Positions 1 through 64,000 of a stretch of 64,000 nt of DNA are shown here, piece by piece (position 1 is the stretch's first letter; each line of letters begins with the position of its first letter). Position numbers and translations under genes: made by a program. The DNA is from Mucilaginibacter cryoferens (GTDB taxonomy: Bacteria > Bacteroidota > Bacteroidia > Sphingobacteriales > Sphingobacteriaceae), in the NCBI RefSeq assembly GCF_014205845.1, contig NZ_JACHCR010000023.1, forward strand, positions 1 to 64,000, written 5' to 3'. The notes beneath the pieces are model-generated. The model saw nothing but the letters and a program-made list of their open reading frames with translations, did not search any database and was not told the DNA's origin.

Positions 1-30
1 GTTTTTGATGATCTTTGCTTGGGTTGTCAT
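1..30 (-). CDS. Possible 5' end of a gene leaving the window
   Basis: An ATG at 30-28 on the minus strand opens a frame of ten codons (MTTQAKIIKN) that continues past the window edge. It lies about 100 bp downstream of the nucleotidyltransferase on the same strand. In many Bacteroidota a sugar kinase or phosphotransferase follows such a nucleotidyltransferase, but ten residues cannot show that. The call rests only on an open frame and position. Confidence 0.3.
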   Translation of the reverse strand, partial: MTTQAKIIKN

Positions 31-132
31 AATACTAATCTCTGTTACGTGTTTTAAATTATCGTAACTGTCAGATTAAATTGTGACTATCTCATCTAAG
101 TGCAAGAAATCGCCCAAAAGAACAAAGGAAAT

Positions 133-1035
133 TTAGGTCCAAAGCTTCTCTGGATAAACAGATTCGGCAATTAGTTCAGAAATGCACTTTTGTACAATTG
201 GTTTATCTTCTTTATAAGTAACGCCAAACCATTTTGAACAGGTCGGGATAACTTTAAACGAAGCAATATTGCCTTTGATCAGTTTATCTGCGACTAGAGG
301 GATAAGGAATTCCGCTTTAGGATTATTTTCATTTGTGATAACAAACTCTCGGAACATTCCTTCGATTTGCTTAAAAACAGCTGGAGTAAAGCCCCAGAAA
401 TTCATAGATACACGTGTGTCATTGCTTAGTTCGTGTTCGCCGGTTGCATCCTTGTAAGCAACAGTTCCATCTTCTTTGAAGTAAACCTCGGCACGCTCAT
501 TAATTTCAGCCATGTTGCCTTCCTCATTAACTTTACAAACACCGCGCGATACAGTGCCATAATCAGATAGGGTTCTGTCAATTTGATAGCCTATTAGTGA
601 ATAGGTATCATCCCTCCCGTCGGTCACTAGAAATTCAGCCATTTTTTTAAATGAGTCGCAGCCATAAAAGTCATCTGCATTAATAACGCAAAACGGTCCA
701 TTTACCTGGTTACGAGCGGCAAGTACAGCATGGGCAGTGCCCCACGGTTTTGCACGCTCAATTTTTTTATCAATACCAAATGGTTTAAGGTCAAAGCTTT
801 GAAAAATGTAGTCTGTTTCTATATGGCCCTTTAACTTAGGCTCAAATCTAGCTTTAAAGATATCGGCAAATTCTTCGCGGATAATAAAGCCCACTTTACC
901 AAAGCCAGCCTTTATAGCATCGTAGATAGAATAATCGATGATTGTTTCGCCGTTGGGGCCAAAGCCATCAACTTGCTTCATACTGCCGTAGCGGCTGGCC
1001 ATACCTGCGGCCAAAATCAGTAGTGTGGGTTTCAT
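133..1035 (-). CDS. Sugar-phosphate nucleotidyltransferase
   Basis: A 300-residue NTP_transferase-family protein that would transfer a nucleotidyl group from an NTP onto a sugar 1-phosphate in the cytoplasm, giving an activated sugar. The N-terminus has the nucleotide-binding signature LILAAGMASRYGSMKQ (residues about 5-20). The metal-binding region INADDFYG follows near residue 119, and a GFTPAVF segment near residue 215. Length is normal for the family. The sugar and nucleotide cannot be read from the sequence. It lies at the edge of a polysaccharide region, so a role in surface glycan precursors is likely but inferred. A divergent or shared transcript with the XRE gene upstream is possible, as both are on the minus strand 190 bp apart. 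Confidence 0.85.
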   Translation of the reverse strand: MKPTLLILAAGMASRYGSMKQVDGFGPNGETIIDYSIYDAIKAGFGKVGFIIREEFADIFKARFEPKLKGHIETDYIFQSFDLKPFGIDKKIERAKPWGTAHAVLAARNQVNGPFCVINADDFYGCDSFKKMAEFLVTDGRDDTYSLIGYQIDRTLSDYGTVSRGVCKVNEEGNMAEINERAEVYFKEDGTVAYKDATGEHELSNDTRVSMNFWGFTPAVFKQIEGMFREFVITNENNPKAEFLIPLVADKLIKGNIASFKVIPTCSKWFGVTYKEDKPIVQKCISELIAESVYPEKLWT

Positions 1036-1226
1036 ACGTATGTTTGTTGGATATTTCTATATTAATAGTAGACAAGGAGCTGATTCAGGAGCAAAATTAT
1101 TTTAACCTTTTTCTATTTGAGCTCAATTATTTTTGTTTCATTGGTTTGTGTTATCTTTTGGAGAGCTGGCCTTGGCCCCTTTTCCTGATTTGAAAAATTT
1201 GCTCATCGGTGGCTATATCTATAATG

Positions 1227-1655
1227 TCACTTATTCTTGCCTCGACTAATCTTATTGCCTGAGTTGTTTTCTTCTTGAATCAAATCCCTCAATTCAGTTA
1301 ACTTAAATTGTAAATTTAAAATCTCCAAATTACATTCCATCAGTTTGTTGTTAATCTGAACCAATTCTGAATTATTAAATACAGTGGCAAAAGTTATTTT
1401 TTCGACGTCATCTGTTTGAAGTAATTCAACAATGTTTACTTCGAAAATAACCGATATTTGCTCAAGCCTGGATATATTAATATTGGTGTAGCCTTTTTCA
1501 ATTTTTGAAAACGCAGCAACAGAAATCTCCATATGTTTGGCAATCCTCTCCTGATTCCAATTGTAATGCTGACGCAAATTTTTAATATTGTTACACAAAA
1601 TCTGATGTGTTTGAGTTATTTTAAACTTACTCATAAGTAATTTTATATATACCAT
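1227..1655 (-). CDS. XRE-family HTH regulator
   Basis: A 142-residue putative DNA-binding regulator. The helix-turn-helix lies at about residues 22-78, with the typical pattern of a helix (NNIKNLRQHYNWNQERIAKH), a recognition-helix motif SVAAFSKIEKG and the LEQIS...IVELL tail. The C-terminal 50 residues look coiled-coil (LMECNLEILNLQFKLTELRDL). The translation could also start at the second Met (position 1634), which removes a hydrophobic MVYIKLL lead and is my preferred start. It is a close paralogue of the next gene. The two may control the neighbouring polysaccharide genes, which is inference from position. Confidence 0.8.
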   Translation of the reverse strand: MVYIKLLMSKFKITQTHQILCNNIKNLRQHYNWNQERIAKHMEISVAAFSKIEKGYTNINISRLEQISVIFEVNIVELLQTDDVEKITFATVFNNSELVQINNKLMECNLEILNLQFKLTELRDLIQEENNSGNKISRGKNK

Positions 1656-1915
1656 TAACTAACCTTATATCTGTTAATGCCTTCCTATTAAAGCCTCAAA
1701 GAAATCACTAGGTTGACGTTAAAAAAAACGCAACCTTAGGGTTTAATTAAAGTGTATTCTTTAAGGGAATCCCCATCCATCTAAAATGGACATCTGTATG
1801 GTGAGAAATATAAGATGAGGGGATTTCGACATGGTAAATATTTTGCCCAATAAAGTCAACAATCTTGTGAGGCTAATTCTCAAAATCGTAAAATTCCATA
1901 ATCATCCAGTATTCA

Positions 1916-2365
1916 TTATTTCTTATAGAAGCTACTAGTAGATACCTTGGGGACCTTTTGAAGTTCCTCATACAAATCGATAACCTTACGCTGCAACTTC
2001 AATATTTCTTTCTGGCGTTCCGATAATTCCTTTTGAAGTTCACCATAAAACGATATATCTATTAATTCCATCTGCATATTTTTTACCAAAAGCGCTGTTA
2101 CATCTACGCCCAAAACCCTGGCAATCTGTTCCATACGAGACAAACTAATGTCAGTAAATCCAGTTTCTATTTTCGAAACGGCAGCAATAGAAATATCAAT
2201 TTTACCGGCCATGTCCTTCAGGCTCCATCCCCGTTTATTGCGCATATTTCTAACATTTTTGCCAAAAATCCGCTCTCCTTTATTCTGCTCAATTAAATAG
2301 TTCATAGTAATAAATTCCTTTAATACACTAATTCGATTTTCATTATCTTCTAAAAATCGCTTCAT
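1916..2365 (-). CDS. XRE-family HTH regulator, paralogue of the preceding gene
   Basis: A 149-residue regulator with an XRE helix-turn-helix at about residues 33-90 (RNMRNKRGWSLKDMAGKI, then SIAAVSKIETG) and a C-terminal coiled coil rich in Glu, Lys and Leu. Several internal Met codons, including one at residue 21 (MNYLIEQ), could be the true start, since the first 20 residues precede the conserved domain. Domain order and the coiled-coil tail match the 1227-1655 gene, so the two probably arose by duplication. Such proteins bind DNA as dimers. The target is unknown. Confidence 0.8.
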   Translation of the reverse strand: MKRFLEDNENRISVLKEFITMNYLIEQNKGERIFGKNVRNMRNKRGWSLKDMAGKIDISIAAVSKIETGFTDISLSRMEQIARVLGVDVTALLVKNMQMELIDISFYGELQKELSERQKEILKLQRKVIDLYEELQKVPKVSTSSFYKK

Positions 2366-3469
2366 TCTATCTTAATTGCTTTTCCTTATCATTGTACCTT
2401 GACATTGTTCCGGGAAGTATATTCAAAGAAGTGCATCATTTTAAAAAATTAAGATTTTTCATGAATGATTCAATTTTTTACAAAACATCCCTAACTAATC
2501 CCTAATACTTTCCATCAAGAACCCTGATTTAAATTAGCGTATTGACCCCGAGTTTTCCATATATTCTATTGTATTCATAGAATTGAATGCAAAGAAGCGA
2601 TTTAGCTGAAACATAAAAAAGGAATAAAACTACCCATATATACACGTGAAATTCAAGCCACTAATTATCAAACAATTACATAAAATGGCTATAACTGTTA
2701 ACATCATGCCACTTCTAAAAGCCCCCTTTCAAGATGACGACATTTATCTATTGACCGTCGCTTAAAAAAAGACCAGATTCGGGATTCGGTAATAAAGCCG
2801 GGGCCGGTGTACTGTAATCTCACTTTAGCAACTCCTTTCAAACGCTGTTTGTCCGTTGGGCATTTTTTGGATTTTGTCAAATTTGTTTTAATATCTAAAT
2901 GACGGTAGCCAACTATCATATGACTGGAATAATCAATATAATGATTTAATACAGTCAAAGATTTTGCGTAGCAAACATAAAATACGGTAATACAACCAAT
3001 GATTTCCACACTACTGCTCTCTCAAACTGAGCGTGTTGTAAAATCTGAAAAAGTGAAGAGGGAAAATAACTGGATGCAGCATTCGCCACCATACGATCCA
3101 CCTGGTTTTTCCTAACTATCCTTTCCTGGTTTGGTCTTTAAGTGAATAATACAGCCGGCATAGTCAATTCCAGCCAGGATAAGTCATTTACTTTTAATTT
3201 TCAAATTAAATAATCAGGATATCTTAAGATATGATTGGGCGTAATTACGATAGTTCTATCCGAATGAAGTTGACACTCGAAAATTAATATAACTGTTTGG
3301 AATTTACCAATTTCAAAGATTAGTTAATTGAAAATATAAAAAAATTTCCTTAAAAATAATTTTCACTCAAAATTTTGCTTTATATGGGTCGTCGGGTAGC
3401 CATACAAGTCAAAATTGCTAAATTTCGGTTCCCAAATTTTAAACCAGGTAAACTATTAAACATGCGATA
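2366..3469. other. 1.1 kb without a convincing gene
   Basis: AT-rich DNA between XRE genes. The longest frame (2704-3009, minus, 101 codons) has a high share of basic residues and Cys, no recognisable motif and no clear start context, and I do not call it a gene. A second minus frame around 3010-3110 reads like protein for about 35 codons but has no start. The stretch may be decayed coding DNA. Confidence 0.5.
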
Positions 3470-3697
3470 ATGACCATAGTATATACAGCGAAGGAAAAAC
3501 TTGAAGTTATTACTTTTAAGATCAGGCAAACTCGAGAGTTTAAAAATTACTCTCAAAAATATTTGGCAACGAAGCTGAATATCTCACAGAATGCTTACTC
3601 AAAAATAGAGTTGGGTCAGACATCATTAACTGTCGAGCGACTGTTAATAATCGCGCAGATTCTGGATATCAATATAATTGAATTAGTGGCCGCGTAA
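3470..3697 (+). CDS. Short XRE-family HTH protein
   Basis: A 75-residue protein that is almost only a helix-turn-helix domain. It contains KIRQTREFKNYSQKYLATKL, then the recognition helix ISQNAYSKIELGQ, then VERLLIIAQILDINIIELV. This is the third XRE-type gene within 2.5 kb and the only one on the plus strand. An ATG nine bases upstream is followed by a stop after two codons, so the ATG at 3470 is the usable start. No partner toxin is adjacent, because the DNA downstream is a decayed NRPS fragment. It could be a transcriptional regulator or an orphan antitoxin-like protein. Confidence 0.75.
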   Translation: MTIVYTAKEKLEVITFKIRQTREFKNYSQKYLATKLNISQNAYSKIELGQTSLTVERLLIIAQILDINIIELVAA

Positions 3698-3814
3698 ACC
3701 AGGTTTGCAGCGGGTAGACCGTTTCTTCTATAGACGAAGTGTGATCCGCGCATTATTTTGTTGGCTGACCAGAGGCACATGTTTAAAAGACTCCGTTATC
3801 TGAATAACCTTTTC

Positions 3815-4100
3815 TTATCTTGATACTATTTAAAGACTAGTAGTGTTCCTTATTGCCCAAAAAGCAAAAAGATACCTATCGCTGTTTTTCAAGGACAAAC
3901 TGGAACCTTTTGTCGGTAAGGTATATTTCTATAAAGCAAAAAATAAAGATTCATTATGCTGAGTTCGGGAAGTTTTCGGGTGGGAAAAATACAAACTGTA
4001 AGGTTTTGAATTATTTGAGATACCGGGTAATCATTTTTCAATGCTTTAGCCTCCGTATGTAACATACCTTGGAGATGGACTGCAACAGAACATTGATGGT
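3815..4100 (+). pseudogene. Decayed C-terminal fragment of an NRPS thioesterase
   Basis: Reading the plus strand across frames recovers a degraded copy of the last part of the NRPS encoded at 16061-19471. In order it reads LDT, FKD followed by two stops, SLLPKKQKDTYR, a gap of about 60 residues relative to the intact copy, FKDKLEPFVGKVYFYKAK, KIHYAEFGK, then FELFEIPGNHFSML, a stop, PPYVTYLGDGLQQNI. The intact copy has YKDWYSLLPKKAKRHF, LEPFNGKLYLYKAK, VHYVEYGN, VELFEVPGDHFSMLLPP and VAYLGATLQKNI in the same order. At least three frame changes and three stops mark it as dead. The rest of the NRPS is not seen upstream. Confidence 0.8.
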
Positions 4101-4262
4101 CAGACGAAACTCCTCAAGGAGCCATGACTGGGAAATATTACCCGGCAAGTTAAATTTAAGACCGAGCGTTTGTATATAATCAACCGGCATACTTATATTC
4201 CTTGCAACTATATTAATCTTAAGTACGTGTAAAAAAAGAATTATCAGCAAATGCACCATCAA

Positions 4263-4508
4263 TTAATAATCCCAGGAATGAAGAGGATCAAAAAACATGA
4301 GGCGTTCAATTCCAGCCGCCCAGACATTCCTGATCAAGGTCGGAACACAGGTAATTGGAAACAACCCTATACATGCTGTTTATAGCACCGCTCCCGCAAT
4401 GATCTGAGACATATAAATGCTTAGTCTGTGATAAACAAAAATTCCGAGATAGCTAAGATGCCCAACTATCACATAAAAAATAACATTCAAAAATGTTGGT
4501 GAAAGTCC
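4263..4508 (-). pseudogene. Possible remnant of a membrane protein
   Basis: On the minus strand about 80 codons read with a single internal TAA and are strongly hydrophobic, including VGHLSYLGIFVYHRLSIY and a segment CIGLFPITCVPTLI. There is no start codon at the upstream end. The pattern vaguely resembles the C-terminal membrane helices of an acyltransferase, such as the one at 29202-30344, but I cannot align it reliably. It sits in the same decayed stretch as the NRPS fragment, so it may be another relic of that locus. Confidence 0.3.
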
Positions 4509-4729
4509 TGCATATATAATATGCATCAAAAGGATTCATCAATATGAATTATTTATTAAGAGTAAGTTATTTTGTCATCGTAGCCAAATTGTTGTTAATC
4601 GGATTGCTTCTCTAGTTATCATTTACCGTGCCGGGCGTTACATTTTAAAAGTCGGTAAACCTCGAAATCGGGTATCACGCAATAATGGCATTCCAATTGC
4701 CAATTACAATAAAGTGTTAAAAATCGCAT

Positions 4730-5131
4730 ATGTACCAGCTTTTAATGAGTAACGATAATCCTATCGAAAATTTCATAGTTCTGAAAATGATAGAAAATTA
4801 CAAAATCATTCCAAGTCCATTTGTCAGTTTGAATGGCTGGACAATGATTCAATCACTTAACGAAAATCTTAACAGTAATCGATTTCCCTGCAATACTTTG
4901 GGGGAATTGAATATGACGAATTGCAGCGGGGGGAAATCTCTCAATAAGTTGGGGAGGGAGTTTCCCTTTTTTAAAAAGATGATACGTTTACATATAGATC
5001 TCTCATCGAATGCCCGAAGAGATTTATTAAGGTCCAACAAGTACCCCTTCGTAAAATTATTTATAAGTAAACCGTACCACGAAATGTTTTTGAAATACTC
5101 AGGTATAAATAAGCCTCATCATGGTTTATAA
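4730..5131 (+). CDS. Hypothetical protein, doubtful
   Basis: A 133-codon open frame without a recognisable domain. The C-terminal half (FPFFKKMIRLHIDLSSNARR...) is basic and mildly hydrophobic. It lies between decayed sequences, has no visible ribosome-binding or promoter signal and an unusual Asn/Ser-rich composition. It may be a real gene of unknown function, a fragment, or chance. I list it because it is the longest frame in this stretch. Confidence 0.3.
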   Translation: MYQLLMSNDNPIENFIVLKMIENYKIIPSPFVSLNGWTMIQSLNENLNSNRFPCNTLGELNMTNCSGGKSLNKLGREFPFFKKMIRLHIDLSSNARRDLLRSNKYPFVKLFISKPYHEMFLKYSGINKPHHGL

Positions 5132-5227
5132 TAGTTCCAACTTTTGATTCGCAATACCAATCTTACTCCATGAATATGTAAAGGTTCATTCCATTTGTAA
5201 ATAAAATTCAAATTAAAACAACTACAC

Positions 5228-5395
5228 ATGTCCAAAGAAAATTCATTTGAAAAGATAGATTATTTTTACATCTTCATCGCAATCGGAATTATTTGTTTTT
5301 TTTTCTATATGGCTGTACATAAAACACATAGAGTCTCCGATATCCCTGACCATATCAAAATATTGGCCTTTGATAGCGTTCACCAAATTAAATAA
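5228..5395 (+). CDS. Small single-pass membrane protein, hypothetical
   Basis: An ATG-started frame of 55 residues. It has a polar N-terminus (MSKENSFEKID), one clear membrane segment of about 18 residues (YFYIFIAIGIICFFFYMA) and a basic then mixed tail ending DSVHQIK. The segment is followed by KTHR, consistent with the positive-inside rule. No family is recognised. Small membrane proteins of this shape are common in Bacteroidota accessory regions, but no conservation evidence is available here. Confidence 0.4.
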   Translation: MSKENSFEKIDYFYIFIAIGIICFFFYMAVHKTHRVSDIPDHIKILAFDSVHQIK

Positions 5396-6252
5396 CCATT
5401 AATACGGTAGGCAATTTTCGAAGCAATGACAGATATTTTCGAAATCCAGTAACTCGGACCGGTGAAAATTAGCAGTTGCATGATCCAGTATCAGCAACTA
5501 CGGGTTATTGAGCCCTGGTGAAGATTAAGATAAGTTAATTTAAGGCCTCGTCTACAAAGCCTGATGGCTATTCGCAAATGCGGAAAACACGAGAAAACGA
5601 GGTCGATTACCAACAGGGCGTTTATACCTTGGTTGCCAGAGCCAGGTAGGTTAGTTTGTAATCGGAATTATAATTACGCCCTTTGAACAATGCTAAGGAG
5701 AACTCTGTTTAACACTCGGTTCGGTGAACATTATAGTTGGTTATAAGCCATCGGGAGGAAAGCAGATAAACCTTAAAAATAAGCACGGAGTTTATGGCAT
5801 TTTAATACTTCCTTTTTACGATGTCTCGAATGTGGCAAATCCAAATTCTGCGATCACTTTCCCGACCTCCAAAAGCCATTCCCCTGAAATTTCCCAGCAG
5901 TTGCTTAAGCCGAACGCACACATGTCTATCGTATTTGATTGTAGAAGTGCATAAAAAATAGCTTAAAAGCTGACTTTTCCATCTTGAAACCATTTAATTC
6001 ACTCCTTGTAGATAAACCGGCTTTAGGGTCAGCAGGTAATGTGTTTGATCACAATTCATTGTAGTACCACAAATAGGAATAGTAGAAAAGGTCGCTTCTT
6101 CCGGACTTGACGGAATCGGATATTAATTTATCGGAAGTTATACAGTAGGCACCATGATAAGATTCTGTTTTAAGACGCCCCGAGTTACTATCGCCTGAGG
6201 AATTTGTTGGATGTCTATTTCTGGCTCTTTGTTTGAATGAGTATGGAAAACT
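5396..6252. other. 0.86 kb without a supported gene
   Basis: Two overlapping opposite-strand frames (5724-5954 plus, 5802-5993 minus) are the longest and neither has a recognisable motif. A stretch around 5543-5650 reads open for about 35 codons without a start. This is the upstream flank of the WecG-type gene and probably contains its promoter. I could not find a clear TAnnTTTG box. Confidence 0.4.
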
Positions 6253-6972
6253 ATGTCTATGGATCTTTATAAAATTTTTTCGTCAAAAATACCAGTAGCT
6301 TTATCTGATTTTGACCCGAGAAATAGAAAATTGATAACTTTTTTAAACCCCAATTCGTATGTGTTGGCATCTGAACGTGGCGATCTCTTTGAAAATTTTG
6401 ATTGGATAGCCCCAGATGGAATATTACTGGTATTTACACTAAATCTGTTGAGAGCCACGAAATATAAGATCAGGCGATTTTCGTGTGATATGACATCAAT
6501 CGTGCCTTATGTATTTAATGTTGCCATTGAAAATAAGCTAAGTGTATTTTTTCTTGGAGCCGATGCGGACAGTTTAAATCAAAGTGTAAATGTTTTTAAG
6601 AACAATTTTAAAGAACTAAATATTATCGGTTACAGAAATGGATATTTCACAGATATCACTGAAAGACAATCAATTATCAACAACATAGTATATTTAAACC
6701 CAGCCATCGTTTTTGTTGGCATGGGTGTCATTTTACAGGAAACCATGGCGTTGGATTTAAAAAAATCGGGTTTTCGCGGAGCGATTTACACATGTGGCGG
6801 ATTTTTACATCAGACTAAGAGAGAAATTAATTTCTATCCTACTTTTATAGATAAGTTGAATTTGCGTTTTTTTTACAGGGTCTTTAAAGAGGACGGCTTT
6901 TTTAAACGCTCCATCAGAACCTATCCCATGTTTTGTTATTTAATGATTCTCCGGGGAATCCATAAACTGTAA
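6253..6972 (+). CDS. WecG/TagA/CpsF-family glycosyltransferase (GT26)
   Basis: A 239-residue cytoplasmic or membrane-associated glycosyltransferase. The family moves an N-acetylated amino sugar from a nucleotide sugar onto a lipid-linked acceptor in polysaccharide or teichoic-acid assembly. Family landmarks are LNPNSYV (about residue 34), the conserved APDGILLV acid-containing motif (about 54), VFVGMGVILQE (about 156-166) and a basic C-terminus with LRFFYRVFKE. It closely resembles the second copy at 20169-20894, identical at roughly two of three residues by eye. Starting at the second Met (position 6259) would match that paralogue's N-terminus better. It stands alone among decayed DNA, likely as the survivor of a duplicated EPS locus. 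Confidence 0.85.
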   Translation: MSMDLYKIFSSKIPVALSDFDPRNRKLITFLNPNSYVLASERGDLFENFDWIAPDGILLVFTLNLLRATKYKIRRFSCDMTSIVPYVFNVAIENKLSVFFLGADADSLNQSVNVFKNNFKELNIIGYRNGYFTDITERQSIINNIVYLNPAIVFVGMGVILQETMALDLKKSGFRGAIYTCGGFLHQTKREINFYPTFIDKLNLRFFYRVFKEDGFFKRSIRTYPMFCYLMILRGIHKL

Positions 6973-8080
6973 GTTAAAAATACTAAGCCACAGTTATATT
7001 TAAATTTGAGTCTTGTGGCAATGCTTACTCAAAATGAGTAGAGGATGCGAACTTAAGCAACACATGAACTAAACAGAAAATATTTTTTGAATTTTATAAC
7101 CGGAATATGATAAAAAATTTAAACATTTTATAATTTCTGAACATCCACCGAGAAACTTCAATCCTCTTTACCAGTTAGTATAAGCTAATTGTGAAAAGAC
7201 TGATTTTTAAGAGTCAGCCAGTGACTCTTAAAACGGCTCTCCATTTAGCCTATTAATTTTTACACAAACTGTTGCTCATTACTTAGCAGCTTTATTGCGA
7301 ACATTTATATGACACTGTTGCTCCCATTTGTTTTATTAAGTGTTTTAACTAAAAATTTGTAGGATTCCGACTGTATCTGCATTTTTAAAAATGCATTATG
7401 GGAAAGGTTTTATGCATTATTTACAGGCCGCAGAATTATACCTTCCAAATTCTACATAAGCGAACTAATGAGATCCACGTATGTTGGATGAGATAACCCG
7501 AATCTTACTGAGGGCGGGCAGCGACTGGCGCGCGAAAGATGAAGCTACTACTATCTATTGAGGTCTTACCAAAACGATCGGCAGCACTAATCTCTCTACG
7601 TTATCGGATGTGGTGAAATCCTAATATAGAAGTACCGAATCAGATGATAAAAGAGCGCGAAATTTGAATGTGATGATAATTTGTCATAAAAAATGGTCTC
7701 GCAAACGATTAGGCGGAACTGAATTTATTAAAAAAATTATGATTCTGACCTGAACGCTATACGAACGCAATCTGGTATCCTCCCTACCTTTCTGATATTT
7801 GGAGTTAAATATTGAACGTTTAGGCTGAGCCTCAATGGAAAGCGCATCAGTAGTCCAAAAAAATATTCGCCTCTCGGAGTTATGATCACGATATATTGAA
7901 AAAACAGTCGGACTGAATAAATGTTGCTCTAAAAACCAGGGCAACGGATGAGCCATACATAACTGGAAGCTTGTTTAAAATTGAAAACGGCAGGCTTTAA
8001 TAGGATGCTAAATGGCGCGTTTTTAAGAATTTGGAAAACTACAGGGACTCAAAGAAAACCAGCCCCGAAACAACTGCGAT
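6973..8080. other. 1.1 kb without a supported gene
   Basis: AT-rich region downstream of the WecG-type gene. It holds the perfect hairpin at 7205-7233. The only long frame (7684-7956, minus, 90 codons) has no motif I recognise and overlaps nothing conserved. It may be decayed coding DNA. Confidence 0.4.
7205..7233. terminator. Perfect 12-bp hairpin, possible terminator
   Basis: TTTTAAGAGTCA and TGACTCTTAAAA form perfect arms around a 5-base loop (GCCAG), about 230 bp past the WecG-type gene. The outer A/T parts could provide the U-run in either direction. The distance from the gene end is long for a terminator, so it could also be a recombination or protein-binding site. Confidence 0.45.
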
Positions 8081-8314
8081 TTAGTCTCCTTTTATAACTC
8101 TTACTAACCATACAATTAAGATTGCCCCTAAGAAAGCGGTAATAAAATAACTCCAGGCAGGAACATCGAACCGCAAAAGACCTAAAACCCAACTTCCAAC
8201 CCAACCTCCAACAAGGCCAAGTAAAACATCAACAACTACCCCATAACCGTCGCCACGCATTACTCTGCCTGCCAGCAAAGCTGCCAGCCCTCCTAAAATT
8301 AAATGAAAGATCAT
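8081..8314 (-). CDS. GlsB/YeaQ/YmgE-family small membrane protein
   Basis: A 77-residue integral membrane protein with three hydrophobic segments. It shows the Gly-rich pattern of the transglycosylase-associated family: ILGGLAALLAGRVMRGDGYG near the N-terminus, then LLGLVGGWVGSWVLGLL, then a last helix FLGAILIVWLVRVI. Family members are often induced by stress and sit in the inner membrane. Their biochemical role is not established. Length is typical. It stands alone between two long non-coding stretches. Confidence 0.85.
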   Translation of the reverse strand: MIFHLILGGLAALLAGRVMRGDGYGVVVDVLLGLVGGWVGSWVLGLLRFDVPAWSYFITAFLGAILIVWLVRVIKGD

Positions 8315-9326
8315 ATTACACCTGATTTAATAATTTTTCAACTCTGGTTCACTTTCTACAAAACAAATGACTAAAATGGCAATTTAAAAAAATCAGCCTA
8401 CCCACATCTACTCAGATCAAGTAATTGAATGTTAATCAAATCATGTATAACTCCTATAAGCAATAGAGGCCTGTTCAATTTCAAGGTTTATTTGGAATTT
8501 TAGCTAATTGTTAAAACTGATACACCATAAAAACTTATTCGCTATTAAATGCTATTGACATGGGAAAACCGAATTCTTGTTCTATTTTTTTTAAAAAAAT
8601 AACAACTGAACAGAATAAGCATTGCGGAGCCATTATATGATTTCTGAGCAGGTAATTTGCAGTCAAAAATTGCAATTACGCCATTTGCTAAAGCGCAGAA
8701 TAGCTATTTCAAAAAATCGGTATAGTGACCTATTCCCATTATCCGGGTAGAATATTTTTAGTATTAATACAGGAATCTGTTCGATAAAGAAGCCCAACAA
8801 CTTGTTTAAAAGGCGAAAAAAAGGAAATTTGATCATTGATCCTGAAGGTCATCTAAAACCATTAAACTGGGCCACCGAAAATCGGATGGTCCGCTACATT
8901 TTCTAAATTAAAATATAACTGGGATATTTCCAAGAATCGCAAGATCTGCCCAATAATGGCTGGAGATGACGCCTCGGTGGAGACATTCCGATGCGGTTTT
9001 AAAAATAAGATCAGTTTTCTCCCAATAATTAAAGAATTTTTAAATAAGCCGGCTTAACACGCAATTTACAGCAGTTGCAATGAGCACCTATTAGATCAGG
9101 TAAACATTCGGAGGACCATTATCTTTCGGATTATTAACATCTAATTCCGTACTTCTCTGGTGGTACGAATTCAGTACACCGAAATTGATGATAATTTTGT
9201 ATTTTCTTTTCCTTTGCATTTTCCAAAGGGTGTATATAACGGGGTCTATACTATTCAGTGTTTTATACAGCCCCTCATAGTTTATTTGAGGTGCACGAAG
9301 ATAAACATATAATTAGCTGTTTGTCC
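8315..9326. other. 1 kb without a supported gene; coding-like relics
   Basis: Two stretches read like protein but lack normal gene structure. On the plus strand about 8838-8907 reads open, ending in a TAA and containing DPEGHLKPLNWATENR. On the minus strand 9091 to about 9300 is open for nearly 70 codons. Its only ATG (9219) would give 42 residues starting MQRKRKYKIIINFGVLN and ending PPNVYLI. Neither is recognised. They are probably remnants of disrupted genes. Confidence 0.4.
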
Positions 9327-9764
9327 TTAGAGCTGCTTAAACATAAACGTATATTGATCGGCAGTTATGTATCCAAGATTTTCATAGAAGCGGTAAGCTG
9401 GCAGATATTTATTAGTCATTAATACCATTAATTCAATCTCATTTTCTTGAGCATATTCATCACAGAATCTCATCAGTTTTTTTCCATAGCCTTTAGCCTG
9501 GAACTCCGGGGCGATAAAAAACTCATCGACCATAAGTTGGTTGTGAGTCCACCAGGTTTTACTGTGGGCTAAAACAGCTCCGATGGCCTTCTCATTTTCA
9601 TACAAAATAAAACCTATAAAACCATTGCTGTCAATAAGTTCAGATAGATATTGAGACGCTTTTTCCATCGTCCAATGGCAATTCCATGGCGCAGAATTGT
9701 AGGCCTTTAAAAAAATATCTACACAATCAGTTAAATGGTGTTTAGCAATCCGTTGTTTTTCCAT
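9327..9764 (-). CDS. GNAT-family N-acetyltransferase
   Basis: A 145-residue acetyltransferase of the Gcn5 fold, predicted to move an acetyl group from acetyl-CoA to an amine in the cytoplasm. The acetyl-CoA binding motif is seen as FQAKGYGKKLMRF (about residues 93-105), preceded by the beta-4 strand DEFFIAPE and followed by a late NKYLPAYRFYENLGY motif typical of the family. The substrate cannot be deduced. It ends the minus-strand run of EPS genes, 26 bp after the glycosyltransferase, so acetylation of a sugar amine or polymer precursor is a plausible job but is inferred from position. Confidence 0.85.
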   Translation of the reverse strand: MEKQRIAKHHLTDCVDIFLKAYNSAPWNCHWTMEKASQYLSELIDSNGFIGFILYENEKAIGAVLAHSKTWWTHNQLMVDEFFIAPEFQAKGYGKKLMRFCDEYAQENEIELMVLMTNKYLPAYRFYENLGYITADQYTFMFKQL

Positions 9765-9790
9765 AGGTATCTAATAAAGTGTAACCTGTT

Positions 9791-10903
9791 TTAAAGCTCA
9801 AAAGCGGCAAGCAGTTGTTGTTTTAAGACTTTGCCATCATATATTTTTTGGTAGTGGTCCTCCCCTGCTTTAATTAATTTTGCAGTCGTTCCGGGCGCTT
9901 TCAATTCAGTAATTTTTTCTGTCAGTAAATCAGGATTACGAACATCAACGCTTAGGCTTGTCACGTTATCGATAATTAACTCTTTAAAAAACGGAATATC
10001 TGAAACGAGTGATGGGGTTTTAAAATAATATGGAAAAGACAAAATGCCCGATTGAGTGCCCGAAATGTAAGGAAAAACCACGCAAAAGGCATTGATAAAC
10101 AATTGTTTTATTTCCGCATCATCAATGTACCTGTTCACAAAAATTACATTTTGCTCTTTTGCGAGGTCCCGCTCAAAATAAATATGTCCTTTACCAGCTA
10201 TTACCAGGGGCTTATCTTTGAATGGCTTTTTGATATAAGCGTTGTATAAATACTCCACACCCTTATATTGTTCAACCTGACCGAAAAATAAAATGTAGTT
10301 TTTAACGCCTTTTAATTCTGGTACGGCCATATCGCCGTGGATAATGCTTTCTGTAAGCAAGGTCGGGAAATCGTGAAAGAATATCTTTTTTCCGGGAAAA
10401 TGTTCCAGCATCCAGTTATATTGAAAATGGCTGCTGGTTACCAGGTTGTCCGTTTTATTAATTAGCCGTCTTACCCGCATCTGTATCAAAACTTTCCTTA
10501 GCAACCATTTAAAAGCGTTTTTAAAAATCTGCTCGTGAAAAAACAAGTCATGAACCGTATAATATACTTTAGCCAACTTTTTTAGCTGACCGATGTGCAG
10601 GGCCAGCGAGGCGTCTTCCGTAAGCATGTGGATCACATCAATTTGATTGGCCTTGCAAACCTTTTCGATGCTTTTTAACAGAACGACCGGATAAATATGA
10701 TGCATCAGTCCTTTTACCCTTCCTTGAGGAAAATTTAAAAAAACATAATTATCACCGTTGGGAATAACAGCCTTCCTGTAATCACATTTTGGGGTACAAA
10801 TAAATATAGCAAAGCAATCGTCGCCTCGCATAGTATTTACAATGGTCGCCCCAAATGGCAGTAGGCCTGCGTAAAACTCCGAGCAAACAAATAGTGTCCT
10901 CAT
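9791..10903 (-). CDS. Glycosyltransferase, GT4-like
   Basis: A 370-residue GT-B fold glycosyltransferase that would add a sugar to the growing lipid-linked repeat unit on the cytoplasmic face. The C-terminal nucleotide-sugar domain shows YILFFGQVEQYKGVEYL (about residues 204-220), LVIAGKG (about 234) and the late acidic region FPYISGTQSGIL (about 277-288), where GT4 enzymes usually have an E-x7-E motif. Here the first Glu is not obvious. The N-terminal acceptor domain contains IDVIHMLTEDA. It lies between the GNAT gene (26 bp) and the tyrosine kinase gene (63 bp), all on one strand. Confidence 0.8.
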   Translation of the reverse strand: MRTLFVCSEFYAGLLPFGATIVNTMRGDDCFAIFICTPKCDYRKAVIPNGDNYVFLNFPQGRVKGLMHHIYPVVLLKSIEKVCKANQIDVIHMLTEDASLALHIGQLKKLAKVYYTVHDLFFHEQIFKNAFKWLLRKVLIQMRVRRLINKTDNLVTSSHFQYNWMLEHFPGKKIFFHDFPTLLTESIIHGDMAVPELKGVKNYILFFGQVEQYKGVEYLYNAYIKKPFKDKPLVIAGKGHIYFERDLAKEQNVIFVNRYIDDAEIKQLFINAFCVVFPYISGTQSGILSFPYYFKTPSLVSDIPFFKELIIDNVTSLSVDVRNPDLLTEKITELKAPGTTAKLIKAGEDHYQKIYDGKVLKQQLLAAFEL

Positions 10904-10966
10904 TCAAATTGATGTAATAGTAATAATAGTGCCGTAGTATATATTAGTTTAGCACAGCGGTTGACT

Positions 10967-13306
10967 TTAAATCGGTAAATGCCCTGTTCCAGGAGTTGAT
11001 TCGTAATACGAATCATCATAGTCATAGCCGTAGCCATATCTTTTTACGTTCACTCCATTAAACACAATCTGTATTTTAGGGAGTTTATTATTTTCCATTA
11101 GTGGCTTAATGAACTTAAGTTCGCTTTTGGATGTAACACCTTGCCTGATCACATATAAAGATATGTCGCAAACACGGGCTATAATGTATGCATCGGCAAC
11201 CAGGTGAACTGGCGGCGTATCGATAATAATCTCATCATAGGTCTCTCTCAATTTGCTGATAAATTCAGCCAGTTTACCGTTTTCCAATAATTCGGCAGGG
11301 TTTGCAACCAGCGTGCCGCTGCTAATCACATCAAGCAAGGGATCGGTACCTGAGGGCAGGATAATCTTGTCAAGTGATGATTTACCGCTTAAAAACTCGG
11401 TTATACCCGCATGTTTTTTAGAAAGGTTAAAAATGGCTTTAATAGCCGATCTTCGAAGGTCAAGTTCGAGAATTATTGTTTTGCGGCCGGCGCTGGCTAA
11501 AGTTACGCCAAGGTTACTGGCAATGAAACTTTTTCCCTCTGCAGACACACTTGACGTTATCAGGGTAACTGTTGGCAAATCATTGTTAGCCCTTAAACCA
11601 TACAGCTTGGTTCGCAGGCTTCTGAATTGCTCCGGAACCAATCCTCTTTTTACGGCAACGGTAAACAGCTCGTCAAAAGATATTTCACTAAAAACCGGCG
11701 CCCCCAAAGCATCTTCAACCTCGCTTGGATCTAACAATACCGCTTTAAGCAATTGCCTTAGGAATATGAAGATGGCTGGAAGAATGATACCAAACAATAA
11801 AGCTGCAACATAGATGAGCTTACTATTAGGCCATTTTGATGGCAGGCTATGCGCGCTATCCAACACTTTATAATTTGAAACCGTGGTGGCATAACTTAGC
11901 GAAACTTCCTCGCGTTTTTGAAGCAGATACACGTAAAGGTTTTCTTTGATAGACTGTTGGCGCTTTATACTGATAAATTGTCTTTCCTGCCCTGGTAAAC
12001 TTGCAATAGAGGACTCGGAATTTGAACTTAAAGATTGTAATTTATTTTGCGCGTTAAGCAATGAAGCTTTGATATTTTTTACGTTATCTTTTATTGCCGC
12101 CTTAGTGGTTTTTATCTGCGAGTTGATTTCCTCAAAATCCGGATTGGTTTCGGGTGTCGTGGCTAATAACTGATCATGTTGTAATTGTAGCTGTGAAAGT
12201 TTTTCGACCGAACTAACTAATGACGGATCATTAATACCAATAACCGCGGGTGCCCTATCTCCGGTATGAGCCGAATTTACGTATCTTTCTATACCGTCGA
12301 CAATGCTTAGCTGAACGTTGATCTCACTTAGGCGGCTATCGTTTGATTGCAGCTTATCCAACGCGAATTTAGCATCGGACGTCATATCCGTTAAGCCGTT
12401 TGAACTTTTGAAGCTGGCTATATCCTTTTCAACCCCGTTTAGCTCCCCACTTAACGAAGCTAGGCGTTGATCAATAAACTTAATGGTATTTTGGGTTTCT
12501 TTATTTTTATCACCTATCTCGTTGGAGTTATAAACCTCAATAAGATGATTAAGTATGTCCTTACCCTTTTGTCTATCATTTGTGGAAAAGGAAAGATCGA
12601 TAGCGGTGGCCAGCTTATCCTGTAAACTGGCATCTATATTTTTCTGATACTGCTCAACCAGTTTATCAGGGTCAAGCAGCGTAATTTTTACCGGTTCATC
12701 TTTGGGCTCCGATGAAGTGTTGGCGGGGATAAGTTTCCAGGTGCCAATATCGGTATGCAGGATGTCGTTGAAAGAATACGGTTTATAATCTCCGTCGTTT
12801 GTTTTCACCAGGAAGGTTTGGCTATCCTTTACTTTGATAAAAGTTTCGGTATTGAGAGCGACATCTGGATTGGGTTTGATCATAACCAGTTTGAAAGGCA
12901 ATGAAGTATATGCTTCTTTATAAAACAATCCTTTTTTTTGCTGATAATTAACTGTCAGCTGCAGATCATTAATAACCTGGTTAATGAGTTTAGCCGATTT
13001 TAATTTGGCAATTTCATTTTCTACCACCTCGGGGGTATTCGGCAAATCTATTTTATCCAATACCGACTGGCTTTCCTGGGGCTTGTCGGCCTCCTTAGGG
13101 TTAGTTACCAATAGTGATGCTTTTACTTCGTACATCGGTTCGGCAATCCGCAGGTATAAAAAGGCCACTATGATCATTACAATAGTACATAATACTATAA
13201 AAGGCCAGTAATAAATATATTTAGCAAACAGCGATTTTAAACTGACAGAAGAGTTCTTTTCTTTTTCGGCCGCGAAGGTCAAAAATTGAGAGTTGTTTGT
13301 GCTCAT
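10967..13306 (-). CDS. Wzc-like polysaccharide co-polymerase and tyrosine autokinase
   Basis: A 779-residue inner-membrane protein that sets polymer length and drives export with the Wza-like channel. The Wzz domain begins after TM1 (YWPFIVLCTIVMIIVAFLYL, about residues 33-52). A long periplasmic coiled-coil region follows, with TM2 at about 495-515 (LIYVAALLFGIILPAIFIFL). The cytoplasmic BY-kinase has a Walker A motif SVSAEGKS (about 585), a Walker A' motif ILELDLRR (about 613) and a Walker B motif EIIIDTPP (about 690). The C-terminal tyrosine cluster YGYGYDYDDSYYE is the expected autophosphorylation site. The gene lies 6 bp downstream of the Wza-like gene, so the pair is co-transcribed. Length matches fused Wzc proteins. 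Confidence 0.93.
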   Translation of the reverse strand: MSTNNSQFLTFAAEKEKNSSVSLKSLFAKYIYYWPFIVLCTIVMIIVAFLYLRIAEPMYEVKASLLVTNPKEADKPQESQSVLDKIDLPNTPEVVENEIAKLKSAKLINQVINDLQLTVNYQQKKGLFYKEAYTSLPFKLVMIKPNPDVALNTETFIKVKDSQTFLVKTNDGDYKPYSFNDILHTDIGTWKLIPANTSSEPKDEPVKITLLDPDKLVEQYQKNIDASLQDKLATAIDLSFSTNDRQKGKDILNHLIEVYNSNEIGDKNKETQNTIKFIDQRLASLSGELNGVEKDIASFKSSNGLTDMTSDAKFALDKLQSNDSRLSEINVQLSIVDGIERYVNSAHTGDRAPAVIGINDPSLVSSVEKLSQLQLQHDQLLATTPETNPDFEEINSQIKTTKAAIKDNVKNIKASLLNAQNKLQSLSSNSESSIASLPGQERQFISIKRQQSIKENLYVYLLQKREEVSLSYATTVSNYKVLDSAHSLPSKWPNSKLIYVAALLFGIILPAIFIFLRQLLKAVLLDPSEVEDALGAPVFSEISFDELFTVAVKRGLVPEQFRSLRTKLYGLRANNDLPTVTLITSSVSAEGKSFIASNLGVTLASAGRKTIILELDLRRSAIKAIFNLSKKHAGITEFLSGKSSLDKIILPSGTDPLLDVISSGTLVANPAELLENGKLAEFISKLRETYDEIIIDTPPVHLVADAYIIARVCDISLYVIRQGVTSKSELKFIKPLMENNKLPKIQIVFNGVNVKRYGYGYDYDDSYYESTPGTGHLPI

Positions 13307-13312
13307 TTAATT

Positions 13313-14092
13313 TTAATAACGCGTTAATACAATTGCAATCACTGATAAGGCCGAGATAACGATTCCCAAAACAGGCAGGCCGTTAGCAGTTAGTTTTGAG
13401 CGCCCCGGTGTAACATATATTTCATCATTGTTTTTGAGGTAAAAATATGGTGAGTCGAAGATTTTTTTTGAGGTAAGATCAATGTTGATGTATTTGCGTT
13501 CGCCGTCCTCATTCCTTATCAATACAATTTTTTTACGCAAAGCAGTAATATTTAAATCGCCCGCAAGGGTAAGTGCCTGGGTAATGGTTGGGTGCTCGTC
13601 GGTTATAGTATATGAATTAGGGCGGGCAACATCTCCATACACATAAACCTTAAAGTTTACAATGCGAATGTTTACGACAGGATCTTTCAAATAAGTAAGC
13701 AATGTTTTGCCCAATTGCTGTGTAACCTGTGTAGTTGTTAAACCTCCAACTTTAACTTCGCCAACAAGTGGCAGGTGAATATTTCCACTATCATCAACCA
13801 GGTAACCAATTACAGGATTATCGGGCGATGTATTATAAGCATTACCATTTACCCTGGCAAGGTTATAATTAAAAACCCCCGCCGATTCCGGGTTTCTGCT
13901 CGTGATGTTAATGCCAAGAATGTCCCCTGAATGAATAAGATAAGCCGAGTTATTTGTTATTTTTTCTGATGTGTTTTCTTTTTTATTCTGATCCTGGTAA
14001 TAGGGTATATTTTTATAGGACTCGCATGAGGAAAGCGCTATTATTAGGAAAATTGATGCTGTAAATACCCTTTTAACTTTAAATATTATCAT
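13313..14092 (-). CDS. Wza-like polysaccharide export lipoprotein
   Basis: A 259-residue outer-membrane export protein. The signal sequence ends in a lipobox (IIALSSC, Cys at about residue 23). The polysaccharide export (PES) domain follows from about residue 50 (YLIHSGDILGINITSRNPE) and a SLBB-type domain from about residue 155 (VYVYGDVARPNSYTI). A C-terminal membrane-like segment (GLPVLGIVISALSVIAIVL) is typical of Bacteroidota members. It works as the channel for the polymer handled by the adjacent tyrosine kinase, whose gene starts 6 bp downstream. Confidence 0.92.
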   Translation of the reverse strand: MIIFKVKRVFTASIFLIIALSSCESYKNIPYYQDQNKKENTSEKITNNSAYLIHSGDILGINITSRNPESAGVFNYNLARVNGNAYNTSPDNPVIGYLVDDSGNIHLPLVGEVKVGGLTTTQVTQQLGKTLLTYLKDPVVNIRIVNFKVYVYGDVARPNSYTITDEHPTITQALTLAGDLNITALRKKIVLIRNEDGERKYINIDLTSKKIFDSPYFYLKNNDEIYVTPGRSKLTANGLPVLGIVISALSVIAIVLTRY

Positions 14093-14131
14093 TGATTTTA
14101 TTTATTTCAATTACTTATACTATTACTTAAT

Positions 14132-15388
14132 TTATCGGTTTCTTGTAGCGTTTGAATGGACATCCCCTTCTGCGTTGATAAGCATAACACCACCTATTTT
14201 TTTACCAATGAATATATTATTCTTTGAAGAGACCCCTTTATACTTGTAAAAAACAATCCCATTTCCCGGAATCGACGATTTGATATAATTATCATTAACC
14301 GTGATGTTTGACAGGCCTATTGTTGTACGAGCATCAGATACATTGATTGCTGGCAAGCTGACGTGTTTAACGCCTTTTATATTTTCATAAGTATTAACAA
14401 TAGTGTTACAGGTGATACTCACGTTTACATGCCCAAAACAGTCTATCTGACCCTGGTATATTTTATTGCTGTAAACTTTTTGGTGGCCACTAAGTGAGTC
14501 AACTACGCCATCTTTATAGCCGCCATAAAAATACCCTATCGTTATTGCCCTCCGGTATTTAATGATTCGCCCGCGCTCAACCGGGCCATACCCTTTTCTG
14601 AAATCAAATGTATTGTTATAAACCGATACATTTACCACAGTCTCATTGGCGCTGTGCCTTTCTATATCCACGCCGCCTACCAGGTAACCGTTGCCGTGCA
14701 CCCTATTGTTGAAAAAAAGCGCGCCATTTACGCAACAGAACATGGCACCTTCACGATAAATATTATAAAAATCACAATCATGAACGCTTACGTCTGTTAC
14801 TATCCTTGCATTCAATGATGGTTCAAATGTATCGCCAAAAAGTAGGCCATCTCCTCTAAAGCATTGAAACCTGCAATTTCGAACTTCAATTTTCCTGCCA
14901 TTATTAATACTTAAGGCATGGCAAAACTGGTAATCGGGATCAAACGTTTGTTTTGGGAGATTTCCGTCAAAGTCTATCCCTTCAATTACAACATTCTCTA
15001 CAGATGGTTCCTCCCACCAAGCCTGGTAAAAAATAGAAACAGGATTTTTCCTGCCCGAAGATAAAACAATATGAGTTTCATTTACACCAGCACCTTTAAG
15101 GCTTACTCCATTCAGCAATTTTATTATCCCTGGCTTGTCTCCGGTCTCTTTTATTAAATAACTTCCTTCGGGAAAGTAAACAGTTGGTATAGCCCCTGAT
15201 TTTGCAGCGTAAATAGCATCCCGTATAGCCTGAGTATCATCGTTAATGCCATCACCTATAGCACCCTTATTCTTTACATTTATAGACATTTCCCTAAATT
15301 TGCTATTTTCATCAAAATTCCCGCCGCATAATCCGTTGAAAGATAACTGAAACAGAACGATAGTATTTAGTAGTAACCTGTAGAGCAT
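14132..15388 (-). CDS. Secreted beta-helix protein (pectate lyase superfamily)
   Basis: A 418-residue protein with a Sec-type signal (first 20 residues, no good lipobox) and a right-handed parallel beta-helix. The N-terminal pectate-lyase-3 signature is VKNKGAIGDGINDDTQAIR (about residues 37-55), followed by YFPEGSYLI. Repeated Asn/Val-rich turns (for example FDGNLPKQ, VSVHDCDFYNIY, VYNNTF) build the helix. It is the shortest of three paralogues in this locus and lacks the last 100 residues of the others. In EPS loci such proteins may cleave, trim or bind the polymer. No catalytic residues can be assigned here. It sits 39 bp upstream of the Wza-like gene. Confidence 0.85.
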   Translation of the reverse strand: MLYRLLLNTIVLFQLSFNGLCGGNFDENSKFREMSINVKNKGAIGDGINDDTQAIRDAIYAAKSGAIPTVYFPEGSYLIKETGDKPGIIKLLNGVSLKGAGVNETHIVLSSGRKNPVSIFYQAWWEEPSVENVVIEGIDFDGNLPKQTFDPDYQFCHALSINNGRKIEVRNCRFQCFRGDGLLFGDTFEPSLNARIVTDVSVHDCDFYNIYREGAMFCCVNGALFFNNRVHGNGYLVGGVDIERHSANETVVNVSVYNNTFDFRKGYGPVERGRIIKYRRAITIGYFYGGYKDGVVDSLSGHQKVYSNKIYQGQIDCFGHVNVSITCNTIVNTYENIKGVKHVSLPAINVSDARTTIGLSNITVNDNYIKSSIPGNGIVFYKYKGVSSKNNIFIGKKIGGVMLINAEGDVHSNATRNR

Positions 15389-15478
15389 GCTTCGCTTTGT
15401 GTCAAACTACAATGAATTTCGCAGTTATACTCATGATGTCTGGGCTGTCAAGCGCCATTAAATTTTCTTACTTGTTAA

Positions 15479-15877
15479 TTAGTTTGTAACAGTATACACG
15501 TAAGTAGCATTAGATCCATCTCCTGTTGAATTAATTTTTACAGGATCGAGTATAACACCTTTATATAACATGGTTGCTGAAAGTGCGCCGCTGCTTTGAA
15601 GCGTTACTTTCACAGTGTGACCGATTACAGGTGTAAAGCCATAATCAAATGCAGTGCTTTGATCGGCATTTTCAGTATTGTAGGCTTCGTTTGAAGCTGT
15701 ATATTCAACAACTGTTAAGTTGAAATTGTCTGTTGAACTTGCCTGCACCCTAAAGACCCTTTTATTAACATCATAGTTAGGATCATTGTTACCTGGCGCC
15801 GTTTCCGTAAGCCCCTCTTTGCTACAACCCGTTGTGAACAAAGCAAGCGCAATAATAATTAATGAAATTTTTTTCAT
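15479..15877 (-). CDS. Small lipoprotein, hypothetical
   Basis: A 132-residue predicted lipoprotein: signal MKKISLIIIALALFTTGC with the lipobox Cys at residue 18, followed by a Ser/Glu/Asn-rich linker and a beta-rich region with many Thr and Val residues. No domain is recognised. It lies between the NRPS gene and the beta-helix gene on the same strand, so it probably belongs to the EPS operon as a cell-surface accessory. The C-terminus (ATYVYTVTN) looks like an edge strand of a small beta-sandwich. Confidence 0.7.
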   Translation of the reverse strand: MKKISLIIIALALFTTGCSKEGLTETAPGNNDPNYDVNKRVFRVQASSTDNFNLTVVEYTASNEAYNTENADQSTAFDYGFTPVIGHTVKVTLQSSGALSATMLYKGVILDPVKINSTGDGSNATYVYTVTN

Positions 15878-16060
15878 GTGGATGAAGAGTATTAAAATCG
15901 TAAATGATACTATTTACAACTATATATCGCTAACACTAGTTACAATATCTATGCCATCACTAAAATCCCTGCGAGTAAATGAATAACACAACGCAAAAGA
16001 GTAAGACAAAAGCGATGCAAGTAATTCTTAAACAATAAATGAAATTCCACGCAGCCATTT

Positions 16061-19000
16061 TTAAATTTTGCCTTTCATAACGTCATTTATGTTTTTTTGC
16101 AAGGTGGCGCCCAAATACGCTACGTGCGGTGGCAATAGCATAGAAAAATGGTCGCCGGGCACCTCAAATAACTCCACTCCTTTTTGCGCATATTTTTCCC
16201 AGCCTAGCAGGTTACCATACTCAACGTAATGGACGCTAATTTTCGCCTTGTAAAGGTAAAGCTTGCCATTGAACGGCTCAAGTGGGTAATTTCTAAAAGC
16301 AGTTACGTGCTTTGCCTTAATTTTATTCATCAGCTTATAAAACTCTTTGGTATCCTGTTTTTGAATCAGGGGGGGGACCTGATATGGGCTTTTTCCTCCG
16401 AAAAATTGATTTACAGACATTTTGAAAGCTTGTATCAAACGAGGGAAATGTCGCTTTGCTTTTTTGGGTAATAAGGAATACCAGTCTTTATACTCCGTTT
16501 TCTCGGCATCAGTATCAAAAATGATTAGCATTTCTACTTTTTTACCAAGTGTCAACATTTGCTTTCGTATCTCCATGGCAACATAACCACCGGATGAGTA
16601 CCCTGCTAAAAGGTATGGACCGCTGGGATTGTGCTCTATAATTTCCTGCATATAGAGGTACGCAATTACCGGTAAACTATCAATGGGCTCATCGACACCA
16701 TTAAGACCCAAGGCTTGTAAACCGTACAACGGTTGCTCCGGATCAACATACTTAGGAAGTTCACTAAAATTAAGCACGTTTAAGCCATCTCCATGGATAA
16801 TGTACAGCGGCGCCTTTGATCCCGACTGCTTTATTGGAACTAATGATTTATAATTATAGTTCCGCCTTTCGCTGTCAATAAACATCGATAGCATTCTTAT
16901 AGTTGGATATTCATATAAAGCTGAGATCTGAAAACTTTTTTGAGTTATCTTTTTTAGTTTTGACAGAATTTGCACTGCCATTAACGAGTGTCCCCCTATT
17001 TCAAAAAAATTACTGGTAACATCAAGTTCATTCCTTTTGAAGTATTCTTTCCAGATTTCTAATAACGTGTTTTCTGTTTCTGTTTCGGCCGCAACGAGTT
17101 TTTTGTCAGCCGCCGGCACTTCATTAACGTCTGGTAAAGCATTCCTGTCTATCTTTCCGTTGCCCGTCAGTGGGAATCTTTCCATTTCTACCCAGATTGC
17201 TGGTATCATATAATCGGGCAGAATTTCTTTAAGATACAATGCTAATACTTCCTTGGTTACTTTTACTTCTTTATGCACGATATAGGCTACCAGTCTTTTT
17301 ACCCCCTGCAAATCGTTTTTTGCCAATACTAAAGCACTCCTTATCAACCCACTTGTACTAAGAACATTTTCTATTTCCCCGAGTTCAACCCTAAAACCCT
17401 GGATTTTTACCTGGTTATCTTTACGACCGATAAATTCCATATTAAAATCGGGCATCATACGGCCAAGGTCCCCTGTTTTGTACATCTTGCCTCCATTAAA
17501 TGGATCGGCAATAAATGAAGCCGCTGTCTTTTCTGCATCGCTCGCATATCCCCTGGCTACCCCTACTCCACCTATATATAGTTCTCCTATTGTGCCAACA
17601 GGAACAGGCTGCAAATGGTCATTAAGAACATAAAAGAAATTATTTGCAATTGGCTTTCCGTAAGGTATGCTAGTCCAGTTTTTATCCACCTGCTCAACAA
17701 CAAAAAAATTAGACCAAACTGTCCCCTCTGTAGCACCGCCAAGGCTTATTACGGCTGTTTCAGGATAAAATTTCTTTATTTTATCGGGCAACTCCACCGG
17801 TATCCAGTCTCCGCTCATAAAAACGGTTTTTAACCCGTCATATCGATAGGCGGGTTCCTCCATTTCCAAAGTTCGCATTAGGTAATTCATAGTTGTCGGT
17901 ACCGAATCCCAAAAGGTAATTTTGTATTCAACAAGCATGGAATAAAGTTTTTTCACATCTTGGATCTCATCTTTTTCGGCAATAACCAAAGTACCGCCGG
18001 CCGCCAGCATGCCAAATATGTCATACACCGATAAATCAAAGCACATGGAGGTAATAAACAATAACTTGTCAGTTGGCCCAACATTAAAAATTTTATTAAC
18101 CCATAAAATAAGATTTACAGCGGAGTGGTGTTCTATCATGACTCCTTTCGGCCTGCCTGTCGAACCAGATGTGTAAATAGTATAAGCAAGTTGCGTACTA
18201 TCAATACTTAGATTTGGGTTCGCATCGGCAAATGAATTTGACACATCGGCGTCTATCAACTTAAAAATTTTCTTACCGATGACTGATTTGAGCTTATAAT
18301 TGGCATCAGCTACTATAATTTTCAGATGAGATTGGTTATAAATATACTCCTGCCGGTCAATCGGGTAATCGGGATCGATAGGCACGTAGGCTCCGCCGGA
18401 CTTTAAAATACCTAACATACCTATTATCATGTTAAACCCACGATTTACCAATAAGCCCACATTGTCGCCGGGTTTAATCCCTTCAGCAATGAGTTGATGC
18501 GCTAAACGGTTGGCCCGCTGGTTAACCTCATAATAGGTCAATTGTTTATCTGCCTTAGTAAGCGCTATATTATTTGGTCCTTTTAAAACCTGTTCTTCAA
18601 ATAATGAAAACAATGTTTTCTCTTTAGGGTACGCAGTCACTGTCCTATTAAAATCTTTTAATAATACAGTAGCCTCGGTGTTCCCAAGTATGTTATAGGA
18701 ACCGATACTTAAATCGGGATCTTTTATCGCCGTTTTTAATAAATTTATTAGATGATTACCAAAACGTTGTATAAACCCTATACCGAATTGCTCCTGGTTA
18801 AAAAAAAGTGATATACTTGTATTGTCAATAGTTTCTTTGATATGTAAACCAAAATAAAACCGATTGAACCGATTGATTAACTCGTTGACGAGTTCGATCT
18901 CAGGAGCCCCATTTGCAGACCGGATAACAGAATTTTCTTTTTCGCAAACAAAGAAAAATTGAAAAAACTCTTCACCAATAGGAAGTTTGGCTAACCCCTG

Positions 19001-19471
19001 TGGCAATTGAGCAGAACACAATCTTGTATAGTCACTAATCCCCGAAACTTGTGTATCAATATCTCTTAATTGGTTTAAAAAAGTTTGACGGCTATTAAAT
19101 TCACTCCAAAAACAACCAATATCCACATCTTCTGTTTCCTCGCTTTTAATAACTGCTTGCCCCAGTAATGTGAAGTTCTGCCCCGTATAACGCTGCAAAA
19201 TAATGTTAAAAGCAGTGATAAATATTGAAGACGAGGCAATATGGGCAGATTCACTAAATAACATTAGCGCTTCAGCCAGGCCATCGTCGATATCGATATC
19301 ATATTTACCCCGCTGAACGAAATTTTCAGTCGGTTTTGAGGCTTTGTTACCCTGCTTTATAAATGCATTTGCTTTACGGATCAGGTTTAAATTAATTGGT
19401 TCAATTTCATCAGGTAGCATTGTGGACATATCATGTTTTTTTTGTTTTAGGCTGCTCTTTTTACAGTTCAT
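16061..19471 (-). CDS. Single-module non-ribosomal peptide synthetase (partial C-A-PCP-TE)
   Basis: A 1136-residue enzyme. Residues about 50-265 resemble only the C-terminal half of a condensation domain and no HHxxxD motif is present. The adenylation domain spans about 280-770: YTSGSTGRPKGV (A3, about 433), a GATEG motif, GRKDNQVKIQGFRVELGEIE (A8) and NGKID (A10). The carrier domain has GGHSL, with the phosphopantetheine Ser at about 827. The thioesterase has GYSSGG (Ser about 960), FDTD and GDHFS (His about 1105). The ten specificity residues, aligned by eye to GrsA, read DLYDFSLVWK, close to cysteine-activating codes such as DLYNxSLIW. It would activate one amino acid and release it through the TE, perhaps onto a glycan. 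The role in EPS is inferred from position. Confidence 0.9.
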   Translation of the reverse strand: MNCKKSSLKQKKHDMSTMLPDEIEPINLNLIRKANAFIKQGNKASKPTENFVQRGKYDIDIDDGLAEALMLFSESAHIASSSIFITAFNIILQRYTGQNFTLLGQAVIKSEETEDVDIGCFWSEFNSRQTFLNQLRDIDTQVSGISDYTRLCSAQLPQGLAKLPIGEEFFQFFFVCEKENSVIRSANGAPEIELVNELINRFNRFYFGLHIKETIDNTSISLFFNQEQFGIGFIQRFGNHLINLLKTAIKDPDLSIGSYNILGNTEATVLLKDFNRTVTAYPKEKTLFSLFEEQVLKGPNNIALTKADKQLTYYEVNQRANRLAHQLIAEGIKPGDNVGLLVNRGFNMIIGMLGILKSGGAYVPIDPDYPIDRQEYIYNQSHLKIIVADANYKLKSVIGKKIFKLIDADVSNSFADANPNLSIDSTQLAYTIYTSGSTGRPKGVMIEHHSAVNLILWVNKIFNVGPTDKLLFITSMCFDLSVYDIFGMLAAGGTLVIAEKDEIQDVKKLYSMLVEYKITFWDSVPTTMNYLMRTLEMEEPAYRYDGLKTVFMSGDWIPVELPDKIKKFYPETAVISLGGATEGTVWSNFFVVEQVDKNWTSIPYGKPIANNFFYVLNDHLQPVPVGTIGELYIGGVGVARGYASDAEKTAASFIADPFNGGKMYKTGDLGRMMPDFNMEFIGRKDNQVKIQGFRVELGEIENVLSTSGLIRSALVLAKNDLQGVKRLVAYIVHKEVKVTKEVLALYLKEILPDYMIPAIWVEMERFPLTGNGKIDRNALPDVNEVPAADKKLVAAETETENTLLEIWKEYFKRNELDVTSNFFEIGGHSLMAVQILSKLKKITQKSFQISALYEYPTIRMLSMFIDSERRNYNYKSLVPIKQSGSKAPLYIIHGDGLNVLNFSELPKYVDPEQPLYGLQALGLNGVDEPIDSLPVIAYLYMQEIIEHNPSGPYLLAGYSSGGYVAMEIRKQMLTLGKKVEMLIIFDTDAEKTEYKDWYSLLPKKAKRHFPRLIQAFKMSVNQFFGGKSPYQVPPLIQKQDTKEFYKLMNKIKAKHVTAFRNYPLEPFNGKLYLYKAKISVHYVEYGNLLGWEKYAQKGVELFEVPGDHFSMLLPPHVAYLGATLQKNINDVMKGKI

Positions 19472-20168
19472 CTAAAACAGTATCATAGGTTGCAAATGAA
19501 CATTTCTCATAAAAGTAAAAATGCTAAAAGCTTGCTCTTCGCAAATATTATTTACCAATAAGCGTACCATGTTATCCCAATGTATTGATAGTTATATATT
19601 CAACATTGGTTTTTAAGTAGGTGGATTAAGAACCGTGATGTACCAAATTTTATTCATTTTTTTCTCCAGCACTCATAATTCAATTAAGAATTGAAATCAA
19701 TGCTTTTGAGATGAAAAATTTAAAACTTACAGGAATACCTCAATTTGAGATACCCAGATCGGGGTAAGAAATCTCGTTAATTACCAAAACAGCGCTTATC
19801 GGATTAGGTTATTAAATTAGTACAGAATGGAAAACAATGGCACTGAACAAAATGAACATTTCACCATACATGTGTATCAAACTCCTCATCTACGTAAAAA
19901 AAATTACCCAAAAGACAATAAATTACCGCAGTAAAAATAATTTTAGATTTTAATTAATTTAATTTAGCATGTTTTTTTTCTTTTGTCACCATGAAGCTTC
20001 CAGATTTTACGAAACCTCCAAATTCACCAGGTATCCAAGCGGTCTATTTTTATTTAAGGTTTATCAACAAAAGCTTTTAAAATCCTTTTTTGGCTCTTTA
20101 ATTGATTAATCCCAGTTCAGTTTGCTATAACAAATAAACATCAAGACTAACGGATTAATTAAGAATAC
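19472..20168. other. 0.7 kb divergent intergenic region
   Basis: AT-rich DNA between the divergently transcribed NRPS and WecG-type genes. It must hold promoters for both. I see no gene, no perfect dyad and no unambiguous TAnnTTTG box, so no site is called. Confidence 0.5.
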
Positions 20169-20894
20169 ATGGATATCTATAATATATTGACATCAAAAAT
20201 CCCCGCTTCCATAGAAGAATTCGATCCCAGAAAAAAAAAGCTGATCACATTTCTAAATCCTCATTCATATACGCTGGCATTTAAAAATACCGAATTATTT
20301 AAAGGATTCGACGTAATTGCCCCTGACGGGATCCTGGTGGTTTTCATTTTAAACTTAGTGAAGGCAGCTACCTTTAAAATCAAGCGCTTTTCTTGCGACA
20401 TGACCTCCATTGTTCCTTACATCTTTAACATAGCCATTGAAAGTAAGCTTAGCGTTTACCTGCTTGGATCGGATGCCGACAGCGTAGGTCAATCAACAAA
20501 GGTTTTTAAGAATAATTTTCCGGCATTAAATATAACAGGCTTCAGAAGCGGATATTTCAACAGCGATGCCGAAAGAATCGCAACAATTCATAGCTTGGTG
20601 GCTAAGCAGCCAGATATGATATTGATTGGAATGGGTGCGATTCTGCAGGAAGCGATGGCCGTCGATTTGAGGGAAGCCGGTTATACAGGTGCAATTTACA
20701 CATGCGGTGGTTTCCTCCATCAAACGAAGAAAGAAATTAACTTTTATCCTCAGTTTATCAATAAGATAAACCTAAGATTTTTTTACCGGATTTATAAAGA
20801 GAATGGTTTTTTGAAAAGAAGCATAAAAACATACCCGACATTCTGCTTCCTCATTTTTTGCAAGGTATTAAGACTCGAAAAAAAAAGACAGTAA
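20169..20894 (+). CDS. WecG/TagA/CpsF-family glycosyltransferase (GT26)
   Basis: A 241-residue glycosyltransferase of the same family as 6253-6972. It shows FLNPHSYTLAF, APDGILVVF, RFSCDMTSIVPY, LLGSDADS, MILIGMGAILQEAMAVDL and TCGGFLHQTKKEINFYPQF at the same spacing. Such enzymes usually add an amino sugar early in repeat-unit assembly on an undecaprenyl carrier. The start (MDIYNIL) directly precedes the conserved region, which argues that the shorter start is also right in the paralogue. It is the only plus-strand gene in this half of the EPS locus and diverges from the NRPS. Confidence 0.88.
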   Translation: MDIYNILTSKIPASIEEFDPRKKKLITFLNPHSYTLAFKNTELFKGFDVIAPDGILVVFILNLVKAATFKIKRFSCDMTSIVPYIFNIAIESKLSVYLLGSDADSVGQSTKVFKNNFPALNITGFRSGYFNSDAERIATIHSLVAKQPDMILIGMGAILQEAMAVDLREAGYTGAIYTCGGFLHQTKKEINFYPQFINKINLRFFYRIYKENGFLKRSIKTYPTFCFLIFCKVLRLEKKRQ

Positions 20895-21448
20895 TTTAAA
20901 AAGTAAACCATTAAAAATTGAAAATCGCGTGCTAGCTTAATATTATCATTTCTGGCACCTACGAGGCGGTTCAAAAGGTAGAATGCCTTATTAATAAACA
21001 ATTGCATGGGTTGCTTTATTGTCTATAATTTCCGGCTCATCATTGGAAAGTCCCTCCATTCTCTTTCCTTCTTTTTTTTTAAAAGTCACCTTAATCCCGT
21101 TCTTCCAATACTTTTCTAAAGTTATAATGCTGAGAATATTGATTACTTGCAATAATATTCCAAATCTCTTGTTATTCATGTCTGCAATGTTTAGCTGCGT
21201 TTTCGTTATACGAGTGCTTTAGCTTAAAGGTTTAATTTAAGTTAAAATACATTGCTGATATTTAAAATATAGATTTTGGTTTAAATGTAAATATCCTGAG
21301 TTGAAATTTACATGCCGCAAATAGGGCATTTTGATTCAAAACAAATTAACAGTAAGCAAGTTACTACACATCCTTTCAGGAATAAAACTAGCTTGTAGAA
21401 TTTAACGCTGTAAATTCATTACTGCACAAAGAAATGCGTTTAATATGA
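20895..21448. other. 0.55 kb intergenic region between convergent genes
   Basis: The WecG-type gene and the O-antigen polymerase-like gene converge here. Short opposite frames at 20991-21222 have no motif, no ribosome-binding signal and overlap each other, so none is called. A run of T/A around 21070 is low complexity. Confidence 0.5.
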
Positions 21449-22858
21449 TTATAAAACCAGCTCCGCTTTATTTGTTTTACGGGATATGCTATACTTATTA
21501 AAAAAGTAGGTAAACAGTAAAAAAATAGGGAAAGAGGAATGCGAAACAGGCGCCCAATCTGTAAACCCGTAAATAATATAAGTCATAATGAGGCCTATTT
21601 GGGTAAGCGCAAATATAGCATTCACTTCATTGGCCACGTTAATCTTGGCCTTAAGAATAGAAGTTACCAAAAAGATAACCCACATGGCAAACCCTATAAT
21701 ACCCGTCTCCGCTAATATAATTAGATGTGTATTGTGAATTGGGTTTGAGGTGAGGAAATCATTATGAATTTGCTTACTCATATCTACAGACCGGTTGACA
21801 AACTCCAGGTGGCTATTAATTCCAACGCCAATAATCGGCGACCTTTTAAATATATCCAGCCCCATAGCCCAGTGGTCAAGTCGGGCCTGATACATATCGT
21901 CTGCATCGGTTTTCAAAAAAGTGGCACTGAAAGGGGATAAAAACACCAGCCAGTACAAAACCACCATGGCTGGCAAAACGCCGAGGAGGAAACTTTTTAA
22001 TGACAACAAAGGTTTATCGGCATTTTTAAAAATGTAATATAGGGTAAACAGTACCACCACCAGGGTAATATAGGATGTGCGGGAATAGGTAAGAATAATG
22101 GTAACGCCTGCTAAAGCAAGCATTACAAGACTTAATTTCTTTTTAAAACCATTTAAATAGGCTGCATAAAAAAACCCCGAAGCCAAAACAGAAAATAAGC
22201 CCAAATTGGCCGGGGTTACAAAAATACCTATTGCTCCTGCCCTGGTGCCATTCCTGGTTGCCCACAAATCGCCGCCAGCCTGAAAAATCGTAGTTACAAA
22301 GGTAACACCGAGCACCGGGTATAAGATTGCAAGAAAAAAATTCAACCCACATAGAAGAAAAAAACTCACAAAAATTCCATTCAAAATTTGAATAGGGTTG
22401 AGACTGTTATAAATGAGCCTTAAAAATAAAATATAGGAAAACATGATGATGGCAAAAGCCACAGTACCCCAGCGTGCAACATTAAAAGGGTTTATAAAAG
22501 ATATCACGATCAACAATACTATCCAGCCAACCCACCTTTCATTTTTATATAGATAAAAAACATTTTTATTTTTTTGCTTTAATAACAAAACACCTGAAGC
22601 AATGAGGGGAATCATCAGAAATATTTTTGCAGTAAACGAACCGATTCCATCGGTGGAAATATATGGTGGCGTATATAATGGCACCGACATTTGAAACGGT
22701 ATACAAGTGATCACAAAACTAAAAAACAGGTATGCAGTATCTTTTTTTTGAAGCAACAAAATTATATACCCAATGAGGTAAACTATTACCAGCGCTAAAA
22801 AAATCAGGATCTTTTGAATCATTCTATTAAAATAATCAAATATTAAAGGCAACCACAT
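21449..22858 (-). CDS. O-antigen ligase/polymerase-family membrane protein (Wzy-like)
   Basis: A 469-residue polytopic inner-membrane protein with about 11-12 hydrophobic segments. The family landmark is present near residue 335-350: RLDHWAMGLDIFKRSPIIGVG, followed by the large periplasmic loop (SNPIHNTHLIILAETGIIG). These proteins either polymerise repeat units (Wzy) or ligate a finished glycan to a lipid or protein. In a locus with a flippase, Wzc and Wza, polymerase is the more likely role. The first 12 residues (MWLPLIFDYFNR) may not be translated, because a Met at residue 13 is an equally good start. Confidence 0.88.
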   Translation of the reverse strand: MWLPLIFDYFNRMIQKILIFLALVIVYLIGYIILLLQKKDTAYLFFSFVITCIPFQMSVPLYTPPYISTDGIGSFTAKIFLMIPLIASGVLLLKQKNKNVFYLYKNERWVGWIVLLIVISFINPFNVARWGTVAFAIIMFSYILFLRLIYNSLNPIQILNGIFVSFFLLCGLNFFLAILYPVLGVTFVTTIFQAGGDLWATRNGTRAGAIGIFVTPANLGLFSVLASGFFYAAYLNGFKKKLSLVMLALAGVTIILTYSRTSYITLVVVLFTLYYIFKNADKPLLSLKSFLLGVLPAMVVLYWLVFLSPFSATFLKTDADDMYQARLDHWAMGLDIFKRSPIIGVGINSHLEFVNRSVDMSKQIHNDFLTSNPIHNTHLIILAETGIIGFAMWVIFLVTSILKAKINVANEVNAIFALTQIGLIMTYIIYGFTDWAPVSHSSFPIFLLFTYFFNKYSISRKTNKAELVL

Positions 22859-23088
22859 TTCATTATGATAATCTATTGCGTAAAATCACAACGGCTTGCC
22901 ATATTTCACCAGCAAATGTATATAAAATAACTACCTGTGTCGTTTTAAGATGTTGCCAATCGTTCTATAAATCAATTATTGTCAAAAAAGTTTTACTTGC
23001 TGCGCTTATTCCCATTAAACTTTTTTTAAACAAAAAGCGAATGTATCACTGATACATTCACTTTTATTAACTAAAGGGATAGCTGCTA

Positions 23089-24639
23089 TTACTGTGCAAA
23101 ATTATTGAGCAATTGAGCAAATAAAGATTGAATGTAATATAGTGAAACGACACCCGATACCATATTTTTACCTTTGTTATTCATGATCTTAGGGGCCACT
23201 TTGCCATTGTTCATGCTAGCTATTTTTACTGCATAGTCCATTGTACGACTTTTACCCGACAATGTATTTATAGCCTGATTAGTGCTGATAATTAAACCGG
23301 ATGAGTTTCCATTGATCATGAAACCTGACGCAAGTTTGGCTGTGGTACCTGCATTGGTAATGATGTTACCGTAAAAATAACCAGTGGTGCTCATTAAATT
23401 AATTCCATCTAACGGAGTACCTTCTACTGTGTTGGCGTTGGCCTGTGCCTGGGTATAGTTCGTAAATGAGATTCCGTTACCAATAGCTGATTTGATGCTG
23501 TTATTATCTGCCGATACGTTAATCAGTCCCTTTGTAGTTGCCGGATCGGCGATATTAATAGATGGAGCACTCAGGAAGCTTACACCGGCGATATTCTCGT
23601 AAGTATTGTTGATGATATTACCCGAAATACTCACATTGATCATTCCCCAACAATCAATTTGTCCCTGGTAAATTTTGTTATTATAAATTTTATGGTGACC
23701 GCTTAACGAATCTGCCACACCGTTCTTGTAACCTGTATAAAAAAAGCCCATTGTAACTGCCCTGCGATACCTAACTTTTGAACCGCCGCGTTCAATAGGG
23801 CCATAGCCATCAGCAAAATTGAACATATTATTATATACAGAAACGTTCAATACACTTTCGTTAACGCTGTGCCTCTCAATATCCACGCCACCTACAAGGT
23901 ATCCGTCACCGTGAATATTGTTACCGTAAAAAGAAGCTCCATTTACGCAGCAAAACATAGCGCCTTCACGGTAAATATTAAAAAATTCATTATCGTGCAC
24001 AGTTACATTGGATACTATGCGGGCGTTCAAAGCGGTCTCGAAACAATCGCCAAACAGTAAGCCATCTCCTCTAAAGCTTTGAAACTTACAGTTTTTTACT
24101 TCTATGTTCTTACCGCTATGTATTTTTACAGCGATGCAAAACTGATACGAGGCGTCGAACTTTTGCAGACCAATGTTACCATTGAAATCAATGCCCTGTA
24201 TGGTGAGGTTACCAATAGATGGCATACCAATATCATCCTGATAAAAAATAGAGTTTGGGTTGTACCTGCCGCCGGTTAGTTTAATATGACAGGTAGCGGG
24301 GCCGCCGCCCATCAAACCAACACCGTCAATCAATTTAATAATGCCGCCGCCATCGCCGGTCTCGCCAACCATGTAGCTGCCGTCCGGAAAAAAAACATTG
24401 GCTATCTTGTGGGCTTTAGCATAAAGTAGTGCATTCCTAATAGCTTTGCTATCATCGGTAATGCCATCGCCTTTAGCCCCCTGATCTTTGACACTTACAC
24501 TCGTTACAGTAGTTGAGAGTGCTTGAGTACTGGTAGGAGCTTCAATGGCTATGGATGTCTCGGATGGAAGATTATTTGCTTTTTTGCAAGAAAAAGCGAA
24601 TAATATAATTAAAAGTAAAACGGGGAAAATTTTCTTCAT
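23089..24639 (-). CDS. Beta-helix lipoprotein (pectate lyase superfamily), paralogue 2
   Basis: A 516-residue lipoprotein: signal peptide ending FAFSC (Cys at residue 18), Ser/Thr-rich linker, then the pectate-lyase-3 start VSVKDQGAKGDGITDDSKA (about residues 48-66) and FFPDGSYMVGETGDGGG. A right-handed beta-helix follows, with Asn-rich turns such as ISGNIINNTYENI and VSADNNSIKS. Motifs KFQSFRGDGLLFGD, EGAMFCCVNGASF and VGGVDIERHS are shared with both other copies. The protein is probably anchored to the outer membrane facing outwards and acts on or binds the exopolysaccharide. Substrate and chemistry are unknown. Confidence 0.85.
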   Translation of the reverse strand: MKKIFPVLLLIILFAFSCKKANNLPSETSIAIEAPTSTQALSTTVTSVSVKDQGAKGDGITDDSKAIRNALLYAKAHKIANVFFPDGSYMVGETGDGGGIIKLIDGVGLMGGGPATCHIKLTGGRYNPNSIFYQDDIGMPSIGNLTIQGIDFNGNIGLQKFDASYQFCIAVKIHSGKNIEVKNCKFQSFRGDGLLFGDCFETALNARIVSNVTVHDNEFFNIYREGAMFCCVNGASFYGNNIHGDGYLVGGVDIERHSVNESVLNVSVYNNMFNFADGYGPIERGGSKVRYRRAVTMGFFYTGYKNGVADSLSGHHKIYNNKIYQGQIDCWGMINVSISGNIINNTYENIAGVSFLSAPSINIADPATTKGLINVSADNNSIKSAIGNGISFTNYTQAQANANTVEGTPLDGINLMSTTGYFYGNIITNAGTTAKLASGFMINGNSSGLIISTNQAINTLSGKSRTMDYAVKIASMNNGKVAPKIMNNKGKNMVSGVVSLYYIQSLFAQLLNNFAQ

Positions 24640-24906
24640 TTTGGGAATACGCTATCAATAGCCCCTTCTACGCTGAAGAAAAAAATTAGTTACGCATTAA
24701 CTGTTTGATTGCATCGAAAATTAAGATAGTTTCCCACATTACCGGTAAAAATTATCAGGAAACAAAAAAGGCAAAACCATTGTTTTACCTCGCCATTTTT
24801 TTATGTCTCTATATTTTCCGGGAACAAAAACAAACTAAAAATTCTTTAAAAGACTGTCAAAATTAAAATGATATCTCCTCTTTCACTAATCAGCAGATAA
24901 TCCGAA

Positions 24907-26469
24907 CTAAATAGCCAGATTATCTGAACTTAAAATATAATTCAATTGATAATAATATTGGGATATAATGCCAGCCAGCATATTTTTACCCTTGTTATCC
25001 AATAGCTTAGGGGCAACCGCACCATTGTTTGAACTGCCTATTTTTACCACGTAGTTAACTGTCCGGCTTGCCCCGGTCAACGTATTTATTGCCGTGTTAT
25101 TTTGCACCACCAGACCCGATGAGTTTCCGTTGATAAGCACGCCAGCAGCGGGAGCAGCGGTGGTGCCCACATCAGAAATCTGATTGCCGTAAAAATAACC
25201 ACTGGTGTTGTAAATATTTACTCCATCGAACCGGGTATTACTTATGGTATTGACATTGGCAGTAACTTTTGTGTAGTTTTTGAAAGAAATACCATATCCA
25301 CCCATGTTCGAATCTATGATGTTATTATCGGCAGATACATTAATAAGCCCACTGGTTGCAGTTACGTCCGAAACATTAATTGCAGGAGTAGTGACATAAT
25401 TTACCCCGGTAATATTCTCATAAGTATTCTTAATGTTATTGCCCGATATGCTTACATTAACAATACCGAAACAATCAATTTGCCCCTGGTATATTTTGTT
25501 GTTATAAACCTTATGATGGCCACTTAATGAATCAACGACGCCATTTTTATAACCACTATAAAAGAACCCCATCGTTACGGCTCTGCGGTACCGCACTTTG
25601 GAACCACCGCGTTCAACCGGCCCATAACCATCACCAAAATTAAAGATATTATTGTATACTGATACATTAAGCACGGTTTCGTTAACGCTATGTCTCTCTA
25701 TGTCAACTCCGCCAACAAGGTAACCATCACCATGAACGTTATTGTTAAAAAATGAAGCGCCGTTAACACAACAAAACAAGGTACCTTCACGATAGATGCT
25801 AAAAAACTCGCAGTCGTGTACACTTACATTGGTTATTATACGGACATTAAGCGTATTTTCAAACACATCGCCAAAAACCAATCCGTCGCCGCGGAAACTC
25901 TGGAATTTACAGTTTTTAATTTCAATATTTTTTCCATTAAAAAATTTAAAGGCGTGACCGTATTGATAAGAAGCGTCAAAACTCTGACTACCCAGCATCC
26001 CATTAAAGTCAATACCCTGTATCACAAGATCACCTATTGAGGGATCATTAACATAGTCCTGATAAAACAAGGGATTGGGGTTACTACGTCCCGTTGTTAA
26101 TTTGATATGACAGGTAGCCGGACCATTACCCGTCATACCCACGCCGTTTACCAATTTAATAATACCACCACCATCACCTGTTTCACCGATAATATAGGTG
26201 CCATCCGGGAAATAAACGTTGGCAATGCCGTGAGCTTTTGCGTAGATCAAGGCATTTCTTATGGCTTTAGTATCGTCAGCTACCCCATCGCCTTTTGCAC
26301 CCTGGTCTTTTACATTTAAGGTGGTAACAGATGCAGCCGCGGAAATAGTTGAATTGATGATCGAGGAATTACTGAATTTTTCCGAATTATTGAATGACAC
26401 CGAGGAATTGGCCTCCTTTTTGCATGATAGAAAACACAATAAAATAATAACGATGAAAAATTGCTTCAT
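24907..26469 (-). CDS. Beta-helix lipoprotein (pectate lyase superfamily), paralogue 3
   Basis: A 520-residue lipoprotein with signal MKQFFIVIILLCFLSC (Cys at residue 16). The fold and motif order match the 23089-24639 gene almost throughout: VKDQGAKGDGVADDTKAIR, KFQSFRGDGLVFGD, EGTLFCCVNGASFF, GGVDIERHSVNET. The two are adjacent, same strand, 267 bp apart, which indicates tandem duplication. The 14132-15388 gene is a more distant third copy. Three diverging copies in one EPS locus suggest different sub-sites or different polymer structures, but this is inference. Confidence 0.85.
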   Translation of the reverse strand: MKQFFIVIILLCFLSCKKEANSSVSFNNSEKFSNSSIINSTISAAASVTTLNVKDQGAKGDGVADDTKAIRNALIYAKAHGIANVYFPDGTYIIGETGDGGGIIKLVNGVGMTGNGPATCHIKLTTGRSNPNPLFYQDYVNDPSIGDLVIQGIDFNGMLGSQSFDASYQYGHAFKFFNGKNIEIKNCKFQSFRGDGLVFGDVFENTLNVRIITNVSVHDCEFFSIYREGTLFCCVNGASFFNNNVHGDGYLVGGVDIERHSVNETVLNVSVYNNIFNFGDGYGPVERGGSKVRYRRAVTMGFFYSGYKNGVVDSLSGHHKVYNNKIYQGQIDCFGIVNVSISGNNIKNTYENITGVNYVTTPAINVSDVTATSGLINVSADNNIIDSNMGGYGISFKNYTKVTANVNTISNTRFDGVNIYNTSGYFYGNQISDVGTTAAPAAGVLINGNSSGLVVQNNTAINTLTGASRTVNYVVKIGSSNNGAVAPKLLDNKGKNMLAGIISQYYYQLNYILSSDNLAI

Positions 26470-26638
26470 TATTAGCGGGATTGATTTAACAGGATTGATG
26501 TATTTTATAAAAACTGCCTAAAAATAGTTTTTTTTCTGAAAACTTTTTAACTATTAATTTCTCTTTGGCTATAAATTTAATTTTTTCTATGATTTTCAAA
26601 CAAAAACTAATGCCATCAATTTCAGGCTCAATTAACCA

Positions 26639-27643
26639 ATGGCTTTAGAAATAATTTCCACAACATCTGATTTGGATGTTTACGGCGGTGCCCAAAAAGT
26701 GTTAATTGATTTGCACAACGGCATCAAAAGTAATTACACCTGCAAGGTATTGGGTTTTAAAAAATTTGAGGATTTGCATCCCAAATACAAGATTGACAGG
26801 GCAGAATATGTAAAGTTCGCGAACCCGTTTTACTTAAACGACAAGATTCTTATTGTACATGCCCGTAACGTAATGGCTTTTATTATGCTTGTGAAAAGGA
26901 TGTTTTTTTTAAACACCAAAATCATCTACGTTGCGCACAACGTGTATGATAATCACCGTAACATTTCATTTTTCCCCGGCAATATTATCTCCATATCAAA
27001 AAAAGTTACTGATAATCTACTTCACTATTTTAATTTGAAGAGCCGTAAAATCACGCTGATCTATAACGGCATCAAAGATGAGGGCAAAAACACCACTAAT
27101 GGAACCTTCAAAAAAAACGACAAAATAGTTATTCTATATTCAGCAAGGGTAAATGATGTTAAACGGCAACTACTAATCGCAGATGAACTTAAAAATAAGC
27201 TGGATCCCAGCATCGAGATCTGGTTTGCAGGAATGGGGCCCGACCAGGAGAAACTGGCTGAAAAATGCGCTCAAACCCAAAACTTAAAGGCTTTGGGCTT
27301 TGTAGAGAACGTCAATGAGATAGTCAAACAGGCGGACTTTTTAATGCTGTTCTCTATACAGGAGGGTTTGCCAATATCATTAATTGAGGGAATCATGCAT
27401 GGCAAGCCGCTGTTGGTTAATGACGTTGGCGGTAATTTAGAGATAGGGGTACCAGGAGTGAATGGAATTGAGCTAATGGAAGACTGGAAAACATTGCCTG
27501 ATAAGCTAAACAGTCTGATCAATTTAACTAAGGACGAATATCAACAAATGAGCATCAATAGCAGGAAACATTATGAAAAAATGTTCACTTATGATGCCAT
27601 GGTAGCCAGTTATAAAAAGGTTATAGATACTTTGCAACAATAA
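26639..27643 (+). CDS. Glycosyltransferase, GT4 family
   Basis: A 334-residue GT-B glycosyltransferase predicted to add a hexose or related sugar to the EPS repeat unit in the cytoplasm. Key features are the N-terminal DVYGGAQKVLIDL, the donor-binding start VILYSARVNDVKRQ (about residues 164-177), EIWFAGMGPDQEKL (about 193) and the GT4 signature SIQEGLPISLIEGIMHGKPLL (about 240-260), holding the two conserved Glu residues of the E-x7-E motif. The gene starts a plus-strand pair with the flippase, 67 bp apart. Confidence 0.88.
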   Translation: MALEIISTTSDLDVYGGAQKVLIDLHNGIKSNYTCKVLGFKKFEDLHPKYKIDRAEYVKFANPFYLNDKILIVHARNVMAFIMLVKRMFFLNTKIIYVAHNVYDNHRNISFFPGNIISISKKVTDNLLHYFNLKSRKITLIYNGIKDEGKNTTNGTFKKNDKIVILYSARVNDVKRQLLIADELKNKLDPSIEIWFAGMGPDQEKLAEKCAQTQNLKALGFVENVNEIVKQADFLMLFSIQEGLPISLIEGIMHGKPLLVNDVGGNLEIGVPGVNGIELMEDWKTLPDKLNSLINLTKDEYQQMSINSRKHYEKMFTYDAMVASYKKVIDTLQQ

Positions 27644-27709
27644 CATGTTATTGGTTTGCCTGCCCGGCAAGGTATTATATTTATTTAAAGGCACAATCAA
27701 TACCAACTA

Positions 27710-29173
27710 ATGAAGCTTACTTACACATCACTTATACAAAAGGTATCCAATTTATTTAGCAATAAACTTTTTAAAAACAGCAGCTGGGGAATTATATCCC
27801 AAATGTCGCAAACACTGTTTTTAAGCTTATTTTTTGTGATCCTCGCCCGCAAATATCCTACAGGCATTTTTGCCAAGTATATTGTGGCCAATGCCATTTA
27901 CCAGTTAGTTACCGCTTTTTCAACTATGGGCTTAAGCCAATGGTTTATCCGGGAATTTATTCATACAGAAGACAAGGATTCTCTGATCGGTAAGTTTATA
28001 AAAATGCAGATCTATTTTGGATTAATATTTTATGTAATCAACATCGGCCTGGCGTTTTTAATTTATGGCGATCAGTTTACCCGCGTGCTTATCATTTTAT
28101 TAGGAGTTAACGTCATATTTGATAACCTTATCAACGGGATCAAATCACTAAACATCGCTAATTTCGAACAAAAAAAAACGTTTATTATTCTAACCATCGA
28201 GTCTGTTTTAAAATTCGCGGCAGGTTGCTTATTATATATTTACCCATTTTCGATCATAACCCTATCGGTCATTCTTATCGCCATTCGCTTTCTATCGCTT
28301 AACCTGTTTTTAAATTTTGGTTCATCAAACCTGGTGAGTATCAAAAGTCTTTGGCATTGCAGTGTAACTTATTTTGACATGAAGGCACTTGTGATTATGA
28401 ACTGGGCATTTGTAATCATTGGTGGAGTATCGATCATTAACTGGCGGATGTCGAACATTATCATCTCGAAAGTATTAACGGCTTTTGATGTTGCCAACTA
28501 TGAAATCTCATTCAAGATATTTTCCATCGCGCAGATATTGCCAGTGGTTATTTCAACTTCGGTATTCCCGCTATTAGTAAAACATTATGCTAACCCCGAA
28601 AAATCAGACTTCTTTGCCTTTTATAAAAAGGTGCACATGTATTATCTGTTGTTTGGTTTGCTGTCGTATACGTTTATTTACTCTTTTGCCGGTACACTCA
28701 TCCCGATAGCTTTTGGCAATACCTATTTAAATAATGCCGAGTATACACGACAAATGTTCTTAACCATTTTAGTTTTCCCTACAGCACTATTGCAGGCCAA
28801 CGTATTGATAGCCATGAAGCTGGAAAAACAGGATATGCTTTTTAACATCATAGCTTTGGTAGTTAATTTATCGATGTGCTTATTGGGAGTTTTGTATATC
28901 AAATCGCTAAGTATCGTAAACTACTCTATCTTTGCATCGTTCCTTGTTTTCCATATCGCGCAGGATGTGCTGCTTTTAAGGAAGAAAATGGTGGCTTTAG
29001 TATCGGTATTTAAGTTTTACATCATCACCGCCGTTTTTATTGGCGGGTATATATTACTGAGCAAAGTTGTAAATGGATACCTGCTCTTCGCAGTAACATG
29101 GATAACAACGTTGGCGGTAACTTTTGCCGGCAAAAAAATGCAATTACTCCCCGCTAAGTTGAAAACGGCCTAA
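27710..29173 (+). CDS. Polysaccharide flippase (Wzx-like, MOP/MATE superfamily)
   Basis: A 487-residue polytopic membrane protein with about 12-14 hydrophobic segments, long for the family but normal. It would flip the undecaprenyl-linked repeat unit across the inner membrane. The N-terminus (SNKLFKNSSWGIISQMSQTLFLSLFFVILAR) has the usual flippase opening, with Asn-Ser before TM1. It follows the GT4 gene on the same strand. Together with the Wzy-like, Wzc-like and Wza-like genes it completes a Wzx/Wzy-dependent export set. Confidence 0.88.
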   Translation: MKLTYTSLIQKVSNLFSNKLFKNSSWGIISQMSQTLFLSLFFVILARKYPTGIFAKYIVANAIYQLVTAFSTMGLSQWFIREFIHTEDKDSLIGKFIKMQIYFGLIFYVINIGLAFLIYGDQFTRVLIILLGVNVIFDNLINGIKSLNIANFEQKKTFIILTIESVLKFAAGCLLYIYPFSIITLSVILIAIRFLSLNLFLNFGSSNLVSIKSLWHCSVTYFDMKALVIMNWAFVIIGGVSIINWRMSNIIISKVLTAFDVANYEISFKIFSIAQILPVVISTSVFPLLVKHYANPEKSDFFAFYKKVHMYYLLFGLLSYTFIYSFAGTLIPIAFGNTYLNNAEYTRQMFLTILVFPTALLQANVLIAMKLEKQDMLFNIIALVVNLSMCLLGVLYIKSLSIVNYSIFASFLVFHIAQDVLLLRKKMVALVSVFKFYIITAVFIGGYILLSKVVNGYLLFAVTWITTLAVTFAGKKMQLLPAKLKTA

Positions 29174-29201
29174 AAGGATTTCACACCCCAAAAAGGCCTT
29201 T

Positions 29202-30344
29202 TCATACTTTAGCAGGTTTTTTTTTGCTATTAAAACTAAATAGTCGGGCTGTTGTAATTCCTTCTATCTGCCTTCCAGGCTTTTTAAAGCTGTACAGCCA
29301 CCACAACCCAAATCTTAAACAAAAGTTGTACAGAAATATCGGTAACACGATGCCTGCTGGCCAAATGATCAGTATCAGCAGTGGTACGGACGTAATGTGG
29401 AGTACACTCATGCAAACAGTGCGTGTAACCGTCATGAAAATTATTTGTGCGCAGTAAATAAAGAGCGAATGATAACCTACCACCCGTAAAAAAGTTAACG
29501 CTTTAAGCTTTTGCAAAAAAAATGAGCAATTAATAGAAAGCGCGCACCCAATTAAAGCTTCCGCAAAAAAAAGGTAAGGCTTATTAAGCTCAACATTACG
29601 AACTCCAAATGGCGAATCGCCCATATTTATTGGTGTGCAATAGTACTGTATGGTAATGAAGGCGATTAGTAGAGGCAAAAAAAACTTCCAGGAGGTGTAC
29701 ACTTGCATCGACTTTTCATCGAGCATCAATTTTGAAAGCAGATCGCCAAGAGCAAAAAATATGTAGTATTCAAAAATATCGATAAACAAACCTGCTTTAA
29801 TCGTATACAAATGTGGGTAAATAACATACATTATTATGCCAACTGAAAGTTGCCCTATCACCGGCATTTTTAAACGGCTATGCAGAAACGCATAAATAAC
29901 ACCTATACAATATAGCGCGTTCAGGTACCAGAAAATGCCGGTACGCCTGGGGTTGATGATTAAGTTAAGGTAATCTATAGATGTATAACCATTGTGGGTA
30001 TAACGATTCATGATAATCTGTAGCGTAACCTGTATGGTTCCCCATACAAAAAGCGGATACAGGATATTGTTGTTCCTGTTGGCTATATATGCACCAAGAC
30101 CGTGCTTGTTAAGGCTTTTTACAACCAGCAAGCCCGATATGATGAAAAACAAAGGCATCCTGAAACCATACAAAAAAACACCTATATAATCAAAAAAAGG
30201 GTATTTATCCAGGGGAAGGCCGTGATCTTTTAATGTTTCATAACAATGACCGTAACCAACAAGTATGATGCTGATTCCTTTATCATAATCTATCCAGGGC
30301 CATCGTTTCTCTTGTCGTACAAATTTTGAATTAAAAAGATCCAT
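29202..30344 (-). CDS. Acyltransferase family 3 membrane protein
   Basis: A 380-residue membrane protein with about ten hydrophobic segments. The N-terminal signature is RWPWIDYDKGISIILVGYGH (about residues 14-33), where the D-x-K-G and H positions match the active-site region of membrane acyltransferases. A later FRMPLFFIISGLLV segment is typical of the family. It would O-acylate (often acetylate) sugars of the polymer on the membrane. It converges on the flippase gene, with stop codons 28 bp apart and a 12-bp palindrome AAAAGGCCTTTT at 29191-29202 between them. Confidence 0.88.
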   Translation of the reverse strand: MDLFNSKFVRQEKRWPWIDYDKGISIILVGYGHCYETLKDHGLPLDKYPFFDYIGVFLYGFRMPLFFIISGLLVVKSLNKHGLGAYIANRNNNILYPLFVWGTIQVTLQIIMNRYTHNGYTSIDYLNLIINPRRTGIFWYLNALYCIGVIYAFLHSRLKMPVIGQLSVGIIMYVIYPHLYTIKAGLFIDIFEYYIFFALGDLLSKLMLDEKSMQVYTSWKFFLPLLIAFITIQYYCTPINMGDSPFGVRNVELNKPYLFFAEALIGCALSINCSFFLQKLKALTFLRVVGYHSLFIYCAQIIFMTVTRTVCMSVLHITSVPLLILIIWPAGIVLPIFLYNFCLRFGLWWLYSFKKPGRQIEGITTARLFSFNSKKKPAKV

Positions 30345-31013
30345 TAGGCGTATAAGTGTTTTGAGGAGAAAATTAGCATGATTTATCCGGTAAAAAACGT
30401 AAAAATATTACGGCTTTATGGATTCCCGGGTAACAAATCCTATAAACTTTCCTTTCAATTAAAAAAATCAATCATTAACGTCGAATTTGTGTCGTGAATT
30501 TCAAAAAACAGCATATAATGTGTCAACTCCTAATGATTGATGTTAACCCGATCGAACACTTGATAATGAAAAAAAATCAGGAGCTTACAGTTTGTTCACA
30601 AATACCACATGCAGTTTTAACGGTCAGCAGACCATTAACTCATTAAAAAAAACAACATCGAGGACCAAATACCTGATTTTTTTTAGACCCAGATGCCCGG
30701 ACTCAACGACTGGTTGTAGCTTAACCAATTGGTGCCTTCATTTAGAAAAACGTAGACGTTCATATTTACTCTTCATCAATTGATCCAAAAGACCGTTACC
30801 ACTCAAAAACTTATTCGCTTGTAAAATATCGGCAAACCAATGAAAAAACAAACTTTGGAGAATATGTTTTTAAAATACACTAAATAGATAGCTTTGCCTC
30901 ATAACCAATTTGTCACCGGCACAGAAAATAATTGCAGTTTTTTAAAACTTAATATGACTATCCGCTTGTAGATACCAAAAAATTTACTATCTTTGTGTAA
31001 GTCATTCAAAGAT
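30345..31013. other. 0.67 kb intergenic region left of the transposase
   Basis: AT-rich, no supported gene. It should contain the left end of the IS element if that is complete, but I could not find an inverted repeat matching the sequence after the transposase stop. The 63-codon frame at 30592-30783 has no motif. The promoter of the transposase lies at the right end. Confidence 0.5.
30966..30995 (+). promoter_or_regulatory. Bacteroidota-type promoter of the transposase gene
   Basis: TATCTTTG at 30988-30995 matches the -7 consensus TAnnTTTG exactly. A TTG at 30966-30968 sits 19 bases upstream, at the place of the -33 TTTG element. The ATG at 31014 follows 18 bases after the -7 box. This argues against the earlier TTG at 30993 being the start codon. 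Confidence 0.6.
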
Positions 31014-31988
31014 ATGAATTTACTCGATTTTAACAACAGGTTTCCAGACGAATTATCATGCAGGCAATACTTGCGTTTAAAACGCGAAGAGGAAGGTATA
31101 ACCTGCAAAAACTGCGGCGGAGTTAAACACTACTGGTTAGAGAATAAAAGTCGGTGGAGATGCGCTAATTGCATGTCTACAACAAACCTTCGTTCTGGCA
31201 CCATAATGGAGAAGTCAAAACTTCCAGTGAAAACCTGGTTCATGTGCATTCATTTAATGACATCAACTAAAAAAGCATTCTCCGCATTGGAAATGCAACG
31301 ACAATTAGGATCTAAACGCTATGAGCCTATTTGGTACATGATGCAGAAGATACGACTTTCAATGGCAAAGCGTGATGCCAAATACAAACTGCAAGGCAAT
31401 ATCGAAGTAGATGATGCATACTTTGCCATAGTAGATCTTCCTGAAGTGGACGAACTGGGAAATAAAAAAGGAAGCGGACGGGTCGTTAATACCGATGGCA
31501 AAGATGACGGCGAACAAAAACGTGGTCGTGGAAGCCAAAAACAACAGCAAGTTTTAGTAATGGTAGAATCCAATCCTAATCCCGATCAGAAAAACACACA
31601 CAAGAAGAAAAGAGCAATGGGCTTTGTAAAGATGGTGATCATGGATAATTTAAAAGGAGACAGCGTAAACTACGAGGTTGCAAAAGCTGTCCATCCAAAC
31701 TCATCAGCAATAACCGATGCCATGGGTGGCTTTACCAAACTTAAAGCTATCTTAGCGAACCACACCGCAACAGTGATACCCAAAAAAGAAGCTGGCAAAA
31801 CATTGCCATGGGTACATACTGTCATAGCAAATGCAAAAAGACTTTTCTTAGGCATTCACCATTCTGTAGGAAAAGAATATCTGCAAAATTACCTTAGTGA
31901 ATATTGCTACAAACTTAACCGCCGCAACTTCCAGTCTGATCTATTCGATAGAATGATCCTTGCCGGAGCCAATGACACTTGGTATTAA
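31014..31988 (+). CDS. IS1595-family (ISXO2-like) transposase
   Basis: A 324-residue DDE-type transposase counted from the ATG at 31014. The N-terminal zinc ribbon has two Cys pairs (TCKNCGG and RCANC, about residues 28-50). The catalytic ISXO2-like domain begins with VDDAYFA (first Asp about 129). A second acidic region is VIMDNLKGDSV and the distal part is EYCYKLNRR, where this family carries its last catalytic residue. A Lys/Gly-rich insertion (KRGRGSQKQQQ) between the first two motifs is normal for the family. Full length with no stop, so probably active or recently so. Terminal inverted repeats and target duplications were not found by eye. Confidence 0.9.
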   Translation: MNLLDFNNRFPDELSCRQYLRLKREEEGITCKNCGGVKHYWLENKSRWRCANCMSTTNLRSGTIMEKSKLPVKTWFMCIHLMTSTKKAFSALEMQRQLGSKRYEPIWYMMQKIRLSMAKRDAKYKLQGNIEVDDAYFAIVDLPEVDELGNKKGSGRVVNTDGKDDGEQKRGRGSQKQQQVLVMVESNPNPDQKNTHKKKRAMGFVKMVIMDNLKGDSVNYEVAKAVHPNSSAITDAMGGFTKLKAILANHTATVIPKKEAGKTLPWVHTVIANAKRLFLGIHHSVGKEYLQNYLSEYCYKLNRRNFQSDLFDRMILAGANDTWY

Positions 31989-32002
31989 TTTAGGTAACTA
32001 TA

Positions 32003-32854
32003 CTATTTTTCCTGCGAAATTTTTCTTGCATTAAACTTTCTTATCTTCATATCATTAAGCACCCTTTTTATCTTTAAAATATTCACCTCGTCCTCTTCGG
32101 TGGTATAATCCTTATTATACCAAACAACCAACATGACAACTATCAATAAATACCCTATATAAAATACATTTGGGAACCAGCCAGGAATAACCCCAAAGTA
32201 GAAGGGCCTTGCATACATGATAACATCGACGCGTTGATATGTTGGGGCCTTGCTAATTAACTGCTCAAATTGATCCCTTGTGATATTATTGTTCTTATAA
32301 TGATATGATTTGTTCAGGTAGGCTAATATGTTCAAAGCAATTAGTGAAAAAGCGAAATACATGATAACATTTAATTTCAAAGAAGATACTGGTGGTAGTT
32401 TAATTGAAGGGGCTGCAAAACTAATTAGTTTTTTTTCTACTGGCCTATCAGCATATACGGCTTTAATCGGAACTACCATTGTTCCAGATATTGAATCGTG
32501 AATTCCAGTTTTACCTAAAAAAGAGGCAGCATCTAATAATGGAATTATCCTACAAGCTGTTCTAAGTAATATTGCACCAAATGTCGGCTTATATCCTTCC
32601 TCTGTAGCCACTTTTGAAAAGGTTATAAGCTTTCCAATAGTCACGCGAAAAAAGTATTCCATCAACGCGTAATAGCAGAAAAATAGGCCTATCCACCTAA
32701 TAAATAGAAACGACTCAAGATTTATCTGCTGATCAAATATTGTGGGATTAATGGCGACCATTATTGTATCCAAAACTGGAATTCCAACAAATTTCAAAAA
32801 TGCCATGTCAAGAATAAGATTTAGCAGCCGCCTAATAACATCAACTTTTCTCAT
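32003..32854 (-). CDS. RDD-family membrane protein
   Basis: A 283-residue inner-membrane protein. The N-terminal 150 residues fit the RDD domain: an Arg followed by LLNLILDMAFLKFVGI (Arg and Asp of the name), a second helix FIRWIGLFFCYYALMEYFF, then VTIGKLITFSKV and an Asp in PLLDAASFL. Two more hydrophobic segments follow (IMYFAFSLIALNILAYL and VFYIGYLLIVVMLVVWY) with a basic cytoplasmic tail. The family's function is poorly known and some members are suggested to be transporters. It converges on the transposase, with stops 14 bp apart. Confidence 0.8.
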   Translation of the reverse strand: MRKVDVIRRLLNLILDMAFLKFVGIPVLDTIMVAINPTIFDQQINLESFLFIRWIGLFFCYYALMEYFFRVTIGKLITFSKVATEEGYKPTFGAILLRTACRIIPLLDAASFLGKTGIHDSISGTMVVPIKAVYADRPVEKKLISFAAPSIKLPPVSSLKLNVIMYFAFSLIALNILAYLNKSYHYKNNNITRDQFEQLISKAPTYQRVDVIMYARPFYFGVIPGWFPNVFYIGYLLIVVMLVVWYNKDYTTEEDEVNILKIKRVLNDMKIRKFNARKISQEK

Positions 32855-33118
32855 AAAGGAGCAATAAGGTTTTTGCCTTTAGCCCCTGCCTGGCGGTGAT
32901 TAAAAAGTAAGCGTGGGGCCTCACCGATCACCGCGCCTGTCGAATTGCGCACATAAAGAGTGAATACCCCACGCCATAGCGTACGATACATCATTCCTCG
33001 TTATGTGTTCAGATTTGAATTTTTCGACAGTTCGGTGATCTGAAACGAGTTCGCTTAAAGAAAATCAAATGTAATTAATACCTGTATTATTACCGGTACA
33101 TTTTTTTAATTTTATAGA

Positions 33119-33421
33119 ATGGAATACGAGAAGGCATTACAAATAGTTAAAGACTACCAATACCTAATAGGAAATGAAATTAGTCAAAAATCAACTTTTA
33201 TAAAAATGATGGTAGACTACATTTCAATTCACCCTATTACTGGAGTAAATATTGTAGATAAGGATTGGCTTACCCCGCTAAATCTTAAAAACAAAAGTGA
33301 CCTTGCCAATAAGAACTGCATTGTTTATTTCATTCTTGACTATCACAGACAAAATGGACAAGGAATATTCATAACTACTAATGAACTAATAAAGGACTAT
33401 CTACTACCTTCTTCTACATAA
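33119..33421 (+). CDS. Hypothetical protein, 100 residues
   Basis: An alpha/beta-like small protein (MEYEKALQIVKDYQYL... to ...ELIKDYLLPSST) with normal amino-acid composition and no recognised domain. Upstream, AT-rich DNA without a clear promoter. Its last 25 bases overlap the end of the minus-strand gene at 33397-33582, so the two converge. The balanced composition and ATG start favour a real gene, but there is no family evidence. Confidence 0.5.
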   Translation: MEYEKALQIVKDYQYLIGNEISQKSTFIKMMVDYISIHPITGVNIVDKDWLTPLNLKNKSDLANKNCIVYFILDYHRQNGQGIFITTNELIKDYLLPSST

Positions 33422-33582
33422 TTATGATCAACAGCACAACCAAGAGTATATCCATCTTCGATATTAATGAGCATTATTCGCTTACCATACTTATTCTTGA
33501 TATAAGCTAACTTATCATTCAATTCTTTAAAGTCTTTAGCCAGTTCAGCCATATTAACTTTATCCTCTACTATCTCACACAT
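33397..33582 (-). CDS. Hypothetical protein, 61 residues
   Basis: A small acidic/basic mixed protein with a predicted amphipathic helix (VNMAELAKDFKELNDKLAYIKNKYG) followed by a beta-like segment (KRIMLINIEDGYTLGCAVD). No family is recognised. It overlaps the 3' end of the convergent 100-residue gene by 25 bp. Composition looks like a real protein. It may pair with its neighbour, but nothing in the sequence shows that. Confidence 0.45.
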   Translation of the reverse strand: MCEIVEDKVNMAELAKDFKELNDKLAYIKNKYGKRIMLINIEDGYTLGCAVDHNYVEEGSR

Positions 33583-33666
33583 AAAACATAATTTATTTAG
33601 TGTAGAGAATAAATTATATTTAGGTGCCTACATGCGGACAGTCATTAAACTTAAATAACATCCATA

Positions 33667-33682
33667 ACCTTAATTATAAGGT
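33667..33682. promoter_or_regulatory. Small dyad upstream of the S53 peptidase
   Basis: ACCTTA-ATTA-TAAGGT is a perfect 6-bp inverted repeat ending 17 bases before the ATG at 33700. It begins with the same ATAACCT heptamer that forms the outer arms of the dyads at 35649 and 49828. It could be an operator for the nearby XRE protein (35366-35617). Inference only. Confidence 0.35.
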
Positions 33683-33699
33683 AAAACCTTTAGTTAATC

Positions 33700-35226
33700 A
33701 TGGAAAACCAATCAACACACCAATTAAGCGGTAGCTACCTTCCGCCTAAAAGCAGCGAAACACTGCAGCAATCCGGCAAAGACGAAGTGATAGAAGTATC
33801 CGTACGGCTTAATCGTAAAAAAGCGCTGCCCAGTCCGGCGCCCGCAGGCGCCTTGCTGAGCCGACCGGATTATGAAACGCAGTATGGTGCCGACGCCGCG
33901 GCCGCAGAGCTGGTCGAAACCTTCGCGCACAGCCATGGCCTCACTACGGTCGACATAGACCTCGCCCGGCGCACCATCCAGCTTAAAGGAACGGTAAGCG
34001 AATTTGAAGCTGCTTTTAACGTTCAATTGATGACCAACGGCAGTTACCGGCTATTAAACGGTGCGATCCATATTCCCGAAAGCTTGAAAGATATTATTGC
34101 CGGGGTATTTGGATTAGACAATAAGCCTATAGCGCGGCCGATGTTCCAGGTGGCAAAAAAGGACGGAAAAGTTGTTTCACACGCGGCCGCACCGCAGGCA
34201 TTTACACCTGTAGAGCTGGCCGCCCTTTATGATTTCCCAACAGGCGTTAGTGGCAAAGGCCAATGTATCGCCATCATCGAACTGGGAGGCGGTTTCCGCA
34301 ATAAAGATATTACACAGTATTTTAATGGATTATCCCTACATGCACCCAACGTTAAGGCGATCAGCGTAGATAACGCGAAGAACAGTCCCGGTACTGCTGA
34401 TGGTGCCGATGGCGAAGTGATGCTGGATATAGAAGTAGCCGGCGCGGTGGCACCGGGGGCTAAAATAGCGGTCTACTTTGCACCCAATACCGATAAGGGC
34501 TTCCTGGATGCGATAACCAAAGCCATTCACGACACCACCAATAAACCGTCGGTGATCTCCATTAGCTGGGGTTCTGCCGAACTGAACTGGACACCGCAGG
34601 CGCTGGATAATTTTAACGAATCTTTTAAAACGGCCGCAGCACTGGGTATTACCATCTGTATTGCCTCAGGCGATAGCGGGTCGCGGGATGGTGAAACCGA
34701 TGGTAAGGTGCATGTTGATTTTCCGGCATCAAGCCCTTACGTACTGGCTTGCGGCGGTACCCGCCTTACAGTAGACAACAACACCCTAACATCGGAAGTT
34801 GTATGGCATGATGCTGACGATTCTGCCTCCGGCGGTGGTGTAAGTGATTATTTTGCCCTCCCCGATTACCAGGCCAATGCAGGGGTGCCGTTATCCATCA
34901 GCACCAAATTTAAAGGCCGTGGCTTACCGGACGTTGCCGGAGATGCCGACCCGGATACCGGCTATAAGGTTTTGGTCGACGGCCAGGAAATGGTGATCGG
35001 CGGTACCAGCGCCGTGGCGCCCCTGATGGCAGGATTAATCGCGCTATTGAACGAAAAGACCAAATCCCCGGCGGGATTCATCAACCCTAAAATTTACGCC
35101 AATCCATCAATTTGCAGGGATATCACTGGCGGAGATAATAAAACAACAAGTGCAAAAACGGGCTATACGGCCGGACCGGGTTGGGATGCCTGCTCCGGGT
35201 TAGGCGTTCTTTCCAGGCTTTCCTGA
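33700..35226 (+). CDS. Sedolisin-type serine-carboxyl peptidase (S53)
   Basis: A 508-residue endopeptidase precursor. Residues about 25-160 form the pro-kumamolisin activation domain (ARRTIQLKGTVSEFEAAF). The peptidase domain starts near 175 (TPVELAALYDF). Catalytic positions are seen: Glu and Asp in DGEVMLDIEVAGA (about residues 228-240, spaced i and i+4), the oxyanion Asp in SGDSG (about 325) and the nucleophile Ser in GGTSAVAPL (about 430). No signal peptide is visible, as in several kumamolisin relatives, so its site of action is unclear. Base composition is richer in GC than its left neighbours. A strong terminator follows. It lies 2 kb from a RiPP precursor, so leader processing is conceivable but unsupported. 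Confidence 0.92.
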   Translation: MENQSTHQLSGSYLPPKSSETLQQSGKDEVIEVSVRLNRKKALPSPAPAGALLSRPDYETQYGADAAAAELVETFAHSHGLTTVDIDLARRTIQLKGTVSEFEAAFNVQLMTNGSYRLLNGAIHIPESLKDIIAGVFGLDNKPIARPMFQVAKKDGKVVSHAAAPQAFTPVELAALYDFPTGVSGKGQCIAIIELGGGFRNKDITQYFNGLSLHAPNVKAISVDNAKNSPGTADGADGEVMLDIEVAGAVAPGAKIAVYFAPNTDKGFLDAITKAIHDTTNKPSVISISWGSAELNWTPQALDNFNESFKTAAALGITICIASGDSGSRDGETDGKVHVDFPASSPYVLACGGTRLTVDNNTLTSEVVWHDADDSASGGGVSDYFALPDYQANAGVPLSISTKFKGRGLPDVAGDADPDTGYKVLVDGQEMVIGGTSAVAPLMAGLIALLNEKTKSPAGFINPKIYANPSICRDITGGDNKTTSAKTGYTAGPGWDACSGLGVLSRLS

Positions 35227-35269
35227 TCGCCCTTCACTAAAATGTAATACCTGTTATTTAAAGAAACTG

Positions 35270-35304
35270 AAAAGGAGAGCCAACCAACTCTCCTTTTCTT
35301 TTGG
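35270..35304 (+). terminator. Rho-independent terminator of the S53 peptidase gene
   Basis: AAAAGGAGAG (35270-35279) pairs perfectly with CTCTCCTTTT (35288-35297) around the 8-base loop CCAACCAA, followed by CTTTTGG. It lies 44 bp after the peptidase stop and could also serve the convergent XRE gene on the other strand. Confidence 0.85.
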
Positions 35305-35365
35305 CAATTATTATCTGTTACTGCCAAATTCCCATAAAGAACGACGGGTTGTGACTTAAAGGGGA

Positions 35366-35617
35366 TTAAATAATTTCGTCGAAAGAGTCAAAGAACTCTT
35401 TGTGACTCACCTGCAAAGCCTGGAGTATCCTGCGGAGTGTAGCGATATTGAGATTCTTCCCCTGCTCATACAAACCGTATTGCGAGAGATGAATGTTATG
35501 TGCATAAGCGAAACTCTGGTAGCTGGAATAATTGCGAAGCTTTCGGAAATACCGGATACGTTCACCTACCCGTTGAAAGTAGGCTTCTTCATCATTTGTA
35601 TATCCCCCCGGCTTCAT
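35366..35617 (-). CDS. XRE-family HTH regulator
   Basis: An 83-residue putative DNA-binding protein: RIRYFRKLRNYSSYQSFAY (helices 1-2, about residues 18-36), HLSQYGLYEQGKNLNIATL (recognition helix and wing) and RRILQALQVSHKEFFDSF. It is compact, without an extra domain. A 36-bp dyad lies 31 bp upstream of its start, between it and the divergent 35722 gene, which fits autoregulation plus control of the neighbour. It marks the left border of the RiPP island. Confidence 0.8.
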   Translation of the reverse strand: MKPGGYTNDEEAYFQRVGERIRYFRKLRNYSSYQSFAYAHNIHLSQYGLYEQGKNLNIATLRRILQALQVSHKEFFDSFDEII

Positions 35618-35648
35618 AGAGTAAAATAAATCAAAACACCTCGAAAAA

Positions 35649-35684
35649 ATAACCTGCTATAAGAAACCACTTATAAAAGGTTAT
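35649..35684. promoter_or_regulatory. 36-bp dyad, probable operator of XRE regulator
   Basis: Outer arms ATAACCT (35649-35655) and AGGTTAT (35678-35684) with a 22-base spacer that itself holds an inner dyad (TATAAG/CTTATA). The same outer arms with the same 22-base spacer occur at 49828-49863 upstream of another XRE gene. It lies between divergent starts at 35617 and 35722. Confidence 0.65.
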
Positions 35685-35721
35685 CCGTATATTTAACTTA
35701 TTTTTTGTTAAAAAGGGAATA

Positions 35722-35964
35722 ATGAATACAGATCTGACTATCCTACAAAAGCCTATAAAACAGATTCATACAAGCGCATACTTTGAGAATAAGTGCCGGA
35801 TCATGGGCTTTCAGAATCTGGAGGAGATACTGGCCTGCAACCAGGCGATATTGCAGAAAAAAGCCGGATTTTCTTATTTGTGGCTGGAAGAATTACTTAG
35901 TATACTTAGTGAGCACCAACTATTAACACGATGGCAACCCATAACGGGAAAAAACTCCTTTTGA
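35722..35964 (+). CDS. Small HhH-like protein (RNA polymerase alpha-CTD-like), hypothetical
   Basis: An 80-residue protein. The central part, KCRIMGFQNLEEILACNQAI then AGFSYLWLEELLSILSEHQ, has the pattern of paired helix-hairpin-helix motifs as in the RNA polymerase alpha C-terminal domain. Similar short proteins occur widely in Bacteroidota next to XRE or conjugation-type regulators. This family link is from pattern only. Its last 59 bp overlap the end of the 381-residue gene on the other strand. The operator-like dyad is 37 bp upstream of its ATG. Confidence 0.55.
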   Translation: MNTDLTILQKPIKQIHTSAYFENKCRIMGFQNLEEILACNQAILQKKAGFSYLWLEELLSILSEHQLLTRWQPITGKNSF

Positions 35965-37051
35965 GATTGGAGGTCATTTTTTGCAACAGATCAAGGATAA
36001 CAGCCGCGGTTTTCTGGGTGATGCTGTAATACTGCATCTCGTAACTGCCTTCGGAGACAGCCAACGTTCGTTTCGTACTGCTGTTATCAGCGTTGAATTT
36101 GATCACATTTGCGACAGTCGTGTCATAGATACCTACCTCGTAAAGCAGCCTGCTCAGGCAGGCGTGCTGCGCTACCGATAGCTTGAAAGGAAGTTTAAAT
36201 GAAGGCCTGCGCATGGCTTCCTCTTCCCGGATACGCTTTTCCAATGTTGCAGCTTCTTCAGCAAGCCAATTCCGCAACATCTTAGTTAAAGGCGGCCATA
36301 CGGGGTTGAAGCTCGTAATCATCGCGTCATCCGCGAGTTTCGGCAAACCAGCGTATTCCATAAGAATATAATCCCGTTGCTCCACACATGTTTTGCTTTC
36401 GACTTTAACGCGTATTGCCTTTACGAGGTACTTGAAAAAACCGTGATGGTTAAAATTCAGTGATAGCAATAAGTCGACCAGATCCTCATTGATATCATGG
36501 TCATCGACCAGAACAGGTAGTAATTTAAGCGCCAGGTTTTCCAGGTATTTCAATGAACCGGCCGTAATGAGCGTGTCATCTTCCCTTTTTAACAGGAAAT
36601 ACAGCGCAGGCAACAGGCAATCGGCGATCCCCCGGTTCACCCGCGGATCTTCCAGGTAAGACACCAGCCTTTTAAAACTATGGTCCAGCTCTGGTAACAC
36701 CAATAACCGGTAATCGAGAACGGTCTCGTCGGAAAGAAATACCCGAAAAAAAGTATACAAATGGGTCATTAACCCAATAATAGACTCTTTATCAAATTCA
36801 AATTCATAGGAACAATCGGAAGGAGCAATTACAAGCTCCCGAAGCACATTCATATGGTATGAAAAATACCGCTTCAACGCCACTTTGTTAGCACCCGAGA
36901 AAGCGGCAGTCTCCCAGGCAAGCCGGATACTGCCGCTTAATTCCCGGAACTGGCAGGAAAAACACGCTTGCCCGGGCAGATCAACTTCCGGAATCGCTTC
37001 CTGTCGAAGCAATATGATCAAAGGACCAAGTTCGTTCTTCAGCAGTTCCAT
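35906..37051 (-). CDS. Uncharacterised 381-residue protein coupled to the RiPP precursor
   Basis: A mostly helical protein. An early CFSC pair (about residues 31-34) might bind metal. The C-terminal 90 residues (LSVAQHACLSRLLYEVGIYD to VILDLLQKMTSNL) resemble a domain found in RteC-like and other Bacteroidota accessory proteins, and the last 15 residues (FFPLWVAIVLIVGAH) are hydrophobic. Its ATG is 8 bp after the stop of the precursor peptide gene (37060-37215), so both are on one transcript. That makes a role in precursor handling, immunity or regulation likely, but none can be chosen. Downstream it overlaps the 35722-35964 gene tail to tail. Confidence 0.6.
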   Translation of the reverse strand: MELLKNELGPLIILLRQEAIPEVDLPGQACFSCQFRELSGSIRLAWETAAFSGANKVALKRYFSYHMNVLRELVIAPSDCSYEFEFDKESIIGLMTHLYTFFRVFLSDETVLDYRLLVLPELDHSFKRLVSYLEDPRVNRGIADCLLPALYFLLKREDDTLITAGSLKYLENLALKLLPVLVDDHDINEDLVDLLLSLNFNHHGFFKYLVKAIRVKVESKTCVEQRDYILMEYAGLPKLADDAMITSFNPVWPPLTKMLRNWLAEEAATLEKRIREEEAMRRPSFKLPFKLSVAQHACLSRLLYEVGIYDTTVANVIKFNADNSSTKRTLAVSEGSYEMQYYSITQKTAAVILDLLQKMTSNLKRSFFPLWVAIVLIVGAH

Positions 37052-37059
37052 AACATTAT

Positions 37060-37215
37060 TTAACCGAAATGCGTGGTGGTCGTTACCGTGGTACAGGTTC
37101 CGGTCGTATCACCTGAAGTAGATGTGGTGGTTTCAAAATTTTCCGCCTTAGCCCCCTTTAGAGCATACAAAGAACGTACCTCTTTTTTAGGCAGTTTGTG
37201 TTTGTTATTTTTCAT
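37060..37215 (-). CDS. Lanthipeptide-like RiPP precursor peptide
   Basis: A 51-residue peptide. The leader (about residues 1-28) is basic then acidic and carries KLPKKEVRSLYALKGAKAE, which resembles the Bacteroidota class I leader pattern K-L-x-x-x-K-E-x-x-x-L. The core (residues 29-51) has 13 Thr, 2 Ser and one Cys (position 41) in its first 20 residues, ending THFG. Such Ser/Thr density next to Cys is the substrate expected for a LanB dehydratase, and one is encoded 1.9 kb away (39109-42084). The gene diverges from the histidine kinase gene and is followed after 8 bp by the 381-residue gene. With one Cys, at most one (methyl)lanthionine can form. No protease site is obvious. Confidence 0.75.
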   Translation of the reverse strand: MKNNKHKLPKKEVRSLYALKGAKAENFETTTSTSGDTTGTCTTVTTTTHFG

Positions 37216-37228
37216 ATATTATTATTTT

Positions 37229-37244
37229 TTTACTATTTTACTAT
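37229..37244. repeat. Tandem 8-bp repeat in the precursor/kinase promoter region
   Basis: TTTACTAT occurs twice head to tail at 37229-37236 and 37237-37244, within the 101-bp divergent region between the precursor and the LytS-like kinase. It may be a binding site for the LytTR regulator encoded next door, but it does not match the classical LytTR consensus well. Confidence 0.35.
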
Positions 37245-37316
37245 TAAATATTTCAAACATCAATTCTGTTACACAGAAGGTAGCATTGTGCAGATAAAAA
37301 CAATGATAATCGAAAA

Positions 37317-38375
37317 ATGACTAACAGCCCGCGTTTTTTTCAGTTAATTGGCATCCATGTACTTTGTTGGTTCGCCTTCATTGTGTATGAGACCACCATT
37401 AACTATTTTCTATCCGTTCCGATTCATTTAAGTACGATATATTTTTATGTGTGCAACATTACCTTATTCTATACACATGCCTATATCCTGGACCTGACAT
37501 TCAACCGTCCCGAACCGTCCTGGACTCTTGCATTAAGCTTTTTTGCACTGGAATTATTGGCAGTTTTACTGCTTAAACTGGCCGGCGACTATCTTACCTT
37601 GCCGCCACACCTCAATTTTCCGCATAACAAACGAGTACTTAAGGCATACCTTGTTACAGACCTGGGCAGGAGCGCTTTTTATACTGCGTTAGCCACACTT
37701 TATTGGTACCGCGGATTTAACGCTACTTTAAGACAAGAAAAAGCAGCTGCCTTAATGCGCGAATTAGGAACAGCCAAGGACAATGCAGAACTCAAAGCCA
37801 GCCTCGCTGACTCCCGGAATGCTTTTTTGCAGCAACAACTTAACCCCCACCTGATCTTTAACACACTCAACTTTATTTACAATGCAGTATACCGCGTATC
37901 CGAAGACGGCGGCAAGGCGGTACTATTGCTGGCCGATATCCTCAACTTCAGCCTGAGAGATACCGATGAAAGCGGAAAAATCCTCCTGGCCGACGAGTTG
38001 GAACAACTCGACAACCTGGTCCGTATTAACCGGTACAGGTTTCACTTTCCGCTGCAGATCGAACTTTCTCTCGACGGAACACCCGGTGATCAGCGGATAC
38101 TGCCGCTGATCCTGTTAACGCTAACCGAAAACATGTTCAAACATGGCGATTTCCGGCTACAGCCCGCATTTATAACCATGAATATCACAGAGGGCGGCTA
38201 TCTCCGGTTTAGCACAAAAAACACAAAAAAACACCTCACCGCAGACCGAAATGAAAAAGGGATCGGCATCCGGAACATCCGTATGCGCCTTGAACACGCC
38301 TATAAGGACAACTTTATCCTGGAAACCGAAGAGACAGATACACATTACCATACCACCCTTGAAATACAATTATGA
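37317..38375 (+). CDS. LytS-like sensor histidine kinase
   Basis: A 352-residue membrane sensor with four hydrophobic segments in the first 140 residues, a short coiled-coil linker and a LytS-type kinase core. The phospho-acceptor motif is QQQLNPHLIFNTLNFIYNAV (His at about residue 179, usual form NPHFLFN). The ATP-binding domain has LTLTENMFKHGD (N box, about 267) and GIGIRNIRMRLEHAY (G box, about 318). It probably senses an extracellular or membrane signal and phosphorylates the LytTR regulator whose ATG overlaps its TGA (ATGA). It diverges from the RiPP precursor gene, as expected for a dedicated regulator. Confidence 0.9.
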   Translation: MTNSPRFFQLIGIHVLCWFAFIVYETTINYFLSVPIHLSTIYFYVCNITLFYTHAYILDLTFNRPEPSWTLALSFFALELLAVLLLKLAGDYLTLPPHLNFPHNKRVLKAYLVTDLGRSAFYTALATLYWYRGFNATLRQEKAAALMRELGTAKDNAELKASLADSRNAFLQQQLNPHLIFNTLNFIYNAVYRVSEDGGKAVLLLADILNFSLRDTDESGKILLADELEQLDNLVRINRYRFHFPLQIELSLDGTPGDQRILPLILLTLTENMFKHGDFRLQPAFITMNITEGGYLRFSTKNTKKHLTADRNEKGIGIRNIRMRLEHAYKDNFILETEETDTHYHTTLEIQL

Positions 38376-39106
38376 CCCTATCCTGCTATATCATTGACGA
38401 TGAATTCCATGCCGTAGAGGTATTAACCGATTACGTCGAAAAAACACCCGGGCTTCAACTCGCCGGATCAGCTACAGATCCATTGCTGGGGCTGGACGCG
38501 ATTACCAATAGCTTTCCGGATATCACCTTCCTGGACCTGGATATGCCAGGTATCACCGGGCTTGAACTTGCCAGGATCGCAGGGAACAGCACCGCCATCG
38601 TGCTGACCACCTTTCACCGGGGCTCGGGCCCCGAAGCATTTGAGATCGGAGTGGCCGACTACCTGCTCAAACCGATCTCCTACGAACGCTTCCTGAAATG
38701 CATCCAAAAGATCAAGCAGGAAAAACAATTGGCGGCCTCTTTAGTCGCCTCCGGGCCTTTCTCATTTCTTGTTAAAACAGATACCAAGGGTAAGCTGTTC
38801 CGGATCTTCGCGCCTGAGATCATTTACATATCCAGCGAGAAAAACTACCTGCATATCCATCTCGAAAAAGAGACTATCAAAGCCTACCTCACGCTGACCG
38901 AACTCCTGGAAAAACTCCCCGCGGAGCAGTTCTGCCGGGTGCACCGCGCTTTCATCGTTAACCTGCGTTGCGTCAGGACCATCGAGCCGGGGTTCGCCCG
39001 TTTAACCAACCATACTACCGTTGATATCGGCCCTACTTATAGGGAGGATTTCCTGCAAAAACTGGACGCCGAACTCATCGTCAGCCACCGGCAACACAAA
39101 AACTAA
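38372..39106 (+). CDS. LytTR-family response regulator
   Basis: A 244-residue DNA-binding response regulator. The receiver domain covers residues about 1-120, with the phosphorylated Asp in ITFLDLDMPG (about 55) and the conserved Lys in DYLLKPISYERF (about 104). The LytTR domain covers about 140-240 (YISSEKNYLHIHLEKETIKAY, RVHRAFIVNLRCV). It overlaps the kinase gene by 4 bp, so the two are translationally coupled. It ends 2 bp before the stop of the convergent LanB gene. The likely targets are the precursor promoter and perhaps the LanB/MauE divergent promoter. Confidence 0.9.
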   Translation: MTLSCYIIDDEFHAVEVLTDYVEKTPGLQLAGSATDPLLGLDAITNSFPDITFLDLDMPGITGLELARIAGNSTAIVLTTFHRGSGPEAFEIGVADYLLKPISYERFLKCIQKIKQEKQLAASLVASGPFSFLVKTDTKGKLFRIFAPEIIYISSEKNYLHIHLEKETIKAYLTLTELLEKLPAEQFCRVHRAFIVNLRCVRTIEPGFARLTNHTTVDIGPTYREDFLQKLDAELIVSHRQHKN

Positions 39107-39108
39107 GA

Positions 39109-42084
39109 TCATGCCCTTTTCTCTCTTGCCGCCAGCGACAACGCGTATTTATAACAACAATGATAGACAACCATTTCGTGTTCACGCTGCCTGGAAATAA
39201 AAAAACGGTTCAACTGCATATGGATAAGATCAGCAAGCAGGCCATCCCGTTTATAACCAGTCCACGACATGCTATCTGCCGCCAGCACCTTTAGGGGGGC
39301 TTCCATTCCACCCAGCGAAAAGCCGCCCTCCCCTGCCACCCGGCCGCCCTCCAAAATTTCGCGCATGGGCCTGCTCACCGTACGAAACTTAAGATCTAGA
39401 TCTACCAATAATTGCTGATCGCCATTAAATTCGGCCAGAAACCTTCGCTGCTGAATTTCAAAAAAACCGACCAGAAGATCCGAGTCAGCTATAAAAATAC
39501 GGCACATCTGCCACACCAATGCCAACGCTTTTAATTCCGCGGTTTCCGGTTCCCGCGATCCATTCTGAATAGCCTGCAGCACATCAGTACTCCCTGCGCA
39601 AAACAACGCCTCTACTTTACCGATCAAACCGGCTGAGTATCTTTCCAATTCCCTGTTATACGTATCATGCTTATAATCCCGAACCAATGCGCCATGATGA
39701 CCCTCAGAAAGCAAACGTTTAAGCTTCCGCAGGATAAAAGTCGCGTCATTACCGGAAGAACGAAACCGTACCCGGAGATGCGGCTCCGGGTCCTGGTAAC
39801 GGATAAAAAACCAGCAACTGATCCTGGCCCCGGCCTGATCCAGCGCGGGGGCTATCACGTCCTGCAATACTTTGTCCGCGCTTAACGGTGTACAGTAAAG
39901 CTTCACGTAAAGCCATTCACCGCCAGGCAAAAATGTCCTTTCCACATACTCCTCGTCCACCCGCGACGGAAGCGGGGCATAAACGGCCACTTTACTTTTC
40001 AGAAACGCCATAACCTCCCCGGCGAGCCGCTTTTTTCCCGCCGTTACCGTATCTCCCGGTAACAGGTATTCTTTCAGCAGGGCGGTCTTTTCCTCCTTCA
40101 GGCAATCCAGAAAAAATAACGCCTCGCGGTCGTTACCCAAGTCAAAAACCAGTAACTGATCGCTGAGCCCCAGAGAAATTCTTCGCGGAATACCGCGTTC
40201 CTGCCGAAAAAGGTGTAGCCTGCCGAGCGGGCTTTCGCTTTCCTGTAGAAAGCTGATCTCCGATTTGCTGAGATACCAGCGCGCAAGACTCAGGATACAG
40301 CCCTGATAAATGACCCTGGGATAAAATCCGAGACCCGGAAAAAGTCTTTCCAGGTTGAATGATAATTCCGTCTGCAGCCCCTGAAACTGCATATCACACA
40401 ACAGCCTGAATACCGGGAGATCATTATGACGAAAATTATAGGCCGTGGGAAGCCGGGGTACCACCCGCAAACCCTGCGTAATGGATTCCAGCACCACCTG
40501 GTCGTTTACCACAGAAACCAGCAGGTCACCCGGAAGCAGCTGCTTTTCCTCTTCGGTACCGGGAAAAACATATAAAGGAATGATATGATCATAGATCCTG
40601 CTCCGCCTGTTAATATTATCGACATGATGGTGGGATAGCTGGTGCAGTTCAGCAAAGATCACCCCCGGATTGGCTTCGGCTTCTGCGGCCGCGATCTCCC
40701 GGCAAAGCGCCGAAATTTCGGGGGTAAAGACCGAAAAGCGGCCCGCCAGCGCGGTAGCGGACGCGCCGCCAACGGCACCGAGTATCAAATAATCCGGTGC
40801 TTCCGAATAAAGGACGACCATACTCGGAGGCGGTTGTAATGCCCCGGCTCTTTCCGGGAGCTCCAAAAGATCTTCCTCCCGGATCACCAGGGGGCCGACG
40901 TTTCCTTTCGCTGGGTTACCCAGACCCAGCCTTAAAAAAAGGCGATGCACCGCCGTCCATTCCAGTTCAGCACGTTCAGCAGGCCCCGGAATCCTTAATC
41001 CTTTCAGTCCCTCCTGCGCGTATTGTTCCCGGTGCAAACGCGCATAACCAACACCGGCATCCGGGTCCAGCGCTTTTAACAAGGGAACCCGCTGCGACTC
41101 AAACCTGGCTTTAAATTCCCGGATGAATGCCTGGAGGTCCCTGTTGGGTGCCTGCGGAACGATACGCTGTAGCAGGCTGACAGCCGCGGCCAGCCGCGCT
41201 TTAACCTGTTCATCGATGCCCCCACGGTAAACCGGACGTTCCAGCCCCGAGTAGAACAATTGACCGGCCAAACCCTCGTTTTTACCGTTCCCGAAGCGCG
41301 AGAGCAGGCCAATATGCGCCAGCTGCGTGGCAGACCTGCCGCAGGGAAGCCCCGTACCGGGCTCCCGAACAGGATTCTGCTGACCATCTGCCGAAACCTC
41401 GATCAGCCCTCCGGAAGGTCCCAATAATACCTGTTCCGCTGTTAAAAACGCTATATAACCTGCCGCCTCTCCGGCAGTGCAGCCGGACCGCCCGGCCAGC
41501 AGTTGTATTAATATACTTCTACGCATAGTCGTTTTTCTGCACGCCTCAACGAGAAAATCATTCGTGGCATTGGAATCGACCGCGCTGATATTAAACCGAA
41601 GTTTCCCGTTTCCGTCAGCAAAGGCTGCCATGTAACGCCATTCGGCGCCGATCCGGTAGAGTAACGGGTTTGACCTCAGATCGCAATCTTCCGAACAACC
41701 AGCAACAAGGTCGCTGATTTTTCGCGACTGGGCCGGCAGCAGATGCAAGATACATTCCCCGTCTTTTGCCAGCCTCACCTGCCGTTCGGGCGACCAGGAA
41801 GCGAGGGTAAATGCCGCGAAGCTCCCAAAGGGAGTCGGCCGGAACGACATCCGGTTATAATATTTCTGCAGGGTGAAACGCTCCCGCTGCCCGAGCGCGG
41901 CCCATTCAAAGTTCTTTTTTTCAAGCGAGCGGTAAAAATCCTGGCTGGCAAGCCAGAGCGCGTTCCGGAAATCCGGTTGTTGCAGCACCTCCGACACCTT
42001 ATTTAAATCGTAGTCATCCAGGCTGTAAAAAGGCGTTCTTAACAGCAACCTGTCCCAAAAATCATATTGTTGTTCGTTGTCCAT
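39109..42084 (-). CDS. LanB-type lanthipeptide dehydratase, full length
   Basis: A 991-residue class I dehydratase that would use glutamyl-tRNA to glutamylate Ser/Thr of a precursor and then eliminate glutamate, giving dehydroamino acids. The N-terminal glutamylation domain starts RTPFYSLDDYDL and has YYNRMSFRPTPFGSFAAF (about 70-87) and HHHVDNINRRSR (about 485-496). The C-terminal elimination (SpaB_C) domain starts with EWLYVKLYC (about 723) and has CWFFIRYQDPEPHLRVRFR. Length is typical of fused LanB. GC content is clearly higher than in the flanks. Its start diverges from the MauE-like gene 86 bp away. The precursor at 37060-37215 is the only obvious local substrate. No LanC was found. Confidence 0.92.
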   Translation of the reverse strand: MDNEQQYDFWDRLLLRTPFYSLDDYDLNKVSEVLQQPDFRNALWLASQDFYRSLEKKNFEWAALGQRERFTLQKYYNRMSFRPTPFGSFAAFTLASWSPERQVRLAKDGECILHLLPAQSRKISDLVAGCSEDCDLRSNPLLYRIGAEWRYMAAFADGNGKLRFNISAVDSNATNDFLVEACRKTTMRRSILIQLLAGRSGCTAGEAAGYIAFLTAEQVLLGPSGGLIEVSADGQQNPVREPGTGLPCGRSATQLAHIGLLSRFGNGKNEGLAGQLFYSGLERPVYRGGIDEQVKARLAAAVSLLQRIVPQAPNRDLQAFIREFKARFESQRVPLLKALDPDAGVGYARLHREQYAQEGLKGLRIPGPAERAELEWTAVHRLFLRLGLGNPAKGNVGPLVIREEDLLELPERAGALQPPPSMVVLYSEAPDYLILGAVGGASATALAGRFSVFTPEISALCREIAAAEAEANPGVIFAELHQLSHHHVDNINRRSRIYDHIIPLYVFPGTEEEKQLLPGDLLVSVVNDQVVLESITQGLRVVPRLPTAYNFRHNDLPVFRLLCDMQFQGLQTELSFNLERLFPGLGFYPRVIYQGCILSLARWYLSKSEISFLQESESPLGRLHLFRQERGIPRRISLGLSDQLLVFDLGNDREALFFLDCLKEEKTALLKEYLLPGDTVTAGKKRLAGEVMAFLKSKVAVYAPLPSRVDEEYVERTFLPGGEWLYVKLYCTPLSADKVLQDVIAPALDQAGARISCWFFIRYQDPEPHLRVRFRSSGNDATFILRKLKRLLSEGHHGALVRDYKHDTYNRELERYSAGLIGKVEALFCAGSTDVLQAIQNGSREPETAELKALALVWQMCRIFIADSDLLVGFFEIQQRRFLAEFNGDQQLLVDLDLKFRTVSRPMREILEGGRVAGEGGFSLGGMEAPLKVLAADSMSWTGYKRDGLLADLIHMQLNRFFISRQREHEMVVYHCCYKYALSLAAREKRA

Positions 42085-42096
42085 ATATTCCTTCTT

Positions 42097-42113
42097 AAGG
42101 GTACCCTACCCTT
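42097..42113. promoter_or_regulatory. Inverted repeat in the LanB/MauE divergent promoter
   Basis: AAGGGTA-CCC-TACCCTT, perfect 7-bp arms around three bases, 12 bp upstream of the LanB start codon and 58 bp upstream of the MauE-like start. The position suits an operator acting on both directions. A TTCCTTTG that resembles a -7 box (one base off) lies on the plus strand near 42146. Confidence 0.45.
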
Positions 42114-42170
42114 TACCTACTGTTTTCATATTCGTGTCTTCGCTTCCTTTGTTCCAGCAAACCCACCGAC

Positions 42171-42605
42171 ATGAAAAAAATAATTCATACCATCGTCCCG
42201 TTCCTGCTCATCATCCTATTCACCTACGCAGCAGCAAGCAAGCTGATGGACGTTAACCGCTTCCGCAGTCAGCTTTACCTGCAACCCTTTTCACATGGCA
42301 TCGCTGATGTACTGCTATACGTCCTCCCGACAGGAGAACTTTTACTCGCGACAATGCTCTGTTTTAACCGTACACGCTTCACCGGCCTCTTACTGTCTAC
42401 CTTACTGATGGCTGCATTCACCGCTTATATATCTATGATCCTGCTGCATTATTGGGGCAAGGTCCCCTGCTCCTGCGGCGGCATCCTCGAAAACATGTCA
42501 TGGCCGGTACACCTCGCTTTTAACTGGGCCTTTCTTCTAGCCGGTGTTACAGCGATTATCCTGCAACTTTCTGGTAATAAACGCGAACAAAACGACCTGA
42601 TCTGA
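42171..42605 (+). CDS. MauE/DoxX-like redox-associated membrane protein
   Basis: A 144-residue inner-membrane protein with four hydrophobic helices: IVPFLLIILFTYAAASKL, YVLPTGELLLATML, LLLSTLLMAAFTAYISMILL and LAFNWAFLLAGVTAIIL. The motif PCSCGG between helices 3 and 4 is typical of the MauE/DoxX-like methylamine-utilisation group, whose members assist disulfide or cofactor chemistry of exported proteins. In Bacteroidota it is often found near DUF6520 and SusC/D genes, as here. It diverges from LanB and precedes the DUF6520 gene by 122 bp. Confidence 0.85.
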   Translation: MKKIIHTIVPFLLIILFTYAAASKLMDVNRFRSQLYLQPFSHGIADVLLYVLPTGELLLATMLCFNRTRFTGLLLSTLLMAAFTAYISMILLHYWGKVPCSCGGILENMSWPVHLAFNWAFLLAGVTAIILQLSGNKREQNDLI

Positions 42606-42727
42606 CCACTATCCATAACGATCCACGGGGGAAAGCTGAAAACCCGCAGAAAAGAGTAGGCACATTTTTTATTATTCATTATTTAAGTTTTTCGTTTGCT
42701 TTTTAGTAAAAACAGCATTCCGGTACT

Positions 42728-43012
42728 ATGAAAAATTCAAAAGCAGCCATCTTCGCCCTTGCCTTCGTATTAGGCATCGGTGGCGCGTTCAGCACCCACG
42801 CGGCCAAAGCCAGCCACAAACCGGCAGCCGTATGGTGGAAGTTTAACGGCTTACAAACACAGATCACCGATCCTGCCCAGTACACCTTCAGCTCCCTGGA
42901 ACCTACCTGTTCCGCAGGCTCCGACCGTTGTGCTGTTGAAGCTAACCGCAGCACCGCCAATCCTGCCCAGCCAGATCTTTCTACCATCACGCATGAAGAC
43001 CTGAAACCTTGA
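42728..43012 (+). CDS. DUF6520-like exported protein
   Basis: A 94-residue protein with a Sec signal (AAIFALAFVLGIGGAFSTHAA) and a mature part carrying WWKFNGL and the double-Cys motif CSAGSDRCAVEA (about residues 61-72). These features match the short DUF6520 family of Bacteroidota. The function is unknown. The two Cys residues could form a disulfide, and the neighbours encode a MauE-like protein and a thioredoxin-like protein, so redox handling of this protein is a reasonable guess. A strong bidirectional terminator follows. Confidence 0.75.
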   Translation: MKNSKAAIFALAFVLGIGGAFSTHAAKASHKPAAVWWKFNGLQTQITDPAQYTFSSLEPTCSAGSDRCAVEANRSTANPAQPDLSTITHEDLKP

Positions 43013-43032
43013 TCTCCCGCTAAGTGCTGTTT

Positions 43033-43060
43033 GAAAAGACCGGCAACCGCCGGTCTTTTC
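43033..43060. terminator. Strong bidirectional terminator
   Basis: GAAAAGACCGGC (43033-43044) and GCCGGTCTTTTC (43049-43060) form a perfect 12-bp stem with the 4-base loop AACC. It separates the convergent DUF6520 (plus) and SusD (minus) genes, and its A/T ends provide a U-run in both directions. Confidence 0.9.
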
Positions 43061-43063
43061 CGT

Positions 43064-44431
43064 TTAGTTCTGCGCCATCCCCGTATCACCGATCACCTGC
43101 TGTGGTATCGGCCATACATACCGCGCGTCACCCGGCGGCAATTCATATAATTGGCCACCCACTATTTTCCTTAATGTTTTCGCCAGGGCCGGTTCCTTAT
43201 TCAACCGGCGCAGGTCCGTCCAGCGCAATCCCCGAAATAACAGTTGCCTCCTTCTTTCTAATAATACCCAGGATAATGTGGTAACCTGATCTCCTGTGCT
43301 TAGCACCTGGTAAGCGGCGGTCGCATACCTATTCTTCCTTAACGTATTCAGATCGGCCAGCGCCGCCGTCATATTGCCCCCGCGCGCTTCTGCCTCTGCC
43401 CGCACCAGGTACATTTCGTCGGTAGCCGGCCCGTTAAACAGGATCACCGTCCCGTCATAACTCCCGTTGAAGGTAAACCAATTCGTACCCGGCTGTGGTT
43501 TGAAGAACAGCGTCTTTCGCAAGTCCCCGACCTCGTATAAGACATACAGGTTACTGTCCACCATCAGTTTGAGCGGTAACAGCATTGCCGTCGGGAAGCT
43601 GGTCGTATGAAACAAAACCTCGTCATTAAAACGGGCGAACGGTACGCCTGTCCCGGGATTGACTTTATTATAGTCGATCAGGGTCCCGTTCAGCCGTAGG
43701 CTCGAATCTGCGTAAAGGCCTGCCTTATCATATACGCCCATGCACAAATAGGTACGGGCAAGCATGGCATATGCTGCCGCCCGGCAGGGTCTTGTTTTCA
43801 CCAAAGCCACCACCGGCAGCAAAGGCACGGCCGCCGACAGGTCTGCGATCATCCGCGCGTAGGTCTGCGCTACTGTCGACCGGACGGATTTCACATTCAG
43901 GTCCGAACTCTCCCGTAGCACCAGGCCCGCATCCGTCGCCGCCGTCCCCTGCTCATACACCTTACAAAACTCCTGCGCCAGCTGGTAATAGGCATAGCCC
44001 CTTAAAAAGGAGGCCTGTCCCCGGATATTATTCCAGTCGTCGCCTGCTGTTCCGTATTTGGCCGCGCCTTCCAATACCACGTTGGCGTAATAAACCACGC
44101 TGTAAGGCAGCGACCAGTCGTTCCTGTCGAGGTCATTAAACACATTCCGGTCCCACACATAGGCATTACGCTCTGTCACTCTTGCGGCCAGCCAGGTATC
44201 CGTCGTCACAAACCCTTCATCACCGCCCGCGATACCCGCATAGGGCCACACCTGCGAAATTTTCGACGTATTATCCATCAGCGCCTGGAAATCAGCGGCC
44301 GATGAAGGCACTTCCAGCGAGGAGGATGGTTTGACATCCAGCTGCCTGCTGCAGGAGGCGCATATCACGACAAGCAATATCGCCCCGGTATATATTTTTA
44401 TCTTTTTCATCTGTATCTTTTTTATCATCAT
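43064..44431 (-). CDS. SusD/RagB-family nutrient-binding lipoprotein
   Basis: A 455-residue outer-membrane lipoprotein that caps a SusC partner and binds its ligand. The signal ends at CASC (Cys at about residue 27 of this start). A start at the second Met group (MKKIKIYTG, position 44410) gives a more normal signal. The N-terminal PSSSLEVPSSAADFQALMDN and the TPR-rich helical part (FLRGYAYYQLAQEF, YAMLARTYLCMGVYDKAG) are typical, as is the C-terminal LLERRRQLLFRGLRWTDLRRL. It begins about 5 bp after SusC and ends the operon. The ligand is unknown and could be a peptide. Confidence 0.92.
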   Translation of the reverse strand: MMIKKIQMKKIKIYTGAILLVVICASCSRQLDVKPSSSLEVPSSAADFQALMDNTSKISQVWPYAGIAGGDEGFVTTDTWLAARVTERNAYVWDRNVFNDLDRNDWSLPYSVVYYANVVLEGAAKYGTAGDDWNNIRGQASFLRGYAYYQLAQEFCKVYEQGTAATDAGLVLRESSDLNVKSVRSTVAQTYARMIADLSAAVPLLPVVALVKTRPCRAAAYAMLARTYLCMGVYDKAGLYADSSLRLNGTLIDYNKVNPGTGVPFARFNDEVLFHTTSFPTAMLLPLKLMVDSNLYVLYEVGDLRKTLFFKPQPGTNWFTFNGSYDGTVILFNGPATDEMYLVRAEAEARGGNMTAALADLNTLRKNRYATAAYQVLSTGDQVTTLSWVLLERRRQLLFRGLRWTDLRRLNKEPALAKTLRKIVGGQLYELPPGDARYVWPIPQQVIGDTGMAQN

Positions 44432-44436
44432 TCCTG

Positions 44437-47400
44437 TTAAAAATTTCCGCTAAGGCCGATGGCTATCGTACGCGGCGGCCGCAGTGACGAGGGGTAATCC
44501 GGATCGAGCGAAGTTTTGGTCGCTTTCCAGATCAGCCCCAGGTTGGTGGCGTAGAGGTATACCTGTATATGCTTCAGGGGAAGACTGTGCCAGTGTTGCC
44601 GGTCGGCATCATAACTCAGCCGCACATCCTGCAACCGGATATGGTCCCCTTTTTCCACGTTGACCGCCGATTGCTGGTAAAACTGTTCCCGCTGGCTGTC
44701 TGCCGGGTAAACCAGCGAGGGTACGCTGGTTCTTTTTTCATCACCCGGTACCTGCCAGCGCCGCGCGTAATCACCCGTCGACGTATCCCAGTTGTTGAAC
44801 AACCCAGTATAATTGATCGCCGGCCTGATAAAATAATACCCGAGTTTGTAGGAGATATTGGCCGACAAAGAAACGCCACGGTAACTCACCGTGTTCCGCA
44901 GGTAGCCATACGTTGTTGGCACTGCCGGCCCGCTGTATTGCAGGTCGCCCACTTTGGTACCGCTCAGTATCGCCGAATAATCCGAACTCACCTCCCCGTT
45001 CACATAGCCCCGCGGGTTGCCGTTCGCCGGGTCGAGCCCCGCCCATTTATAGGTCAGGATCGCGTAAAGCGGTTTACCTACGATGGGCGCTACCGAATAG
45101 GCATTGGCCACATAGGCCGAAGCGTTATCGCTGTACTGGTAATATTGGGTCACGGTATTCTGCCCGTAGCTCAGCAGCAGGTCGGTCTGCCATTTCAAAG
45201 CACCACGCAGGTTATTGCTGTGCAGGTTCAGTTCCAGTCCGTGGCCTTTCATCGAGGCCACGTTCCCTTTATACTGGAACAGGTTCGTCGCCGGGTTCAG
45301 CACCCCTGTCGTCTGGTCCAGCGGCTGGTAACCCACCAGGTCATGGCCCTTTTTACGGTAATATTCTACTGAGCCTGATAATACATTGTTCTTCAGCCCG
45401 AAATCCAGTCCAATATTGAAAATCCCAGTCTTCTCCCAACCCAGATCCGGGTTCGGCGGGTTAAACAGGTCGGCATAGGTCTGCCTGCCCAGCGGACTTT
45501 GTCCCACATACCGGATGGTGGCCTGCGCTGCCAGCGTATTGTCCACATTACCGCTGTAACCATAGCTCCCCCGCAGCTTCAGGTAAGGCAGCCAGGATAA
45601 TTTATAAAAAGCCTCGTTACTCAGTGTCCAGCCGGCACCCACCGAATACAGCGGTACACCTTTCTGGTTGGCGTTCACACCGAACAGGTTCGACTCATCC
45701 TTGCGTGCGCTGACCGAGATGCTGTAACGGCGGTCATAGGCATAAGACGCGTTGGCAAAATAACTCAGGTTATTGTTCTGTAAAGTACTATACTGGTTCG
45801 GATAAGGGATCGTATAATCGATATAATAGGAATAATTGGACAGCAGGAAGCTGGTTACGTAATCCACCGGCAGCGCCGTTTGCGTATCCGCGTTATAGCC
45901 ATAATCTCGTGAGTTTCGGTCGCGGGTATTGTTACTCCGGTATTCGTAGCCCGCCAGCGCGGTCAGCGCGCTTTTGCCCTGCTCCAGGCTGTAGTTCAGC
46001 TGCCCCCGGAAGCTATGGGCGAGCAGGCGGTCGTCCGAACTGTCGAAGATCCCGCCCACAGGTATCGGCAGCGTCAGCGTGCCATCCGGGTTTTGCTGCG
46101 TATACTGGTTCACCAGGTTGCGGGCATAGTAGCTGTCTTTGCCATACAGCAGGTCGCCCTGGGTTTGCGCATTTTCCAGTTGATAACGCAGCTCGGCGTT
46201 CAGGCCTTTCCATAGCTTATATTTCAGCGCCGTATTCAGCAGGATATCCAGCTGGTCCGAGCGGTTGCTCACCTGTTTATAGTCCTCCAGCGGCACATAA
46301 TCCCAGTTCTGAAAACCCAGCGCTTCCGAAGCCGTTACGAACGACCTCCGGTAATCTTTTAATACGGCTAGTGGATTACCCTGCGCGTCTGCCAACGCCT
46401 CGTAAGGCAGCAAACCCTTCTCGTCGCTGGTTCGCAAAGCCGTATAATCATCCCGGCCCACTACAGTCCTGCTGCTGGTCAGGTAAGCGCCCACATCCAG
46501 CTGTAGGCGCTCCGTCAAATAAAAACTGTTGTCCGAGCGCAGGTTCAGCCTGCGGTAGGTACCGCTCAACGCGCTTAGGTTATGGTCGTACCCGGCCGAA
46601 AACAGGTAGGCCGCCTTATCCGAGCCGCCGCTGAGGCTCAGCGCATACTGCTGATTCACGGCCTGGCGATACCAGTATTTTTCCAGGTCGTTCCGCACGT
46701 CGTGGCCGGCGATAGCCGCCACCTGTGCGTCCGCCTGCGCAGCGCTGATCTTGCCGTCCCGCTGCGCGATCAGCGTCTCCACCACCGGCGAGATGGGCAG
46801 GTAGTTATAAGCATTCTCGTCGTCAGTATAAAATCCTTTGCCGAACAATTGCTTTTCCAGCCCTGCGAAATCTGATGATGACATTCGGGGCAGGTAGAAC
46901 AGGTCGGGCTTTGCGGCTACCGTCACATTCGCGTTGAAGCTGACAGCCATGGGTTTGTTTCTCGCTCCTTTTTTTGTCGTCACCACGATCACGCCGTTAC
47001 TGGCCCTTACACCCCAGATGGCAGCGGCGGACGCGTCTTTTAATATGGTGATGCTTTCTATATCATTGGGGTTGATGTTATTGATATCGCCCTCATACGG
47101 AAAATTATCCAGCACGACCAGCGGTGCTGAGTTGGCGAACAGCGTGCTCTTGCCCCGGATCACCAGCGTGTTCGATTGCCCGATCCGCTTGTCAAACAAA
47201 ATACTGCTTACCCCTTCCAGCCGGCCGAGCACATCGGTGCCCACCGACCGGTTCAGCAGCTCTTTGCCGACCTGTTCATACGAGCCCGTGGCCTTTTCCA
47301 AAGGCAGCGACTGGTACCCGTTCGATACCACTTTTACCTCTTCCATTTCCTGCACCACCAGGCGCAGCGTGATCTTAAAGCTGTGCTCATCATGCACTAC

Positions 47401-47646
47401 TACCGCCTTGGACAGGTAACCCGCTTTTTCAAAATATAAGGTATCCAGCCGGGCGGCGGTGAATACAAAGCGGCCGTCGGCATTGGTTACCGCCTGTTGT
47501 GGTTTTCCCTTTACGGCTACCCGGACGGCTGCGACGGGCGATCCGCCGGGGTCTTGTACGATGCCTGTTATGGCCTGGGCCATGGCCGCTGCGGGTAGCA
47601 AAATACATAGCAGCGCGCTATAAAATATCCTGTAAAAATCTTTCAT
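44437..47646 (-). CDS. SusC/RagA-family TonB-dependent receptor
   Basis: A 1069-residue outer-membrane transporter. Signal peptide about 1-23, then a CarboxypepD-like beta domain (ITGIVQDPGGSPVAAV, about 25-105), no FecR-interacting STN domain, the plug (GRLEGVSSILFDKRIG, then SAPLVVLDNFPYEGDINNINPND and SITILKDASAAAIWGVRASNGVIVVTTKKG, about 120-230) and a 22-strand barrel ending in aromatic strands. It imports a ligand bound by the SusD partner, driven by TonB. It is preceded by the TlpA-like gene at 40 bp on the same strand. High GC like the LanB gene. Confidence 0.95.
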   Translation of the reverse strand: MKDFYRIFYSALLCILLPAAAMAQAITGIVQDPGGSPVAAVRVAVKGKPQQAVTNADGRFVFTAARLDTLYFEKAGYLSKAVVVHDEHSFKITLRLVVQEMEEVKVVSNGYQSLPLEKATGSYEQVGKELLNRSVGTDVLGRLEGVSSILFDKRIGQSNTLVIRGKSTLFANSAPLVVLDNFPYEGDINNINPNDIESITILKDASAAAIWGVRASNGVIVVTTKKGARNKPMAVSFNANVTVAAKPDLFYLPRMSSSDFAGLEKQLFGKGFYTDDENAYNYLPISPVVETLIAQRDGKISAAQADAQVAAIAGHDVRNDLEKYWYRQAVNQQYALSLSGGSDKAAYLFSAGYDHNLSALSGTYRRLNLRSDNSFYLTERLQLDVGAYLTSSRTVVGRDDYTALRTSDEKGLLPYEALADAQGNPLAVLKDYRRSFVTASEALGFQNWDYVPLEDYKQVSNRSDQLDILLNTALKYKLWKGLNAELRYQLENAQTQGDLLYGKDSYYARNLVNQYTQQNPDGTLTLPIPVGGIFDSSDDRLLAHSFRGQLNYSLEQGKSALTALAGYEYRSNNTRDRNSRDYGYNADTQTALPVDYVTSFLLSNYSYYIDYTIPYPNQYSTLQNNNLSYFANASYAYDRRYSISVSARKDESNLFGVNANQKGVPLYSVGAGWTLSNEAFYKLSWLPYLKLRGSYGYSGNVDNTLAAQATIRYVGQSPLGRQTYADLFNPPNPDLGWEKTGIFNIGLDFGLKNNVLSGSVEYYRKKGHDLVGYQPLDQTTGVLNPATNLFQYKGNVASMKGHGLELNLHSNNLRGALKWQTDLLLSYGQNTVTQYYQYSDNASAYVANAYSVAPIVGKPLYAILTYKWAGLDPANGNPRGYVNGEVSSDYSAILSGTKVGDLQYSGPAVPTTYGYLRNTVSYRGVSLSANISYKLGYYFIRPAINYTGLFNNWDTSTGDYARRWQVPGDEKRTSVPSLVYPADSQREQFYQQSAVNVEKGDHIRLQDVRLSYDADRQHWHSLPLKHIQVYLYATNLGLIWKATKTSLDPDYPSSLRPPRTIAIGLSGNF

Positions 47647-47686
47647 CAGATTCCTGTTAAACTGTTAAAAAATAAATTGCCGGCCG

Positions 47687-48649
47687 CTACAAGGTGAGCG
47701 GGCCCTCTCCTGCTGCTTCTGCTTTTCCCGCGGGGATGAGCCGGAAAGCGGAACCTGTGAATTCGGACCTGACGCCGAAAAACCGGTCGAGGTCTTCGCG
47801 GATGCTGCGGCGTACGAGGCCCGGGGATGCTGTCGGGAGGTCGAGTTCGTAGCCGTATAAACCGCTGACGGGGCCCATATCGACGTGGTTGGCGGGTATC
47901 CCGCTTAGTCCTTGATAAGCCAGTGCGTATAGTTTTTTCGCGGATACGTTGGTCGCCCGTACGATGGTCATCTTACGGATGGTATCGTAGCTGAATCCCA
48001 TGTTGGAGGGCAGGCCTTGGAGCATGCCGGTGATGACGGAGCGGTATTGGTAGGCGGTGTCGCTGCCGCCGTTATTGTTGACAAGCAGGGCTTTGTTACG
48101 GTCGTAATCCATTACATCTTCTTTCATCCGGGAGGCGAGTCCTTTTCCTGCCAAAGCCTGCGCGACTGTAAAGCCCGTCACGTCTGAAGCCTCTGTAAAA
48201 CCCAGTACTTTGCCGGCACTGTCTATCCAGGCTTCGTGGGGTAACATGCGATGCGGGAAAAGCGTATGTAATACCTTGTCGTCCACCACTGTTCGGAAGC
48301 GCTGGCCTTTTAGAAAGGTGTTGGCGTGTTGAAAAGCCGCAATCCTTGCCCCGTTTTCAGCAGTCACGGGTAGCACCACGAGTTTCCCGCCAAAGGCATC
48401 AACCAGTGAATCCAGCCGGGGCATGGCCTGGATACAGCCACCACAGGAGGTGGCCCAAAAATCGATGATCAATAGTTTGCCTTTGAAATCTGATAGTTTC
48501 AAGCGCTGCCCGTTGTTATTCAATACATTTTCCAGAACTACATCCGGTACAGTATCTCCTACTTTTAATCCTTTTTCCTTTATATTTTCCTGTGCTGTCG
48601 CGCTTAAAAAAAAGCAAAGCATGGCCAGGAAGCTTAAAAATCGCTTCAT
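47687..48649 (-). CDS. TlpA-like thioredoxin-fold protein
   Basis: A 320-residue exported protein. Signal MKRFLSFLAMLCFFLSATAQ, thioredoxin/redoxin domain about 25-170 with the active site FWATSCGGC (Cys residues at about 70 and 73), and a C-terminal region of about 140 residues of unknown function (SNMGFSYDTIRKMTIVRATN). The second part is common in Bacteroidota proteins linked to SusC/D pairs. It would act as a periplasmic thiol-disulfide oxidoreductase. Co-directional with SusC (40 bp) and with the upstream 112-residue gene (59 bp). Confidence 0.88.
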   Translation of the reverse strand: MKRFLSFLAMLCFFLSATAQENIKEKGLKVGDTVPDVVLENVLNNNGQRLKLSDFKGKLLIIDFWATSCGGCIQAMPRLDSLVDAFGGKLVVLPVTAENGARIAAFQHANTFLKGQRFRTVVDDKVLHTLFPHRMLPHEAWIDSAGKVLGFTEASDVTGFTVAQALAGKGLASRMKEDVMDYDRNKALLVNNNGGSDTAYQYRSVITGMLQGLPSNMGFSYDTIRKMTIVRATNVSAKKLYALAYQGLSGIPANHVDMGPVSGLYGYELDLPTASPGLVRRSIREDLDRFFGVRSEFTGSAFRLIPAGKAEAAGEGPLTL

Positions 48650-48708
48650 TTTAAAACATATTAAAGATTATTATTTAACCAGAACACTCACCGGCAACTG
48701 CCGGAAAA

Positions 48709-49047
48709 CTAACCCGCGTTATCCGGGCCATCATCATTACCTCCTCCGTTCGTATGGCAGTTACTTTCATCGTTTCTTCCGCAGATAACGCAGCGGCCTA
48801 TTGTTTTATCCCGCAAGTCGTACACGGCATTCACTAAACTGATCAATCCGTCAAACAAGTTGGCAACATCAAGAACGTCCGGTAATTCTTTGTCTTCGGA
48901 GTTCTCGGTAGCCAGGGCGAAACAGCCAAAGGCCTCCCATAGGCCTTCCCGTACACTTTCAGGATCGTATGTAGAATAAAAAACACGAACCAACTGCTCT
49001 GGCGTCCGTACACCCATATTTTTCAAATCAACTAATATAGCACCCAT
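48709..49047 (-). CDS. Hypothetical 112-residue protein with Cys/Gly-rich tail
   Basis: First gene of the TlpA-SusC-SusD transcript. The first 80 residues are helical (MGAILVDLKNMGVRTPEQLV... LFDGLISLVNAVYDL). The tail holds CVICGRNDESNC followed by a Gly/Asn/Asp-rich end (HTNGGGNDDGPDNAG). The helical leader followed by a Cys- and Gly-rich tail is the general layout of a Nif11- or nitrile-hydratase-like RiPP precursor, but I see no clear double-Gly site and cannot assign a family. It could equally be a metal-binding accessory protein. Confidence 0.6.
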   Translation of the reverse strand: MGAILVDLKNMGVRTPEQLVRVFYSTYDPESVREGLWEAFGCFALATENSEDKELPDVLDVANLFDGLISLVNAVYDLRDKTIGRCVICGRNDESNCHTNGGGNDDGPDNAG

Positions 49048-49129
49048 GTGTTAAAATAAAAGGTAAAGTAACAACATAACTTACCCTACCGGCGAAAAAC
49101 CAACAGGTTTCCCGGGAAAGTAAAAAACA

Positions 49130-49180
49130 CGAAAACGGCAGCCGTTATTTTTTAACTATTAACCGCTGCTGCCGTTTTCG
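49130..49180 (-). terminator. 13-bp hairpin with T-run on the minus strand
   Basis: CGAAAACGGCAGC (49130-49142) and GCTGCCGTTTTCG (49168-49180) are perfect arms around 25 bases. On the minus strand the stem is followed by TGTTTTTTAC, as in a rho-independent terminator. It lies directly after the stop of the 49185-49448 frame and upstream of the 112-residue gene. A further perfect palindrome, TTTCCCGGGAAA, lies at 49108-49119. Confidence 0.65.
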
Positions 49181-49184
49181 GGAC

Positions 49185-49448
49185 TTAAGTGGGTGATTTT
49201 ATTATGTTCTTGATTGGGTTCTGGAGGGGATAGGAGATAATACGAATATTCTTAAACCAATAGGAAATAAAATTGACGCATGAATTGAAAACCGAATTGT
49301 CAACAATACCTATATTAGAAAATTCAGGTGTGCATAAAGTAAAAGAACCTTGCCATAAAAAAGCGCACATCTTAAGAGCAGCAAAGTTTCGATCTTGAGG
49401 CTGATTGAAGTTATGTAGCGTTAATGAAATGTGATTTATAGCAGGCAT
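49185..49448 (-). CDS. Hypothetical 87-residue protein, doubtful
   Basis: An open frame ending 5 bp before a terminator-like hairpin on the same strand, which is the main reason to keep it. The sequence has three Cys (KMCAFLWQGSFTLCTPEF, FNSC) and an aromatic, Asn/Ile-rich composition with no known motif. It could be a remnant or a small peptide gene. Start context is weak. Confidence 0.35.
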   Translation of the reverse strand: MPAINHISLTLHNFNQPQDRNFAALKMCAFLWQGSFTLCTPEFSNIGIVDNSVFNSCVNFISYWFKNIRIISYPLQNPIKNIIKSPT

Positions 49449-49501
49449 TTTTGTTGATCCGTGTTTAGTTTTTAGACTTAAAACGGATCAACTGTTTTAA
49501 A

Positions 49502-49610
49502 GGGCAGTGCTCCGTCTGAATGCACATGAGGTACCGACTAAGGACCCGAACGCAAACAGCTGATAGGAACACTGCCCCCTAACTAATATTTAGTTGGGAC
49601 AGTGCTTTTA
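49502..49610. ncRNA. Possible structured RNA or short repeat element
   Basis: GGGCAGTGCTCC (49502-49513) pairs with GGAACACTGCCC (49566-49577) with one mismatch over 12 bp. A second perfect hairpin, AACTAA-TAT-TTAGTT, follows at 49581-49595. It is followed in turn by another GGGACAGTGC and a T-run (49596-49608). The region has no gene and ends 270 bp before the XRE gene. It may be an RNA, an attenuator or a miniature mobile element. Confidence 0.35.
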
Positions 49611-49774
49611 CCTACCACCTCGCGTTCATTGAAATTTAGTCGGTTTTCATGTACGAGATTTTGATAAAAAACTCTGTCTTGTAAAAGACTTAAGAAGTTT
49701 TCAAATTTATAATATTTTTTCTTGTTCGCCCAATTTGGCGATATTTACAATCCTCCTTTTTATTTAAAAACGTC

Positions 49775-49782
49775 TATATTTG
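49775..49782 (+). promoter_or_regulatory. -7 box candidate for the XRE gene
   Basis: TATATTTG fits TAnnTTTG exactly and lies 98 bp upstream of the ATG at 49881. The -33 element is not clear. The dyad at 49828-49863 lies between this box and the gene. Confidence 0.4.
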
Positions 49783-49827
49783 TTTTTCATATATTAACAA
49801 ATATGCAAATAATTGATTCACAATAAA

Positions 49828-49863
49828 ATAACCTGCAATTATATTAGTATAACTAAAGGTTAT
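49828..49863. promoter_or_regulatory. 36-bp dyad, probable operator, second copy
   Basis: ATAACCT (49828-49834) and AGGTTAT (49857-49863) with a 22-base spacer, identical arms and spacing to 35649-35684. The inner part also has a dyad (TTATA/TATAA). It ends 17 bp before the XRE start at 49881, so bound protein would block transcription or translation initiation, which fits autoregulation. Confidence 0.65.
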
Positions 49864-49880
49864 ATTTTAACTCTATATTC

Positions 49881-50288
49881 ATGACAACTGGAACTAAAAT
49901 ACGTTTATTAAGAGAACAGCACCGTTGGGACCAAGGTGTGGTAGCGGATTCTTTAGGAGTGACACAGCCTGCTGTATCAAAATTAGAATCGGATCAAACC
50001 AAGCTATCATGGGAGAATGCCGTTAAACTTGCAAAGTTGTTCGACGTAGACCCCGAGTATTTTTTTGAAATCGCTATAAACAATTTTAATAACCACGCAT
50101 ATAGTGTTAACCAAGTTCAAGGAACTTACCAATATACCGACGTGGAAACAATTAAAATGCTTTATGAAGAGAAACTTCAGGCTAAAGAAGAGTTATTACA
50201 CGAGCGTTTCTTGCGAAATAATGAACTTAAAGAACAAGTTGCAGAGTTGAAAAAAGAAATTGCTGAATTAAGGAAACAGGTGAAATAG
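49881..50288 (+). CDS. XRE-family HTH regulator with C-terminal coiled coil
   Basis: A 135-residue regulator. The N-terminal HTH covers about 5-62 (KIRLLREQHRWDQGVVADSL, GVTQPAVSKLESDQT, AVKLAKLFDVDPEYFF). The last 40 residues are a strongly charged heptad repeat (LHERFLRNNELKEQVAELKK and EIAELRKQVK), probably a dimerisation or partner-binding coil. A 36-bp dyad immediately upstream suggests self-repression. The same HTH-plus-coil layout is seen in the two XRE genes at 1-2.4 kb. Confidence 0.82.
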   Translation: MTTGTKIRLLREQHRWDQGVVADSLGVTQPAVSKLESDQTKLSWENAVKLAKLFDVDPEYFFEIAINNFNNHAYSVNQVQGTYQYTDVETIKMLYEEKLQAKEELLHERFLRNNELKEQVAELKKEIAELRKQVK

Positions 50289-50323
50289 ACTATTTTTTAA
50301 TTGTTTTTGTAATATCAAATATT

Positions 50324-50806
50324 ATGAAAAACTGTTTGATCATTGCCTTAATGGGCATCGCCATCGTAATGTGCAGCTGTAACGGAGACCGTACCGCCAA
50401 GCATGTGGATACAACAACTACATTGAAGGCTGCTAACCCGCCGCCCGTAGATAGCGTGATAGTGCCTCCCAAGGAAAAGGTAAAGTTCTATGATCCGATC
50501 ATACTGGAGAGCGATACCGATTTCGGCGTGAAGCTGGTGGGGCAGCATTTCGACGTTAGGCCTAATACCCCTGCGTTGAATACGATCCTGACAACATACC
50601 TGCAAAATTGCTATAATGATTATCATCGCCTGCCTTCCAAGTTCATTATTCATTATGCCAACGAGCGTACGCGTATTCTTACCAGCAAAGGAGTGAGGGA
50701 ATCCATCGTCCTTTCACAAGAATCCCTGCGCCAATATATCCCTGGTGCGGACAAAACGGAGAATATTGGTAAATTCCCTATCCTTTATCAAACGAGATTT
50801 TATTGA
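50324..50806 (+). CDS. Lipoprotein, hypothetical
   Basis: A 160-residue predicted lipoprotein: signal MKNCLIIALMGIAIVMCSC with the lipobox Cys at residue 19, a Thr/Pro-rich linker, then a globular part (YDPIILESDTDFGVKLVGQH, NTILTTYLQNCYNDYHRLPSKF) without a recognised family. It starts 35 bp after the XRE gene on the same strand and may be co-transcribed with it. No function can be deduced. Confidence 0.6.
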   Translation: MKNCLIIALMGIAIVMCSCNGDRTAKHVDTTTTLKAANPPPVDSVIVPPKEKVKFYDPIILESDTDFGVKLVGQHFDVRPNTPALNTILTTYLQNCYNDYHRLPSKFIIHYANERTRILTSKGVRESIVLSQESLRQYIPGADKTENIGKFPILYQTRFY

Positions 50807-51096
50807 CTGTTTATTCGAGCTCAACTTTCATCACAGGGTGATAGTTAATAATGCTCTTGAACAGCTTACATCTGCTGAAAATAAGGATAAAAAATTAAAT
50901 AGTGTCTTCATGAGTGTATTGAAATTAAAATTTTTCTTTTGGGAATGATTATTTAAATAATGAAGTCTATTCCCAATGTTAAAATTCCGATTTGCAGGTT
51001 TCGCTATTAGCTTTTAAAAGCTAAAATTTTAAAAGAATGAAAAGTACATAATATATTATATATGTACTAACTTTATAGTGTAACCAACTTATCATT

Positions 51097-51792
51097 ATGA
51101 GGAAATTTGACTTTAAAAACCGGGTTAACTGGATCTCAAATACACCAACAAATAGGTTACAAAACCTATCGCTCAGCGCATCTATTTATGGTGTAGCAAT
51201 TTCAACATTGCTTGCAGTCGTTGCGATTATACTTACAGTTAAATATGGCGAAAATACTGAGGCATTGGAGCAACTCAAAAAAACGAATCTTAATCTTAAT
51301 ATTCAGACGAAGCTTTTAAATGAGGAATTGAGAATTGTCAATAATAATGCAACGGCGCAGCGACTTGCAGACTCAAATAAATTTTCGGTAAGCGTCGCCG
51401 AACTAAAAAATATTTATGATTCGAGTTACACAAGCGATAAGGACGGCATACCAATAAAAAAAAACGAGCAAAAAGAAAAATTGGCTCTCGCATCGATGAA
51501 AGCGACTATAGAATCACAGTTAACAAACTCGTTCTTATTACAGCGTAAGGATAGCCTCCTGATTAAATGGATGCAATTGGATAATAAAGTCATAAGTGCC
51601 TTTAAATTATATAATCTCGTGTCTAAAGGTAATGAGGCAGAGAGATCAACCATTGGCCCTGGCATATTTATAAAGGATGACAACGAACGAAAGGAAGAAA
51701 GTATAGAAATGCTTAATGTCAGGGAAAACTTTGTATCACTCCTTAAGTATGTTCGAAGCAATGGTCTTATCAATTGGAGTTTAATTAAGTAA
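51097..51792 (+). CDS. Membrane-anchored coiled-coil protein, hypothetical
   Basis: A 231-residue protein with a short basic N-terminus, one membrane helix at about 28-48 (ASIYGVAISTLLAVVAIILTV), a coiled coil at about 52-85 (ALEQLKKTNLNLNIQTKLLNEEL) and a helical C-terminal domain, presumably on the far side. No family is recognised. It precedes the 51910-54352 operon by 117 bp on the same strand and could belong to it. Confidence 0.6.
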   Translation: MRKFDFKNRVNWISNTPTNRLQNLSLSASIYGVAISTLLAVVAIILTVKYGENTEALEQLKKTNLNLNIQTKLLNEELRIVNNNATAQRLADSNKFSVSVAELKNIYDSSYTSDKDGIPIKKNEQKEKLALASMKATIESQLTNSFLLQRKDSLLIKWMQLDNKVISAFKLYNLVSKGNEAERSTIGPGIFIKDDNERKEESIEMLNVRENFVSLLKYVRSNGLINWSLIK

Positions 51793-51909
51793 TTGGCGGC
51801 CTTTTTTATCTATGTATATTAGTATTATATAACACTATTGCTGGAACGTTAGCTCCCTTTAGGGAATCAGAAAACAAAGTACACCTGACCTCTTATCAAT
51901 ATTCATCAT

Positions 51910-52677
51910 ATGGCAAAAAATGTAATCTCAGAAAATGATGCTGCCCAGCTTAGTAAATGGCAGTCCCGCTTATTGCCTTGGATGATCATTATGCCAAGCC
52001 TATTGATCATTTTATTTATTTATCTTTCTACCAGGCAACTGATAGAGTTTAATGATTCCATCAATGCTTACCGGACGGGGGGCAGGACCAGCGACTTGGG
52101 TCTTCAAATGGATTCGTGGGGCAACCCCAACCCGCTTAATTACAATTTCGAATTTGTAAAATTTCGCGCCCGGGTAAAGATGGAGGAAATGGCGATCGAT
52201 CATCGCTACGCACAGACCGGTTTTTTACTGATTGCAAGAACCTATACCAAGTACCTCGGTTTTTTCACAGGGATGATCCTTGCAATTGTTGCTTCCGTTT
52301 TTATCATTTCAAAGCTAAAAGAAAACGTTAGCGATTTGGAAGGCACCATCAACGAAAAGATTAAATTTAAAGTGGTCAGCTCATCACCTGGAGTTATTTT
52401 CGGTTTCTTGGGAACTATGCTGATGATGGCCACAATCCTTTATAGTCCTGAGATAGGTCAGACGGACAGTCCGCTTTATTTAACACCGGAGTTTGCAATC
52501 GCTCCCAACGATAGCACTTCCAACGCGGAAATAGCAAACGCGATCTACAATTTAGACAACAACAGTTCGGCAAAAACCGGTACCGGAAAAATATCACAGG
52601 CAAAGATCAGGCGTGCAGAGTTTTTACGGGATTCGATATCTGCAGGCCGCAAGCCTAAAAAATTAAACAGGAAATAA
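51910..52677 (+). CDS. Membrane protein with three hydrophobic segments, hypothetical
   Basis: A 255-residue protein. Hydrophobic segments lie at about 20-38 (LLPWMIIMPSLLIILFIYL), 116-134 (FFTGMILAIVASVFIIS) and 162-180 (GVIFGFLGTMLMMATIL). The loop between the first two (about 75 residues) has the pattern RTSDLGLQMDSWGNPNP. The tail is basic (KIRRAEFLRDSISAGRKPKK). No family is recognised. The metallopeptidase-like gene starts 13 bp downstream, so the two form an operon. Confidence 0.6.
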   Translation: MAKNVISENDAAQLSKWQSRLLPWMIIMPSLLIILFIYLSTRQLIEFNDSINAYRTGGRTSDLGLQMDSWGNPNPLNYNFEFVKFRARVKMEEMAIDHRYAQTGFLLIARTYTKYLGFFTGMILAIVASVFIISKLKENVSDLEGTINEKIKFKVVSSSPGVIFGFLGTMLMMATILYSPEIGQTDSPLYLTPEFAIAPNDSTSNAEIANAIYNLDNNSSAKTGTGKISQAKIRRAEFLRDSISAGRKPKKLNRK

Positions 52678-52690
52678 ATCAATTACCACG

Positions 52691-54352
52691 ATGAAAAAAT
52701 TGATACTGTTGACTATAGCACTTAAGGTTGCAATCAGCGCGCAGGCACAGGTAAAAATCCCCGTTGCCGAATACTTGAAATTATTGGACAACAATAAATA
52801 TGATGTAGTATATGAAGACGTCCAAAAAATCCGTGTGAACAAGGCGCATGCCAAATCACCTATCCTCGATTATTTCGAAGCTAAGTGTCTATGTATGAAC
52901 GGAAGTCCAAAAGATGCGTTTAAGATTTACAATAAAATGCTACAGTCTGACCAACTAAGCAAAGAAGAAAGAAATTTCCTTTATAAGGAATTCCTCAATT
53001 GCGGGTCGCATTCGGCAGCACTAGCCGTATTATCCACGGCAGCTCCTAAACCACTTACTCTCAATATCATCCCCTCGTCATGGCACGGCAAGCTGGGAGA
53101 CGTCACCAATTGCTACGACTACACCCAATTTATTGATTTCACCAGCATGCCATCAGCAGATTCGCTTGCCCAAAGAGTATTTGATTATCAACATAAAAGG
53201 GACGCCAATAAGCTGTGGAGCAACTTACTAGGTAACGGCTATGATATCAATACGGCCTCTGATCGATTTGTCGTTGTAACACCTTCTGGTAGTAACGCCA
53301 AACAGATTCTGACGGTTGTAGAAAAAATTCAACATGCCGCAAATTTCTACAGTACCTATTATAAATTATCGGCACCCACGAAATTAATCACAGTTTTCAT
53401 GATGCCGGATATCAATGCTATGCAGGCACTCTCCAAAAAGCTTCACGGCATTAACCTTCCTGTGTCTAACCTGGGTTATTCAAGCATCAACGATCTAACT
53501 CTGGTCACGATCAGTAATATCGAACATATAGGCACTATATATCATGAACTCTTTCACCTGATGATCCGGGCGGATATTGGAGATATCCCGGTTTGGCTTG
53601 ATGAAGGCTTGGCATGCCTTTATACAACTTCTTCATGGGATGGTGATAATCTAGTTGGTTCTTATGATACCTGGAGGACACGTGTACTGTTAGATGCAGC
53701 AAACTCACGTGATAACGCTCTCAGGTTTCCGACTATCAATCTTTTGACCAGTTATACCTGGGATGAATTCAACGGCTCGGACGATCATAACATTTGTGAG
53801 GCTTCCATGAATTATGCAATGTCTAACCACCTGATGCTGTACCTGCAAGAAAAAGGCTTACTTATCCGGATCGTTTCTGCATTTCGTAACAGAACAGTAA
53901 TCGATCTTAAAAAACAAGGCTCCTATCAAGGAAACGCGGAACTACTCGAAGAGGCATTAGGCGAACCCATAGATTCGTTAGACAAACAATTTACGCGATG
54001 GATGCAAGACAAATATCAGCTTCATTTGGAAAATAATCAGGTCAAATCGAGTGTATATTCCTTCAATGATCTACTTCACGGCCATCTTTTCAATCTCATC
54101 CTCCTTAACGAAGAACACGGTATGACACCTCTTAAACTAGCGGTCTTCCAAAAACAGCAAGATGATATCAACTATCGTTATGAATCAATTTCAGGCTCAG
54201 ATGAAGAACATAAATTTTATAAAGCGGAGGAAGATCGACTTCACGGGAACTATAACCCATACGTTGAAACGGATCAGTATAACGAGATCAAGACCCTATA
54301 CGATGAAACATTGGCGCTGGAGCAAAGCATGCGAAAGGCACTTTTTCAGTAG
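52691..54352 (+). CDS. Exported gluzincin-like metallopeptidase
   Basis: A 553-residue exported protein. The signal peptide is MKKLILLTIALKVAISAQAQ. Residues about 25-115 look like TPR helices (DAFKIYNKMLQSDQLSKEE). The peptidase core has the zinc motif YHELFH (about residues 287-292) followed after about 15 residues by WLDEGLA, the third zinc ligand helix of gluzincins. Length and layout fit a Bacteroidota peptidase of the MA clan. The C-terminal 130 residues (VETDQYNEIKTLYDETLALE) are helical. Substrate unknown. Being co-transcribed with a membrane protein suggests a role in the envelope. Confidence 0.8.
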   Translation: MKKLILLTIALKVAISAQAQVKIPVAEYLKLLDNNKYDVVYEDVQKIRVNKAHAKSPILDYFEAKCLCMNGSPKDAFKIYNKMLQSDQLSKEERNFLYKEFLNCGSHSAALAVLSTAAPKPLTLNIIPSSWHGKLGDVTNCYDYTQFIDFTSMPSADSLAQRVFDYQHKRDANKLWSNLLGNGYDINTASDRFVVVTPSGSNAKQILTVVEKIQHAANFYSTYYKLSAPTKLITVFMMPDINAMQALSKKLHGINLPVSNLGYSSINDLTLVTISNIEHIGTIYHELFHLMIRADIGDIPVWLDEGLACLYTTSSWDGDNLVGSYDTWRTRVLLDAANSRDNALRFPTINLLTSYTWDEFNGSDDHNICEASMNYAMSNHLMLYLQEKGLLIRIVSAFRNRTVIDLKKQGSYQGNAELLEEALGEPIDSLDKQFTRWMQDKYQLHLENNQVKSSVYSFNDLLHGHLFNLILLNEEHGMTPLKLAVFQKQQDDINYRYESISGSDEEHKFYKAEEDRLHGNYNPYVETDQYNEIKTLYDETLALEQSMRKALFQ

Positions 54353-54512
54353 TCCTATACGTCAGGAACCTATTTATATCGCCCACAAATAGCCTGCTCG
54401 ACTTCATTAATCTAACTAACAACAATTTAATGCTTAGTGCAATTCAGATTTACAGCTTAGCAAAAATTATAGATTTAGACCCGTTACTTTTTTGGCTTCG
54501 GTATATAAGGTT

Positions 54513-54623
54513 TTAAATCGGACGTTTTGGCTGGTTTTGTGGATCAACGTGCTTTCTTCTGTCTTCGTTTCCTTGTTCTGTCTTTGGTTTTGGGCCTGGT
54601 TTAATAGCTTGAATTGTTTCCAT
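54513..54623 (-). CDS. Tiny basic protein, hypothetical (36 residues)
   Basis: METIQAIKPGPKPKTEQGNE and onward to a KRP-I end: 36 residues, Pro/Lys/Arg/Glu-rich and predicted disordered. Short GPKPKTE...RRKHVDP-type proteins are frequent in Bacteroidota, which is why I keep it. The rest of the 54353-55075 gap holds only overlapping shadow-like frames. Confidence 0.4.
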   Translation of the reverse strand: METIQAIKPGPKPKTEQGNEDRRKHVDPQNQPKRPI

Positions 54624-55075
54624 GATAACGTTTTTTTATGGTTTAATATTTTTATTTCGAAGATCTAATGACACGAATGTAGCAGTTGGAAATTATCGCT
54701 TTTTACGGTTTTCCGTAAGACGGAAATTTCAGCTCCTGATATCGCTGATTGGAACCATCCAGCAATTCTTACCAATGGCAACAATTTGGCTTCAATTTCG
54801 GAGTGGGTACTTAAAATTGTGCTATATTGGCACTGCAGGGCAAGCTGCTATGCTTGTCTTTGTGATAAGGTTTAGGTTGAAAGGTCCGGGCAGCGAGTGC
54901 GAGGACCTTTCTATTTTTAATACTGCCCTTGTCTGTTCCCAACTTTTGCTATCCATATAATCAGAGTCCATCTTTTTTATGTTTCCACTACAGGAAAACA
55001 ACAAATCAGTACCTGATTGGATTATAAACTCAGCATTTAGATCTTAACAGGATAATTGATAACTTTGAAACTGTT

Positions 55076-55306
55076 ATGAGTTTACCGCTAAGGATCACAT
55101 TTGAGGAGAAGGACTACACATATATGGTCTTAACAAAGGGAATTACTAAAGAGACAAACCAAATCAGGATCAGCCTTGCCGGAGAAGATTTCACATTGCT
55201 TCGGACTCCTCAAAATGAATGGTATGCGGAAGAATTAGCAGTTGGGGATCACCCTGGGCTACTGATGGCAATTGCCAGAAATGTTGCATTAAGATATCGC
55301 TTATGA
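55076..55306 (+). CDS. Hypothetical protein, 76 residues
   Basis: A small beta-rich protein (LPLRITFEEKDYTYMVLTKG, QIRISLAGEDFTLLRTPQNE, then a helix LLMAIARNVALRYRL). Composition and ATG start look genuine, but the family is not recognised. It stands alone, with the sbcD-like remnant convergent on its right. Confidence 0.55.
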   Translation: MSLPLRITFEEKDYTYMVLTKGITKETNQIRISLAGEDFTLLRTPQNEWYAEELAVGDHPGLLMAIARNVALRYRL

Positions 55307-55602
55307 TATTACGACCTATCCACCCATGCTGCCGCGAGGTCCAGCCTTGTGGCCCGTATACTAAGTATACCCAATGTCTTTAGAGCATAGCAATTAATTT
55401 GCATTGCTGAATTGAAAATTGATAAATTTTCAGCGTTATTAATAGTTCCCCTCGGATAACCATCAATATGTGGCACATTATTTATCAAATCATGTCCGGA
55501 CTCAAAAAACAAGTATTTCGGATTTCCTGGCGTAATATTACGAAGTTGGTATTGTAATACTAACGGTGAACTGCTTTTGAAAACCGGATTTCATCCAAAA
55601 GT

Positions 55603-56102
55603 TCAGCCCTGGTTCACCAATCTAAAACTGCTTCCCTGCAAAGTCTTTGCAGAAATTGAAAATCCCCCAGTTTCGGACAGACGAATATCACGGTCGTGCA
55701 GGAGGGGTACGGTGCAGACGACAAGGCCTAGCTGCTTATTTTGATCATAAACGGGAATGACTTGGTCTTCAAATAAATCAGGGACGACGATGTGTATATT
55801 AAAATATTTTAGCAGTTCCTTTGGCGCGTTGAGGGTACTGATCCAATCGTGGTTACCCCGATAATGACCACGTCGCGGCAACGTGTATCTTTTATCTGGC
55901 TTAAAAAGCGGTAATATTGTTCCAGCCCGGTTTTAGACGGCGAACCTGAATCGAATATATCGCCGGCTACGATCACCACATCTATATTTTTAGACGTTAG
56001 GGCCCCGATGAGCCAGTCCAGGAAATCATGGCGTTCTTCAATACGGTCGAACTGTTCCGGCTTCCTGCCCAAATGCCAATCTGCTGTGCGTAATCCTCTC
56101 AT
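55603..56102 (-). pseudogene. sbcD: Broken SbcD/Mre11-like nuclease subunit gene
   Basis: Two overlapping minus-strand frames together read as the N-terminal phosphoesterase of SbcD: TADWHLGR (residues about 6-13, first metal motif), VIVAGDIFDSGSPSK (second motif), then a frame change near 55860. The first frame goes on as IIGVTTIGS, whereas the second carries GNHDWISTLNAPKELLKYF (third motif, GNHD). The product stops after about 165 residues instead of about 400, and no SbcC partner is nearby. A +1/-1 shift plus truncation makes it a pseudogene. A sequencing error at 55850-55880 could explain the shift but not the missing C-terminus. Confidence 0.8.
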
Positions 56103-56234
56103 GATTTAAATGCCTGATTAAATTTGTCGATCTGATGCAAAGCAACTACACAACAATTAAGAGGTATTTTATGATCTCGTTATCTTATGATTTTAACAAG
56201 GTTGGGGCCGATAAAAAAACGAATAAATAATATC

Positions 56235-57008
56235 ATGAAAAAGATAATTTCAACATTTAGCGTCTGGGCACTTTTAGCCGTTTCATCTTTTGCTCAAAAT
56301 GTAAGATTTACCCGCTCCGGATTAATCGAGTATAAAAAGACGATAAATATGTACGCAATCATTCAGCGCAATATCAACAAAGATAATGAAAGCCTTTTGA
56401 AACCGGCTTTCGAAACCTATAAGCAACAACACCCGCAGTTCAGGGAATTGAAAAGTACGTTAGTGTTTGCCGATAATAAAACCTTGTTTATACCTGTCGG
56501 CGCAAACACCTCCATTACCAACTTTTTTAATGACCCGCAGATATCGATGCAAAATAATATCGTTTATTCCGATTTGAACAATAACCAATTGATAAGCAAA
56601 CGAAAAGTATTTGATGATATCTACCTGCTAAAGGATAGTTTGAGGAATATTAAATGGAAATTTACAGAGGAAGTTCGGGATATAGCGGGTTATCCTTGCC
56701 ACCGGGCGAATGGTCTCGTATTAGATTCTGTTTATGTGGTTGCATTCTATACGGACAAAATTCCCGTTTCGGGAGGGCCGGAGTCTTTTGGAGGACTACC
56801 GGGAATGATTCTACAACTGGCCCTGCCTCATGAGAATGTAAGCTGGATTGCCAATAAAGTAGAAGATATTAATTTATCGGTCAATTCAGTTTTGCCACCG
56901 ACAGGTGGTACGTCAACTAATTTTAAAGAACTCATCAGTAAACTAAGGGGTGTTTTCAAAAGCGATACCAAAACCGGATCGGCAGAACTGAAAGCGCTTT
57001 TATTTTAA
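56235..57008 (+). CDS. GLPGLI-family exported protein
   Basis: A 257-residue protein counted from the ATG at 56235, which gives a proper signal peptide (MKKIISTFSVWALLAVSSFAQ). The first ATG in frame at 56187 would add 16 unlikely residues. The name-giving motif is seen as SFGGLPGMILQL (about residues 185-196), after AGYPCHRANGLV and VAFYTDKIPVSGGPE. Members are Bacteroidota-specific secreted proteins of unknown function, often near TonB receptors. Here it has no such partner, standing between the sbcD remnant and a long gap. Confidence 0.85.
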   Translation: MKKIISTFSVWALLAVSSFAQNVRFTRSGLIEYKKTINMYAIIQRNINKDNESLLKPAFETYKQQHPQFRELKSTLVFADNKTLFIPVGANTSITNFFNDPQISMQNNIVYSDLNNNQLISKRKVFDDIYLLKDSLRNIKWKFTEEVRDIAGYPCHRANGLVLDSVYVVAFYTDKIPVSGGPESFGGLPGMILQLALPHENVSWIANKVEDINLSVNSVLPPTGGTSTNFKELISKLRGVFKSDTKTGSAELKALLF

Positions 57009-57093
57009 AGGTAATATTGCCTCTTCTCTATCCGGAATTGTTTGGTTCAAGCGATTATGGAGTTTAAATAGCACAGTGTAAACTGATTCCAGT

Positions 57094-57258
57094 ATTACTA
57101 CTCAAAAACGACAAGTAAAACCAGGACGAGACACTACAAAGGAAGAGGCACTTCAATCCTTTATCTATGCTGGCATCAAGAACAAAAAAGGAAAGTTCAC
57201 TGCGCCTTATGCTATATTAAATAAACTTGTTAAAGTTATTCCTCAAGAGGCTCTTTAA
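57094..57258 (+). CDS. Small protein or remnant, possibly ATT-started
   Basis: An open frame reading ITTQKRQVKPGRDTTKEEAL and ending KVIPQEAL (54 residues) has the look of a short Bacteroidota protein with the PGRDTTKEEA...SFIYAGI pattern. There is no ATG: the first codon before the conserved part is ATT (57094-57096), so it is either a rare ATT start or a gene inactivated by ATG loss. The rest of the 57009-57601 gap shows nothing else. Confidence 0.35.
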   Translation: MTTQKRQVKPGRDTTKEEALQSFIYAGIKNKKGKFTAPYAILNKLVKVIPQEAL

Positions 57259-57601
57259 TAAGGATGCAATTCTGGATATAGAATCGCTCAATGCTCTTTT
57301 TGGTTATTGTCAAACTCTTTCATTCAGAAATAAAAACTTGTAAAACTAAAATTGGCTTAGTTTTTTAATATTTGTAAGCATGAACGCCGGTTTGAATGTA
57401 AATGACATCTTATTATAAGTCAAACGTCTGGATAGAAAAGGCCAACTTGGTATTCTGGAAAAGCTTTCGTTAATGATCCGGCAATTCTAAAACAATGGAA
57501 ATAAAACAAAGTTATCTTCTAAACCAAAGTAGATTCTTCTTTTTGGAGTATTATTGCAATAAGTAATAAATCTTACCTTTAAATTTGAAATTAACTTATA
57601 A

Positions 57602-58132
57602 GTGAATATCTTTGCATTAGAAATATGGGATGATGAGGGCCAGAAGTGCACCTTTTATACTGTACGGTGGGATGACTCGGATGAAAATGAAACCGACAGG
57701 TTCTTTGATAAATATGATACCATACCTGAACTAAAAACGGCTACACAACAATTGTTGAGTTTCGTATTGGATAGTGTAGGTGATGATTATGGGGCAATTG
57801 ATGCTTTATTTAACCGACCCGAGAACGAAGTTACAGGGTTGCCGAATACAGGCCGTGTGACAGTAAAACAAATACTGTTTGCTTACCCAAACTTCCCGCT
57901 TCGCTTGTATGCATTGCGGATTAATAACCGAAGTGACATTGTGATTTTGTTTAATGGCGGCATCAAATCTGCATGGACAAACCAGGAAAGTAAGGACATA
58001 CACTTGAAATGGGTTGAGGCCTGCCAATTTGCAAAACGAATTGAGGATGCTTTAAAAGATGGAGAGATAATGATTGATGAAAATAAAAGGAAAATTATTT
58101 CAGCAAATGGCGGCGATGAAATTTTTCTGTAA
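57602..58132 (+). CDS. Toxin-like protein of a type II toxin-antitoxin pair
   Basis: A 176-residue protein, GTG start, 12 bp before an XRE-type partner. The C-terminal half has NFPLRLYALRINNRSDIVIL then FNGGIKSAW, resembling the core of RelE/HigB-like toxins (R-x-Y...vIL...G-x-K), with a final amphipathic helix (HLKWVEACQFAKRIEDALKD). The N-terminal 70 residues are unusual for that family. In HigBA-type operons the toxin comes first, as here. A TAAATTTG box (57580-57587) 14 bp before the start fits the -7 consensus. Family assignment is from pattern only. Confidence 0.6.
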   Translation: MNIFALEIWDDEGQKCTFYTVRWDDSDENETDRFFDKYDTIPELKTATQQLLSFVLDSVGDDYGAIDALFNRPENEVTGLPNTGRVTVKQILFAYPNFPLRLYALRINNRSDIVILFNGGIKSAWTNQESKDIHLKWVEACQFAKRIEDALKDGEIMIDENKRKIISANGGDEIFL

Positions 58133-58144
58133 AAAAATATAACT

Positions 58145-58429
58145 ATGAGAAGTAAAGTTGCACTAAGGATACAAAATGAAACGCCAGAAGAGGTGCGCAT
58201 TTTTGTACGTCAATACACAGATATCGTGGTGAGGATTAACGAAATTTTACAAGAAAAAGGTTATACTCAAAAAGATTTGGCAACGAAAATGAATAAAAAG
58301 CCATCTGAAATTAATAAATGGCTAAAAGGGAATCACAACCTTACACTTAAAACGCTTGCCAAACTGGAAGCCGAATTAGGAGAGCCATTGATCTATACTT
58401 CACGTGAGCATGTTCATGCGCATGCTTAA
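58145..58429 (+). CDS. XRE-family antitoxin-like HTH protein
   Basis: A 94-residue protein: VVRINEILQEKGYTQKDLAT (helices 1-2), KPSEINKWLKGNHNLTLKTL (recognition helix) and AKLEAELGEPLIYTS. This is the HigA-like arrangement that follows a HigB-like toxin. It probably neutralises the upstream protein and represses the operon. The basic N-terminal extension (MRSKVALRIQNETPEEV) is of the type that can contact the toxin. Confidence 0.78.
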   Translation: MRSKVALRIQNETPEEVRIFVRQYTDIVVRINEILQEKGYTQKDLATKMNKKPSEINKWLKGNHNLTLKTLAKLEAELGEPLIYTSREHVHAHA

Positions 58430-58448
58430 TAGTTAATGTGTAATTTTA

Positions 58449-58727
58449 ATGATGCGAATTGAATTTTCAAATATTGGCAAACAGCTTTCCACTCGTGTCG
58501 CCGGTGCTGCTATGCGTAGACAAATCATCCAGGGAATTGAAAAAAACGAAAAGGTCGTATTTGATTTTTCAGGTGTGGAAATCGTCTCCAATTCTTTTGC
58601 TGATGAATGCTTCGCTAAGTTGATGATTCATTTCGACCTACCAGTTGTAAAAGAACATACCACCTTTCAGAACGCCTCACCGTTTATAAAAACAGTTATC
58701 GCCAATTCTTTTAAGGAACGGCTGTAG
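58449..58727 (+). CDS. STAS-like DUF4325 protein
   Basis: A 92-residue protein with VAGAAMRRQIIQGIEKNEKV and VVFDFSGVEIVSNSFADECF, the signature of the STAS-like DUF4325 family. It ends near a short unassigned frame. DUF4325 proteins often accompany ATPase, HTH or phage-defence modules. Here it is the third gene after the toxin-like and antitoxin-like pair (19 bp gap), so a linked role is likely but unproven. Confidence 0.8.
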   Translation: MMRIEFSNIGKQLSTRVAGAAMRRQIIQGIEKNEKVVFDFSGVEIVSNSFADECFAKLMIHFDLPVVKEHTTFQNASPFIKTVIANSFKERL

Positions 58728-58902
58728 ATGGCAAATAATAGATTTATGGAAATTTTCATCAAACCAGTCCTCTGGACTTATAGAAGAATTACAAAAGACC
58801 GGAATTGCTAAGATCCATCGACAGCTCATACATAGTTTAATAGTGAAATAGACACTATCCTAATTAATGAGTTATTGTAGAGTGTCCTGCTTAGCTAAAA
58901 CT

Positions 58903-58942
58903 ATCGGCTCACCATTGGATATTATCAGCTCATATCGGCTCA
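58903..58942. repeat. Three 9-bp direct repeats at helical spacing
   Basis: ATCGGCTCA at 58903-58911 and 58934-58942, with ATCAGCTCA at 58924-58932, have starts 21 and 10 bases apart. They lie between the DUF4325 gene and the response regulator's stop. They may be a protein binding array or simple local repeats. Confidence 0.4.
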
Positions 58943-58965
58943 TATTATCTAGATTGGTTTAAATA

Positions 58966-59340
58966 TTAGTAAGCCATGGGCTGGTGATTGACAATCTCCA
59001 GTACTTTGCCTACTATATCGGTCACATCAAAAGGTTTGCGGATAAAATCGTTTGCCTGGCATTCTGTTGCGATCAACTCAATATCGTTGGCTGTGGAGAG
59101 GATAATGACCGGGATGGTTTTCAAGGCATGCACCTGTTTGATCTTCAGACATAACCGGTGGCCTGGGCGGCTATTAATAAACTCGTCCAATAAAACCAAA
59201 TCGGGTGCAAAAGGAATGATCTCGGAAAGATCCTGGGGTTCCGGCATACTCAGCGTTTCAAATCCCTGTTCATTCAAAATAAACTCGACAATATGCCTGA
59301 TATCCTGGTCATTCTCAATAATCAACACCTTCTTTTTCAC
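58966..59340 (-). CDS. Single-domain response regulator (CheY-like)
   Basis: A 124-residue receiver domain with the acidic pocket IENDQ (residues 7-11), phospho-acceptor Asp in APDLVLLDEFINSRPG (about 50-56), the Thr/Ser region VIILSTANDIE and the conserved Lys in NDFIRKPFDV (about 105). No output domain. It probably relays a phosphate to or from an unlinked kinase. Its promoter has a perfect -7 box (59360-59367). Confidence 0.9.
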   Translation of the reverse strand: MKKKVLIIENDQDIRHIVEFILNEQGFETLSMPEPQDLSEIIPFAPDLVLLDEFINSRPGHRLCLKIKQVHALKTIPVIILSTANDIELIATECQANDFIRKPFDVTDIVGKVLEIVNHQPMAY

Positions 59341-59359
59341 TCCGAATACGATTAGTATA

Positions 59360-59367
59360 CAAAGATA
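59360..59367 (-). promoter_or_regulatory. -7 box of the response-regulator promoter
   Basis: On the minus strand TATCTTTG (59367 to 59360) fits TAnnTTTG exactly, 19 bp before the start codon at 59340. A TTG lies 17 bases further upstream at the -33 position. Confidence 0.55.
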
Positions 59368-59503
59368 GGGATTTTAGAACAATTCAAGTTTAAGGCTACC
59401 ACGACTGAAAAGGATTACCGCAAAACAAACTATTAAGAATAATTGCTGTTTAATTGATTTACCGCATGATCGATCAATTCGCAGGCCTTCCATGCTCATT
59501 AAT

Positions 59504-61822
59504 CTACCCCCTGGAGATTCTGATGAACCAGACCACCTGATTCCGGCGCAAGCACTCCCCTATCAATTCAGGAACTTGCGATGGATGACAATATAACTTG
59601 AAATATAACCATTCCTGTCCGGGTGCAATAGTTCTCGATATGCCAGGTGATCCAGAATCTGGCAAAACATGTGCTTCATAGATATTCTTGTCTCGATAAA
59701 GCGCAGCGACGAATTGGTTCAGCAACGGCTTTTGTTCTCCGTTAACACAAAGGCTATAATCATCATCGGGATAAATAAATTCTTTCACAATGATCTCTTT
59801 CTGCGTTTTTATAGTCTGAAAAAAGAAAAGAATTTCATCAGTATTGTTCAGGTTGTATACCAACTGCCGATCATTAGCGGTTAAGGCAATCCATTGCGGA
59901 AATCTTAGTTGTTTCTTTATTTTCTTAAAAATGATGAAAAATTCGCTTTGCGGAGCGTCAATCAAATCTTTAAACTCGCTGGAATCAAGTTGCCATGTTT
60001 CGGGGCTAAGAATAGTGTCCTGAAACTCAATCCGCGGATAATGCTTGAGGTTAGGAAATAGCTGACTTAGGTCGAGTTTAAAGCCGGTATGCATATTTTG
60101 GTACTGAAAATCACACAAAAACTGGAAAACGGCCAGGTTGTTTCTTGAATAAGTGAAGGCTGAGCTCAATCTGGGGATCACTCTTTTGCCATGGTTTTTA
60201 GAATACAGAATAATTTGGCGACCAGCAATATAAAGCCAAAGATCTGAAAGTAAAATCTGATGCTCATCATCTAAGGTTGACTCTGTTAAAACCGGAATTT
60301 CATATGGATATAAATGCTCCCTTCTGTTTATATTGGCCGTATGTAAATTGCATACATGAACGATCTCAGCAAAAATTACTCCCGGATTTAATGCTACTTC
60401 TTTTTGCGCAATTGTTGCAGCATGTAGTTTAATGTTATCGTCAAAAGGTGTAAATCGACCGGTAAGAGATGTGGCGGTAATTCCGCCAACGTTTTCAATC
60501 AAAATTTTTTTTCCGGCAACCCTAAAAACTACAGAAATTGAGGGTGGCAATGCATCTTCATCTTTTGGATAATCCAACCTTTTAAGGTCATTTTCGGTTA
60601 ATTTAATCACCTGCTTTTTTGTCCCGGCGTTTACTATTGGGGTATTCCATTTTTCAAGTAATAACTGATGTACTTTAGTCCACGGAAATGCTGCCCGATC
60701 TTTTTCGTCAGCTGGCCAATAAACGTCTTTAAGCAATATATTGTCTTCGGTATGTTGTGCCAAGTTATGGTAACTAATACCAGTTTGCGGATCAAGGGCA
60801 TAAAGTAATGGAACCATTTGAGTGCCAAACTTTTTTTCAAATAGTTGAAAAAAACCATCCATACTGTCATTCGCCGGGACTTGACAACTTATTTTAAAAA
60901 GGCAGTTTAAGGCTTCTGAAACCGATTTTTGGTAGGCAATATTTAACGAGCCCTCTATTGCGGTGCCACTTACATTAACATACACGTCGGCAGAGTTTTG
61001 GATATATTTACGAATACCCAGTTCAACATCCAAACTTTTGGCTACGTTATATACTGTAAAAGATTTATTAACAGATTGTTGATCGTCATTATTTATTTGC
61101 TTTAATACTCTTTGTAAAAAAGGTTCTCCTGATATATTGGGAATTAAATCATCAACTAAAACTTGTAGATTAATAAGATCATGAACAAGCAGTTCAGCTT
61201 CTTCGGTAGATAATACTTGATTAACGGTTAAATACGCTATTAACTCATACAGCGATAGTTTTTTTTTGCAATATTCTAATAACTGTTCAACTACATCAAT
61301 TGCCTGTATCGAGCTTATATTAAAATCAAGTGATTGGGTTTCCTCATTAAAGTAAGTTGCCAGATACCGTAACTCCATACCCACCTTATATAGGCTTGGA
61401 TTTTTTCTATACCGGTGTTTTTTGATATCAATAGATTCCTTTATAGCTTCAACAGTTTTAAATTCCTTTTCGAAGCTATTTTGAAGATGTATAGTTTGGA
61501 GGGGAATAACAATTTTTTGCTCGTTGCCCCATTTAACGGCTGTTGTGGCTGTGAATAAACCAAAAGGTACCGGGCGATAATTAATACGGTTATAATATTT
61601 TTTAACCGTTAGCAGCTGCTTTTCATCCAGTTTGCTTAAATCAAAGTCAATCTTTTCCAACTGCTGATAAAATGTAGAACTGGCAACTAATAGTGATTCG
61701 CGAAAATATTTGCTCTTTAGTTTTTTTTTGAGATTTCTGAGAGAATAATCTTTAAAAGAAAAGATCGGCGTTCTTAAAATAAGTGTTTGATAAAAATGAT
61801 AAGGATACTTTTCAACCGACAT
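59504..61822 (-). CDS. LanB-type dehydratase lacking the elimination domain
   Basis: A 772-residue protein homologous to the LanB at 39109-42084 over its glutamylation domain. It shares LILRTPIFSFKDYSLR, YYNRINYRPVPFGLF (about residues 70-84), HTANINRREHLYPYE and EWLYFKLYC (about 740). It then stops after VVWFIRISRG, where the full-length copy continues with WFFIRYQDPEPHLRVRF and 230 more residues. The SpaB_C elimination domain is therefore missing. Either it is a truncated pseudogene or it works with a separate elimination protein, as in split LanB systems such as pinensin. None is seen in the window. AT-rich, unlike the first LanB. Confidence 0.85.
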   Translation of the reverse strand: MSVEKYPYHFYQTLILRTPIFSFKDYSLRNLKKKLKSKYFRESLLVASSTFYQQLEKIDFDLSKLDEKQLLTVKKYYNRINYRPVPFGLFTATTAVKWGNEQKIVIPLQTIHLQNSFEKEFKTVEAIKESIDIKKHRYRKNPSLYKVGMELRYLATYFNEETQSLDFNISSIQAIDVVEQLLEYCKKKLSLYELIAYLTVNQVLSTEEAELLVHDLINLQVLVDDLIPNISGEPFLQRVLKQINNDDQQSVNKSFTVYNVAKSLDVELGIRKYIQNSADVYVNVSGTAIEGSLNIAYQKSVSEALNCLFKISCQVPANDSMDGFFQLFEKKFGTQMVPLLYALDPQTGISYHNLAQHTEDNILLKDVYWPADEKDRAAFPWTKVHQLLLEKWNTPIVNAGTKKQVIKLTENDLKRLDYPKDEDALPPSISVVFRVAGKKILIENVGGITATSLTGRFTPFDDNIKLHAATIAQKEVALNPGVIFAEIVHVCNLHTANINRREHLYPYEIPVLTESTLDDEHQILLSDLWLYIAGRQIILYSKNHGKRVIPRLSSAFTYSRNNLAVFQFLCDFQYQNMHTGFKLDLSQLFPNLKHYPRIEFQDTILSPETWQLDSSEFKDLIDAPQSEFFIIFKKIKKQLRFPQWIALTANDRQLVYNLNNTDEILFFFQTIKTQKEIIVKEFIYPDDDYSLCVNGEQKPLLNQFVAALYRDKNIYEAHVLPDSGSPGISRTIAPGQEWLYFKLYCHPSQVPELIGECLRRNQVVWFIRISRG

Positions 61823-61865
61823 TTTGTGGTTACAGGTTAGTTATGGGGCAATATACGGAGTATGT

Positions 61866-62690
61866 TTACATTTGATAATATGATCTTAGCGTATAAAAGA
61901 TATCAACAAAAGGGTTATTTTCGGTACTACCGTCATGCAGTATAAATTCTGTTGGTGCCATATATGCCTCAAAAGGGTCAATTCTTATCCTGCAAACCGG
62001 ATAATTTCTGTTCTCCTCAAGAAACTTCCAAACGTATGAGTAATTATTCCCGCAAAAGGATGAATATAGTTCTGGATCTGCCTCAGAACAATAATTATAT
62101 AGTTGTTGAAGATCAATATTAATAAAGCAAAAATATCGCGGATATAAGCCGATGTTAAAACAAATCCTGTTCCTGGCTAATTTTCTTTCACCAAGATTAT
62201 TATATTTTTCCCATGAGTCTACATGTAAACCCGTGAAATTGCCTGTGTTTTTATTTATTGTTGTTCCTTCCAGGCCGCCTGATTTAATAGCCAACCCAAT
62301 TTCAATTTGTTGCTCATCAATTGTCATATACTTAGCTGCAAATGATTTCATCCGAACTTGTGCTTGTTGCCAATTATCTGTTTTGAAGATTGAGAAGAAA
62401 TCTTCTGGAGATTGGCAATGTTCAATTTTTAGTTTTTTTATGGCTGCTTTTGTAGCTCTATCTACACTAAGTACATTAATTTGCTGAAATTTATTTTTGG
62501 TATATTTCTTTTTTAGCAACAAATTCAGTTCATGGGTATTAGGGGGCCTCCATTGGCCAGCTGCTGTAGTAACATTTTGATTAAGTAAACTGCCATTCAA
62601 GCTGTTGGTTGTTTTTGTTCCTTCAGACAATGTAAGTCGTTCGTCGATCTTAGTAGCTTTAATTTCTATTCCTTTGAACATAATATACAA
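61866..62690 (-). CDS. Uncharacterised protein with HxD...H pattern (possible Fe/2OG-type oxygenase)
   Basis: A 274-residue protein, start possibly at M4. The C-terminal half carries TGLHVDSWEKYNNLGERKL, NRICFNIGLYPRYFCFINID, YPVCRIRIDPFEAYMAPTEF and ILHDGSTENNPF. The HxD of GLHVDSW and a distal His in HDGST could be part of a facial triad of a non-heme Fe(II) oxygenase, but no biochemical family is certain. The same motifs recur in the gene at 63634-64000. It is 43 bp upstream of the LanB gene, with the phosphoesterase on its other side. A tailoring role in RiPP or aminoacyl chemistry is inference from context. Confidence 0.6.
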   Translation of the reverse strand: MYIMFKGIEIKATKIDERLTLSEGTKTTNSLNGSLLNQNVTTAAGQWRPPNTHELNLLLKKKYTKNKFQQINVLSVDRATKAAIKKLKIEHCQSPEDFFSIFKTDNWQQAQVRMKSFAAKYMTIDEQQIEIGLAIKSGGLEGTTINKNTGNFTGLHVDSWEKYNNLGERKLARNRICFNIGLYPRYFCFINIDLQQLYNYCSEADPELYSSFCGNNYSYVWKFLEENRNYPVCRIRIDPFEAYMAPTEFILHDGSTENNPFVDIFYTLRSYYQM

Positions 62691-62697
62691 ATTGGTG

Positions 62698-63582
62698 CTA
62701 TTGTTTCCAGATATCGGTAACGGGCTTGGCAGCGCTGGTATCTTTTACTGGTAAGCGATACATGGCTTCAATGGTGTGTAAAATATTGAAGTGATTAATT
62801 TTTTCGTTATACTTTCCCGGTTGTATTTTATCGCCAAATATCACCGTAGGGATAATGTTGTCTGTTTTGTAATCGTCTTCATCAAAAGTAATTATCAACA
62901 GGCTGTTATGTATTTTGGCCCATTTAGCAAATGCCGACAGATTATCTTTTAACCATTTGTCGGCTTTTTGTATAGCAACGGCATCGCCTGTGGCACCTAT
63001 GTTGTGCATATCATTATCCATATCCGGAATAACGAAAGCTACAGTTGGTAATTTGTTGAAATCAGTTGGAAATTTGGTCATTGGCAGACTTAACGATGGG
63101 CTTAGTCCATTAACGCCTTCTCCTTGCCAGTTTATCCATGGGGCATGTTTACGGGCAAACAAATGTTGGTTAGTAACTGGGCTTACAATAGTATCGCACC
63201 CGGAATAACCTGTATAAGGCATTGATTGTGCATAACCTTTAAAAGATAGATTGTGGCTCAATAATTCGGCACCGAGATTATCAGTATCATATGGTGTTTC
63301 GCCTTCAAGGCAACGGTCGTCCAGAACCTCCTGAAGGCTTCCCGAAAATAAAACCAGGTAGTTGGGTTGACTGGGGTGGGCAACGCCAGATGAGTTGGTA
63401 AATAATGCGCCTTCCTTAATAAGCTGATTGAAAAACGGAGCATTTGGAGAGTTGACTATTTCGCTGTAACCGTGGTTTTCTTCAACAACAACGATTATAT
63501 GGTCAGGAGCAGGCATCTTAGGGTTCTGGCAAGACCAACATAAACTAATTAATAATAATGTAGGCAAAAAAGAATATTTCAT
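62698..63582 (-). CDS. AcpA-like phosphoesterase lipoprotein
   Basis: A 294-residue exported protein of the phosphoesterase (acid phosphatase AcpA/phospholipase C) family. Signal ends at CWSC (Cys at about residue 18). Motifs are HIIVVVEENHGYSEIV (first metal/acid motif), AHPSQPNYLVLFSG (nucleophile region, about 69-82), IPDMDNDMHN (about 180) and IITFDEDDYKT (about 225). It likely hydrolyses phosphate or phospholipid esters at the cell envelope. It is sandwiched (7 bp and 51 bp) between two paralogous HxD...H proteins, which is an unusual context. Confidence 0.85.
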   Translation of the reverse strand: MKYSFLPTLLLISLCWSCQNPKMPAPDHIIVVVEENHGYSEIVNSPNAPFFNQLIKEGALFTNSSGVAHPSQPNYLVLFSGSLQEVLDDRCLEGETPYDTDNLGAELLSHNLSFKGYAQSMPYTGYSGCDTIVSPVTNQHLFARKHAPWINWQGEGVNGLSPSLSLPMTKFPTDFNKLPTVAFVIPDMDNDMHNIGATGDAVAIQKADKWLKDNLSAFAKWAKIHNSLLIITFDEDDYKTDNIIPTVIFGDKIQPGKYNEKINHFNILHTIEAMYRLPVKDTSAAKPVTDIWKQ

Positions 63583-63633
63583 TTGATATATTTCTGTGTT
63601 ATTTTCAGATAAAATTATTAAAGCTAATACATT

Positions 63634-64000
63634 TTAAACGGAAAAGTAACCACGTAGCGTGAATGTAATATCGGGTTTAGTTGCCTGAATTGTTGATCCA
63701 TCGTGCAACATGTTTTCTGTTGGCGCTATGTAAGCTTCAAATGGATGAATGGCAATTTTTACTACCGGGTATGATTGATAATGTTTAAAAAAGCGTTGGC
63801 CCAAATGCCACTGCGTATTTTCCAGGTGAAAGTCTCCTTCTTTTTCAACTATTCTGCTTTTGATATTGTTAAGGGGTTGATTAACAAATAGCAAGTACCT
63901 GGTTTGTAAACCTAAGTTTATACAAACGCGATTTTGCGCTAAGTGAGCACCTTCAATTGTAGCATTTTCCCAATTATCTATATGTAAACCTACATATTGC
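63634..64000 (-). CDS. Second HxD...H protein, partial at the window edge
   Basis: The open frame continues from its stop at 63634 to the window end without interruption, so only the C-terminal 120 residues are seen. They read QYVGLHIDNWENATIEG, QNRVCINLGLQTRYLLFVN, YPVVKIAIHPFEAYIAPTEN and MLHDGST, matching the 61866-62690 protein motif for motif, including HxD and HDGST. It is the upstream partner of the phosphoesterase, 51 bp away on the same strand. An apparent TTG start at 63894 is internal to the conserved region and can be ignored. The gene start lies beyond 64000. Confidence 0.65.
   Translation of the reverse strand, partial: QYVGLHIDNWENATIEGAHLAQNRVCINLGLQTRYLLFVNQPLNNIKSRIVEKEGDFHLENTQWHLGQRFFKHYQSYPVVKIAIHPFEAYIAPTENMLHDGSTIQATKPDITFTLRGYFSV

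Follow-up and report, generated by a model that had tools for sequence, protein, structure and literature searches.

A threonine-rich candidate RiPP precursor that travels with LanB and LytS/LytTR genes in Mucilaginibacter and related bacteria

Described systems and the cassette in the window

Antimicrobial activity is common among characterised LanB products, and the induction of nisin runs through a two-component system. To our knowledge, those class I lanthipeptides of Bacteroidota that have been produced use the cyclase LanC. Conjugative transposons of the CTnDOT type are under RteA/RteB/RteC control. RteC is described as a regulator of excision, Bacteroidota outside the Bacteroidales are acknowledged as a source of class I lanthipeptides, and lanthipeptide-related cargo on conjugative elements is known (nisin, and an ABC exporter on Riemerella elements). 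A large lanthipeptide survey (PMC7268733) was anchored on LanC and discarded Cys-less cores, so that a survey of this design would miss the peptide family presented here. The cassette to which this family belongs was unreported in the open-access PMC literature searched; most subscription papers lie beyond that search.

We analysed a 64,000-nucleotide stretch of the Mucilaginibacter cryoferens genome (contig NZ_JACHCR010000023.1, positions 1 to 64,000), hereafter the window. The original prediction, made from its letters alone, had pointed to a 51-codon frame encoding a charged leader and 13 Thr, 2 Ser and a single Cys within 20 residues. These features are borne out by the ORF at 37060-37215 (minus strand), whose full translation is MKNNKHKLPKKEVRSLYALKGAKAENFETTTSTSGDTTGTCTTVTTTTHFG and whose 20-residue stretch is TTTSTSGDTTGTCTTVTTTT. 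Its surroundings, too, were confirmed from the coordinates. The frame is co-directional with the 381-residue gene with which it had been placed in one operon, and it diverges from a LytS/LytTR pair that is convergent with a LanB gene. The relevant features are listed below; counts in brackets refer to loci introduced in the next section.

35722..35964, plus strand: p80, an 80-aa ORF convergent with T and overlapping its end (22 of 41 further loci); it recurs in the non-conjugative cassette type
35906..37051, minus strand: T, a 381-aa all-helical protein with a weak RteC-like signal, co-directional with P at an 8-bp gap; no Pfam match
37060..37215, minus strand: P, the probable 51-aa precursor, recognised from the ORF and its homologues, with a basic leader and the Thr-rich core DTTGTCTTVTTTTHFG
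37216..37316, no strand: divergent P-LytS intergenic region, a probable control region for P-T and/or LytS
37267..37274, minus strand: octamer GTGTAACA, starting 59 nt upstream of the P start codon; the pattern [GT][TC]GTAA[CT]A recurs there in relatives
37317..38375, plus strand: LytS-type histidine kinase (His_kinase, PF06580), divergent from P
38372..39106, plus strand: response regulator with a LytTR DNA-binding domain (PF00072, PF04397)
39109..42084, minus strand: 991-aa full-length LanB with glutamylation and elimination domains (PF04738, PF14028; NisB alignment and catalytic residues), convergent with the regulator
42171..42605, plus strand: MauE-like gene beside LanB, accessory (15 of 41)
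42728..43012, plus strand: DUF6520 gene beside LanB, accessory (6 of 41)

The LytS and LytTR genes overlap, and the gap between the convergent LytTR and LanB genes is 2 bp. Nothing matched P in NCBIfam and Pfam searched at E 1. The leader motif LxLxKx5L has been described for LanA peptides of Bacteroidota (PMC7268733); compared with it by eye, the P leader has LxKx5L at residues 8-16, with His6 in the first-Leu position.

Several other features of the window were recorded. On the T side of the cassette there are an IS1595-type transposase (30993-31988) and a subtilase-family protein with a pro-kumamolisin activation domain (33700-35226). A polysaccharide region (133-29173) comprises Wzz, an export protein, an O-antigen ligase, a glycosyltransferase and a Polysacc_synt gene, and includes a 1136-aa NRPS-like protein (16061-19471). 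The 6.95-Mb genome assembly (64 contigs) has four LanB loci. The window holds a second LanB (59504-61822, minus strand, 772 aa), in which the elimination domain is broken off after about 22 profile positions. A 274-aa ORF lies upstream of it (61866-62690), an ORF with a similar tail end is found at 63634-63894, and no LytS/LytTR pair was noticed alongside.

Recurrence of the cassette and its genomic settings

The genome itself codes for a paralogue of P (52 aa, E 0.0014), likewise with T, LytS and LytTR as neighbours. Searching with T matched 54 of 199 genomes, the own genome included, and gave 70 rows, 68 of them foreign. We examined 41 further loci, namely the best 40 of the 68 foreign rows and the own paralogue. 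Among the other foreign rows, 12 entered through the precursor search described below, 12 weak ones were left out and four were met otherwise: L228, in which T stands without any other cassette gene, and L056/L229, L071 and L222, which are second, more distant T-like genes.

A Thr-rich peptide is encoded directly upstream of T in all 41 further loci (identified by eye in ORF lists). All 41 also have LytS, with one of these genes truncated at a contig end; LytTR was found in 40 and a full-length LanB in 37. Two of the four LanB misses coincide with contig ends (L010 and L044), one locus (L049) has a C-terminal remnant of about 94 aligned residues, and in the remaining one (L058) LanB is about 41 kb off. 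This last case is a split cassette in Mucilaginibacter sp. L294 (G105): L058 has P, T, LytS and LytTR, and the same contig carries, at a distance of about 41 kb, a solitary close LanB (L118). Wherever the arrangement was measured (66 of 66 loci), P is followed co-directionally by T, at a median gap of 36 bp.

We then built a profile from 42 precursors. It matched 68 places in 53 of 149 genomes of the genus, so that the expectation of an uncommon peptide did not hold. Twenty-eight of the places, partly non-independent because the layouts of L205-L207 are near-identical, lie outside the training set and served as a held-out test. Within about 9 kb of them we found LytS in 28 cases, LytTR in 27, LanB in 26 (two of these, L202 and L217, short or in pieces) and T in 19. 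The two LanB misses are a contig end (L198) and a locus in which LanC stands beside the peptide and the nearest LanB is about 12 kb off (L224). Applied to 395 sampled genomes of the phylum, the profile gave convincing matches only in two (G000 and G065), and three other matches had no partner genes.

The paralogue, the constant position in 41 of 41 loci and the same partners at the held-out loci argue that P is not a chance ORF. It is a genuine gene travelling with LanB and LytS/LytTR, and the kinase and regulator are as constant in the cassettes as LanB itself. The proposal of a real RiPP-type precursor adjoining a LanB has thus stood up, homologous short frames being present at the same position in related genomes.

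The peptides share a common plan. The motif D[PTNV]T opens the core in 41 of 42 (DPT in 34), each core contains 6 to 11 Thr and Ser residues (median 8), and the Thr share is 31% in the core versus 14% in the leader. NCBIfam and Pfam gave no credible match for the family. More distant peptides of a similar plan, many recognised by eye, are divergent from LytS in T-less LanB loci of Pedobacter, Pontibacter and Daejeonella and, more loosely, of Niastella; in another variant, again often identified by eye, such a peptide lies between LytS and LytTR. Two further LanBs of the own genome, on contigs C12 and C3, are likewise accompanied by LytS, LytTR and a Thr-rich short ORF (by eye). These ORFs, in other arrangements, are at L012:2226-2387 (minus strand, C12) and L011:9244-9381 (plus strand, C3).

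The structural model of T is all-helical, of high confidence and without a recognisable relative. RteC (PF09357) was considered as an identity for T and rejected: none of 42 T proteins matched at E 0.1, and profile comparison gave a probability of 53 at 12% identity. Relatives of T at the superfamily level occur in at least 118 of 251 genomes of the family, many scoring far below the cassette type.

To describe the settings of the cassette, we used 54 loci with T (T-cassettes), a set that excludes L010, L044, L198, L202, L205, L207, the window and loci from named records. An rteC gene follows T on the same strand in 24 of the 54, 4-263 bp after it (the RteC family was clustered by BLAST, and two members were verified as PF09357). 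In 18 of these 24 rteC-type cassettes at least one of the TraE, TraF, TraG and TraJ families is found further along on the same strand in the examined stretch. As for the remaining six, L201 has an accessory family only, L079 and L081 are at a locus end, and none was seen in L210, L211 and L212. In six more T-cassettes (L062, L063, L068, L069, L073 and L199), TraE or TraG follows T co-directionally at a distance of 6-9 kb; in L063 a relaxase and a ParA-like gene lie between T and the tra genes. Overall, rteC (24) or tra genes (6) stand behind T on the same strand in 30 of the 54.

The window falls into the second setting, which is characterised by a convergent p80 (23 of 54), by SusC/SusD-like genes beyond LanB (15 of 54; names read by eye, not from a family search) and sometimes by MauE. 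One locus, L046 (G039), mixes both settings: its cassette is of the p80/SusC type, and tra genes lie 4.6-8.2 kb from it, on the opposite strand. The window cassette has no rteC behind T, and the only RteC match of its genome is on another contig. The nearest TraG gene (PF19044) on the same contig lies outside the window, at C23:105132-106346, about 63 kb beyond the cassette LanB; the contig may thus hold a conjugative element. Among the 22 largest gene families around the 54 T-cassettes, inspected by eye, we recognised no exporter or leader peptidase and no constant protease or immunity gene.

Taken together, we lean towards a reading in which P gives rise to a RiPP that LanB modifies and no cyclase closes, the cassette regulates itself through LytTR, and the product plausibly serves as a signal. 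An antimicrobial, bacteriocin-like peptide, with T or p80 providing immunity and the two-component system acting as inducer, would agree with general precedent (the antimicrobial LanB products and the nisin induction mentioned above). We nevertheless regard it as unlikely, given that the families around the cassettes include no recognised constant exporter, protease or immunity gene and that rteC or tra genes follow T in more than half of the T-cassettes. In addition, a single core plan is kept over divergent genomes, as the frequency of DPT illustrates, whereas bacteriocin cores would be expected to change fast.

Predicted modification of the precursor

We found no LANC_like match in the own genome. 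A profile made from two LanCs detected LanC in 26 of 154 scanned loci but at no T locus among the 41; in a control it recovered only four of eight distant LANC_like loci and is thus not very sensitive. A better test is the Pfam LANC_like search of the 149 genus genomes, 50 of which have a match somewhere. Within the contigs of the 59 foreign T-cassettes, LANC_like matches come no closer to a cassette than 9.5 kb (G578), the second smallest distance being 44 kb. Moreover, no LANC_like is among the matches listed for 15 of 34 and 7 of 18 genomes with foreign T-cassettes. Two P-like peptides, both in T-less clusters, do adjoin a LanC (L213 and L224). The L213 cluster (G600), with LanC and LanB, contains a P-like peptide without Cys and, separately, a short ORF rich in Cys; one LanB may serve two precursors there.

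The distribution of Cys was examined in parallel. A core Cys occurs in 13 of the 42 peptides and is always single; 29 cores have none, and 20 peptides are Cys-free throughout. Within the last 22 residues, Cys is found in 2 of 24 rteC-type peptides versus 16 of 42 of the rest. As a single Cys is present in 13 of 42 cores only, thioether formation is no conserved property of the family. The suggestion of one Cys, no LanC and at most one thioether ring fits the peptide and genome of the window, but the Cys is not a family trait.

These data also bear on the possibility of an ordinary class I lanthipeptide, in which a LanC encoded elsewhere would close one methyllanthionine ring at the single Cys. 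The Cys of the window core, the LANC_like matches in about a third of the genus genomes and the two LanC-adjoining peptides are in its favour. We consider it improbable all the same, in view of the LanC-free own genome, the distances over the 59 foreign cassettes, the genomes with no LANC_like among the matches listed and the predominance of cores without Cys. From the gene content, with no LanC near the cassettes, we expect instead that the cyclase-free product retains its dehydro residues, a thioether being incidental at most and confined to Cys-bearing members.

Alternatively, P might be an unmodified regulatory peptide of LytS/LytTR, with LanB acting on another substrate. This arrangement could be suspected since P adjoins LytS whereas LanB is a separate convergent gene, and since L058 and L224 have P and LytS without LanB in the examined stretch. 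Yet full-length LanB accompanies the peptide in 37 of 41 T loci and LanB in 26 of 28 held-out loci, and Thr is concentrated in the core as a LanB substrate would show. We therefore give this option little credence and return to P as the probable LanB substrate.

The window LanB matches Lant_dehydr_N and Lant_dehydr_C, with PF14028 covering residues 724-980, and aligns with NisB and chain 9g04_A. Residues R83, R87, R784, R786 and R826 of NisB all align to arginines in it. Across 60 cassette LanBs, including that of the window, the equivalents of R83 and R87 are present in 59 (one gap) and those of R784, R786 and R826 in all 60. The His of a C-terminal HxxxNR motif, which probably corresponds to NisB H961, is also kept in all 60. 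According to a review (PMC4979651), the NisB mutants R786A, R826A and H961A glutamylate but do not eliminate. With the catalytic residues intact, cassette LanBs are expected to dehydrate fully. It is very improbable that they glutamylate or aminoacylate only, in the manner of PEARLs (described as relatives of LanB), because the elimination domain PF14028 is present and the equivalents of the elimination residues are invariant.

The enzymes also group by cassette. In a tree of 125 LanBs, 60 T-cassette enzymes fall into one group of 63 rows, the other three being L118, L218 and L223; this grouping corresponds to 4 label changes versus 41.8 in shuffled data. LanC-linked LanBs are separated, 22 of 23 belonging to another group of 31 rows. 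The tree was made by a quick method and has some long branches.

Control region and comparison with known systems

LytTR regulators bind tandem direct repeats about two helical turns apart. We inspected the P-LytS region for such an arrangement in 69 loci, which gave 68 regions (L127 had no precursor match). Removing 13 regions shorter than 80 nt, several of them due to an early start picked by the ORF caller, and seven near-copies left 48 non-redundant regions. When these regions are shifted against themselves by 21 bp, their similarity exceeds that of dinucleotide shuffles by z 6.4, the next highest value among offsets 13-35 being z 2.6 at 20. The 21-bp repeat of the window itself is weak (5 of 11); L215 is an example of a relative in which the repeats are strong. 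The octamer pattern was picked with the sequences in view; 21 of the 48 regions have it at 45-80 nt before P, versus 0.36 in mononucleotide shuffles. By type, it is found in 17 of 21 rteC-type regions and 13 of 34 of the rest; the window has GTGTAACA at -59. Upstream of LanB the octamer is hardly enriched (4 of 59 versus about 2), and periodicity there, under a laxer mononucleotide null, gives z 4.3 at offset 24 and 1.6 at 21. Thus, a LytTR-type site architecture, with tandem repeats upstream of the target, is present family-wide and weak in the window alone. It points to the regulator acting on the P-T promoter or the LytS promoter.

Based on these observations, the preferred reading of P as a LanB-modified, cyclase-free peptide can be laid out in four steps. 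First, the LytTR regulator would bind the tandem repeats between P and LytS and switch on P-T, as the recurrent 21-bp period suggests. Second, LanB would recognise the basic leader, glutamylate core Thr and Ser via Glu-tRNA and eliminate glutamate, giving a peptide rich in dehydrobutyrine; the constant linkage and the intact catalytic residues argue for this step. Third, the product would be linear or have at most one non-enzymatic ring, because there is no LanC and usually no Cys. Fourth, LytS may sense the product, directly or after trimming, and so close a feedback loop; this step, the weakest, is proposed from the adjacency of P and LytS and by analogy with nisin and Agr. T would be an accessory protein or a regulator. 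With no recognisable constant exporter or peptidase, an exported signal would need a host route. Against this reading we weighed the weak repeat of the window (which does have the octamer), the post hoc choice of the octamer and its lower frequency outside the rteC type, the periodicity seen at other offsets before LanB, the widespread relatives of T, the solitary T of L228 and the LanC neighbours in L213 and L224.

In element-borne cassettes the P-T transcript may extend into rteC and tra. A more specific possibility, which we hold only tentatively and with more doubt than credit, is that the LanB-made, cyclase-free dehydropeptide is the signal of a LytS/LytTR circuit, and that this circuit has P-T and, in integrative conjugative elements, P-T-rteC-tra as its target operon. 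A RiPP would then gate conjugation in Bacteroidota, and copies of the window type would be derived or ancestral.

P, LanB, LytS and LytTR form a compact system for asking what role a dehydrated, uncyclised peptide plays. Should the product of P signal, the system would link RiPP chemistry with sensing and, where an element carries the copy, with the horizontal transfer of genes in Bacteroidota. What we rate as new here is the likely cyclase-free LanB RiPP tied to a LytS/LytTR circuit.

The closest described relatives are the class I lanthipeptides of Bacteroidota (pinensins and the Pedobacter lusitanus, Chryseobacterium and Runella clusters), with which the cassette shares LanB, a leader followed by a Ser/Thr core, and the phylum. 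T-cassettes have a full LanB and, beside it, a precursor with leader and Ser/Thr core; they differ in that LanC is absent and Cys optional. Like nisin with its NisRK autoinduction, P is a presumably dehydrated peptide whose gene lies beside those of a two-component system, its possible sensor. Here, however, a LytS-type kinase (PF06580) is paired with a LytTR-type regulator, no NisC equivalent was found, and near T-cassettes we recognised no counterpart of NisT or NisP. Agr-type signalling shares the peptide gene beside a kinase and a LytTR regulator, as well as tandem repeats about two helical turns apart, but its modifying enzyme is AgrB, whereas here it would be LanB. Finally, the window copy differs from CTnDOT-type conjugative transposons in having no rteC behind T, while 24 of the 54 T-cassettes share with them an rteC directly behind T, followed by tra genes in 18 of the 24. 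In place of RteA/RteB/RteC control, the upstream control in these cassettes would be exerted by LytS/LytTR and a LanB-modified peptide.
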